Shown one piece after another: positions 1 to 23,871 of a stretch of 23,871 bases of DNA (positions within the stretch are counted from its first letter, which is position 1; every line of letters starts with the position of its first letter). This DNA comes from a virus, in IMG/VR virus record IMGVR_UViG_3300042305_001769, positions 1 to 23,871 of that record; one strand, written 5' to 3'. The notes below the pieces were generated by a model. The model did not search any database and had not been told where the DNA came from. It saw only the letters and a list, made by a program, of their open reading frames with translations. The position numbers and the translations under genes were made by a program.

Positions 1-192
1 TGAGGAAGAAATAACAGTTTCTATTTCATTATCATCAAAAGCGATTAGAAATCTACTTGTTTGAGGGTTTGGATTTGAATATGCGAAAGTTGTCAGAGTA
101 GCCTCAATAATAGGATCTAGCCCTGTGTTCATTGAAGGGAACAATGAATATAATGTTGTGTCTTTGCTTGGAAATAGTTTATATACTGCCAT
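1..192 (-). CDS. Partial structural protein, DNRLRE-like N-terminus
   Basis: Only the first 64 codons are inside the window; the gene continues past position 1. It starts with MAVYKLFPSKDTTLYS and continues with a pattern resembling the DNRLRE/CBM96 beta-sandwich family: a K-D-T-x-x-Y-S segment, then N-T-G, then S-R-F-L-I-A-F-D. In that family the first part matches the xDTYVyS..pNtNyG region and the second the RsLLkFDl strand. The ATG lies one base after the stop codon of the gp6-like gene, so the two are probably translationally coupled. Position after gp6 suggests a tail, baseplate or fibre-associated virion protein. The family call rests on a short fragment and is tentative; the existence of the gene is well supported. 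Confidence 0.6.
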   Translation of the reverse strand, partial: MAVYKLFPSKDTTLYSLFPSMNTGLDPIIEATLTTFAYSNPNPQTSRFLIAFDDNEIETVISSS

Positions 193-193
193 T

Positions 194-2053
194 TTATAAG
201 TTTACTACTCTACCTTGAATGTCTTGATTTGGATATTTTACTTCAAATATAGAAGGATCTAATGAAGGATAAATCACATTGTTAATTGTTGCTGCTGAAA
301 TACTGTAAGCATAAGGTGAGTATCCTAAACTTTCTCCTACTAAATTAGTTATATTTATTGTTTTAACTGTTTGAACACCTTCTACTCTATCAAGTAATAC
401 ATAAAGATCTCTTAATACAATAGGTTCATTAATTTGCCATTTACTAATTGCAAAATAATCTTTTAATGCTGCTATACAATCAAATAATACTTGGTTACTA
501 TTATAGTTAGGTAATACAATAATATCAAAATTAACTCCAATATTAATTATAAAACCATCTTTAATATTAACAGTATCATTTACCATTCTATATTGCGATA
601 AATAAGTTGTAATGTTTTGTTTTAACGCAGGTGATGCTGTAGTTAATTGGTTGTTTATATTATAAGTTAAAACGTATAAATCTAATATAGAATTGGATTG
701 ACCAGCAGATATTGATTGTGCTTTAGTTGGTTCTATATACGCTTTAGATACAACACCGTATTTAGCAGGCATTGATAATGTTCTTACCAAATAATCATCT
801 TGTGTTACGTTACGTAATTGAGTTGCAAAATTAGCAGAAGCATTTTGTCTAATATCTTCAATTGTATCTCCATCACCACCACCACTAGCTGCTTCAGGAT
901 TAGTAACTGCTAATGAATTAAATATAGATTGAGCAGTTACAGCATTTAAGTTTGAATTTAAAAACTGAGTTCTTCCTTGTAAAGTTGTTAAACTATTAGC
1001 GGGAACATTTGAGGTAACTCCTCCACCTACTAAATATCTAACAGTTAAAGTAGTATTAGAAGGAGCAATACCATATGTTTTTGTAAAAATAAAGTTTGAA
1101 GGAGCATAGGCTGTTGTTAACTTCATTTGTTCAAAAGGTAAACCTAAACCAACATTATCTGGGTTAGGGATGATTTCTTCGTCTGTATTTGCTGCTGTAC
1201 CAGCACCAAATTGTAATTGTAAAGTAGTAGCACTTAAAAAACGAGAAGCAAATCTTCTTTGTACTTGTTTTAATTGTAATAAATAAGGTGTGTCTCCACT
1301 ATATTGAGATAAATAAGGATCGTTTATATTTGTATTTTTTATAGAATCATAAACAGCATCTTGAGCTAAGTAATCTACTTCATACCATGTATTTCCATCA
1401 GTATCAGTTACATCTAAAATACCTACAATTCTAGGAGAATTTATTGTTACGGTTGCAAACTGTTGAGGGACTCCAAAACTAAAGGTTGTAGTATTAATCT
1501 GAGAAGAGATTGATTTTCTTGTCTTTTTTAATAAATAATATGTTGGATTACCACCTGAAGTAGAGTAAATAGTTACTTCTGTTGGATCACCTGAACTTGA
1601 AACTGAAAAATCTACTGGGTCTTCAATTAGGAAAGATACACCAGGGTTAGTAGGTGAATTAACTTGTGCATTTTGATTTACAAATAAAGCATAACTAAAA
1701 TCAGGAACATAAGTTGAACCAGATAAAGTAGCAGGTACTTGTTGATAAAAATCAATATTTGTAGTAGCTACAGAAGTTACATTTGGTCTATAACCAAACA
1801 TATAAGCTAATTCATATAAATTATTTGTTTGACGAGCATATTGTAAATATGTTTCTTGGATTTGGTTATCCATGTAAAATGATAAAACATCACCTACATA
1901 GGCTGCCATTTCCATAAACATCATTCCTGGTGATGCTTCTGAGAAGTCGTTGTATGTTGTAGGGAAATAAGTTCTAGCATAGTCAATTAAACTAGCTCTT
2001 AATTCACTAAAATCTTTATTAATATATGTTATATTTCTTCTTTTTATGGCCAT
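194..2053 (-). CDS. gp6: Baseplate wedge subunit, T4 gp6-like
   Basis: 619 residues, close to the length of T4 gp6 (660). The N-terminus (RRNITYINKDFSELRASLIDYARTYFP in two pieces) followed by the segment F-S-E-A-S-P-G-M-M-F-M-E-M-A-A-Y-V-G-D-V-L-S-F-Y and then N-Q-I-Q-E-T-Y-L is the hallmark of gp6-like wedge proteins of T4-like phages; the central part fits the baseplate J-like family. In T4, gp6 dimers tie adjacent wedges into the baseplate ring. The gene overlaps the stop of the upstream gp25-like gene by one base (TAATG-type coupling), as expected for baseplate genes made in fixed ratios. High confidence in the family; subunit contacts are inferred from T4. Confidence 0.93.
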   Translation of the reverse strand: MAIKRRNITYINKDFSELRASLIDYARTYFPTTYNDFSEASPGMMFMEMAAYVGDVLSFYMDNQIQETYLQYARQTNNLYELAYMFGYRPNVTSVATTNIDFYQQVPATLSGSTYVPDFSYALFVNQNAQVNSPTNPGVSFLIEDPVDFSVSSSGDPTEVTIYSTSGGNPTYYLLKKTRKSISSQINTTTFSFGVPQQFATVTINSPRIVGILDVTDTDGNTWYEVDYLAQDAVYDSIKNTNINDPYLSQYSGDTPYLLQLKQVQRRFASRFLSATTLQLQFGAGTAANTDEEIIPNPDNVGLGLPFEQMKLTTAYAPSNFIFTKTYGIAPSNTTLTVRYLVGGGVTSNVPANSLTTLQGRTQFLNSNLNAVTAQSIFNSLAVTNPEAASGGGDGDTIEDIRQNASANFATQLRNVTQDDYLVRTLSMPAKYGVVSKAYIEPTKAQSISAGQSNSILDLYVLTYNINNQLTTASPALKQNITTYLSQYRMVNDTVNIKDGFIINIGVNFDIIVLPNYNSNQVLFDCIAALKDYFAISKWQINEPIVLRDLYVLLDRVEGVQTVKTINITNLVGESLGYSPYAYSISAATINNVIYPSLDPSIFEVKYPNQDIQGRVVNL

Positions 2054-2460
2054 TACGTAAATGCTAATTGTATTGTGTCTACTATACCAGTTTCTTTAAT
2101 ATTATATGTTAATTCTACTACTACTTGATTTTCATCAGGAATTGAATAAATATTCAAAGATGCTACTATCACATTAGGAAAATATGAACCTAACTGAAGC
2201 TGGATGTTTTCTTTTAACCCATCAAGATTATTAGTAGTAATTTGTTCAAAAATAAATTTTCTTAAATTACCACCAAATGTAGGATTTAAGTATCTTTCTG
2301 GTTGGTTTGTTAAGAAGAAATTAATTAAGTTATATTTAACTGATTCTTTTGTAGTATAAGTTGTTTTAAAAACAGCCGGAGCATTAAAAGGTAAACCTAT
2401 ACCAACACCAGTTCCTGGTTTGGTATCTATAGGAAATATTTTCTTTGCTCCAAATGCCAT
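2053..2460 (-). CDS. gp25: Baseplate wedge protein, GPW/gp25 family
   Basis: 135 residues, the usual size for gp25-like proteins (T4 gp25 is 132). The segment starting around residue 23 (LPFNAPAVFKTTYTTKESVK) followed by N-L-I-N-F-F-L-T-N-Q-P-E-R-Y-L-N-P-T-F-G-G-N-L is the characteristic family core: a region allowing short linear-array folding, the R-x-x-x-P-x-F-G turn, and a C-terminal beta pair ending in V-V-V-E-L-T-Y-N-I. gp25 nucleates the sheath-initiation part of the wedge. It sits between an unknown small protein and gp6, with one-base overlaps on both sides. Confidence 0.92.
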   Translation of the reverse strand: MAFGAKKIFPIDTKPGTGVGIGLPFNAPAVFKTTYTTKESVKYNLINFFLTNQPERYLNPTFGGNLRKFIFEQITTNNLDGLKENIQLQLGSYFPNVIVASLNIYSIPDENQVVVELTYNIKETGIVDTIQLAFT

Positions 2461-2825
2461 TATTTATTCATTAAAGCCATTATTTGATCTAATCCAACAC
2501 TACCTTCAGGTAAAGAACCATTGATAGTATCTACATTTCCTGGGTTGAAGTTGCCAGCATATGCTGAGTCAGCAGGTTTTCCCATTTGCATTTCTCCTAA
2601 AATATTACCAAACATTGCTTGTCTTTCTGAGGGGGTAAGTTTTTTAGGTTGTTCAATATGCGGTTGAGCATAGGTTCCTTTTGATTCTGTTACGGTACCA
2701 AAACCAGTACCAACAGGAACCATTTTAGGGGCTTTAACAGCTTCCAATAGAATATCTTTTAATTCTTCTTGAATAGCTTCCTTTACGGCCTCTTTAATAA
2801 TTTTTTTAAAATCTGATGGTTTCAT
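2460..2825 (-). CDS. Small protein of the baseplate block, unknown
   Basis: 121 residues, family not recognised. The first 30 residues (KPSDFKKIIKEAVKEAIQEE) form a strongly charged amphipathic helix, followed by a Gly/Pro-rich middle and a C-terminal stretch with S-L-P-E-G-S-V-G-L-D-Q-I. This helix-plus-flexible-tail design is common in small T4-like assembly or capsid/baseplate accessory proteins, but no function can be assigned. It is the first gene after a break in the tight coupling: an AATATTTATAA motif lies only 3 bases before the ATG, suggesting a late promoter or start-site element. Its stop overlaps the gp25-like start by one base. Confidence 0.8.
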   Translation of the reverse strand: MKPSDFKKIIKEAVKEAIQEELKDILLEAVKAPKMVPVGTGFGTVTESKGTYAQPHIEQPKKLTPSERQAMFGNILGEMQMGKPADSAYAGNFNPGNVDTINGSLPEGSVGLDQIMALMNK

Positions 2826-2828
2826 TAT

Positions 2829-2839
2829 TTATAAATATT
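2829..2839 (-). promoter_or_regulatory. Candidate late promoter motif
   Basis: Exact sense-strand AATATTTATAA, ending 3 bases before the ATG at 2825 and just after the stop of the 291-residue gene. If it is a late promoter the transcript would be leaderless or initiate inside the start region, so it could instead act at the level of translation initiation. Confidence 0.4.
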
Positions 2840-2842
2840 AGG

Positions 2843-3718
2843 TTAATAAGCTTTTAAATTATCTCTGTCAATTATTAGTTTAAGTTCATTAATAAGGACT
2901 TGAGGAACAGTTGTAAATGATAGTTCAGTTTCAATTAATATAATACCTTGAGAATTTTTACCAACTGCTTTTCTACGAGTAACAGTATCTGTAAAAGGTA
3001 CTTCTACAATTTCAATAATAAATCCTTGATAAGTCATCTCATTTAATGTTTGTGATGCTTTTGCTTGTGAAACAGATAATGTTTTTATCTCATTTGAAAT
3101 AGGATCTAAAGTAGCATTAGGGTCACATTTTAATATATTAAAGTCTATACTTTCTAAAGCTTGAATAGCTTTTAAAACAAATATATTAATTATGGAAAGA
3201 GCTAAACTAGCAGCTGATACTATTGTTTTATATTTTTTAATTCTAGATTGCCATTCTGCATCTAAATTTAAATTTATTTTAGCTGTGTCTAAAGAAGCTA
3301 ATACAGTAGGTAAAGCAGCAGCTAAAGCAGGATTAAGAGCAGCAGCTATTCTAGCTGCTATTTTAGAAGCATCAATGGAACTATTAGCTCCCTGTAAAAT
3401 GGAAAGAGCAGCAGAAATACCGGTTAAAATCGTCGTAGTTGTATCTATGATTTTTCCTATTCTATTTAATGAAGATAATATATTATTTCTTTTATTTATT
3501 ATTTCTTGTAAAGTAGAAGAGTTAGGACAAGTATTAGTGTTTTGATATTTTTCTATTAATTCTTTTTGTAATGAATCTAAAGCAGGTTGAATAATAACAG
3601 GAATTTGATCTCCTAAAACCATTAATAATTGAGGTAAAGCATCTGTTCCTTGGGCTTTTATATAGTCAGGAGTAGCATTGTTTAGTTGTTCTGCTGTTAT
3701 GTCATTATATCCTGCCAT
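2843..3718 (-). CDS. Probable baseplate/tail protein, unknown
   Basis: 291 residues, not recognised by family. It is rich in long predicted helices: residues around 28-60 (DALPQLLMVLGDQIPVIIQP and following), a hydrophobic Ala/Ile/Leu-rich middle (about residues 85-190), and a more polar beta-rich C-terminal part ending in E-T-E-L-S-F-T-T-V-P-Q-V-L-I-N-E-L-K. A single Cys-Pro pair (T-C-P-N-S) is near residue 64. It lies between the gp5-like spike gene (sharing one base) and the gp25 block, so a role in the baseplate hub or wedge is likely by position only. The antisense ORF at 3192-3545 is a by-product of its biased Ala/Leu codons. Confidence 0.8.
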   Translation of the reverse strand: MAGYNDITAEQLNNATPDYIKAQGTDALPQLLMVLGDQIPVIIQPALDSLQKELIEKYQNTNTCPNSSTLQEIINKRNNILSSLNRIGKIIDTTTTILTGISAALSILQGANSSIDASKIAARIAAALNPALAAALPTVLASLDTAKINLNLDAEWQSRIKKYKTIVSAASLALSIINIFVLKAIQALESIDFNILKCDPNATLDPISNEIKTLSVSQAKASQTLNEMTYQGFIIEIVEVPFTDTVTRRKAVGKNSQGIILIETELSFTTVPQVLINELKLIIDRDNLKAY

Positions 3719-4965
3719 TATTTAGTGTAGCTTGTATTAGATTTTATTTTAGGTAAAACATTTTGTTCAATAGCTGTTACTTGACCATTTAATACTTTAG
3801 CGGCTATATTTATTGTAACTACATCTTTTGCTGTAAAAACAGCATTAGTAAATATTTTAATACTAGTAATTAATTGTTGAAGTAAATCTTGAGTTATATT
3901 ACCATATAATAAAGGCTCAGTAGCATCTTTATCTCCTAATAAAACTTTATCAGATTGAACAACAGTCAATGGTGTATCAATATTTACACTACTAATAGCA
4001 TTTAAATTAACTGATTTGTTGGAAGTCAATAAAATATGATCATTAGTAGAATTAAATACTAATCTTCCTGAATTTAAAATTATTTGTTTTCCAGCATATT
4101 GATCAGGTGCTGTAGGAGCAGATCCTGAATTATAACTTGTATATGATGTATTAGCAGCGGCTAGTGGAATTTTTTGGGTACTAGTAAGATAAATAGAAGA
4201 ATCATTATCATTAATATTTTCAATAACAGGTATCCACCCTTCTTCTCCTACTTGAGTTCCTTGACCATTTCTTAAAATGACAATAGGATCTCCACTTGAA
4301 CCTGTAGTAGACCAATTATTTAATCCTATAGGCTCATTTGTTTTAGTTTTAATAGTAGAGCCTAATCTAATTGAGTTACCCCATCTGCCTTCTGTTATAA
4401 TATCACCTTCAAAAGGTTTTAAGGGGTGAATATTAGAACGTTCAATAAATGTATTACCTAAATAAATTTCAGTTGATTGATCTGTTACTCGTCTAACATT
4501 TCCTAATTGAGTTTGTATATAATCTTTTTGTTGAGATTCAGGTAATATATTTGGGTTTGATGGAAAACCATTATGGTGAGGATGATTCCATAAAGAAACA
4601 ATATTGATATAATAACTAAATACATTCCCTGTTATTTCACCAATTCTAGTATCAGGAAATGATAGAATATAAACTATTTCATTAACTAAAGGTAAACTTT
4701 TATTATTACCTAATAAAGGTTTTGCTACAGGAGGAGTATTAGGAGTATTAGGATTAATTACATCTTCATATTCAATAATTCCTATAGCATTATATCCACC
4801 TAATTCTATAAATCGTGGATGAGTTTCATCTAAAACAATACTTAATACACGAACAGCATTTATATCTCCACTTTTATTTAAAGAACGAAATGATCCAAAA
4901 GATTTATTTGATTCATTTATTCTCTGATTTGCTGAGGATTGTCCATTAATTGTTTCAATAGTCAT
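3718..4965 (-). CDS. gp5: Baseplate central spike/hub, gp5-like without lysozyme
   Basis: 415 residues. The N-terminal part (about 35-160) resembles the gp5 OB-fold region, with R-V-L-S-I-V-L-D and, later, F-P-D-T-R-I-G-E-I-T-G-N. The C-terminal part (about 285-365) contains the strand-rich pattern seen in gp5/VgrG-type spikes of T4-like marine phages: L-V-F-N-S-T-N-D-H-I-L-L-T-S, then S-V-N-I-D-T, then V-L-L-G-D-K-D-A-T-E-P-L-L. T4 gp5 (575 residues) has a lysozyme domain in between; I see no T4-lysozyme-type catalytic segment here, so penetration would rely on the needle or on another enzyme. One-base overlaps join it to both neighbours. Confidence 0.78.
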   Translation of the reverse strand: MTIETINGQSSANQRINESNKSFGSFRSLNKSGDINAVRVLSIVLDETHPRFIELGGYNAIGIIEYEDVINPNTPNTPPVAKPLLGNNKSLPLVNEIVYILSFPDTRIGEITGNVFSYYINIVSLWNHPHHNGFPSNPNILPESQQKDYIQTQLGNVRRVTDQSTEIYLGNTFIERSNIHPLKPFEGDIITEGRWGNSIRLGSTIKTKTNEPIGLNNWSTTGSSGDPIVILRNGQGTQVGEEGWIPVIENINDNDSSIYLTSTQKIPLAAANTSYTSYNSGSAPTAPDQYAGKQIILNSGRLVFNSTNDHILLTSNKSVNLNAISSVNIDTPLTVVQSDKVLLGDKDATEPLLYGNITQDLLQQLITSIKIFTNAVFTAKDVVTINIAAKVLNGQVTAIEQNVLPKIKSNTSYTK

Positions 4966-5303
4966 TACTTTTCCCCCTGAGTTAATTCATTAACGGCAGC
5001 AAGTAATTGTTCTTTTTCTTCATCAGAAATGGTTAATGAACCATCAGTAGTAGTAGTTTGCATAGCGCGTTGAGCTAACGCTGCCATTTTTATTAGTAAA
5101 TCATCATTTTTAACACTTATTTCCATGTATTCTTTAATTAAGGGAACTACTAAAGTAGCATCACCTATTTCAGAAATAAGAGGTTTTAATTCATTTATAA
5201 GAGCAGTAACTTGTTGATCTTTTTTCTTTTGGTTATTGTAGATTTCTTCCAAAATATGAGAGAATTTTTTCTTACCAAAGACAATGTTATCAAATTGTGA
5301 CAT
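4965..5303 (-). CDS. Small helical late protein, unknown
   Basis: 112 residues, no recognised family. It is almost entirely helical by eye, with charged heptad-like stretches (H-I-L-E-E-I-Y-N-N-Q-K-K-K-D-Q-Q and D-E-E-K-E-Q-L-L-A-A-V-N-E-L). The start is supported by its being first in the baseplate block: a copy of the late motif (ATATTTATAA) lies 20 bases upstream and the preceding sigma-factor gene ends 34 bases away. Position suggests a tail assembly or chaperone-type protein, but this is inference from context only. Confidence 0.78.
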   Translation of the reverse strand: MSQFDNIVFGKKKFSHILEEIYNNQKKKDQQVTALINELKPLISEIGDATLVVPLIKEYMEISVKNDDLLIKMAALAQRAMQTTTTDGSLTISDEEKEQLLAAVNELTQGEK

Positions 5304-5321
5304 AAGACAATAGTTATTTTA

Positions 5322-5332
5322 TTATAAATATG
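5322..5332 (-). promoter_or_regulatory. Candidate late promoter motif
   Basis: Sense strand CATATTTATAA, about 20 bases before the start of the 112-residue gene that opens the baseplate block. It matches the AATATTTATAA element found before other late genes, has no TTG box 20 nt upstream, and lies in the only sizeable gap between 6045 and 4965. Confidence 0.45.
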
Positions 5333-5337
5333 AAAAC

Positions 5338-6045
5338 TTAAAATTTTATGTATCCTTGCTCAAGATAAAACGAGTATCCCTTTTTAAATATATCGTGAAG
5401 TTTATTTGTGATTTTTGTTATTTTAGGGGTTTTAGCATCTACTATTTCTCTAATATAAATGTAAAGTGCTTTTTTATTAAAAATATCTAAACTTTCTCTT
5501 TTTCTAAATAATTCTAAAACCGCATCTGCTATTTGAGCATCTTCCTCTTTAGGAAATAATTCAAAAATATTTTCAGTGCAGTGTTTAGTATATTCGTCTA
5601 TATAATAAGATAAACGTTCTATTGGTTGTGTATCTTCCATTTCATAAGAATGGTTTTCATCTTCATCTAATACATCTACATCAATAGTTTCAATTCTTTT
5701 CTTATAGTTTTTCTGGTTTGAAAGAATTAAATAACGTTTTGCAATTGTACCAAAATAAGAATATGCTTTAGCTCCTTTTTCTGGTTTGAATAAATGGATT
5801 TTACTTAATAAGAATGTGATTACCTCATGTTGTAAATCCTCGATATTATCTACTTCTGTATAATAAAATTTAAAAGTGTGGATAATATTTTCTGTTAATT
5901 TGAAGAAAGCGTAATGGATTTTTGAACGGTAGATTTCATTTTTTATTTCAAAATCATTACTACTGTTGTAAGCAATAATAGCATTTTCCGTTTCCTGGTT
6001 GAAGTATTGTACTCCTTTTTTCTTCTTTTTTACTACTTCTTCCAT
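5338..6045 (-). CDS. gp55: Late-transcription sigma factor, T4 gp55-like
   Basis: 235 residues (T4 gp55 is 185). The diagnostic part is around residues 60-110: Y-Y-T-E-V-D-N-I-E-D-L-Q-H-E-V-I-T-F-L-L-S-K-I-H-L-F-K-P-E-K-G followed by A-K-A-Y-S-Y-F-G-T-I-A-K-R-Y-L-I, which matches the sigma region-2-like core of gp55-type factors. The C-terminal part is helical and extended; T4 gp55 ends in a clamp-binding tail, and here the last residues are aromatic/hydrophobic (Y-S-F-Y-L-E-Q-G-Y-I-K-F), compatible with that role. It would direct host RNA polymerase to late promoters; candidate sites are the AATATTTATAA motifs in this window. It abuts the membrane-protein gene upstream with a one-base overlap. 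Confidence 0.82.
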   Translation of the reverse strand: MEEVVKKKKKGVQYFNQETENAIIAYNSSNDFEIKNEIYRSKIHYAFFKLTENIIHTFKFYYTEVDNIEDLQHEVITFLLSKIHLFKPEKGAKAYSYFGTIAKRYLILSNQKNYKKRIETIDVDVLDEDENHSYEMEDTQPIERLSYYIDEYTKHCTENIFELFPKEEDAQIADAVLELFRKRESLDIFNKKALYIYIREIVDAKTPKITKITNKLHDIFKKGYSFYLEQGYIKF

Positions 6046-6326
6046 TATTTAGTGATATTTTTAATGATAAAGGCATTTAATGCTGTTTGGATAATTTTAA
6101 TTTGTTCAAAGAAAAATCCTACTTCATCATCAGATTTAAAACTACCTTTAGCATCTACTTCCATCATTTTCTTTTCAGCCATTTCAATGGTGTCAGAAAT
6201 TTTGTTTAAATAAGACATATATCCTACTAGGATATCTTCTTGTTTTTCATTCTTTTTTAAGAGGTTAAAGGTCGTAAATCCAAGAGTCACGACCAGTATT
6301 AAAAGAATAATAATTGTTAATATCAT
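6045..6326 (-). CDS. Small membrane-anchored protein, unknown
   Basis: 93 residues. Residues 2-22 are a single hydrophobic segment (ILTIIILLILVVTLGFTTF), followed by K-K-N-E-K and a helical, acidic cytoplasmic-type domain with E-M-A-E-K-K-M-M-E-V-D and a C-terminal helix (F-F-F-E-Q-I-K-I-I-Q-T-A). Not recognised. Its start overlaps the end of the HD-domain gene by four bases, and its end overlaps the sigma gene by one, so HD, membrane protein and sigma factor are one translational unit. Confidence 0.75.
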   Translation of the reverse strand: MILTIIILLILVVTLGFTTFNLLKKNEKQEDILVGYMSYLNKISDTIEMAEKKMMEVDAKGSFKSDDEVGFFFEQIKIIQTALNAFIIKNITK

Positions 6327-7108
6327 AAATTGTCTAAAATGTTTTTTAAACCTTCACTTTTCATGCTGCTTAATGCTTTTTGTTTAGCAACACCAGGTGC
6401 AGGATTCTTTTTATTTGTATCCAATGTAAATGATTTCTTTGCGGGTTCCACGTTACCTTGGAGTTTTGGTAACCATTCTCTTTCAAACTCAATTCGAGCA
6501 GCCATTAAATCCGCTTGATGTACAATAAAAGGTAATGAGGTACGTGGTTTTTGTTCTGGAAGATAAGTCATTAGGTATTTCTTATTTGCTTCATCATATA
6601 AACCATCGTGAGTTTGAATTGCAACCATTTCATTAAAGGTATATTGAACACCATGAGACTGAAGTAAAAATAAACCTCTATCTGGAACGGATGCAAATGG
6701 GACTTTAGTATTAAACATATAATCCTCACCTAATTTTTCACGTCTCCAATTGTCAGTCTGAGGGATATAAGAATCATTTTCTTCATCTCCCATTTTACCT
6801 AAATCATGGTTTAAAGCAGAAAATATTAATTCTTCTTTAGTAAATGTAGTTAAATCGGCTCCCATATTACCCCATAATTCATAAAGATGAAGAGAGCAAA
6901 TAATTACTCTATTAACATGTTCAACATATCCTCCTGGGAATGCATTGTGGTATTCTTTCTTATGGGCAGCAGGCATCAACATAAGTCTATCCTGGTATTT
7001 GGTATAGAATTCTTTTAATTTTTCTTTACGTGGTTCAGAAATATGATCCTCAATAAAGCCCATAAGTCGAACCCAATTTTGTTGAATTTCTTTAGCTTCT
7101 AATTTCAT
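6323..7108 (-). CDS. HD-domain metal-dependent phosphohydrolase
   Basis: 261 residues. Metal-binding residues of the HD superfamily can be placed in order: His64 (G-G-Y-V-E-H-V), the His101-Asp102 doublet in L-N-H-D-L-G-K, His167-Asp168 in Q-T-H-D-G-L-Y, and a distal Asp200 in H-Q-A-D-L-M-A-A-R-I-E. The family hydrolyses phosphoester bonds of nucleotides; phage members may act on (d)NTPs or signalling nucleotides, but the substrate cannot be read from sequence. The C-terminal 40 residues are Lys/Ser/Pro-rich and probably flexible. It is upstream of, and coupled with, the sigma-factor gene. Confidence 0.8.
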   Translation of the reverse strand: MKLEAKEIQQNWVRLMGFIEDHISEPRKEKLKEFYTKYQDRLMLMPAAHKKEYHNAFPGGYVEHVNRVIICSLHLYELWGNMGADLTTFTKEELIFSALNHDLGKMGDEENDSYIPQTDNWRREKLGEDYMFNTKVPFASVPDRGLFLLQSHGVQYTFNEMVAIQTHDGLYDEANKKYLMTYLPEQKPRTSLPFIVHQADLMAARIEFEREWLPKLQGNVEPAKKSFTLDTNKKNPAPGVAKQKALSSMKSEGLKNILDNL

Positions 7109-7113
7109 AAGTA

Positions 7114-7311
7114 TTAAAATTGAGTATTAACTTCTCCTGGTGATAGTGGTTCTTGTTGAACGAATGATTTAGCATCATTTATATTGTCCCTCATTTCTTG
7201 GATCATCTCGTCAACCATTGTCCAATTTCCCTGTCTTAGGGCCAATTGTAGTTTCTCGATTCCTCCTTCTACTCGTTCCAATCTTCTCATTATTATCTCT
7301 CTATTTTTCAT
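7114..7311 (-). CDS. Small coiled-coil-like protein, unknown
   Basis: 65 residues starting MKNREIIMRRLERVEGG. A longer open frame continues upstream to 7404, but that extra part translates a promoter (7330-7362) and the end of the preceding gene, so I place the start at 7311; a second possible start is at 7290. The protein is a charged helix (R-L-E-R-V-E-G-G-I-E-K-L-Q-L-A-L-R-Q-G-N) followed by W-T-M-V-D-E-M-I-Q-E-M-R. No family recognised. It has its own early-type promoter, unlike the neighbouring late genes. Confidence 0.7.
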   Translation of the reverse strand: MKNREIIMRRLERVEGGIEKLQLALRQGNWTMVDEMIQEMRDNINDAKSFVQQEPLSPGEVNTQF

Positions 7312-7329
7312 AAAATATATTATTTGAGG

Positions 7330-7362
7330 AGAATATACGAAAAAGATCCTGAAAAACCAAAT
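7330..7362 (-). promoter_or_regulatory. Early-type Bacteroidota promoter
   Basis: Sense strand: TTTGG, 20 nt from TTG to TATATT, preceded by TTTTTCG and followed by C. It lies 20 bases upstream of the ATG at 7311 and overlaps the last codon of the upstream gene. It is the only copy of this promoter class found left of the tRNA cluster. Confidence 0.7.
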
Positions 7363-7775
7363 TAAAGCGAAATTGCTTTTATAATATTTAAGATCACAGA
7401 ACATTTTTCATATTCTTCAGTGTCCTGAAAATGTAATAAAAGTCTGTTTAAATTCCCAACTATAGTTTGGTTTGCTAAAGAATCCAATGTTTCTTTATGT
7501 AGTGGAATATTTAAATCCACTTTATTTATATAATACCAGGCCCTTTCAAAAGCAAAAAATTCACCTGCTTTTTCCAAGTCTTTAGGGTTTAGGGAAGGAT
7601 CTACTTCATTACAGAACATAATAAATTTCTTACTAAATACTTCATGATTAATCATTATTTTATTAAACATTACTATCCAGTAATAAGGATGTTCATACAA
7701 ATCTATGATTTCTATGTCCTTAGTCTTAGACTCAGATCCAAATAAACCAAAAATTTTGTTAACATTCATGTCCAT
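7362..7775 (-). CDS. Unknown phage protein
   Basis: 137 residues, not recognised. Mostly helical with aromatic-rich core segments (H-P-Y-Y-W-I-V-M-F-N-K-I-M and F-F-A-F-E-R-A-W-Y-Y-I-N-K-V) and a charged C-terminal helix (F-Q-D-T-E-E-Y-E-K-C-S-V). Two in-frame starts, MDM and M at residue 3, are possible; a degenerate late-like motif (ATATATTTAT) lies directly before the first. It is the first gene after the lysis-operon terminator. Confidence 0.72.
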   Translation of the reverse strand: MDMNVNKIFGLFGSESKTKDIEIIDLYEHPYYWIVMFNKIMINHEVFSKKFIMFCNEVDPSLNPKDLEKAGEFFAFERAWYYINKVDLNIPLHKETLDSLANQTIVGNLNRLLLHFQDTEEYEKCSVILNIIKAISL

Positions 7776-7870
7776 AAATATATGTTATAGACGTTTTTAC
7801 ACCATATATTAAAACTTTTAAATATAAAATCACCAAATCCCACGCAAAAAATATTGATTGCGTATATATA

Positions 7871-7896
7871 CAAAGAAAGCCGGATATACCGGCTTT
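7871..7896 (-). terminator. Intrinsic terminator after the lysis operon
   Basis: Perfect inverted repeat AAAGCCGG-TATAT-CCGGCTTT in the minus sense, followed by TTCTTTG. It lies 24 bases beyond the stop of the endolysin gene and closes the long operon starting at 15452. A weaker repeat, CGCAA...TTGCG, follows at about 7840-7862. Confidence 0.75.
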
Positions 7897-7919
7897 GACT
7901 TTGTAATTATTATATACTT

Positions 7920-8531
7920 TTATTTTACGTATTCGTAGAATTTTAATGTTTTTTCTTTTCTGTCATCTAAACCATGAGTACCACCATTAATTCTTTTAGT
8001 CAAAGCTAAAATAGCAGCATCATTAATACCTTGATCACAGATTGACCATAATTTGTTTTTGTCAAAGAAGAACATAGCTGATTCAAAAGCATAAGTTGTA
8101 GCAACTAAATCTGGGTTATCCATAATTTCTGGCTTGTTCAAGTATTCAGAAAAGGCTTTATAATTAGCTTTACCTGTTAATTGAAGGGCACCTCTACCTC
8201 TATACTTCCAACCATCACCTGATGCTTCAGGGCCATTACCCATTCTATCAGCATAAACACGGTTTGCAATCTTTTCAGGTTGACGAGCATAAGATTCTTC
8301 TAAAGTACCTGGGAAATATTTTCCAAAGATACCTTGTAAACCTTGAGCTGAGTAATTTAAATTTTCTGAAAATGCTTTAAAACCACCGGTTTCATGGGCT
8401 GTTTGTGCAAAAAAGTGAGCAGCTCTAACTGGAGTTAATTTGTAAAACTCCATAGCTTTTTTCATAGTACCCGGGCCGAAAGCGCCATCAGCACCAACTC
8501 CGATTTTTTCTTGTAAACTCTTTAAACTCAT
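7920..8531 (-). CDS. Endolysin, glycoside hydrolase family 19
   Basis: 203 residues, single GH19 (chitinase-like lysozyme) domain. Signature elements: A-A-H-F-F-A-Q-T-A-H-E-T-G-G-F around residues 37-51, with Glu47 as the likely general acid, and W-K-Y-R-G-R-G-A-L-Q-L-T-G-K-A-N-Y around 108-124, the substrate-groove motif. The first 30 residues (S-L-Q-E-K-I-G-V-G-A-D-G-A-F-G-P-G-T) resemble a short peptidoglycan-binding repeat. No signal peptide, so release needs a holin; a holin candidate is directly upstream, 6 bases away. Phage GH19 enzymes cleave the peptidoglycan glycan chain. Confidence 0.9.
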   Translation of the reverse strand: MSLKSLQEKIGVGADGAFGPGTMKKAMEFYKLTPVRAAHFFAQTAHETGGFKAFSENLNYSAQGLQGIFGKYFPGTLEESYARQPEKIANRVYADRMGNGPEASGDGWKYRGRGALQLTGKANYKAFSEYLNKPEIMDNPDLVATTYAFESAMFFFDKNKLWSICDQGINDAAILALTKRINGGTHGLDDRKEKTLKFYEYVK

Positions 8532-8537
8532 ACCTTA

Positions 8538-8774
8538 TTATTTTTCAGTTGTTTCGTTTGATTGTTTTTTACTCCAAATTTTATCTACTGATGATAATCC
8601 TAAGCAACCAAAAGCTAATAGAGCTACTGATTCTACTAAAATGTTAGAAGGAGCAACATGAGCTTCTGAGAATGAATTGTGGTACATAGTAACACAAAGT
8701 GCTAATGTACATAATAGGCCACATAGTCTTTTCATAGAGACTTTGCCTGTTTCGTCAAAAAATAATTGTTTCAT
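8538..8774 (-). CDS. Holin candidate
   Basis: 78 residues with two hydrophobic segments: about residues 17-33 (LCGLLCTLALCVTMYH) and 46-63 (LVESVALLAFGCLGLSS), a short polar loop, and a charged C-terminus (K-K-Q-S-N-E-T-T-E-K). Size, two membrane spans, hydrophilic tail and position immediately before the endolysin fit a class II-like holin. An AATATTTATAA motif 24 bases upstream could give the lysis pair its own late start. The family match is by architecture, not by a recognised motif. Confidence 0.7.
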   Translation of the reverse strand: MKQLFFDETGKVSMKRLCGLLCTLALCVTMYHNSFSEAHVAPSNILVESVALLAFGCLGLSSVDKIWSKKQSNETTEK

Positions 8775-8798
8775 GATTTGTTTATTATTATTAGTTTA

Positions 8799-8809
8799 TT
8801 ATAAATATT
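8799..8809 (-). promoter_or_regulatory. Candidate late promoter motif
   Basis: Exact sense-strand AATATTTATAA, about 24 bases upstream of the holin-candidate start at 8774. It overlaps the stop codon of the preceding secreted-protein gene. It could give the lysis genes their own late transcript. Confidence 0.45.
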
Positions 8810-9254
8810 AAAATTGTTTTGAAGTTTCCTTTAAAGATTCTTGTAGCGCTTTTGAGAACGCTTTCTTATTTAAAGGAACCTCATTGTTTTCAACATCTAA
8901 AAACATAGCAAAAATGAAAGTTTTTCTTACACCTTTACCTTTATAATAACCAGAGGGTAAACGAACAGAAGTTTCTACTATATAGTCTTTTCTTAACCAT
9001 TTAGTACCCATTATGTTTAAAATTGTTTGTGGAGAGTAAATACTATCTATATTTACTTGGATTGTAAAACCTAAAGAATCATCTAAAAAATATCCTTTAT
9101 TTACTAAAATTTCTTCCATTTCTTCTTTAACACCAAATGTAACATCTCTGTTATCAATTTTTTGAATATGTTGTTTATTAACTGCTTGAACATTAACTTT
9201 TACAGATTCAGGACTTAAAAAAGATAAAAACGAAAATAGAATACTTAATATCAT
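8808..9254 (-). CDS. Secreted protein, unknown
   Basis: 148 residues. The N-terminus (MILSILFSFLSFLSPES) looks like a short signal peptide, though it lacks positive residues at the very start. The mature part is mixed alpha/beta with V-N-V-Q-A-V-N-K-Q-H-I-Q-K-I and G-F-T-I-Q-V-N-I-D-S-I-Y-S-P, then a charged C-terminal helix. Its layout (a conserved beta segment, then a variable helix) faintly recalls the CsgG-like protein encoded upstream, but I cannot assign a family. It sits between the surface-protein genes and the holin candidate, in the same operon. Confidence 0.7.
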   Translation of the reverse strand: MILSILFSFLSFLSPESVKVNVQAVNKQHIQKIDNRDVTFGVKEEMEEILVNKGYFLDDSLGFTIQVNIDSIYSPQTILNIMGTKWLRKDYIVETSVRLPSGYYKGKGVRKTFIFAMFLDVENNEVPLNKKAFSKALQESLKETSKQF

Positions 9255-9256
9255 AC

Positions 9257-9267
9257 TTATAAATATT
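9257..9267 (-). promoter_or_regulatory. Candidate late promoter motif
   Basis: Exact sense-strand AATATTTATAA between the end of the GEVED/dockerin gene (stop at 9266-9268) and the ATG at 9254, leaving 2 bases before the ATG. Same element as at 2829, 8799 and 15458. Confidence 0.4.
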
Positions 9268-10336
9268 AATTTCTATAACCTGTTCTTATTAAATAATAAT
9301 TTGAATTTCCTTTATTTGCTATACCACTTAAAGTAATAGTTTGCACTCCTGGGTGTGTAGATTTTAGGTTTGAATTAGAAGTATTTATAGTACCCCATTC
9401 AGTAGGAGTAAAAATTCTATAGTTAGGTATCCCTGATTTCCAGGAACGGCCTATCATTTTCATATAAATTAAATAAATATCTGTTACATTTAAATTACCA
9501 TTATTATTAACATCCATTCTATAATAATCTTTAGCGTTAAAAGATTGTTGTAAAACTTTTTGATTAAATGATTGAGCATCACTTACAACAGGGTTAGAAA
9601 TAGTTAAAGTATTTATTCTTAATTCAAAATCATAAACATTAGCATCTCTAGTAGAAGATAAACTAAATTTCCCATTTGCATCTGTTACAAAATTACCTAA
9701 TAAAGTATAAGTATTATCTGTTTTTAATTTACTATATAAATCAATAGGTACACTAGATATTCCTACTCCCTCAGAGTTGTAAATATATCCTGTGTAACTA
9801 AAAGGATCAGTAGCACCAGCAATTACTGTTTTAAAATCAAAAGTATTACCATAAGCATAACTACCACAAATTACAGGTGAACCTGAATATTGCATTATAA
9901 ATCTCATATAAACAGTTCCGTTATAAACAGTAGTAGGTACTGTAAAAGTAGCAGTAACTGTTTTAGTACCTAACCAAGAATAATTTGAACTATGAACCAA
10001 CTCTCCAGCATCTGTTAAAACACCATTACCATTAAAATCAATCCATAATTTAAAATATTCCATATAATTACCATTAGTTTGGGCAGTATAGGTAATAGAA
10101 ATATTTTGAGCTGCTGTAATAGTAGGAACGGCATTTGAAGTATAATCATAATAACCTGCAGGACTACCACCTGAAGTATTAGAATATCCTGTACTACCAT
10201 TATATGTTTTACCATTTATAGTTACACTAGAAACATATTCACAACAAAAATTTGTTGGGTTACTAGCACAAAGAGGAGATTGAGCATAAATTTTTACACT
10301 AAATAAAAACAATAATATAAATAATAGATATCTCAT
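9266..10336 (-). CDS. Exported GEVED/dockerin-like surface protein
   Basis: 356 residues. Signal peptide 1-19 (hydrophobic, ending Y-A-Q). Residues about 85-170 fit the GEVED domain of bacterial adhesins (Y-F-K-L-W-I-D-F-N-G-N-G-V-L-T-D-A-G-E-L-V, then F-T-V-P and V-Y-M-R-F-I-M-Q-Y). Residues about 180-245 resemble a carboxypeptidase-regulatory/CnaB-like beta domain. Residues about 250-300 contain a dockerin-like calcium loop, M-D-V-N-N-N-G-N-L-N-V-T-D. The last 180 residues are paralogous to residues 185-350 of the T9SS-sorted protein encoded at 13108-15000. No T9SS sorting domain is seen at its own C-terminus. Overlaps the barrel gene by four bases. Confidence 0.78.
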   Translation of the reverse strand: MRYLLFILLFLFSVKIYAQSPLCASNPTNFCCEYVSSVTINGKTYNGSTGYSNTSGGSPAGYYDYTSNAVPTITAAQNISITYTAQTNGNYMEYFKLWIDFNGNGVLTDAGELVHSSNYSWLGTKTVTATFTVPTTVYNGTVYMRFIMQYSGSPVICGSYAYGNTFDFKTVIAGATDPFSYTGYIYNSEGVGISSVPIDLYSKLKTDNTYTLLGNFVTDANGKFSLSSTRDANVYDFELRINTLTISNPVVSDAQSFNQKVLQQSFNAKDYYRMDVNNNGNLNVTDIYLIYMKMIGRSWKSGIPNYRIFTPTEWGTINTSNSNLKSTHPGVQTITLSGIANKGNSNYYLIRTGYRN

Positions 10337-11772
10337 AATATAAGTTTAGCTCCTAAAAGTATTTGATAATTAATTACATTTTGACTAGCTATGTAAGTAG
10401 TACCTCCTGTTAAACCAAGACCAAACGTTTTAGTAAATTTATAATTGAAATTAAAAAACGGTACGATAATTGGTTTGGATTTGAACCAGTCCGCTGTATA
10501 ATACTTTGTATACGGTGAGTATACACCAGCAGCAATTATTGTCGCATCTAAATTTTTTAATAATTTTCCCTTATACATAAAACCTGAAATGGCTAAAGTA
10601 GTAATAAGAGGTTCTTTAAATAATTTTCCGTATACACCTGCTCCACCATAAATAAGAGTTAACTTTTTTAAACTATTTACTCTAATGTACATTGAAACAT
10701 TAGAACTAGATCCAGGCATAGTAGAAAATCCGCTTGAAACTAAATTAATATGTTTATTGCCTTTTGAATTAGTTCCAATCCAAGATCTTAAAAAGGTTAC
10801 ATTACCAATTTTAGCATTAACCATATAATCAGCAGAGATACCAATTGAGGAAGTTCCGTCTCCTTTTACACGAGTATAAGACATTGTACCTCTAGCATCT
10901 TGAGAACCGTCTTCTGTTTTTTGAAGACCTACAATATCACCTGTAAGTAGGATTGCTGGTTTTTGAGTTTCGGTTTTAGCTTTAGAGGTTGTTTTAGAAA
11001 CATTATTTGATGTAGATTTTTGTTGATCTGTTTTTTGATCTTTAATTTCCTCATTTGTTGGTTGGTTATCTTTTTTAGTAGTACCTCCACCACCTCCACC
11101 TCCACTACCACCACTACTACCTCCACCACCACTATTAGAGCCATTTTTATTATCTACAGGCGGCTGAGACGTTGAATTTCCGTCTTGAGTTGGTTGATCA
11201 CTACCTGATGAGCTTCCTCCTGAATTTGGAGTAGTTCCTCCAGTTCCATTGTCAGTGGATGAGCTTCCTGAATTTGATCCCTCTCCAGATACTTTAGTTT
11301 TTGGATTATCTGTAGAATTCTTTGATTGATCGGTTTTTGAATTTCCATTTCCTTCGTTTTTGTTGTCTAAGTTGGAACCTCTATCAACATTAGTTGTTAA
11401 ATTAGTACCACTACTATTAAGTGAAGAAAAACTAGTTACTACGTTTAAGTTTAAGACTGTATTAACAATATTAGTTGTTAAGTTTGTTGTTGTTGTATTT
11501 GTTGTTGATACTAATATTCCCTGACAGGGTTTACTTGAGTACTGAGCATAAACAGTACTTATCCAGTTGTCAAAGGTTCCGTTTTGAATTTCGTTATAAG
11601 TGAATGCTTTTGTTTGTCCGTAATATGCTACTATAACAGGAGTAGACATATCATAAGTTATAAATTTTAAATTACGAGTACAAGGATCTGTATATGAATA
11701 CATGTAGGACTGTCCGTTTAAAGACAATCCTAATAGTAAAAATAAGAGTAATATTTTAGTTTTTAAATACAC
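10333..11772 (-). CDS. Outer-membrane barrel-like protein with long linker
   Basis: 479 residues in three parts. A signal peptide (1-21) is followed by a small extracytoplasmic domain (about 22-95) with two cysteines (31 and 83) that could form a disulfide. Residues about 96-272 are low complexity, rich in Ser, Thr, Asn, Gly, Lys and Asp, with a near-pure glycine run at 215-230. Residues about 273-479 alternate hydrophobic and polar residues in many short strands (I-I-V-P-F-F-N-F-N-Y-K-F, then F-G-L-G-L-T-G-G) and end I-L-L-G-A-K-L-I-L, as in outer-membrane beta-barrels. I infer a barrel or barrel-like domain; the exact family is not recognised. The glycine-coding triplet run (about 11083-11130) could vary in length by slippage. 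Confidence 0.7.
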   Translation of the reverse strand: MYLKTKILLLFLLLGLSLNGQSYMYSYTDPCTRNLKFITYDMSTPVIVAYYGQTKAFTYNEIQNGTFDNWISTVYAQYSSKPCQGILVSTTNTTTTNLTTNIVNTVLNLNVVTSFSSLNSSGTNLTTNVDRGSNLDNKNEGNGNSKTDQSKNSTDNPKTKVSGEGSNSGSSSTDNGTGGTTPNSGGSSSGSDQPTQDGNSTSQPPVDNKNGSNSGGGGSSGGSGGGGGGGTTKKDNQPTNEEIKDQKTDQQKSTSNNVSKTTSKAKTETQKPAILLTGDIVGLQKTEDGSQDARGTMSYTRVKGDGTSSIGISADYMVNAKIGNVTFLRSWIGTNSKGNKHINLVSSGFSTMPGSSSNVSMYIRVNSLKKLTLIYGGAGVYGKLFKEPLITTLAISGFMYKGKLLKNLDATIIAAGVYSPYTKYYTADWFKSKPIIVPFFNFNYKFTKTFGLGLTGGTTYIASQNVINYQILLGAKLIL

Positions 11773-12442
11773 CGGCTTTTATGAGGTTTTCAACAACCTT
11801 AGTAGTAGCGGTCTCTAATGATTTACGAGTTGCTTTACCTACGGTACTTTGAGAAAACTTCATGTCAATGTTTTTTAAGAAGGATTCACCTATTTTTTGT
11901 GATTCACCTTCTCCTGAGCCAATATAAATTTGGCCTGTTTTAGCGTCTACAAATCTTACTTGTAAACGTATAAATGTTGTTACAACTACTGTTGATTTGC
12001 CTTTTTCTACTGTTTCATCTTCATCAACAGCAAAATCCGCTACGGTAGCATAAACAAAGTATTGAGCTGCTTTAATTTTACCCTTACCATCAATTGGTTC
12101 TTCAAAAACACCTTTTTTAGATGCTTTAAATTGGGTTACCATTCTTTCTTTTATTTCTGATTTTTCTTCAGTAAATATAAAACGGTTTGTTTCATCTAAA
12201 TAATCTAACACTGATTCAGCAAATCCTAAACCTACATTTTTTTCTTGTAAACTAGGATATAAAGCAAATACTTTAGTTAAATCAACATTAACTACTTGAA
12301 CATTATATTTGATTGAATCTGTGTAATTAGATACAGTGAAAATGTCTTTCTTTTCAATAACATCTTTTTCAGTTGTGGTCTTCATAGAGCCACAACCGAA
12401 AAGTGTTAATAAAAATAAAAATGTAAAAATATTTTTTACCAT
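11756..12442 (-). CDS. CsgG-like outer-membrane lipoprotein
   Basis: 228 residues. A lipoprotein signal (F-L-L-T-L-F-G-C, Cys17) is followed by Gly-Ser, without the acidic surface-export residues seen in other lipoproteins here, which suits a periplasm-facing protein. The body has features of the CsgG family: A-A-Q-Y-F-V-Y-A-T-V-A-D-F, a beta segment V-V-V-T-T-F-I-R-L-Q-V-R-F-V-D-A-K-T-G-Q-I, and a C-terminal helix T-R-K-S-L-E-T-A-T-T-K-V-V-E-N-L. In curli systems CsgG oligomerises into an outer-membrane export channel. E. coli CsgG is 277 residues, so this is a compact version. Overlaps its neighbours by 17 and 7 bases. Confidence 0.72.
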   Translation of the reverse strand: MVKNIFTFLFLLTLFGCGSMKTTTEKDVIEKKDIFTVSNYTDSIKYNVQVVNVDLTKVFALYPSLQEKNVGLGFAESVLDYLDETNRFIFTEEKSEIKERMVTQFKASKKGVFEEPIDGKGKIKAAQYFVYATVADFAVDEDETVEKGKSTVVVTTFIRLQVRFVDAKTGQIYIGSGEGESQKIGESFLKNIDMKFSQSTVGKATRKSLETATTKVVENLIKAGVFKN

Positions 12443-12759
12443 GGGTCTTCTTCTTTAGCAGGTTCAGTTTTAGCTGGGGCTGCAGCTGGTTTTTCAACTA
12501 CTTTTTCTTTAATAATAGTTGTAGTACCACCTTCTTGTTTTGTTTGTTGTTTGTTTTCTTGGTTTTGTTGAACGTTAATCACAACAGGAGCAGGAGCAGC
12601 TGTTTGTTCTGTTTTAACTTCTTCTTTTGGCTCTTCATGTCCGCCAAATACTTGAACACCTAACCATGTTCCGCCACCTGCAATTAAAGTTGTTAAAGTA
12701 CCAATAACGGTCTTTTTCAAACCTGACCAAGTACCTTCGTTTGTTGTTTCTTCTGACAT
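12436..12759 (-). CDS. Membrane protein with Pro/Glu/Lys-rich tail
   Basis: 107 residues starting MSEETTNEGTWSGLKK. A longer frame extends to 12819, but the ATG at 12759 lies one base after the upstream stop and matches the coupling used throughout the operon. Residues about 14-36 form one hydrophobic, glycine-rich segment (V-I-G-T-L-T-T-L-I-A-G-G-G-T-W-L). The rest is a TonB-like flexible stretch with E-E-P-K-E-E-V-K, A-A-P-A-P-V-V-I, a Gln/Lys-rich middle and K-P-A-A-A-P-A-K-T-E-P-A-K-E-E, ending D-P-W. It could be periplasm-spanning (spanin- or TonB-like) or holin-like; no firm family. Confidence 0.65.
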   Translation of the reverse strand: MSEETTNEGTWSGLKKTVIGTLTTLIAGGGTWLGVQVFGGHEEPKEEVKTEQTAAPAPVVINVQQNQENKQQTKQEGGTTTIIKEKVVEKPAAAPAKTEPAKEEDPW

Positions 12760-12760
12760 A

Positions 12761-13108
12761 TTATTCGTTATTTGATATATTTGATGTATTTGATAATGTT
12801 GTTCCGTCTTCCTCGTCAACCTTTTGAACTAGCATTTTATCTCTGTCTTCTGAGTTGAACCAATAATCTACAACCTTATTTAAGTTACCTACGAAGGCAC
12901 CTAATAATATTAATAACATTTCCTTCCAAGATTCTTGAATAGCAATTCCAAAGAATACTGCTGAGTTAATTCCAAGAATAATAAAGAAGAATAAAAATAG
13001 CACAATTAAAGTAATCTTCCAGCGATTAACTTGCATTTGTTGTAACATGTAGTAGAAACGATTTTTATCTTCTACTTTAACATACTCTGATTTGAATAGA
13101 TTTTTCAT
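12761..13108 (-). CDS. Two-span membrane protein, holin-like
   Basis: 115 residues. The N-terminal 30 residues are charged, followed by a hydrophobic span at about 31-55 (ITLIVLFLFFFIILGI) and a second at about 64-77 (W-K-E-M-L-L-I-L-L-G-A-F-V-G), then N-L-N-K-V-V-D-Y-W-F-N-S-E-D-R-D-K and a polar Ser/Asn tail. The pattern of a G-x-F-x-G span followed by an aromatic-x-F-x-S plus charged tail resembles small phage holin-like proteins whose last helix ends Y-F-G-S-S. A second holin or antiholin, or part of the export machinery, are both possible. Confidence 0.6.
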   Translation of the reverse strand: MKNLFKSEYVKVEDKNRFYYMLQQMQVNRWKITLIVLFLFFFIILGINSAVFFGIAIQESWKEMLLILLGAFVGNLNKVVDYWFNSEDRDKMLVQKVDEEDGTTLSNTSNISNNE

Positions 13109-15000
13109 TATTTGTTTATTAAAATTTTGTTTGTAGCAAATTTACCATTGTTAACTAATGAAGCATAATAGAAACCGTTTTCTAATGATGCATTTACTGT
13201 GTATACATATTGGCCTTTAGGCATATTTTGATTTAAAACTTGAGCAACTTTTCTACCAAACATGTCAAAGATAGCTAATTCAGTTTCACCTTCTTCTAAT
13301 AAATTAAAAGCAATTCTCATAGTACCTGGATTTGGGTTAGGAGTAGCCAATAAACAGAATTCAGTTGATTTAACTGTTGGTTTATAAAACACTCTATCTA
13401 CTTGAACAATACCCATTGTAGGAGTAATATTCATGTCTTTAGATACGTTATCACCCACGTATTTAGCGCCAGTCCATAATGCTGCTGTACCCCATTGATC
13501 TTGAGGTTTTTTAGCTATAAATTGTAAAGTAAATACTTGTTCGCCATCGTTAAATAAGCTAGAATTTGAAATATCAAATCCACCCCAAGAAATAACATTG
13601 TTAGTAGGATTCACAAATGAAATCCATTTCATTGCTTTTTCAGTATTTTCTATTTTTTTAAATTCAAGTAAAGAGGTATCGTATTTAATATCTAATTGTA
13701 AAGCACCTAATGATTTACCTTTAGTCAAAACTTTAACTGGTACATTAACTAAATTACCTTCTTCAACTTTAACTTTAGGTAAGTTAATTTCAATTGTTTC
13801 AACTATATTATCATATTGAACTGTATTGTCAATTATATATTTGTTAGCATTAGATGGGTTATTGATTTTAATTGGGATTAAACGAGCCATTTTAAAACCA
13901 GTTACGTTAGCATCACCTTTTACAGAAACGTATCTTAAAATTGAATCAGCACCTCCATTAATATAATGAGTGAAATTAGTTACACCTGAAATAGTTGAAG
14001 TATAGTTTGTATTAGATCCATTAATAGTAGCATATTCAGAAGGAGTAAAGAATAAAACATCTTTAACACCATTTACCCATGAAGTAAATCTACCACCAAT
14101 TCTACCAAATACACCATAAGCGTCAGCAATTGTAATATTATTACTACCGTTTACATCCATTGTGTAATAATCAAATCCTGTTGGGCTGTATTGTCCTAAA
14201 ACAGTTTGGTTAATCTTTTGAGCATCAGCAGTTGAAATTACATTACCAACAGTCATTGTATCACCTTTAACTGCAATACGAGTATCCCAATATGTTGTAT
14301 CTAATATTTCTTCAAAATTAAATTTACCACTATTATCAGTAACATATGATTTTACTTGAACCCAAGTAGAACCTGTTTTTTCTTTCTTTTCTAAAGATAA
14401 AACTAAGTTTTTAGCACCTGTACCAGCTGTAGTTAAGAAAGTACCTTTGAATTTTAATTTTTGTTGGATGAATTTACCACCATAAGAGTAAACAGTTAAT
14501 GTAGTATCGTTACCATAGTTAGTAGCAGCTAAATTATTAAATGTAGTTGTACCTGTAATTTTCATGGTTTTGATACTATCTAAAGCATTCCAAGTAGCGG
14601 CTGAAGCGTGTGTTAAAGTAATTTCAACAGCAGCACCATCCGAATATGAGAAAGTTGAGTTAGTGCCTGTATAGACCATAGTAACTGTAATATTGCCTTC
14701 GGTAGTATTAGTTACATATTGCATATACTGATCTGTAGAACTATATTTTAAAGCAACAGTAGGAGCAGCACCATTGAAAGCGTCTTTATCGTACCATACA
14801 CGAAATTGCATACCTGTGATTTTAGCACTAGTATTATTTCTGTAGTAAAGATTTGCTTTAGTAACACCAATGTTTGAAGGAGCTACTGTGTAGTTTGTGT
14901 CTACGATTACCCATCTTCCTGTACCAGGAGCTGGTGGGGTTGTTTGACCAAAAGTAATAGTTGCAAGTAAGAATGCAAGAATTAAGAATAGTTGTTTCAT
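13108..15000 (-). CDS. T9SS-sorted cohesin/dockerin-like surface protein
   Basis: 630 residues. Signal peptide 1-19 (ends T-F-G-Q). Residues about 30-170: beta-sandwich resembling cohesin. About 185-250: regulatory-like beta domain. About 253-303: dockerin-like region with N-V-I-S-T-A-D-A-Q-K-I-N-Q-T-V-L-G and the calcium loop M-D-V-N-G-S-N-N-I-T-I-A-D. About 400-535: cohesin-like domain (V-N-V-P-V-K-V, then L-G-A-L-Q-L-D-I-K-Y-D-T-S-L-L-E-F). About 553-630: a type A T9SS C-terminal sorting domain with P-N-P-N-P-G-T, L-A-I-F-D-M-F-G-R-K-V, G-F-Y-Y-A-S-L and a final K-I-L-I-N-K. Such domains direct cargo across the Bacteroidota outer membrane and are removed on attachment. It is the second gene of the operon and overlaps the first by four bases. 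Confidence 0.85.
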   Translation of the reverse strand: MKQLFLILAFLLATITFGQTTPPAPGTGRWVIVDTNYTVAPSNIGVTKANLYYRNNTSAKITGMQFRVWYDKDAFNGAAPTVALKYSSTDQYMQYVTNTTEGNITVTMVYTGTNSTFSYSDGAAVEITLTHASAATWNALDSIKTMKITGTTTFNNLAATNYGNDTTLTVYSYGGKFIQQKLKFKGTFLTTAGTGAKNLVLSLEKKEKTGSTWVQVKSYVTDNSGKFNFEEILDTTYWDTRIAVKGDTMTVGNVISTADAQKINQTVLGQYSPTGFDYYTMDVNGSNNITIADAYGVFGRIGGRFTSWVNGVKDVLFFTPSEYATINGSNTNYTSTISGVTNFTHYINGGADSILRYVSVKGDANVTGFKMARLIPIKINNPSNANKYIIDNTVQYDNIVETIEINLPKVKVEEGNLVNVPVKVLTKGKSLGALQLDIKYDTSLLEFKKIENTEKAMKWISFVNPTNNVISWGGFDISNSSLFNDGEQVFTLQFIAKKPQDQWGTAALWTGAKYVGDNVSKDMNITPTMGIVQVDRVFYKPTVKSTEFCLLATPNPNPGTMRIAFNLLEEGETELAIFDMFGRKVAQVLNQNMPKGQYVYTVNASLENGFYYASLVNNGKFATNKILINK

Positions 15001-15452
15001 TTTGAGTTGTTTATTATTTGTTGTTTAGTATGTTGTATTAGCCAATCTTCCACATTAGATAACTTGTTGATTAACCCTAATTCATAATAATAACAAAAAT
15101 ATTCTTCTTGATTCGGTGTGAGGATAATTTCCCTTTTTCTAAGGTAAAGGTGAAAACTTTCGTGTACTAGTACTGCTGCTAAATTATTAATTGAATTTAA
15201 TTTAACATCTTTAACTGCCACGTATATTACACCTGTACTATCCGTTAACTCACAAGAAGAAAACTCGCTTACCCAAAAACTTATTGAACTACAAACACTA
15301 TCAAGTAACTGGTACTTAGGTAGATCTGTTTGCTTAATTAATTGTATTGCTGAATCTATTTTTAAATCCCATCCATCTCCTGCTTTATCTATTTTAATTT
15401 GACTAAAAAGTGATAAAGGGTAGATAATTAGAAACAAACAGACTAACCGCAT
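14997..15452 (-). CDS. Exported HExxH metallopeptidase-like protein
   Basis: 151 residues. Signal peptide 1-18 (C-L-F-L-I-I-Y-P-L-S-L-F-S-Q). The mature protein carries a zincin motif H-E-S-F-H at residues 97-101, in a helix context L-A-A-V-L-V-H-E-S-F-H-L-Y-L, with glutamates at 116, 117 and 124 as possible third ligands. Two cysteines (54 and 67) could pair in the periplasm. The zincin fold is supported only by the motif and helix; the family is not recognised, and a non-catalytic role is possible. First gene of the exported-protein operon, 5 bases after a candidate late promoter. Confidence 0.68.
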   Translation of the reverse strand: MRLVCLFLIIYPLSLFSQIKIDKAGDGWDLKIDSAIQLIKQTDLPKYQLLDSVCSSISFWVSEFSSCELTDSTGVIYVAVKDVKLNSINNLAAVLVHESFHLYLRKREIILTPNQEEYFCYYYELGLINKLSNVEDWLIQHTKQQIINNSK

Positions 15453-15457
15453 TACAT

Positions 15458-15468
15458 TTATAAATATT
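15458..15468 (-). promoter_or_regulatory. Candidate late promoter of the exported-protein operon
   Basis: Exact sense-strand AATATTTATAA, 5 bases before the ATG at 15452, which is the first gene after the tRNA cluster. No TTG box lies 20 nt upstream, consistent with a gp55-type promoter that uses only a -10-like element. It is the best-placed copy for driving 15452 to 7920. Confidence 0.5.
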
Positions 15469-15493
15469 GCAAAAAGAAAAAGAATGCTTTTAG

Positions 15494-15564
15494 TTACCCC
15501 CCAAGGATTCGAACCTCGATTCAGTGGACCAAAACCACTTGTCCTGCCTTTAGACGAGAGGGCA
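15494..15564 (-). tRNA. tRNA-Gln (UUG)
   Basis: Cloverleaf found by hand: acceptor TGCCCTC pairs with GGGGGTA (one G-T, one T-G), anticodon arm AGTGG-TTTTGGT-CCACT with anticodon TTG, T arm CGAGG-TTCGAAT-CCTTG, discriminator A. No 3' CCA in the DNA. Decodes CAA. Confidence 0.93.
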
Positions 15565-15571
15565 ATTTATG

Positions 15572-15643
15572 TAGCCCCTACGGGAATCGAACCCGTCTTT
15601 CTAGGATGAAAACCTAACGTCCTAACCGATAGACGAAAGGGCC
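15572..15643 (-). tRNA. tRNA-Glu (UUC)
   Basis: Acceptor GGCCCTT pairs with AGGGGCT, anticodon arm TTAGG-TTTTCAT-CCTAG with anticodon TTC, T arm ACGGG-TTCGATT-CCCGT, discriminator A, no encoded CCA. Decodes GAA. Seven bases separate it from tRNA-Gln. Confidence 0.93.
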
Positions 15644-15647
15644 ATTT

Positions 15648-15735
15648 TGGCGGAAAGTCAGGGATTCGAACCCCGGTTAGCTTTCACTAAAACAGTTTTC
15701 AAGACTGCCGCATTCAACCGCTCTGCCAACTTTCC
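15648..15735 (-). tRNA. tRNA-Ser (UGA)
   Basis: Class II tRNA: acceptor GGAAAGT pairs with ACTTTCC, anticodon arm GCAGT-CTTGAAA-ACTGT with anticodon TGA, long variable arm (TTAG...CTAA), T arm with GGTTCGAATCC, discriminator G. Unlike the other four, CCA directly follows the discriminator in the DNA. Decodes UCA. Confidence 0.93.
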
Positions 15736-15741
15736 GTTTTT

Positions 15742-15813
15742 GCTTCTCCGTTCACTCCGCTCTGTGAGACTACAGTGACTGGTTGTTTATACTAATAGAT
15801 CTACCAGAGAAGC
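15742..15813. ncRNA. Structured tRNA-sized element between tRNAs
   Basis: A 72-base segment with a perfect 7-bp closing stem (GCTTCTC / GAGAAGC) and two internal arms readable by eye: TGGT...ACCA and GTCACT...AGTGAAC with one bulge. Size and closing stem equal those of a tRNA, yet neither strand has a T-loop consensus or a good anticodon arm. It could be a degenerate tRNA, a small structured RNA or a processing element. An alternative pairing, AATAGAT with ATCTATT, involves the flank up to about 15830. Confidence 0.35.
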
Positions 15814-15838
15814 TTGCCTCAATCTATTAATATCCGGG

Positions 15839-15911
15839 AGCCACCTGTAGGACTTGAACCCACAACCTACTGAGTACAAATCAGTAGCTCTACCAATTGA
15901 GCTAAGGTGGC
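15839..15911 (-). tRNA. tRNA-Thr (UGU)
   Basis: Acceptor GCCACCT pairs with AGGTGGC, D arm with AGCTCAATTGGTAGAGC, anticodon arm ACTGA-TTTGTAC-TCAGT with anticodon TGT, T arm TGTGG-GTTCAAGT-CCTACA, discriminator T, no encoded CCA. Decodes ACA. Confidence 0.93.
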
Positions 15912-15913
15912 TT

Positions 15914-15970
15914 AAACTTTCTTGCTAAACTCCGAGCTTACGTTCTCGAAGAACCTGGGAAAGGTAGTTT
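15914..15970. other. Second structured tRNA spacer
   Basis: Spacer between tRNA-Thr and tRNA-Leu with an inner inverted repeat GTTCT-CGA-AGAAC (15942-15954) and weak outer pairing (AAACT with AGTTT, CTTTC with GAAAG). No gene or tRNA is recognised in it. Confidence 0.3.
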
Positions 15971-16000
15971 TTATTTTTAATGTCTTTAAGAACTTATTTG

Positions 16001-16086
16001 TACTATTGGCCGGAATCGAACCGGCATGATCGTTTAGGATCATTGGATTTTAAGTCCAACGCGTCTACCTGTTCCGCCACAATAGC
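16001..16086 (-). tRNA. tRNA-Leu (UAA)
   Basis: Class II tRNA, 86 bases: acceptor GCTATTG pairs with CAATAGT (G-T at the end), anticodon arm TTGGA-CTTAAAA-TCCAA with anticodon TAA, long variable arm TGATCCTAAACGATCAT, T arm GCCGG-TTCGATT-CCGGC, discriminator A, no encoded CCA. Decodes UUA. Confidence 0.93.
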
Positions 16087-16091
16087 CTATT

Positions 16092-16274
16092 TTATATAGA
16101 AACATCCCACTCATCTGCTCCTACTTGTAAACATTCAAGTAATGAAGCATTTGGAAATTGTTCCTTATGTTTAAAAGCAGAATAAACTACTTCTAATTGT
16201 AACTCAAAACTATCAGCTATTGATAAAATTCTATCACACTCATAGTTAATATTGGCTTCTTGTTCAGCTTTCAT
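16092..16274 (-). CDS. Small acidic protein, unknown
   Basis: 60 residues (MKAEQEANINYECDRI start), predicted helical, ending with E-C-L-Q-V-G-A-D-E-W-D-V-S-I. Not recognised. It ends 5 bases before tRNA-Leu, so it and the tRNA cluster are probably one transcript, driven by the promoter at 16278-16310. Confidence 0.65.
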   Translation of the reverse strand: MKAEQEANINYECDRILSIADSFELQLEVVYSAFKHKEQFPNASLLECLQVGADEWDVSI

Positions 16275-16277
16275 GAT

Positions 16278-16310
16278 ATAAATATATAAAAAGATATTTG
16301 AAATTCCAAA
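16278..16310 (-). promoter_or_regulatory. Promoter for small gene and tRNA cluster
   Basis: Sense TTTGG, then TATATT exactly 20 nt after TTG, continuing TATATC. It keeps the spacing of the early promoters but lacks their TTCG and CAC flanks. It also contains ATATTTATA, close to the late motif, so it may serve in more than one phase. Confidence 0.5.
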
Positions 16311-16958
16311 TTATTCAAAAATTACTTTCATTTCTTTTTCTCTCAATTCACTTTTACCTGCATCACTATTAAATAAAACATTTATAAAAATAGAGGCAGT
16401 ATCACCAATCATTGATTTATCTAAGAAAAAGTTTTGTGTTGGAATATAATTATACTTAGAATAACTACCTAATAATGTAGGAGAATAAGCACAAGTTAAA
16501 CACATGTATTTAGTTATCTGGTAGCCTGCTAAATTATAAAAACTAGTCATTTTACTTAATTGAGTAATAGAATATGATGTATCACCAATTGGTACAGGTG
16601 TATTTAATCCTTTATCTGAATACCAACCTAAGTAACTGTACATTGGTGTTTTAAATTTTAAAGTATCAAACACAATCCAATAATCAGAATCATATCTTGT
16701 TTCAATTAAAGGAACATTATTTATAACATAATGAGGATTTAATTCAGCTACCTCGCCTCTAATTGTAAAATAATGTAATCCAATGTATTTAACGCGCCAA
16801 TAACCATCAGCATGTAATTTAGCGCCCGGACTTGAGAATGTGTCAATATAAAACGTAGACTTACATTCTCCGTCTAAACACGGATATGGGTAAACGTTTT
16901 CTTTTTGACAGCTTATTATTACGAGAACGCTTAGTATTAGAGGAATTAGTTTTTTCAT
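16311..16958 (-). CDS. Surface lipoprotein, unknown
   Basis: 215 residues. Lipoprotein signal MKKLIPLILSVLVIISC (Cys17) followed by Q-K-E-N. In Bacteroidota, residues just after the cysteine with Gln/Lys plus acidic residues act as a lipoprotein export signal to the cell surface, so surface exposure is likely. The mature part is beta-rich with many aromatics (Y-W-R-V-K-Y-I-G-L-H-Y-F-T-I-R-G-E-V) and two cysteine pairs (C-L-D-G-E-C and C-L-T-C). No family recognised. Its first about 98 bases overlap another small lipoprotein frame. Confidence 0.72.
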   Translation of the reverse strand: MKKLIPLILSVLVIISCQKENVYPYPCLDGECKSTFYIDTFSSPGAKLHADGYWRVKYIGLHYFTIRGEVAELNPHYVINNVPLIETRYDSDYWIVFDTLKFKTPMYSYLGWYSDKGLNTPVPIGDTSYSITQLSKMTSFYNLAGYQITKYMCLTCAYSPTLLGSYSKYNYIPTQNFFLDKSMIGDTASIFINVLFNSDAGKSELREKEMKVIFE

Positions 16959-17088
16959 TTTTTGTTGTGTTTAATTTTGAATCTATTTTAGAAAAGATAA
17001 GATCTTCCTTCTCACAACCTGCAAGAAGGAAGCTTATCAAAATTATCTTAGTTGGCGTATTGTAAAGCCAAGTCATATAATTTTTCAT
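16861..17088 (-). CDS. Possible small lipoprotein overlapping the next gene
   Basis: Open frame of 75 residues (start 17088, or 17076 at the second Met). It has a convincing lipobox, I-L-I-S-F-L-L-A-G-C followed by E-K-E-D, the same surface-export-like pattern as the next gene. After residue about 40 it becomes Lys/Arg/Ser-rich where it overlaps, in another frame, the start of the lipoprotein gene at 16958. It also overlaps the end of the DUF932 gene by 41 bases. It could be real, a remnant of a longer gene, or chance around the hairpin at 17004-17032. Confidence 0.4.
   Translation of the reverse strand: MKNYMTWLYNTPTKIILISFLLAGCEKEDLIFSKIDSKLNTTKNEKTNSSNTKRSRNNKLSKRKRLPISVFRRRM
17004..17032 (-). 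repeat. Hairpin after the DUF932 gene
   Basis: Perfect 8-bp inverted repeat CTTCCTTC / GAAGGAAG with a 13-base loop, 16 bases past the DUF932 stop. The sequence after it in the minus sense is only moderately T-rich (ATCTTATCTTTT), so it may be a weak terminator or processing site. It also encodes the lipobox region of the small lipoprotein frame. Confidence 0.45.
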
Positions 17089-17851
17089 TCAATACTAAAT
17101 CTTGTTTAAAGTTCTTAATCTTACGAGCTTTACGGTTTTTAGTACCATAAGTATAATTAAACATTCCGTTAACTAATTTTTCTTGAATCACATTATAAAC
17201 TGACCACAAATCTGATCCTTGGTCTTGTGGGCGAGTTGGTGTTAATAATTTATCTAAATCAACATCAATGATTTCTAATTCTTCTTTTGTGAAACGAGTT
17301 TCAAGAGCTTTTTTAGCAAAATCAAGAGCTTGTTCTTGACCTAACTGAACTGCTTTGAATTTATTTAATGATTCAACAGTCAAAGGTAATTTTTCAACCA
17401 TTGCTTTAATTGTGTTTTGTAATTCTTCAAATGAATAACCATAGTGTCTAAGTTTCATGTTTTCGAATTCTTGAGAAGAAACAACTAAACCATTTTCACA
17501 AACCAATCTAAACAAACCAGCAGTGAAAGTAAAGGCATTTTTACCATCATGACTATTAGTTAATAGAATTTGAGGAAAAACATCATCACCATCACCAGAG
17601 GTAATTTGAATTTCGTTGTTACGGAACACAACTAAGTGTTTTTGAAAACCAACAGTGTCTTTTTTACGAGCTTTAACTTCTTTAGCATCAACAACGTTCC
17701 AACCTAATACTGACATATCGTCGATGATTTTTTCTGTTGAAATGTGAGCGTACTTTTCACTAGTGGTTGGAGCGCCTTCGGCAGTAAAGATTGAAGGTGC
17801 TTGATTACGAATTTGTTCTTTTGAAATGAAATTTTGATTAATGTCTAACAT
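17048..17851 (-). CDS. DUF932 family protein
   Basis: 267 residues. The family is recognised from the central pattern: G-F-Q-K-H-L-V-V-F-R, then F-P-Q-I-L-L-T-N-S-H-D-G-K-N-A-F, then G-L-F-R-L-V-C-E-N-G-L-V-V (about residues 70-125) and a C-terminal part with S-D-L-W-S-V-Y-N-V-I-Q-E-K-L. DUF932 proteins are common in phages and plasmids, including Bacteroidota mobile elements; their biochemical role is not established. It has a strong own promoter with a long AT-rich leader (A-T-A-A-T-A-like run before the ATG). Confidence 0.85.
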   Translation of the reverse strand: MLDINQNFISKEQIRNQAPSIFTAEGAPTTSEKYAHISTEKIIDDMSVLGWNVVDAKEVKARKKDTVGFQKHLVVFRNNEIQITSGDGDDVFPQILLTNSHDGKNAFTFTAGLFRLVCENGLVVSSQEFENMKLRHYGYSFEELQNTIKAMVEKLPLTVESLNKFKAVQLGQEQALDFAKKALETRFTKEELEIIDVDLDKLLTPTRPQDQGSDLWSVYNVIQEKLVNGMFNYTYGTKNRKARKIKNFKQDLVLNEKLYDLALQYAN

Positions 17852-17885
17852 AACTTTTATTTATTTAATTTTTTTATTATGCCGG

Positions 17886-17917
17886 GAATGTACGAAAGGA
17901 ATCCTGCACAGCCAAAT
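17886..17917 (-). promoter_or_regulatory. Promoter of the DUF932 gene
   Basis: Sense TTTGGCTGTGC, then TACATT exactly 20 nt after TTG, with TTTCG before it. The decamer CTGTGCAGGA occurs within the spacer and again just upstream (about 17919-17928), a direct repeat that could be an operator. Confidence 0.72.
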
Positions 17918-17954
17918 TTCCTGCACAGGAAATGTTATTTAGAATTATTATAGA

Positions 17955-17979
17955 TAAAAAAAGCGCCTTTCGGCGCTCT
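17955..17979 (-). terminator. Strong intrinsic terminator after the HTH gene
   Basis: Sense GAGCGCC-GAAA-GGCGCTTTTTTT: a GC-rich stem, GAAA tetraloop and seven T's, 29 bases past the HTH gene stop at 18008. It separates the regulator's transcript from DUF932. Confidence 0.9.
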
Positions 17980-18007
17980 TAACTAATAATAAAAACTAAA
18001 TCAATGT

Positions 18008-18238
18008 TTAGAATTCAAAAGTGAATTCAACTGCTTTGTCAGTGTTTTTCATTCTACGTCTAGAAATGTTGTACATTTCATTAGCAAGGTCTTGTGGAAC
18101 ATTACGTCTACCATTAACTACATTGCTAACATGTGATACAGAATAACCAGTAGCTTCAGCTAAACGGGTTACATCGCCTTTACGTTGTCTTGCAGAAAAA
18201 AAGGCTTGTTTTGCGGTACGATTTAATTTACGTCTCAT
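18008..18238 (-). CDS. Small HTH DNA-binding regulator
   Basis: 76 residues. A helix-turn-helix of XRE/LacI type spans about residues 20-45: G-D-V-T-R-L-A-E-A-T-G-Y-S-V-S-H-V-S-N-V-V-N-G-R-R. The N-terminal K-L-N-R-T-A-K-Q-A-F-F-S-A-R-Q-R-K is basic. It is a likely repressor for some of the promoters in this window. Its own promoter (18271-18302) shares the motif TTGGCTATGC with the promoters of the DUF932 gene and of the 19336 gene, which makes these plausible targets. Confidence 0.78.
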   Translation of the reverse strand: MRRKLNRTAKQAFFSARQRKGDVTRLAEATGYSVSHVSNVVNGRRNVPQDLANEMYNISRRRMKNTDKAVEFTFEF

Positions 18239-18270
18239 AACTTTTTATTTATTTTTTAATTTTTATATTG

Positions 18271-18302
18271 TCAATGTATGAAGGGAATTTTGCATAGCCA
18301 AG
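18271..18302 (-). promoter_or_regulatory. Promoter of the HTH gene
   Basis: Sense CTTGGCTATGC, then TACATT exactly 20 nt after TTG, followed by GACAA; the base block TTCA replaces the usual TTCG. The leader is AT-rich with repeated AAATAAATAA before the ATG. Confidence 0.7.
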
Positions 18303-18366
18303 CTAAGTTTAAATTTTTTGCGAGCAAGTTGTGCTTGTACTACCATTATCTATAAATCCGTATATA

Positions 18367-18861
18367 CTATCCCAAATATCCATAATCTTTACCGATTTCC
18401 TCAATTATTTGAATAGCTTTAGGAACACTTATTTTAAAAAACTCACGGTCACCTCTAGTACGTAAAGAATCTAACTTTAGGTGAACGGCTTGTTCCAAAT
18501 CCCAAGGCCTTAAACAATGGAAATCCCAATTAACGGCCCAATCATCAACCACACCCGAACCATTAACACCTTTTAAACGGCGTTCGGAAGTAGAAGTAGT
18601 CATACCAATTTTAACCAAATCGGGATAAGCATCATTGGTTAAAATATACACATAACCTCCTTCCTTATTGTTAGGTGAATTAAAATCTGTTGGAGAACCA
18701 ATATAACGAAAATACATAACATAATCCCAGCCGTCACTGGAGGCAACACGAGTGAAATGAGTAATACGGTTCATATTGCTTTCTCCAAGACCGTTTGTTT
18801 TGGGAACAACCTGGGTATATTGTGTGTTATTTAAAACTTGATCGGGTGGTAGATAAATCAT
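18367..18861 (-). CDS. T5orf172 (GIY-YIG superfamily) protein
   Basis: 164 residues. The domain covers about residues 69-155: G-G-Y-V-Y-I-L-T-N, then Y-P-D-L-V-K-I-G-M-T-T-S with Arg94/95, then W-D-F-H-C-L-R-P-W-D-L-E-Q-A-V-H-L-K-L, and G-D-R-E-F-F-K-I. These are the family's Y-x-Y-I, K-I-G-x-T, R and E-x-F motifs of GIY-YIG-like nucleases. The first 65 residues are unrelated and N-rich. The role may be nicking, recombination or self-spread; none is shown. It starts 3 bases after the stop of the preceding gene. Confidence 0.85.
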   Translation of the reverse strand: MIYLPPDQVLNNTQYTQVVPKTNGLGESNMNRITHFTRVASSDGWDYVMYFRYIGSPTDFNSPNNKEGGYVYILTNDAYPDLVKIGMTTSTSERRLKGVNGSGVVDDWAVNWDFHCLRPWDLEQAVHLKLDSLRTRGDREFFKISVPKAIQIIEEIGKDYGYLG

Positions 18862-18864
18862 GGT

Positions 18865-19158
18865 TTATGAATTGGGGTCTTCTTGATCGTCGGACGAGCG
18901 TTGGGGGCCTTTCTTTTTATAGGAGATAATCTCTTGTTCCAATAACGCCTTGTAAATGATGTCGGCTAATTCTTGTTCTTCGGGTGTTGGTTCAAAAACG
19001 TGCCCTAAATTAATTAACTGTTGTTGTACCTCGTTTAAATCGTTTTCAACGGATGAACCCCAAAACCTACGATCAAAAATATACATTGGTCCATATAATT
19101 CAACAGCAATGTCTGTGATTATATCTCTTTTTTCTAATAGTTCTTCTAATACTGTCAT
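18865..19158 (-). CDS. Small protein, unknown
   Basis: 97 residues, acidic and helical with L-E-E-L-L-E-K-R-D and T-P-E-E-Q-E-L-A-D-I-I-Y-K-A-L-L-E-Q-E, and a polar tail (S-S-D-D-Q-E-D-P-N-S). Not recognised. It lies directly upstream of the T5orf172 gene with a 3-base gap, and 24 bases after the frameshifted gene, so all three belong to the transcript from the promoter at 19344-19376. Confidence 0.68.
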   Translation of the reverse strand: MTVLEELLEKRDIITDIAVELYGPMYIFDRRFWGSSVENDLNEVQQQLINLGHVFEPTPEEQELADIIYKALLEQEIISYKKKGPQRSSDDQEDPNS

Positions 19159-19182
19159 GTTATTAAATAATTACTGATGTTA

Positions 19183-19336
19183 TTATTGCTTATCGATTAC
19201 TGTTAATGATGATGTTTTTACTATAAAACGAGATTTATCGTTTTGGATAGCACACGTGCTTTCGTCTTCTCGGTACCAAACTAATGTCCAAATTCCTGGA
19301 TGTGTTAGGCATATTACTTTATCTCCTTCTTTCATG
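19183..19336 (-). pseudogene. Small gene broken by a one-base insertion
   Basis: The ATG at 19336 gives M-K-E-G-D-K and then leaves frame, stopping at an early TAA. One base over, the frame runs open to a stop at 19183, encoding V-I-C-L-T-H-P-G-I-W-T-L-V-W-Y-R-E-D-E-S and ending in S-L-T-V-I-D-K-Q. Dropping one A from the AAAA run at 19318-19321 (sense) restores a 50-residue protein with a typical small-phage M-K-x-G-D-K-V start. It has a good promoter (19344-19376). A sequencing error, a true inactivation or a +1 programmed shift are all possible; the sequence itself cannot decide. Confidence 0.6.
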
Positions 19337-19343
19337 ATGTCGT

Positions 19344-19376
19344 GAATATACGTATATCCCTCCGCATAGCCAAATC
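19344..19376 (-). promoter_or_regulatory. Promoter of the 19336 gene group
   Basis: Sense TTTGGCTATGC, then TATATT exactly 20 nt after TTG, followed by CACGACATC. It lies 8 bases before the ATG at 19336. It shares TTGGCTATGC with the HTH promoter. Confidence 0.72.
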
Positions 19377-19746
19377 TTTTTTAAGAAGAAGAGGATCGGA
19401 TCCTGTGGTTTTTAAAAAATTTGGCCTATATGGAACTTGCGGTGCATTGTGGGGGTATATATAGGATATTTGTATATACGCGTCGAGGATGTATAGTTAT
19501 ATTCGATATCTAAATTAATCACATTCTTCTCTATATGGTATACACCCCCGTATGGACCCCAACGCGCGTGGGTACCACCAACTATATTATACTATACCGC
19601 GTGCGTACGTACGGCAAACTTATTTGATACGTCCACATTCAAGGGTCGAAAGTTGGAGGCACTCCATTCGGAATGCCCCAACCCATAATAATAATAAACG
19701 GCTACAAAGATCGTTCTATACTATTAACAACTATATAAATCTGGTT
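19377..19746. other. Non-coding structured stretch
   Basis: About 370 bases without a convincing gene on either strand. It holds a strong hairpin at 19652-19682 and a run of short palindromes: AGGATC-C-GATCCT (19391-19403), AT-rich GTATATAC-like repeats (19455-19480), GGTACC, GTATAC and CGTACGTACG (about 19529-19617). Its base composition is visibly richer in G and C and in CG dinucleotides than the flanks. No promoter of the array class is seen in it; a + strand frame at 19552-19806 has no support. Confidence 0.5.
19652..19682. repeat. Long hairpin in the non-coding stretch
   Basis: Sense strand GTTGG-GGCATTCC-GAAT-GGAGTGCC-T-CCAAC: 13 paired bases (one G-T) with a single bulge and a 4-base loop. 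No T tract follows on either strand, so it is not a typical terminator; a regulatory or origin-associated RNA structure is possible. Confidence 0.6.
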
Positions 19747-19842
19747 TTATTTGTCTTGCTGCTTCATTTCTCTATATGCTATGGCTACTATTGCACCCAA
19801 CATTAAAATTATTACAGCAAACTCTATTATTAAATCAAACAT
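19747..19842 (-). CDS. 31-residue membrane micro-protein
   Basis: MFDLIIEFAVIILMLGAIVA then I-A-Y-R-E-M-K-Q-Q-D-K. A single membrane span (residues 4-22) with a positively charged end. It starts 3 bases after the stop of the previous micro-gene, so the pair is co-translated. No family recognised; support comes from the shared promoter and the coupling. Confidence 0.6.
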   Translation of the reverse strand: MFDLIIEFAVIILMLGAIVAIAYREMKQQDK

Positions 19843-19845
19843 TGT

Positions 19846-19959
19846 TTATCCGAGTAATGTTTTTAAATCAACTAAAACTATTATTGCACTCAAAACTGTT
19901 AAAGTAAAAGCACCGGCTAAAAGTAATTTGATTTTGTCTGTTTTGTTTAAATTTTTCAT
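19846..19959 (-). CDS. 37-residue membrane micro-protein
   Basis: MKNLNKTDKIKLLLAGAFTL then T-V-L-S-A-I-I-V-L-V-D-L-K-T-L-L-G. A basic N-terminus leads into a span at about 12-30. It is the first gene after the promoter at 19981-20013, whose leader ends AAAACGAAAATG. Confidence 0.6.
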   Translation of the reverse strand: MKNLNKTDKIKLLLAGAFTLTVLSAIIVLVDLKTLLG

Positions 19960-19980
19960 TTTCGTTTTTATTATTATGAT

Positions 19981-20013
19981 GTGAATGTACGGAGAGGCTT
20001 TCGCCTCTCCAAA
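19981..20013 (-). promoter_or_regulatory. Early promoter with hairpin spacer
   Basis: Sense TTTG, then the perfect inverted repeat GGAGAGGC-GAAA-GCCTCTCC filling the spacer, then GTACATTCAC. TTG to TACATT is 20 nt. Drives the two micro-protein genes below. Confidence 0.72.
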
Positions 20014-20017
20014 CAAA

Positions 20018-20293
20018 TTATTTACTTAAACTTTCAACTAAATCATTTAAATATTTTTCCATAACTTCAAAATCACGTTTTGTTTTATCTGAAGCAAATT
20101 GATCTAAAATAATTAAATCATGTCTGCCTTTGTGATAATCAATTGCATCGTAAACATCTTTACTGTTTACTAAATCAACTATAGTAACAGTGCCGTCGCC
20201 TTCTGTTTCATCAATAATATAATCACTGTGATTTGATTGAATGTAGTTTAAAAACTCTCTGTTAATTGCTCTTCTGATTTCTGTTTTGTTCAT
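20018..20293 (-). CDS. Small protein, unknown
   Basis: 91 residues, mixed alpha/beta: I-R-R-A-I-N-R-E-F-L-N-Y-I-Q, then D-G-T-V-T-I-V-D-L-V-N, H-D-L-I-I-L-D-Q-F and a helical C-terminus. Not recognised. It ends just before the hairpin-containing promoter and has its own promoter at 20315-20347. Confidence 0.68.
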   Translation of the reverse strand: MNKTEIRRAINREFLNYIQSNHSDYIIDETEGDGTVTIVDLVNSKDVYDAIDYHKGRHDLIILDQFASDKTKRDFEVMEKYLNDLVESLSK

Positions 20294-20314
20294 ATTCGTT
20301 CTTATTATTATGAT

Positions 20315-20347
20315 GTGAATATACGAAATGGCTCTCGGGAAGCCAAC
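20315..20347 (-). promoter_or_regulatory. Early promoter with inverted repeat in spacer
   Basis: Sense GTTGGCTTCCCGAGAGCC then ATTTCG and TATATTCACATC. TTG to TATATT is 20 nt. GGCT and AGCC in the spacer can pair. Confidence 0.72.
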
Positions 20348-20351
20348 AGGG

Positions 20352-20603
20352 TTATTCTGTTATTTCAATTTCTTCAATTCTACAAATGGTAACATAAGTC
20401 CACCCATGTGCGGTCCAATCCTTATATTTACCATCCCCAAACCAATCAGATTCAATTAATTTATCTCCATACAATGGTGTTTCAGCAACTATTTTTTGGG
20501 CATGTTCTAATGCTTTTTCTTTGCTTAAATAAGTGGCTTTCAGTTCATATTCCTGGAACCCATGTTTGTTTTCATCGCCTTTATGTACTTGATATGCTTT
20601 CAT
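20352..20603 (-). CDS. Small protein, unknown
   Basis: 83 residues. M-K-A-Y-Q-V-H-K-G-D-E-N, then Y-L-S-K-E-K-A-L-E-H-A-Q-K-I-V-A-E-T, then W-F-G-D-G-K-Y-K-D-W-T-A-H-G-W-T-Y-V and a final I-C-R-I-E-E-I-E-I-T-E. The beta-helix-beta layout with a tryptophan-rich loop is typical of small phage proteins interacting with host factors, but no family is assigned. Confidence 0.68.
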   Translation of the reverse strand: MKAYQVHKGDENKHGFQEYELKATYLSKEKALEHAQKIVAETPLYGDKLIESDWFGDGKYKDWTAHGWTYVTICRIEEIEITE

Positions 20604-20624
20604 AACCTTTTTTTTATTATACCT

Positions 20625-20654
20625 AAAGATACGAACTTACTTTCGATTAAGCAA
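20625..20654 (-). promoter_or_regulatory. Early promoter, variant
   Basis: Sense TTGCTTAATCG...TTCG then TATCTTTAGG. Spacing TTG to TATCTT is 20 nt. Deviates by TTGC instead of TTGG and lacks CAC. Its upstream half overlaps the end of the 20647 gene. Confidence 0.55.
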
Positions 20655-20919
20655 CTTTTGACATAAAAAAAGTTGTAAAATTAACCTCAATATCATTGAA
20701 GGAATCCTTAACCTTACCGTCCCTAACGGATACTTCAATCTCATCCAAATACACCGTGTGTGTTGACATTAAAAACATTTCAATAAATTGACCTTTTATA
20801 AAATCAATTAACTCCTGGCCTATCATTCCTGTAACCTCAATCGGTTCAAACGAGTTATTAAAGTAGTGGTTCATAAACATGAAGTACTGCTTTTTCATAA
20901 TGTAATCGTAGTTGCTCAT
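20647..20919 (-). CDS. Small protein, unknown
   Basis: 90 residues, aromatic- and methionine-rich N-terminus (Y-D-Y-I-M-K-K-Q-Y-F-M-F-M-N-H-Y-F-N) and a beta-rich C-terminus (V-Y-L-D-E-I-E-V-S-V-R-D-G-K-V). Not recognised. The leader before the ATG carries AAAGGTT as in three other array genes. Confidence 0.66.
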   Translation of the reverse strand: MSNYDYIMKKQYFMFMNHYFNNSFEPIEVTGMIGQELIDFIKGQFIEMFLMSTHTVYLDEIEVSVRDGKVKDSFNDIEVNFTTFFMSKVA

Positions 20920-20938
20920 AACCTTTATTTTTAAGATT

Positions 20939-20970
20939 TAAATGTACGAACTTACTTTTGCTCAGCCAAC
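20939..20970 (-). promoter_or_regulatory. Early promoter
   Basis: Sense GTTGGCTGAGC...AAGTTCG then TACATTTAAATC. TTG to TACATT is 20 nt. The TTG box lies inside the last codons of the upstream gene. Confidence 0.65.
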
Positions 20971-21137
20971 CCTTCTAAGTGGCTGATTGTTGCTTTTATT
21001 GTTCCAATATAGTAACCAGACTCATAGGCATAACTAATTTCTTTACCATATTTAGACCCCTCATCCAATGCCTTCTTTAATGTGTTAACCAACGCATTTA
21101 ATTCGTACTCAGTCAATTCAATTTTTTTCATATCCAT
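20952..21137 (-). CDS. Small helical protein, unknown
   Basis: 61 residues, charged helix (I-E-L-T-E-Y-E-L-N-A-L-V-N-T-L-K-K-A-L-D) and a second helix with Y-Y-I-G-T-I-K-A-T-I-S-H-L-E-G-L-A. Not recognised. The start could also be M3. Confidence 0.65.
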   Translation of the reverse strand: MDMKKIELTEYELNALVNTLKKALDEGSKYGKEISYAYESGYYIGTIKATISHLEGLAEQK

Positions 21138-21149
21138 TATTATTATGGG

Positions 21150-21182
21150 GTGAATGTACGAAATTATCTTTTAAGACCCAAC
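21150..21182 (-). promoter_or_regulatory. Early promoter
   Basis: Sense GTTGGGTCTTAAAAGATAATTTCG then TACATTCACCCC. TTG to TACATT is 20 nt. Overlaps the end of the 21164 gene. Confidence 0.68.
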
Positions 21183-21409
21183 CCTTTATCCACACCATCC
21201 CACAATTTTCTAGCCATTAGGTAATCCACCTCAGCCATTATATCTGATTCATACTCTCGGGTCATTACCTCAATTGGGTAACCCTCAGGTAACTCATCTA
21301 AATTATCTAATTGCCAATCCAGGAATTGTTCTATTTCGAAGTAACCCCAATCATCTGAAATACCCATTAAACATTGGGCTGCGTCTCTAAGTTGTTCTTG
21401 TAATGTCAT
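21164..21409 (-). CDS. Small acidic protein, unknown
   Basis: 81 residues, very acidic in the middle (D-D-W-G-Y-F-E-I-E-Q-F-L-D-W-Q-L-D-N-L-D-E-L-P-E-G). Acidic, Trp-containing small phage proteins are sometimes DNA mimics or inhibitors of host enzymes; that is only a possibility here. Confidence 0.66.
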   Translation of the reverse strand: MTLQEQLRDAAQCLMGISDDWGYFEIEQFLDWQLDNLDELPEGYPIEVMTREYESDIMAEVDYLMARKLWDGVDKGLGLKR

Positions 21410-21424
21410 AACCTTTATTATGTG

Positions 21425-21457
21425 GTGAATGTACGAAATTTATTTTAGGCTTCCACG
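21425..21457 (-). promoter_or_regulatory. Early promoter, weak -33 box
   Basis: Sense CCGTGGAAGCC...AAATTTCG then TACATTCACC. The usual TTG is GTG here, at the same 20-nt spacing, so this copy is probably weaker. Confidence 0.5.
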
Positions 21458-21660
21458 GATTGAAACACAACATCCAAATGCATGGTATTTAAACTCAACA
21501 TCAAATACTCATCTTGTTCAGCCTCATTTAATGAGTCAGCTATTTCCATCATATCGGCCCATGTACTAGGTCCCATCATCCCATAAACATCTATTTCACG
21601 GTTGGCTCTTAATTGCAAATTCAATAATCTGTGTACTTTTTCTCTGTTAATTGTATTCAT
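21445..21660 (-). CDS. Small acidic protein, unknown
   Basis: 71 residues starting MNTINREKVHRLLNLQLR. The open frame extends further upstream to 21753 but that part translates the promoter at 21683-21715, so the start at 21660 is chosen. Acidic and helical in the second half (E-I-A-D-S-L-N-E-A-E-Q-D-E-Y-L-M). Not recognised. Confidence 0.66.
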   Translation of the reverse strand: MNTINREKVHRLLNLQLRANREIDVYGMMGPSTWADMMEIADSLNEAEQDEYLMLSLNTMHLDVVFQSVEA

Positions 21661-21682
21661 GTTATTATTTATTATTATGGTG

Positions 21683-21715
21683 TGAATATACGAAATGGCC
21701 CTCGAGGGGCCAAAT
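21683..21715 (-). promoter_or_regulatory. Early promoter with palindromic spacer
   Basis: Sense ATTTGGCCCCTCGAGGGCC then ATTTCG and TATATTCACACC. TTG to TATATT is 20 nt. The spacer holds GGCCC...GGGCC. Confidence 0.72.
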
Positions 21716-21722
21716 CTGTTTT

Positions 21723-21827
21723 TTAATGGAATATAACTGCTATATAATAACAAGTAATTCCTACAATCGCTATACTGAGTACACCCAGTACTAATTCGAT
21801 TAAGTCTTTTTTAGTTTCTTTGTTCAT
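21723..21827 (-). CDS. 34-residue membrane micro-protein
   Basis: M-N-K-E-T-K-K-D-L-I then a hydrophobic span (ELVLGVLSIAIVGITCYYIA) and V-I-F-H. The start is one base after the stop of the 46-residue gene upstream, so the two are coupled. Not recognised. Confidence 0.6.
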   Translation of the reverse strand: MNKETKKDLIELVLGVLSIAIVGITCYYIAVIFH

Positions 21828-21828
21828 A

Positions 21829-21969
21829 TTACAATAATTGAGATACTAACCAAGCAAATAAACCACTCAATACTACAAACGCTGTACTGTATACTAAGTT
21901 TGTAAATGCTGCTTCACGTCTAATTTGACGTTTTGATGTTTCGTAATTAAAATTGTTTTGTTGTTTCAT
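21829..21969 (-). CDS. 46-residue membrane micro-protein
   Basis: A basic, Gln/Asn-rich N-terminus (M-K-Q-Q-N-N-F-N-Y-E-T-S-K-R-Q-I-R-R) followed by one span at about 24-44 (NLVYSTAFVVLSGLFAWLVS). First gene after the promoter at 21991-22023, with leader AACGAAAATG as in the 19959 gene. Not recognised. Confidence 0.6.
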   Translation of the reverse strand: MKQQNNFNYETSKRQIRREAAFTNLVYSTAFVVLSGLFAWLVSQLL

Positions 21970-21990
21970 TTTCGTTCTTATTATTATGTT

Positions 21991-22023
21991 GTGAATGTAC
22001 GAAATTTATTTTAATCTTCAAAC
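21991..22023 (-). promoter_or_regulatory. Early promoter
   Basis: Sense GTTTGAAGATTAAAATAAATTTCG then TACATTCACAAC. TTG to TACATT is 19 nt, the only copy with that spacing. Its TTG box lies inside the end of the 22011 gene. Confidence 0.62.
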
Positions 22024-22169
22024 TTTTCAAACTCACCTATTTCTTTTAATTCATCAATGATAGACTCTAAAGTATAAGATAAATCTTCTAAGTCAAAATT
22101 ATCAGCTTTTGTAATGTTGCTTTCAGCAATTTGTTTTGCTGCTTCTAAATGTTTAATTAATTCTTTCAT
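22011..22169 (-). CDS. 52-residue helical protein, unknown
   Basis: MKELIKHLEAAKQIAESNIT then D-N-F-D-L-E-D-L-S-Y-T-L-E-S-I-I-D-E-L-K-E-I-G-E-F. Two amphipathic helices, acidic C-terminus. Not recognised; supported by its own promoter and by continuous codon use like its neighbours. Confidence 0.62.
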   Translation of the reverse strand: MKELIKHLEAAKQIAESNITKADNFDLEDLSYTLESIIDELKEIGEFEKFED

Positions 22170-22190
22170 GTTATTTATTATTATTATGAT

Positions 22191-22223
22191 GTGAATGTAC
22201 GAAATTAATCTAATATCTCCAAC
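22191..22223 (-). promoter_or_regulatory. Early promoter
   Basis: Sense GTTGGAGATATTAGATTAATTTCG then TACATTCACATC. TTG to TACATT is 20 nt. Overlaps the end of the 22205 gene. Confidence 0.68.
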
Positions 22224-22507
22224 AATTCTTCTTTAGCTTCTTGAGTAACTGTTCTATTTTTACCTCCAATATGAAACTCAATTACTTCATCTAAATCAAG
22301 TACTCTATATTCTTTCCAATCGTAAATAGTAAATATGTCACCGTTTTCAGTTTCACATATCCAATCAAAATTTACTTTATCTTCACCTGTATTACCAATG
22401 ATTTGAGCTTCACCTAAAGCTTTAGTTAATTTATTCACTGTAGTTTTAATAACTGTATCGTGAAATGAGGTTCCGTTTGCTTCTACTCTGTTTGTTAATT
22501 TAGCCAT
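22205..22507 (-). CDS. Small conserved-looking phage protein, unknown
   Basis: 100 residues. M-A-K-L-T-N-R-V-E-A-N-G-T-S-F, then F-D-W-I-C-E-T-E-N-G-D-I-F-T-I-Y-D-W-K-E-Y-R (about 47-68) and I-E-F-H-I-G-G-K-N. The F-x-I-Y-D-W-K region is of a kind found in small proteins of several phages, but I cannot name the family or function. Complete, with its own promoter. Confidence 0.7.
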   Translation of the reverse strand: MAKLTNRVEANGTSFHDTVIKTTVNKLTKALGEAQIIGNTGEDKVNFDWICETENGDIFTIYDWKEYRVLDLDEVIEFHIGGKNRTVTQEAKEELLEILD

Positions 22508-22531
22508 GTTTTTATTATTTTTTATTATGAT

Positions 22532-22564
22532 GTGAATATACGAAATTTACTCTGAATCTCCAAC
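22532..22564 (-). promoter_or_regulatory. Early promoter
   Basis: Sense GTTGGAGATTCAGAGTAAATTTCG then TATATTCACATC. TTG to TATATT is 20 nt. Confidence 0.68.
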
Positions 22565-22741
22565 TGAGTTTTCAATATACAAAATAAAGTCTTCCATTAG
22601 TTCTTCTCTAGTTTTATAACCTATACCATGACCAAAATCAATATTACCATCTTCATCAGTATTTTCTCCAATACCATGTAAGTATTCAGTAACCAATTCA
22701 TCTAATAGATTTTCTACTTCTTCAAATTTTAAATTTTTCAT
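22547..22741 (-). CDS. Small acidic protein, unknown
   Basis: 64 residues, strongly acidic (E-E-V-E-N-L-L-D-E-L-V-T-E-Y and E-N-T-D-E-D-G-N-I-D-F-G-H-G-I-G-Y). No family. Its ATG lies one base after the stop of the 22743 gene, so the pair shares a transcript. Confidence 0.66.
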   Translation of the reverse strand: MKNLKFEEVENLLDELVTEYLHGIGENTDEDGNIDFGHGIGYKTREELMEDFILYIENSVGDSE

Positions 22742-22742
22742 A

Positions 22743-22922
22743 TTAGTCTTGTTTTTCAGATTTTTCTATTTCAGTAAATACAGCATGTAATATCATATGA
22801 TAACCTTCAAATACTTTATCAATCAAATAGATTTCATGATGATAATTTTCAATAAGATCTTGTAGTTCATCTGAGAATTTTTTTAATTCTTGTGGGTGGT
22901 TTTGTTCAAATTCGCTTTTCAT
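22743..22922 (-). CDS. 59-residue helical protein, unknown
   Basis: Starts MKSEFEQNHPQELKKFSDEL. The open frame extends upstream to 23015 but that part translates the hairpin-containing promoter, so 22922 is chosen. A charged helix then H-H-E-I-Y-L-I-D-K-V-F-E-G-Y. Not recognised. Confidence 0.66.
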   Translation of the reverse strand: MKSEFEQNHPQELKKFSDELQDLIENYHHEIYLIDKVFEGYHMILHAVFTEIEKSEKQD

Positions 22923-22940
22923 TTTTATTATTATTATGAT

Positions 22941-22974
22941 GTGAATGTACGAAGAGGCTTTCGCCTCTCCAAAT
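22941..22974 (-). promoter_or_regulatory. Early promoter with hairpin spacer
   Basis: Sense ATTTGGAGAGGCGAAAGCC then TCTTCG and TACATTCACATC. Same hairpin as at 19981 and 23162 with one changed base (CTTC for CTCC). TTG to TACATT is 20 nt. Confidence 0.72.
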
Positions 22975-22987
22975 GAATTTTTTATTT

Positions 22988-23143
22988 TTAACCTACTAAA
23001 ACTTCCATTAAACAATCACAAATCCAAACGTTTTCATAACTTTCTTTAGCTTTACGTTCAACACATAATGCTCTTGAATAATCATTGGTAGAGTAAATAT
23101 CAAAAATTTCTTTACCTAATGATGCTTTAACTATATATCTCAT
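22988..23143 (-). CDS. 51-residue protein, unknown
   Basis: M-R-Y-I-V-K-A-S-L-G-K-E-I-F-D-I-Y-S-T-N, then A-L-C-V-E-R-K-A-K-E-S-Y-E-N-V-W-I-C-D-C-L. Three cysteines (C27, C42, C44). Beta-alpha-beta layout. Not recognised; own promoter at 23162-23195 and a leader with AAAGGTTATG. Confidence 0.62.
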   Translation of the reverse strand: MRYIVKASLGKEIFDIYSTNDYSRALCVERKAKESYENVWICDCLMEVLVG

Positions 23144-23161
23144 AACCTTTATTATTATGAT

Positions 23162-23195
23162 GTGAATGTACGGAGAGGCTTTCGCCTCTCCAAAT
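23162..23195 (-). promoter_or_regulatory. Early promoter with hairpin spacer
   Basis: Sense ATTTGGAGAGGCGAAAGCC then TCTCCG and TACATTCACATC. Spacer is the perfect inverted repeat GAGAGGC-GAAA-GCCTCTC. TTG to TACATT is 20 nt. Confidence 0.72.
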
Positions 23196-23202
23196 AAATT
23201 TT

Positions 23203-23655
23203 TTAATATTCTATATTTATTTTCTTTAAAAGTTCATTAATTAATTCTTCAATATTAATATCATTTTTAATATTATTTAATACTAATTCATTATTAATTT
23301 TAATCTTTAAATTATCATCATATTTTAAATTTCTATTTTTATTAAAACAATAACCATCATAAATTAAACCTCTACTATTACTACTCTCCCAATTTAAACA
23401 TTTATTTACATCATTTAAATCATCCATATAAATTCTAAAATTATCATCTTCACATCTATTTTTAAATTCTTCTAATTTTTCTTTATATTCTTTCTCTAAA
23501 TTTAAATATTTCTCTATAATTTCTTTTTTAATTATTTTAAATTCTTTAATTTCATTTTTATATTTTTCTCTATAATTATCTTTTATTTCTTTATCTTTTC
23601 TTTCAATAATTACATCAACTAAAACTTCAATTTCCTTTTTACTTAATTTTTTCAT
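23203..23655 (-). CDS. Lys/Glu/Asn-rich coiled-coil protein, unknown
   Basis: 150 residues. Residues 1-70 form a highly charged coiled coil (K-K-E-I-E-V-L-V-D-V-I-I-E-R-K-D-K-E-I-K, then E-K-E-Y-K-E-K-L-E-E-F-K). The second half has C-L-N-W-E-S-S-N-S-R-G and an Asn-rich C-terminus. Its DNA is even more AT-rich than the neighbours and its codons are mostly A/T-ended, which may mark a different origin. Not recognised. Confidence 0.68.
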   Translation of the reverse strand: MKKLSKKEIEVLVDVIIERKDKEIKDNYREKYKNEIKEFKIIKKEIIEKYLNLEKEYKEKLEEFKNRCEDDNFRIYMDDLNDVNKCLNWESSNSRGLIYDGYCFNKNRNLKYDDNLKIKINNELVLNNIKNDINIEELINELLKKINIEY

Positions 23656-23679
23656 ATTATTATTTATTATTATTATGAG

Positions 23680-23712
23680 GTGAATATACGAAATTATTTC
23701 TGGATTTCCAAA
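23680..23712 (-). promoter_or_regulatory. Early promoter
   Basis: Sense TTTGGAAATCCAGAAATAATTTCG then TATATTCACCTC. TTG to TATATT is 20 nt. Confidence 0.7.
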
Positions 23713-23720
23713 TGAATTTT

Positions 23721-23871
23721 TTAATAATAATCTTCTTCATCTAAATACTCATAACTTATTAATAACATACCATCTTTTACTTCTATATTATACCATATAT
23801 TATCATCATCTTCTTCTACTAAACAAACACCATCACCTACAAATTCAAATAAACTATCAGGATCAATATCT
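23721..23871 (-). CDS. Partial small acidic protein, unknown
   Basis: The 5' end lies beyond the window; 49 codons to the stop are visible, with F-E-F-V-G-D-G-V-C-L-V-E-E-D-D-D-N-I-W-Y-N and a final Y-L-D-E-E-D-Y-Y. Strongly acidic, beta-rich. No family recognised; its promoter would be to the right of the window. Confidence 0.55.
   Translation of the reverse strand, partial: DIDPDSLFEFVGDGVCLVEEDDDNIWYNIEVKDGMLLISYEYLDEEDYY

Follow-up and report, generated by a model that had tools for sequence, protein, structure and literature searches.

Genes for CsgG and CsgF, which belong to curli (type VIII) secretion, have been described in pelagimyophages and in the methylophage Melnitz, and an adhesion scenario, 'sibling capture', was put forward for them (PMC7029224, PMC9004378); for CsgGF of Melnitz, a role in lysis has also been proposed (PMC9004378). 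Cargo genes of the type IX secretion system (T9SS), including T9SS-tailed glycoside hydrolases, are carried by Cryophage (PMC7468147), and crAss-like phages contain open reading frames with T9SS tails near BACON proteins (PMC6949934). GEVED domains, in turn, are found in CshA-type fibrillar adhesins (PMC10952558). Here we analysed a viral DNA stretch of 23,871 nucleotides (IMG/VR record IMGVR_UViG_3300042305_001769; hereafter the window) in which a predicted CsgG-superfamily protein, a T9SS sorting tail and a GEVED domain are encoded within a single operon.

An eight-gene operon of Bacteroidota viruses

The initial annotation of the window described eight consecutive, coupled minus-strand genes, and all of them, denoted A to H, are present in the order given (Table 1), with neighbours overlapping or separated by at most 11 bp. 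The start of D was called too far upstream, at 12819, and was moved to 12759 according to the consensus of its relatives (MSEE...). The annotation further assigned signal peptides or a lipobox to six of the genes and membrane spans to the other two. Consistently, the N-termini of A, B, E, F, G, and H are strongly hydrophobic (mean of at least 2.4 over the best 12 residues), as are those of just 3 of 25 other checked genes of the window (6045-6326, 8538-8774, and 16311-16958), E carries a lipobox, and C and D contain span-like segments, that of D being shorter than the 19-residue cut-off used. The hairpin at 7896-7876 is the sole terminator-like one found on the minus strand below 15452 in a scan down to 5000, in agreement with the previously noted lack of a terminator until about 7871. 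To these observations, the present analysis adds the X/dockerin-like feet, a second cohesin, the swapping of heads and the spread over phage lineages.

Table 1. Features of the operon and its surroundings in the window
Feature	Position	Strand	Basis
Cassette, eight coupled genes A-H	15452-8808	-	ORF list, order checked
Five tRNA genes	15493..16086	-	Directly upstream of operon
A, secreted putative zinc peptidase	14997..15452	-	HExxH and later glutamates; signal-like N-terminus
B, surface scaffold/anchor (predicted), 630 aa	13108..15000	-	Pfam, NCBIfam, AlphaFold, Foldseek
B cohesin 1, about aa 28-146	14563..14919	-	Second Pfam Cohesin stretch
B X/dockerin-like foot, aa 196-365	13906..14415	-	Homology to G foot, profile matches
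B cohesin 2, aa 403-533	13402..13794	-	Pfam Cohesin 8.6e-13; Foldseek
B T9SS C-terminal sorting tail, aa 554-628	13117..13341	-	Por_Secre_tail, TIGR04183, PDB
C, inner-membrane protein, about two spans, holin-like look	12761..13108	-	Hydropathy
D, small protein, one span-like segment, Pro/Ala/Gln-rich tail with EEDPW end	12436..12759	-	
E, CsgG-superfamily outer-membrane lipoprotein (predicted)	11756..12442	-	Lipobox, AlphaFold, homologue
F, secreted; small N-terminal domain, Ser/Gly/Asn-rich linker, beta-rich C-terminus	10333..11772	-	Signal-like N-terminus, C-terminus alignment
G, exchangeable head protein	9266..10336	-	Pfam, foot profile
G GEVED domain, aa 94-169	9830..10057	-	Pfam PF20009 1.2e-13, above cut-off
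G X/dockerin-like foot, aa 194-356	9269..9757	-	Profile search; loop DVNNNGNLNVTD
H, small secreted protein, possible periplasmic partner	8808..9254	-	Conserved
Small membrane protein, holin candidate	8538-8774	-	Cassette neighbour, outside conserved set
GH19-type endolysin	7920-8531	-	Cassette neighbour, outside conserved set
Terminator-like hairpin	7876..7896	-	After endolysin; hairpin scan

The order of A to H is conserved in about 100 phage loci, including that of the cultured Flavobacterium phage immuto, and the medians of pairwise dN/dS are about 0.1-0.3 across the cassette; thus, the cassette is not a chance assemblage. Its carriers are viruses of aquatic Bacteroidota.

Anchor, head and the accompanying proteins

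The cohesin, T9SS, and GEVED domains that the initial annotation had named all score above their Pfam cut-offs in profile searches. In B, the signal peptide is followed by the first cohesin, the X/dockerin-like foot, the second cohesin and a type A T9SS sorting tail. The protein matches Pfam Cohesin (PF00963; E = 8.6e-13, 49.1 bits against a cut-off of 24.1) in two stretches, the N-terminal of which is above the cut-off in several relatives, and the cohesin part of its AlphaFold model resembles solved cellulosomal cohesins (Foldseek, target TM about 0.7); across the foot, the model is poor. The tail is recognized by both Por_Secre_tail (PF18962; E = 5.6e-8, 33.4 bits against 27) and TIGR04183 (1e-8, 35 bits against 23) and resembles solved tails of T9SS substrates (PDB 8glk, 8glj), so that B, with its signal-like N-terminus and above-cut-off tail, has the sequence features of type A T9SS cargo. 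In each of the 16 long genomes examined, there is one T9SS gene, and it is always B. Above-cut-off cohesins are likewise limited to B in a whole-genome search. Weak cohesin matches below the cut-off were seen at G015:43978, which is the major capsid protein, and at G009:54639. In immuto, B is split between the foot and the second cohesin into gp014 and the anchor gp015, both of which have a signal peptide.

G consists of a signal peptide, a GEVED head and an X/dockerin-like foot, without a T9SS tail. Its foot is homologous to that of B (E = 2e-26; profile E = 2e-30), and uncut loci encode exactly two foot-bearing proteins, the scaffold B and one second protein, to which the foot is also limited genome-wide, with two occurrences per genome. 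When the foot profile was compared with PDB, the sole sequences with E below 1 were CipA X-module-dockerin chains (E = 0.1-0.6). Dockerin_1 scores fall under the Pfam cut-off in all 16 genomes, and the best Dockerin_1 match is the foot in 11 of the 12 phage genomes with any such match; a weak dockerin match was also recorded at G010:89403. Of the EF-hand-like loops of the foot, the first is degenerate and one is canonical (DVNGSNNITIAD at 14157-14122 on the minus strand in B). Cohesin and dockerin domains are also found outside cellulosomes without known pairing. A host origin of the foot was considered and rejected: among about 295 genomes from the class of one Bacteroidetes MAG, a strong match was found only on the phage contig of that MAG, and weak matches in six genomes.

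The CsgG-type lipoprotein named in the initial annotation also finds support. Although the CsgG Pfam score of E is itself sub-threshold (0.015), all of the top 21 PDB matches of its AlphaFold model are CsgG chains, and a cellular homologue (L119, 35% identity) is above the CsgG cut-off; hence, E is predicted to adopt the CsgG fold, albeit being shorter than CsgG. The lipobox, LTLFGC, is present in most relatives and absent in immuto and a distant branch, and few genes of the operon are under as strong a constraint as E (dN/dS of 0.10). H weakly resembles E in profile comparisons. PDB sequence searches with A, E, F, H and the unknown head yielded nothing informative; as F matches no PDB sequence, its C-terminus is described here as putatively barrel-like. 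A has no family above cut-off in Pfam or NCBIfam, and residues H97, E98, H101, E116, E117, and E124 are invariant among 20 relatives. The motif ...LLLGAF.....DYWF is common to the relatives of C, and D is kept in 103 loci. Pfam and NCBIfam searches of the eight proteins detected neither the curli secretion partners (CsgF, CsgE, or CsgA/B domains) nor a glycoside hydrolase or any other catalytic domain beyond the putative peptidase.

Exchange of heads between T4-like and crAss-like phages

The heads of the second protein fall into four classes, namely, GEVED (E about 1e-13), C-type lectin (Lectin_C, 1e-16), PA14 (6e-6), and an unknown domain, with purifying selection inside each class. Close relatives carry different heads, at least 13 switches can be counted on the tree (12-16 across trees), and the exchange is visible as DNA mosaics. 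The cassette is present in both T4-like and crAss-like phages, and long T4-like relatives without it exist. Across this divide, some heads reach 94-97% identity, against 71-81% for the scaffolds. Two unrelated virus lineages thus share and swap the cassette, and the finding of the same cassette and heads in both shows gene exchange between phages with very different virion types, presumably in the same hosts.

We found no support for the heads being copied from tail fibres: in the same genomes, above-cut-off Lectin_C and GEVED matches are confined to the operon protein, with none in tail genes, so that there is no sign of receptor mimicry, and the foot is confined to B and the second protein. 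Diversification of the C-type lectin by a diversity-generating retroelement was rejected as well, given that RVT_1 was absent from 17 genomes and that heads are swapped whole rather than point-mutated.

Possible functions and relation to known systems

Collectively, the operon is probably a mobile adhesin cassette for surface display, expressed by infected Bacteroidota cells, in which a head docked onto a T9SS-anchored scaffold mediates adhesion to glycans. B would enter the periplasm via Sec and then be exported and anchored at the cell surface by the host T9SS, with its cohesins on display. The foot of the second protein would dock onto one of these cohesins, and the foot of B itself may link one scaffold to the next in a chain. 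As a T9SS tail is missing from the second protein, we propose a phage-encoded export or assembly path, which could involve the CsgG-fold lipoprotein E, the barrel-like F, the periplasmic H, and the inner-membrane proteins C and D, with the putative zinc peptidase A acting in maturation. Most likely, the purpose is to attach infected cells to glycans of adjacent cells or of particles, so that new hosts are near when virions are released. More tentatively, the structure might be a virus-encoded, mini cellulosome-like appendage, the glycan-binding tips of which are swapped between T4-like and crAss-like phages and which, as a strategy common to both, keeps new hosts or matrix close to the cell as it bursts.

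Superinfection exclusion, whereby the same scaffold would mask or crowd receptors or bind incoming phages while an arms race against competitors would drive head swapping, appears rather unlikely. Outer-membrane lipoproteins are established exclusion factors, as in the case of TraT and T5 Llp, and the fast exchange of heads, both among close relatives and between unrelated phages that apparently share hosts, would fit such a race; however, the existence of only four head classes, each under purifying selection, the confinement of Lectin_C and GEVED outside the tail genes and the lack of matches to PADLOC defence models at E = 0.01 all speak against it, and we favour adhesion as the probable purpose. 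It is improbable that E, the holin-like C and D, and F primarily weaken the envelope along with holin and endolysin, with the scaffold proteins being secondary. In the window, the holin candidate and endolysin follow the cassette directly, no terminator intervenes, C looks like a holin, and the function suggested for the Melnitz genes (PMC9004378) would be comparable. Of 40 distinct loci, however, just 23 have the endolysin in the 3 kb that follow the cassette; the crAss-like group lacks it at this place, and in immuto, where the operon adjoins replication genes, the distance is 28 kb. Furthermore, the T9SS anchor, cohesins, feet, and swapped sugar-binding heads would be left unexplained. The proposal that the window encodes a surface and secretion programme transcribed with the lysis genes is thus upheld as regards a real and conserved programme, whereas its linkage to lysis is not general. 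Neither of the two objections that the initial annotation raised in advance, virion identity of most parts and lack of conservation, was borne out.

An equally doubtful possibility is that the heads hold polysaccharides or particles on the surface of the infected cell for host enzymes, thereby supplying more carbon during infection. Flavobacteria live on algal polysaccharides, and modules of the PA14, C-type lectin, and cohesin/dockerin-like kinds are characteristic of systems that handle polysaccharides; the T9SS-tailed glycoside hydrolases of Cryophage (PMC7468147) point in the same direction, yet the putative peptidase is the only candidate enzyme in the cassette. Least probable is that the scaffold and its heads become part of the virion or, as the initial annotation suggested, coat released particles. 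Glycan-binding decorations do occur on virions of other phages, and capsid Ig-domains bind mucus, but Sec and T9SS signals take the proteins out of the cytoplasm, where virions assemble, and one cassette is common to two unrelated virion types. For the same reasons, and with no part matching head or tail families in PHROGs or virion families in Pfam, ordinary virion proteins can be discarded. The Baltic phage paper mentions neither immuto nor virion mass spectrometry.

If the adhesin reading is correct, lytic phages refit the host surface with an adhesin of modular and exchangeable design before they lyse the cell, cohesin-dockerin style assembly extends to viruses, and a conserved phage cassette exploits a host secretion system. 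Sibling capture, for which the evidence in pelagimyophages is thinner, would become directly testable in culture with immuto on Flavobacterium sp. LMO8.

Similar to cellulosome scaffoldins, the cassette combines cohesins on a scaffold predicted to be cell-anchored with an X-like and dockerin-like foot on both partner and scaffold. Unlike cellulosomes, it is phage-encoded, has a T9SS anchor, and bears sugar-binding heads instead of plant-cell-wall enzymes, and the dockerin match of its foot, with one canonical loop, is below the cut-off. With pelagimyophages and Melnitz it has in common that a conserved operon of a phage encodes a CsgG-superfamily protein, although the sequence of E had no match in these phages in the collection searched; it differs in Bacteroidota hosts, the T9SS anchor, the cohesin scaffold, and the exchangeable head, with no recognised CsgF or amyloid subunit. 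The T9SS genes of Cryophage and crAss-like phages also encode sorting tails, there on variable cargo, one with PA14, but these are single cargo genes or enzymes, in contrast to the one conserved anchor, dedicated envelope partners, and proposed non-covalent head exchange described here. Finally, the GEVED domain and the modular shuffling of adhesin domains are reminiscent of CshA-type adhesins, except that the head is secreted as a protein of its own instead of forming part of a single long covalent adhesin.

Organization and conservation of the cassette

The window is the entire 23.9-kb fragment as deposited in IMG/VR. Its baseplate genes place it with the T4-like myoviruses, and its closest cultured relative is Flavobacterium phage immuto, with 46% identity across gp6. 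Export signals are found in six of the eight genes of the minus-strand cassette (A to H), compared with a similar look in only 3 of the 25 other window genes checked.

Features of the window and of related loci
Location	Feature	Remark
Window, 194-2053	gp6-like baseplate gene	
Window, 2053-2460	gp25-like baseplate gene	
Window, 15452 down to 8808	eight coupled cassette genes	five tRNA genes precede the operon
Window, 7896-7876	terminator-like hairpin	downstream of the cassette, after a small membrane protein and then a GH19-type endolysin
Window, 16311-16958 (-)	another lipoprotein-like gene with the lipobox ISCQ	upstream of the tRNA genes; homologue (39%) near a GIY-YIG gene in immuto (L115, about 26298)
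Immuto, 49-60 kb (L114/L115)	extensive complement of genes for glycosyltransferases and sugar modification	possibly a further layer of surface alteration
L107:4369-4869 (divergent branch)	H-like lipoprotein-type gene, first in the operon	sub-threshold likeness to Lipoprotein_16 and TraT (surface exclusion)
L117, 13501-14322	additional gene for a 273-aa secreted protein, between the head gene and H	Bacteroidetes MAG contig (254 kb): a cassette-bearing phage contig that was binned with a bacterial MAG
G028:C291:133097-133330	second T9SS-tail gene	elsewhere on the same contig as the extra gene of L117
G010:C1:89403-89549	weak dockerin-like match	not in the cassette but in an open frame of 1569 residues
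L006:4631-5428	265-aa head protein	C-type lectin domain shortened by an in-frame internal deletion (about 60 residues); real decay or assembly artefact
L119:9986-16022	operon of cellular E relatives, with CHASE2-guanylate cyclase protein	CsgG-like cluster of a little-described kind
L120:7393-10567	operon of cellular E relatives, with caspase-domain protein	as L119

Searches of IMG/VR with scaffold B and head protein G as queries yielded 112 loci; as matches to these two queries, their counts are no measure of prevalence. E, D and F were each recovered from about 103 of the loci retrieved, H in 87 and A in 82, whereas per-locus counts of B and G are inflated because their shared foot domain cross-matches between them. 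The same order recurs in immuto, as gp013 (lectin head), gp014, gp015, gp016 (D), gp017 (E), gp018 (F) and gp019 (H), with the head gene first in the operon rather than after F. Thus, the cluster which the initial annotation had described as a surface and secretion operon is indeed conserved in related phages. In a divergent branch (L107-L113) the gene order is similar; B, at about 21% identity, retains its T9SS tail, and the GEVED head sits on a dockerin-like foot of its own. Median pairwise dN/dS is 0.10 for E and lies at 0.13-0.28 for the remaining envelope genes. E, the T9SS tail and the foot were not found in two long T4-like relatives (155 and 166 kb), in Microcystis phage Mel-JY01 or in a 484-kb phage; the cassette is therefore accessory. 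The two T4-like relatives (L168 and L187, respectively), with closely related baseplate genes, represent natural comparison strains for cassette function. Hosts were inferred from three sources: the T9SS, immuto (Flavobacterium sp. LMO8) and two MAG bins.

Scaffold, exchangeable heads and envelope partners

Homology between B and G extends over about 165 residues, in which a transthyretin-like (X-like) stretch precedes a dockerin-like one that has a single canonical EF-hand-like loop (DVNGSNNITIAD in window B, DVNNNGNLNVTD in window G). A profile built from the feet of the second, head-bearing proteins detects this region of B (E = 2e-30) and, against all PDB sequences, gives only three matches with E below 1, each an X-module-dockerin chain of CipA, the scaffoldin of C. 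thermocellum. Pfam Dockerin_1 matches 12 of the phage genomes, always below the cut-off, and in 11 of these the best match falls on a foot. Although these matches are individually weak, their coherence argues for the X/dockerin-like reading. B carries two cohesins, the second clear and the first over the Pfam cut-off in several relatives; the cohesin region of its AlphaFold model matches solved cellulosomal cohesins, and its C-terminal end is a type A T9SS tail. Among 16 long genomes, there is one T9SS-tail gene per genome, always B. Above-cut-off cohesins are likewise confined to B, and feet number exactly two per genome, one in B and the other in the second protein; loci with a single foot seem to be truncated at contig ends. 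The immuto counterpart of B is divided between gp014, which holds the first part and the foot, and gp015, with cohesin and tail; both have a signal peptide of their own, as expected if foot and cohesin associate.

Heads fall into four classes: GEVED (37 loci), a domain defined from CshA-type fibrillar adhesins (PMC10952558), C-type lectin (23), an uncharacterised domain (22; protein length about 400 residues) and PA14 (8). GEVED sits before the X-like stretch; the other three are inserted in it. On the tree of E plus B, built from 58 distinct sets after removal of near-copies, head type changed at least 13 times (12 on B alone, the B alignment including foot columns, and 16 on E alone). Close relatives carry unlike heads, as in L024 (uncharacterised class) versus L071 (lectin), and L065, L077, L019 and L021 hold three classes among them. 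In DNA alignments of swapped pairs, identity is mostly about 80-90% upstream, about 40-60% over the head and about 80-100% over the foot and downstream gene, a dip most evident for L024/L071 and L065/L077. Purifying selection acts on the heads within each class (median dN/dS 0.07-0.15; 0.28 for PA14, nine pairs), and a search for reverse transcriptase found none. Collectively, the mosaics, the selection and the lack of reverse transcriptase indicate that heads are replaced rather than hypermutated.

E belongs to the CsgG superfamily. The first 21 PDB matches of its AlphaFold model (pLDDT 73) are CsgG (best E 9e-7, TM about 0.35-0.5), the first viral match is a phage protein annotated as CsgG, and an Ignavibacteriales homologue (35% identity), encoded in a cellular operon, exceeds the Pfam CsgG cut-off. 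The lipobox of E is present in most relatives but missing from immuto and the distant branch. H weakly resembles E. A is probably a zinc peptidase, given its invariant HExxH and later glutamates. In F, a signal peptide and a small domain are joined by a Ser/Gly/Asn-rich linker to a C-terminus that is rich in beta structure and resembles a barrel; F has no database match.

Spread over phage lineages and purpose of the cassette

T4-like terminase, portal and capsid genes accompany the cassette in G001, G002, G004 and G012, crAss-like terminase and capsid in G005 and G013, a crAss-like terminase in G010 and a crAss-like capsid in G015; G016 gave neither a T4-like nor a crAss-like match. Cassettes of the crAss-like group, the remaining members of which were assigned by synteny and tree, form one clade (support 100 on B), consistent with a single scaffold transfer. 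Between the groups, some heads are 94-97% identical and B 71-81%; hence, heads crossed later, more than once. Such sharing between T4-like and crAss-like phages is unlikely for a virion component and speaks against the earlier suggestion that the products coat virions.

We favour adhesion as the purpose of the cassette, because C-type lectin, PA14 and GEVED heads are typical of adhesins and glycan binders, and because the heads are common to both virion types and no counterparts were found in the tail genes of cassette genomes. Superinfection exclusion is a serious rival. A role in lysis, suggested by the neighbouring holin and endolysin genes, is a weaker one, since this linkage is lineage-specific; for the same reason, shared transcription with lysis genes, which the initial annotation had emphasized, does not hold as a property of the system.

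Comparison with known systems

T9SS cargo in Cryophage was reported as a unique case, the cargo being variable and including a PA14 protein (PMC7468147), and in crAss-like gut phages T9SS-tail ORFs adjoin BACON proteins (PMC6949934). CsgG/CsgF have been reported in pelagimyophages, with the idea of 'sibling capture' (PMC7029224), and in methylophage Melnitz, with that of lysis (PMC9004378). The literature searched, which covers subscription journals and preprints poorly, yielded no account of a cohesin/dockerin-like scaffold in phages or of the present operon. The individual parts of the cassette all belong to known families; what is new relative to the papers searched is their combination and setting. 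The whole account is sequence- and model-based; the docking principle, if confirmed, would be the same as that of cellulosomes.

Follow-up and report, generated by a model that had tools for sequence, protein, structure and literature searches.

The locus described here raises two questions: does a phage protein really carry the sorting domain of its host's type IX secretion system (T9SS), and, if so, what would the phage gain from it? The locus lies in a stretch of 23,871 nucleotides, called the window in the following (IMG/VR virus record IMGVR_UViG_3300042305_001769), and the gene in question, defined by its open reading frame and by profile matches, occupies 13108-15000 on the minus strand and codes for an exported cohesin protein of 630 residues. 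All other features of the locus given below with coordinates of the window as genes of the cassette, or as adjoining it, are also on the minus strand. The reading proposed here, to which we give a probability of about 0.62 from sequence comparison, is that the protein would be a T9SS-exported cohesin scaffold displaying a swappable binding module on the infected cell.

An earlier note on this DNA had claimed a T9SS type A sorting domain at 13108-13340, at the end of a 630-residue protein with a signal peptide at its other end. The span was right to about one codon, residues 553-630 corresponding to 13111-13344, and the motifs which the note quoted (PNPNPGT, IFDMFGRKV, GFYYASL and KILINK before the stop codon) are all present. 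The profile search that it proposed gave matches over the cut-off with both PF18962 (residues 554-628, 33.4 bits against a cut-off of 27, E 5.6e-8) and TIGR04183 (residues 554-629, 35 bits against 23, E 1e-8). This is the only sorting-domain match in a six-frame scan of the window, and none of 14 control genomes came over the cut-off; TIGR04131, which describes type B cargo, had no match in 10 phage records nor in any control. PF18962 was found in all 16 aligned members of the cohesin-protein family. In 81 of 82 full-length sequences a lysine is located 5-9 residues from the C-terminus, a residue which hardly varies among type A domains (PMC10994853). The structure prediction that had also been suggested was made with AlphaFold2, and the full-length model is of low confidence (overall pLDDT poor, 47.8); within it the domain shows seven strands at 551-628, the pLDDT of this block being mostly 66-81, and residues 546-630 of the same low-confidence model superimpose on Ig-like domains with Z 9.3-9.6 (rmsd 2.3-2.4, 81-83 residues, VIA-align). 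The profile of the cohesin family matches 8glk_D (E 0.0019), a substrate sorting domain solved in the T9SS translocon (structures in PMC10994853). The RgpB sorting domain is not among the 50 VIA-align matches listed; it appears in the Foldseek list (5ag8, E 2.8e-4), but over 245 columns at TM 0.35, and this match was not relied on. The type A cargo layout read by the earlier note thus stands: two curated profiles match, the lysine near the C-terminus hardly varies, seven strands are predicted and all relatives keep the domain. Judged by its sequence, the C-terminal domain is a real type A T9SS sorting domain. A chance C-terminal resemblance to a sorting domain is ruled out by the conservation.

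The signal peptide is of the Bacteroidota type, a Sec signal peptide of residues 1-19 (14944-15000) with a predicted cut after FGQ; judged by eye it reads MKQLFLILAFLLATITFGQ, with TT following the cut. Called by a simple sequence criterion, a hydrophobic core followed by an [AGS](x)Q cleavage end, it is present in all 82 full-length aligned sequences, that of the window included. The mature protein begins with a cohesin-like beta-sandwich (residues 20-172, 14485-14943), which was seen as a second Cohesin stretch at a permissive threshold and has strands in the model. It is followed by a transthyretin/CNA-B-like plus dockerin-like segment (residues 176-370, 13891-14475), in which a transthyretin-like protein profile matches residues 176-250 and the dockerin-like part holds a single F-hand loop, DVNGSNNITIAD (by eye); the segment is shared with the relatives' counterparts of the protein encoded at 9266-10336 (best E 3e-22). 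The Cohesin domain PF00963 covers residues 403-533 (13402-13794) with 49.1 bits against a cut-off of 24.1 (E 8.6e-13) and is matched in 16 of 16 aligned members. The cohesin fold is seen in the predicted model as well, where residues 399-536 superimpose on solved cohesins with Z up to 12.3 (121 residues, rmsd 2.5, VIA-align).

That the protein belongs to a phage, as the earlier note took for granted, is borne out by the baseplate wedge and GH19 endolysin genes in the window and by the classification of the record as viral. A first scan found relatives of the cohesin protein at 79 viral loci, 70 of them full-length. All 58 distinct viral records, window included, have exactly one PF18962 domain, a count of one per record and not strictly per genome, as many of the records are fragments, with several above 150 kb and up to 197 kb. 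The records were scanned in three batches (30 of 30, 17 of 17 and 12 of 12 with exactly one domain), from which a duplicate Immutovirus record and a metagenome-assembled genome (MAG) were subtracted and to which the window was added. The single sorting domain is kept although the bodies of the proteins range from 74% to only 28% identity. It is the fastest mature domain of the protein, with a mean identity of 42% versus 58-71% elsewhere, and selection on it is purifying (median dN/dS 0.18). In Flavobacterium johnsoniae recognition of the sorting domain depends on its size and shape more than on its sequence (PMC10994853), and the fast sequence change would be explained if the shape, not the sequence, is what is read.

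The earlier note had further suggested a comparison with host cargo proteins for recent transfer. This gave no sign of such a transfer; the gene is an old one, conserved among phages. When a genome collection with one genome per species was scanned, a single relative was found, on the 16.5-kb contig RFPL01000028.1 of a Sphingomonadaceae MAG. The contig carries the phage cassette order, no other sorting domain is present in the whole MAG, and most likely it is a mis-binned phage contig. A recent transfer from a host cargo gene is therefore rejected, the only bacterial relative in that scan being this phage-like contig.

The cohesin gene is part of a cassette in which most proteins carry signal peptides or membrane segments. 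Its start overlaps by 4 bases with the gene for an exported HExxH protein, metallopeptidase-like, at 14997-15452, in which H97, E98, H101, E116, E117 and E124 are invariant over 14 sequences; a weak SprT-like match was obtained in 3 of the 14, and from its sequence the protein resembles a secreted metallopeptidase. On the other side follow a small protein with two putative transmembrane segments (12761-13108, in 27 of 31 long loci); an inner-membrane protein with one putative transmembrane segment and a Pro/Gln-rich tail (12436-12759, in 31 of 31), the start of which was taken at MSEE, where the relatives begin; a CsgG-like outer-membrane lipoprotein with the lipobox GCGSM (11756-12442), the best conserved gene of the cassette with 84% median identity; an exported protein which in the alignment consists of an N-terminal domain, a Gly/Ser-rich linker and a putative C-terminal outer-membrane beta-barrel (10333-11772), and for which no convincing Pfam family was found; an exported adhesin-like protein with signal peptide, swappable module and dockerin-like C-terminus (9266-10336, GEVED E 1.2e-13); and a small exported protein (8808-9254, in 31 of 31). 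The cassette is adjoined by a holin-like protein with two transmembrane segments (8538-8774, homologs in 30 of 31 long loci, position variable) and, downstream, by a GH19-type endolysin (7920-8531, PF00182 E 3.6e-9, phrog_181 E 4e-64). An HD-type phosphohydrolase-like gene (6323-7108, phrog_5889 and phrog_28876) adjoins the endolysin and baseplate genes.

Of these genes, those at 8808, 9266, 10333, 11756, 12436 and 13108 are kept in all 31 loci above 20 kb in length, and those at 12761 and 14997 in 27-28 of them; it should be noted that matches to 9266 and 13108 can cross through their common module, and that the order of the genes was read off in ten loci. Much the same gene set is present in more distant loci. 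Overlaps of the ATGA type (15000/14997, 13108/13108, 12442/12436, 11772/11756 and 10336/10333) suggest that the cassette is one operon. The flavobacterial promoter pattern was uninformative (3 matches versus 2.4 expected). Just upstream of the cassette lies a cluster of five tRNA genes (Gln, Glu, Ser, Thr and Leu) at 15493-16086.

The CsgG homology of the lipoprotein is suggestive only. PF03783 gives 15.1 bits, below the cut-off of 20.8, and came over the cut-off in none of 17 phage records. CsgG takes the top eight places in Foldseek (E 2e-3 to 5e-3) and rank 21 in VIA-align (Z 6.6), in both cases with a low-confidence model; hhalign to CsgG gives a probability of 22, and a search of the PDB sequences with the profile of the lipoprotein had no match to E 10. 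The lipobox Cys17 is invariant in an alignment of 19 sequences and absent in Immutovirus. Relatives of this gene are found in at least 573 viral stretches.

The protein at 9266-10336 is of particular relevance to what the scaffold might carry. In this family the two ends are kept and the middle module differs: in 125 loci the module is of the C-type lectin type in 51, of an unnamed 400-aa type in 35, GEVED in 19, PA14 in 17 and other in 3, the types being assigned by sequence motifs with a Pfam check on 16 members. The window has the GEVED type. The module type differs in 71 of 217 locus pairs with CsgG-like genes at least 95% identical, in some more than 99%, the counts not being independent as some of the pairs are overlapping contigs of one phage; differing module types cannot stem from such overlaps. 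This exchange is the pattern which a recognition module under strong diversifying pressure would be expected to show. A type I dockerin is defined by a duplicated F-hand calcium motif. Dockerin_1 (PF00404) gives 13.1 bits on the window's protein, below the cut-off of 22.9, and weak matches at E<0.01 in 2 of 16 members of the family. The adhesin itself is without a T9SS tag, and its export would be explained only if the scaffold, the CsgG-like protein or the barrel carries it along.

The same cassette is found in a cultured phage, Flavobacterium phage vB_FspM_immuto (Immutovirus), the host of which is Flavobacterium sp. LMO8. In the window the cohesin gene is one gene, whereas in Immutovirus it is two. 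In immuto_2-6A the first, 11598-12689, has a signal peptide and the cohesin-like and dockerin-like parts without the tag; the second, 12691-13422, has a signal peptide, the cohesin corresponding to the second one of the fused protein, and the tag. Signal peptides on both halves and the tag on one fit two parts meeting outside the cell, and that they cooperate is suggested by the fused form elsewhere. If they do, the untagged half would be held by the tagged one or exit otherwise. The Immutovirus record annotates 'cohesin' and 'lectin C-type', without a T9SS domain.

A type A cargo is expected to need SprA/PorV for its secretion and to lose the domain on export. A type A domain suffices for T9SS export via PorV, followed by release or by linkage to the surface (PMC12618676, PMC10994853). 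The scaffold reading proposes that the cohesin protein crosses the inner membrane by Sec, that its C-terminal domain would be taken up by the host SprA-PorV translocon, and that the cohesin-bearing body would end outside the infected cell, probably on its surface. From the biology of the T9SS it is very probable that the host system transports the protein. Retention on the surface is the outcome we would lean towards, and release into the medium is also possible because type A cargo can be released. SprA had no match in the tested phage records nor in any control, and a T9SS-competent host, which the earlier note had assumed, is supported indirectly because the host of the only cultured relatives is Flavobacterium sp. 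LMO8. On the scaffold, the dockerin-like end of the 9266-10336 protein would dock on the cohesin; the weak dockerin matches leave the chances of such a pairing about even. The infected cell, when coated in this way, would gain a new surface chosen by the phage, with a swappable lectin, PA14 or GEVED module. The most likely benefit would be that competing phages are kept off (superinfection exclusion), followed by adhesion or aggregation of infected cells. In favour of exclusion, the exchange of the module resembles an arms race and the same proposal was made for the Cryophage cargo (PMC7468147); as the purpose of the cassette, exclusion can be put forward only tentatively. A more far-reaching and rather doubtful possibility is that an envelope apparatus of the CsgG-like lipoprotein, the inner-membrane Pro-rich protein, the barrel and the HExxH protein together with the host T9SS builds, on infected Bacteroidota cells, a structure that is scaffolded by cohesin and bears an exchangeable lectin tip. 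If true, this would be a virus-made counterpart of a tail fibre, sitting on the host and deciding who else binds.

The cassette could instead serve 'sibling capture': infected cells would adhere to one another, to uninfected kin or to particles, and progeny would thereby find hosts. This has been published for phage CsgGF operons, the pelagimyophage curli genes (PMC7029224), and adhesin modules (C-type lectin, PA14 and GEVED) as well as a CsgG-like lipoprotein are present here; but the cassette has no curlin that we could find, Melnitz shows no clumping although it has CsgGF (PMC9004378), and the rapid exchange of modules is at least as compatible with an arms race. We consider it unlikely, yet less so than a role in lysis and progeny release, in which the envelope proteins would loosen the outer membrane and surface layer late in infection. 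In the window the cassette does run into the holin-like gene and the GH19 endolysin, an exported HExxH protein is among its products, and such a role was proposed for the CsgGF of Melnitz (PMC9004378). In Immutovirus, however, about 6 kb with tRNAs and many other genes separates the cassette from the annotated endo-beta-N-acetylglucosaminidase, and lysis needs no cohesin, lectin or T9SS tag, which makes this second possibility quite unlikely.

Two further explanations concern the cohesin protein itself. Phage virions often carry Ig-like domains, and in VIA-align the Ig-like domains of GH2 enzymes come close to residues 546-630; the proteins might then be virion-associated adhesins with a C-terminal domain that has an Ig-like fold and only resembles a sorting domain. 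The signal peptide, present in 82 of 82 sequences, would however export the protein before virion assembly, and the matches are to specific sorting-domain families; we hold this explanation to be improbable. The host-type domains could also suggest that the phage acquired a host cargo gene by accident and has no use for it. But all relatives examined carry the gene as a single copy in synteny, selection on it is purifying, and no bacterial source came up in the scan of the genome collection. The conservation of the family refutes this explanation, and its probability is close to nil.

Phage cargo of the T9SS as such has already been reported (PMC7468147, PMC6949934). In Cryophage (Bellas et al. 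2020, PMC7468147) phage genes have type A sorting domains as in the window, and the authors propose a hijack of the host T9SS and superinfection exclusion; the cargo is hypervariable and one is a PA14 protein. Cryophage has three variable cargo genes (endoglucanase, GH39 and PA14), whereas here there is one conserved cohesin cargo per record and the variable binding module is on a separate, untagged protein within a conserved cassette. The crAss-like phages of Bacteroidota, too, have proteins with sorting domains, which lie close to BACON ORFs (de Jonge et al. 2019, PMC6949934); these are gut phages with BACON repeats, and the accessible part of that report does not describe a cohesin scaffold or the cassette. 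The CsgGF ('curli') operon of pelagimyophages and Melnitz is like the cassette in having exported proteins and a CsgG-family lipoprotein absent from the host (PMC7029224, PMC9004378). The operon has clear CsgG (39.7% and 36.8% identity to E. coli CsgG), CsgF and curlin-like genes, whereas the cassette has CsgG similarity below the cut-off and a T9SS cargo, and no CsgF or curlin was noticed in it. The CsgF-CsgG-curlin operon of a pelagiphage (4509-7613 of its record) resembles the cassette in kind, with exported proteins around CsgG. In F. johnsoniae a type A sorting domain takes the adhesive proteins RemA and RemZ to the cell surface (PMC12618676, PMC10994853); those are bacterial gliding-related proteins, while the phage protein is a cohesin scaffold. 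With cellulosome scaffoldins the phage protein has the cohesin fold in common (Z 12.3 to a cohesin-like module), but the phage cassette is without enzymes or confirmed dockerins and has the T9SS tag.

In the literature outside subscription papers we found no description of the conserved cohesin cargo, the cassette or the module swapping. Until now, phage T9SS cargo was known from isolated or variable genes. In the widespread phage group described here every record has one tag as a fixed trait, and the tag is tied to a cassette which exchanges its binding module between near-identical phages. Immutovirus and Flavobacterium sp. LMO8 are a cultured phage-host pair which makes the reading testable. 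The finding points to a general phage strategy, in which the outer surface of Bacteroidota would be remodelled by hijacking the secretion system of the host.

Follow-up and report, generated by a model that had tools for sequence, protein, structure and literature searches.

The window, the whole 23,871-nt stretch analysed here (IMGVR_UViG_3300042305_001769), covers part of the genome of a T4-like, uncultured phage of Bacteroidota. Its closest isolate is Flavobacterium phage immuto, whose annotation lists gp20, gp23, the terminase large subunit and the tail sheath and thus marks it as T4-type. T4-type gene content in the window itself comprises a baseplate wedge relative and a gp25-like ORF that scores under the Pfam cut-off; no head genes were identified within the window. 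Small genes between 16278 and 23712 are preceded by near-identical two-box sites. An earlier note on this DNA read them as a battery of strong immediate-early promoters. The sequence supports a set of promoters in which each small gene has its own, their type being early and separate from a late class. The features are as follows.

23680..23711, minus: early-type promoter TTG-N20-TATATTCAC; precedes ORF 23203-23655; spacer with a weak GGAAATCC hairpin
23162..23193, minus: early-type promoter; precedes ORF 22988-23143; spacer is the hairpin GGAGAGGC-GAAA-GCCTCTCC (23191-23172)
22941..22972, minus: early-type promoter; precedes a small ORF starting at ~22926; spacer GAAA-loop hairpin as at 23162..23193
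22532..22563, minus: early-type promoter; precedes ORF 22205-22507; spacer without embedded hairpin, containing the stop codon of the gene upstream
22191..22222, minus: early-type promoter; precedes ORF 22011-22169; spacer contains the stop codon of the upstream gene
21991..22021, minus: early-type promoter with N19 spacer; precedes ORF 21829-21969
21682..21713, minus: early-type promoter; precedes the ORF starting at 21660; hairpin TGGCCCCTCGAGGGCCA (21712-21696) in the spacer, called terminator-like
21425..21456, minus: early-type promoter with GTG for TTG; precedes ORF 21164-21409
21150..21181, minus: early-type promoter; precedes ORF 20952-21137; spacer contains the upstream stop codon
20938..20969, minus: early-type promoter TACATTTAA; precedes ORF 20647-20919; spacer contains the upstream stop codon
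20623..20654, minus: variant TTG-N20-TATCTTTAG; precedes ORF 20352-20603
20315..20346, minus: early-type promoter; precedes ORF 20018-20293; hairpin TGGCTTCCCGAGAGCCA (20345-20329) in the spacer, called terminator-like
19981..20012, minus: early-type promoter; precedes a small ORF starting at ~19959; spacer GAAA-loop hairpin
19342..19373, minus: early-type promoter; precedes ORF 19183-19335
18270..18301, minus: early-type promoter TTCA-TACATTGAC; precedes the HTH-like ORF 18008-18238
17884..17915, minus: early-type promoter; precedes the DUF932 ORF 17048-17851; overlapped by a 10-bp stem-loop (~17930-17902)
16278..16309, minus: TTG-N20-TATATTTATA, the last site of the earlier note; better read as a late-type TATTTATA box; precedes ORF 16092-16274
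7329..7360, minus: isolated early-type promoter outside the array; precedes a gene group ending with the sigma-like ORF 5338-6045
5338..6045, minus: sigma-factor-like protein, candidate late sigma (sub-threshold profile matches and non-significant fold matches)

A one-strand array of probable promoters with fixed spacing

The array of sites at 16278-23712 is confirmed. The minus strand of this region carries 15 exact TTG-N20-TAYATT matches, whereas 300 Markov shuffles gave 0.31 on average and 4 at most. No match lies on the plus strand of the region, the remainder of the window has one on each strand, and the other spacings tried between 14 and 26 nt returned 0-2 matches each. Together with the N19 site (21999), the GTG site (21433) and the TATCTT site (20631), the exact matches reproduce the 18 minus-strand sites reported earlier, but two that had been placed in the array do not belong: 16777 (TACATT) lies inside ORF 16311-16958, and 16286, with a matrix score of only 13.8, has a box, TATATTTATA, that fits a different, late-type motif. 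A weight matrix built from the window sites gives 16 sites a score of at least 23.6, compared with a best score of 17.5 in 50 shuffled windows. Beyond the region, site 7337 is an extra member of the array type. In the 14 window sites examined the ATG follows at 15-41 nt, except at 7337, where the distance is 229 nt because the ORF caller picked another start.

A wider search found the motif, as a close variant of the composite pattern, in 13 of 13 related phage records, on a single strand except for one match in G007, and the reversed control gave none in any record. When sites were anchored on CGTAYATT alone, so that spacing was measured without selecting the upstream box, TTG stood exactly N20 away in 151 of 199; other offsets gave 0-6 each, with 12 at N32, and the opposite strand gave 1 of 25. 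An ORF start lies within 60 nt of the site in 82% of 165 sites (median 31), and only 21 of the 165 fall within ORFs, though 90% of the sequence is coding. The array region is, in all likelihood, a hypervariable region of a T4-like Bacteroidota phage in which nearly every small gene is preceded by such a site.

Box sequence, host consensus and a late-type class

The proposal that these boxes are tuned to the host sigma factor proved partly right. The sites share the upstream TTG at −33 and the TAnnTT core with Bacteroidota primary-sigma promoters (TTTG / TAHHTTTG, in the excerpted text of PMC6847099). However, T-6 and G-5 of the Flavobacterium −7 box TAHHTTTG, nearly invariant according to the same excerpts, are not conserved in the phage box, where the frequency of A at −5 is 0.88 and that of T at −6 only 0.45 (176 sites). 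Thus, the −7 box departs from the host consensus at −6/−5, and a plain host-sigma consensus describes it only in part. The phage sites also have extras, with TTCG before the box in most sites, as had been noted, a rigid N20 and a strong −33 element. Boxes of the host type (TAHHTTTG) show no link to TTG-N20 in these phages, where it accompanies only 10 of 554, and a scan for the E. coli sigma-70 form TTGACA-N16-18-TATAAT gave 54 matches compared with 44.1 (sd 6.9), no clear excess that would place the sites in that class.

The composite box is specific to the phages. A search of 41 Flavobacteriaceae genomes gave 41 occurrences of TTG-N18-CGTAYATTHA compared with 38 for the reversed control, which is chance level, and a host-like origin of the TTCG/CAC flanks was rejected. 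Across the whole genome collection the composite pattern is found in only 44 stretches of mixed phyla; contig C73 of genome G014, probably a binned phage contig, holds 6 of the 8 matches of that genome. The flanks had been called phage-specific additions, which holds for the composite box but does not make CAC a clade feature: CAC after the box is frequent in the window phage, while the clade triplets are CAC, TAC, TAA, TAG, GAT or GAC.

A second, putatively late promoter class, consisting of the box TATTTATA only, is also present. TATTTAT occurs in 132 gaps compared with 26.2 expected, and the class precedes larger and structural genes, the ORFs after late-type boxes being longer (median 163 compared with 98.5 aa). 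The candidate late sigma, ORF 5338-6045 on the minus strand, has Sigma70_r2 and sigma70-ECF matches, both sub-threshold. Its predicted structure (mean pLDDT 72.9, pTM 0.42) returned mostly sigma factors in Foldseek, none reaching E 0.001, and a PDB sequence search with it found nothing. The idea, based on site 7337, that an early promoter drives the phage sigma gene was rejected as a clade rule: counting early-type sites within 2.5 kb upstream gave 9 of 57 sigma loci, and the comparison genes gave 18 of 60 (phosphohydrolase) and 0 of 59 (baseplate wedge).

It is conceivable, but unlikely, that this protein or a phage-modified holoenzyme reads TTG-N20-TAYATT, which would make the array a middle or delayed-early class. 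The very rigid spacing, A at −5 in place of the near-invariant host G (excerpts of PMC6847099), the chance-level frequency of the composite box in Flavobacteriaceae and the presence of a sigma-like gene in the window would all fit such a scheme. However, the −33 TTG is an element known to the host sigma, whereas a gp55-type late sigma needs none; the box-only TATTTATA class would be the better partner for a phage sigma; and few sigma loci (9 of 57) have an early-type site upstream.

Stem-loops within the promoter spacers

Spacer stem-loops are the main feature absent from the earlier note. In a subset of sites, the spacer between the −33 and −7 boxes is itself a predicted stem-loop. Perfect stems of at least 7 pairs that end between −12 and −1 occur in 45 of 361 sites, a subset only, and control shifts of −150, −120, −90, +50, +75, +100 and +125 gave 0-4 such stems, with 14 at a shift of −60. 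Mean folding energy is modestly lower than in box-fixed shuffles (−5.83 compared with −4.33; P=0.003), by more than 3 in 23% of 165 sites. Selection by loop type, with the stems left unselected, yielded 27 of 683 sites, and in these positions −16/−7 are paired in 23 of 27 (GC 11, CG 7, AT 5) compared with 12.2 after shuffling, −17/−6 in 22 of 27 (12.4 shuffled) and −18/−5 in 26 of 27 (16.8 shuffled). The stem changes are compensatory, with pairing kept while stem sequence and position vary. The hairpin 3′ ends lie mostly at −1, −3, −5 or −7/−8, and in many a T-rich tail leads up to the box. Boxes, fixed spacing, position before ORFs, one-strandedness, conservation in the clade, covarying hairpins and a late class can all be read from the sequence itself.

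In the small-gene region of immuto, 17 terminator-like calls were obtained on both strands, compared with 5.1 (sd 2.3), and several canonical terminator sequences lie within spacers; immuto spacer hairpins include those at 64522, 67985, 69197 and 69590. The U-tracts of the window hairpins (TTTCG) are short and would make weak intrinsic terminators, and strong hairpins show only a weak association with a free upstream stop (P=0.04).

It is very unlikely that a dimeric DNA-binding protein uses the inverted repeats as operators, or that they are cruciform elements like those of phage N4, instead of terminator-like hairpins. Among them are perfect palindromes that have a GCGAAAGC-type core, as an operator might, but pairing is kept despite varying stem sequence and position, and the 3′ ends and T-rich tails are placed as described above. 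In N4-type promoters the hairpin, as a cruciform element, is obligatory for recognition; here, no stem of at least 7 pairs is present at 316 of 361 sites, and a hairpin absent at most sites cannot be a recognition requirement.

Likeness to promoter-early stem-loop cassettes

The array is very probably a series of early promoters like the promoter-early stem-loops (PeSLs). Each small gene would have its own, and some of the spacers would also hold a folded terminator of the gene upstream. PeSL stem-loops, in work by Arbiol in 2010 and Comeau in 2014, are said to act as terminators and to mediate gene shuffling between phages. They are cassettes of T4-type phages such as RB49, as given in excerpts of PMC4503421. 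Shared with them is an early promoter with a stem-loop between its boxes, placed before small ORFan genes of hypervariable regions; in our sites the two-box promoter stands directly before small genes, and the spacer stem-loop is found in a subset. In a 9-kb hypervariable stretch of RB49, 5 of 9 strong stems lie directly behind TTGAC and a −10-like box (TATAAT, TATACT or TACAAT) starts where the stem ends, so that the layout TTGAC-[stem-loop]-ATAAT is visible when stems are searched first; a scan of RB49 with the consensus GTKTAC gave 5 matches, without stems. PeSLs of enteric T4-type phages have the form TTGACA-N17-TATAAT, in contrast to TTG-N20-TAYATT in the Bacteroidota phages, which form a distant T4-like group (Immutovirus and uncultured kin) with stem-loops in a subset of sites only.

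According to excerpts of PMC2988021 and PMC1524935, the early promoters of T4 are likewise many, strong and over-conserved, often stand before novel ORFs, have conserved bases beyond the host elements and are accompanied by a separate late class; unlike them, the array has no TTGACA/TATAAT likeness. The archaeal myovirus HGTV-1 also has a promoter-like box and an inverted repeat before most ORFs of a region, which its authors likened to PeSLs, but its boxes are of the archaeal TATA type and serve unrelated host transcription machinery (excerpts of PMC3950731).

From these features we infer promoter activity, timing, termination and the sigma factor that reads the boxes. Host RNA polymerase would start ~6-7 nt past the TAYATT boxes soon after infection, and transcripts would begin with a short A-rich leader. 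Where the end of an upstream gene lies before the promoter, RNA of the 20-bp spacer would often fold into a hairpin (followed in immuto by a U-tract), which may end or protect the upstream transcript just before the −7 box. Neighbouring small genes would thereby be separate units.

We tentatively suggest, though the odds are against it, that T4-like phages keep or reinvent the terminator-in-promoter cassette across incompatible sigma codes (17-bp sigma-70 and 20-bp Bacteroidota spacers), and that the departure of the Bacteroidota-phage box from the host consensus (A at −5, TTCG) favours a phage-altered or phage-specific holoenzyme. Composite terminator-promoters are a design known from E. coli phages; the cassettes described here, fitted to a very different promoter code, would extend it to phages whose host phylum uses another transcription code. 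Among the papers listed in literature searches none reports these promoters in Flavobacterium phages, and the words "promoter" and "terminator" are absent from PMC7077304. The two classes, TTG-N20-TAYATT and TATTTATA, would give a promoter grammar for a large group of uncultured aquatic phages, and the boxes could be ready-made Flavobacterium expression parts. Immuto has been grown in the laboratory on Flavobacterium sp. LMO8, which opens timing, sigma use and termination to direct tests.

The least credible reading takes the repeats to be chiefly substrates of recombination or mobile repeats, with incidental promoter likeness: leaders are more similar within than between genomes (0.545 compared with 0.451; largest permuted difference 0.012) and one homology block ends at window cassette 22949, but a mere repeat would not predict fixed N20, ATG distance and orientation, and per-junction block ends are not clearly enriched after gap matching (53 of 76 compared with 56 of 89). 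Without gap matching, block ends are present at 58 of 89 cassette junctions compared with 129 of 244, and the raw count of block ends is 0.58 at cassette junctions compared with 0.39 (small flanking ORFs). A single tidy, anecdotal case is seen between L209 and window positions 22981-23074.

Spacing and strand of the early-type array

TTG-N20-TAYATT is present in 15 copies on the minus strand between 16278 and 23712, compared with an average of 0.31 and at most 4 in 300 shuffles; the plus strand of this interval contains none, and spacings from 14 to 26 other than N20 yield 0-2 copies each. These counts confirm the promoter-like array described in the earlier note, and its 18 sites are recovered as the 15 exact copies plus an N19 site (21999), a GTG site (21433) and a TATCTT site (20631). 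A weight matrix of the window sites gives scores of at least 23.6 for 16 sites (the top of 50 shuffled windows is 17.5), but because it was trained on these same sites, the scores are a description and not an independent test. Site 16286, which overlaps TATTTATA, scores 13.8. The match at 16777 lies inside an ORF and was taken as chance. Between two cassettes, at 19410-19735, about 300 bases lack a minus-strand ORF and are rich in ATATAC and ACGCG runs.

The spacing was examined in 11 records (the window, its nearest isolate Flavobacterium phage immuto, and nine relatives), using CGTAYATT as anchor and leaving the upstream box free. TTG was found at N20 in 151 of 199 coding-strand sites, the remaining offsets shown holding 0-6 each except for 12 at N32, roughly a helical turn upstream of the −33 element. 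On the opposite strand, 1 of 25 CGTAYATT sites has TTG at N20. The composite pattern is confined to one strand in 13 of 13 records, with one exception in relative G007, and its reversed form is absent from all 13; G010 and G011 hold only 2 and 1 matches. Among 165 sites, the distance to the next ORF start has a median of 31 nt and is ≤60 nt in 82%, and 21 sites fall inside ORFs, with coding sequence making up 90% of the DNA. Near −37, cassettes of G006 and G007 (L361-L371) show an extra conserved box around CGTCAT; downstream of the −7 core they carry TGACGTAT, which could pair with that box across the promoter.

Stem-loops in the spacer and likeness to PeSL cassettes

Several window sites carry a stem-loop in or over the spacer:

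23170, 22949, 19989: hairpin GGAGAGGC-GAAA-GCCTCTYC as spacer
21690, 20323: terminator-like spacer, from terminator calling
17892: 10-bp stem overlapping the site

Terminator-like calls on both window strands number 10, compared with 3.5 (SD 1.8). Across the 11 records, 45 of 361 sites, restricted to those with a downstream ATG, have a perfect stem of at least 7 pairs with its 3′ end at −12 to −1; seven control shifts give 0-4 and the −60 shift gives 14. The folding-energy evidence is less strong: the mean is −5.83 compared with −4.33 in box-fixed shuffles (P = 0.003), and 22% of sites fall below −8 kcal/mol, compared with 7% and 10% in the flanks. Covariation was assessed in 27 of 683 distinct sites (motif-fetched loci included), chosen on the C-GNNA-G loop alone. 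In these 27, pairs −16/−7, −17/−6 and −18/−5 covary clearly above shuffles, −15/−8 does so to a lesser degree (18/27 vs. 10.8), −19/−4 shows no covariation (21 vs. 21.5), and −20/−3 and −21/−2 are uninformative. Several hairpins in immuto, G001, G003, G005 and G012 resemble canonical terminators with a T-run; in that at immuto 64522, the 5′ arm contains TTG and the T-run stops two bases short of the −7 box. None of the five window sites with an upstream stop codon that ends 5-15 nt before the box has a spacer stem of at least 7 pairs, and clade-wide the association of strong hairpins with a free upstream stop is weak (21/82 vs. 3/25; P = 0.04 on energies).

In a hypervariable stretch of the T4-type phage RB49, known for promoter-early stem-loop (PeSL) cassettes, 5 of 9 strong stems lie directly behind TTGAC, and a −10-like box begins where the stem ends. 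Because stems stand between the boxes there too, the window layout is the same as in RB49, although the window's boxes differ and its spacer is 20 bp. Leader similarity is higher within genomes than between them overall (0.545 vs. 0.451), the expectation of concerted change, but immuto (0.41, 0.41), G005 (0.41, 0.42) and G008 (0.32, 0.37) lack this excess. As a test of cassette-mediated shuffling, gap-matched junctions with a homology-block end numbered 53 of 76 compared with 56 of 89, showing no clear enrichment. The array is best read, with good probability from its sequence, as a set of early promoters resembling PeSLs in a T4-like phage of Bacteroidota, a variant on the known PeSL theme.

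Host promoters and phage identity

The earlier note's promoters tuned to the host sigma factor are partly supported, and that interpretation is to be widened to PeSL-like early promoters. In 41 Flavobacteriaceae genomes, the phage composite is at chance level (41 matches vs. 38 in the control), whereas host-type TTG-N20-TAYHTTTGC exceeds control in most of them. In the phage −7 box, position −5 is A in 0.88 of sites and position −6 varies, both departures from the host box TAHHTTTG described in PMC6847099.

The window is an entire IMG/VR virus record of 23,871 bases. Almost all of its genes lie on the minus strand, and it has five tRNAs and ORFs for a baseplate wedge protein, a DUF932 protein, a T5orf172 protein and a T9SS sorting domain, the last suggesting a Bacteroidota host. 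The ORF at 13108-15000 combines a cohesin domain with a T9SS C-terminal sorting domain, and nearby 9266-10336 contains a GEVED domain. Immuto, whose annotation lists gp20, gp23 and a terminase large subunit, is the closest isolate (46% identity in the baseplate protein, 44.5% in DUF932). Uncultured relatives are numerous: 598 of 600 stretches code for a relative of the baseplate protein and 121 of 147 for one of DUF932 (80 kept of each).

A late-type class and a sigma-like ORF

TATTTAT is enriched in cassette-free gaps (132 gaps vs. 26.2 expected), and coding-strand counts across 668 gaps are 146 for TATTTATA and 26 for TATAAATA. The latter is the T4 late promoter as stated in PMC1524935, and its reverse complement is this clade's late-type TATTTATA. 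The motif is found clade-wide, with these window members:

2837, 5330, 8807, 9265, 15466, 16284: minus-strand boxes of the late type, TATTTATW, directly upstream of ORFs

In immuto, 0 of 12 early-type and 19 of 41 late-type intergenic sites lie beyond 114 kb, where the head and tail genes are located (Fisher P = 0.002, with the boundary picked after the map was seen). The sigma-like ORF at 5338-6045 would be the natural reader of this class, and its product, conserved at 60-80% identity in 15 relatives, is a candidate gp55 counterpart; the immuto gene at the equivalent position is annotated as hypothetical. ORFs downstream of late-type sites are longer (median 163 vs. 98.5 aa).
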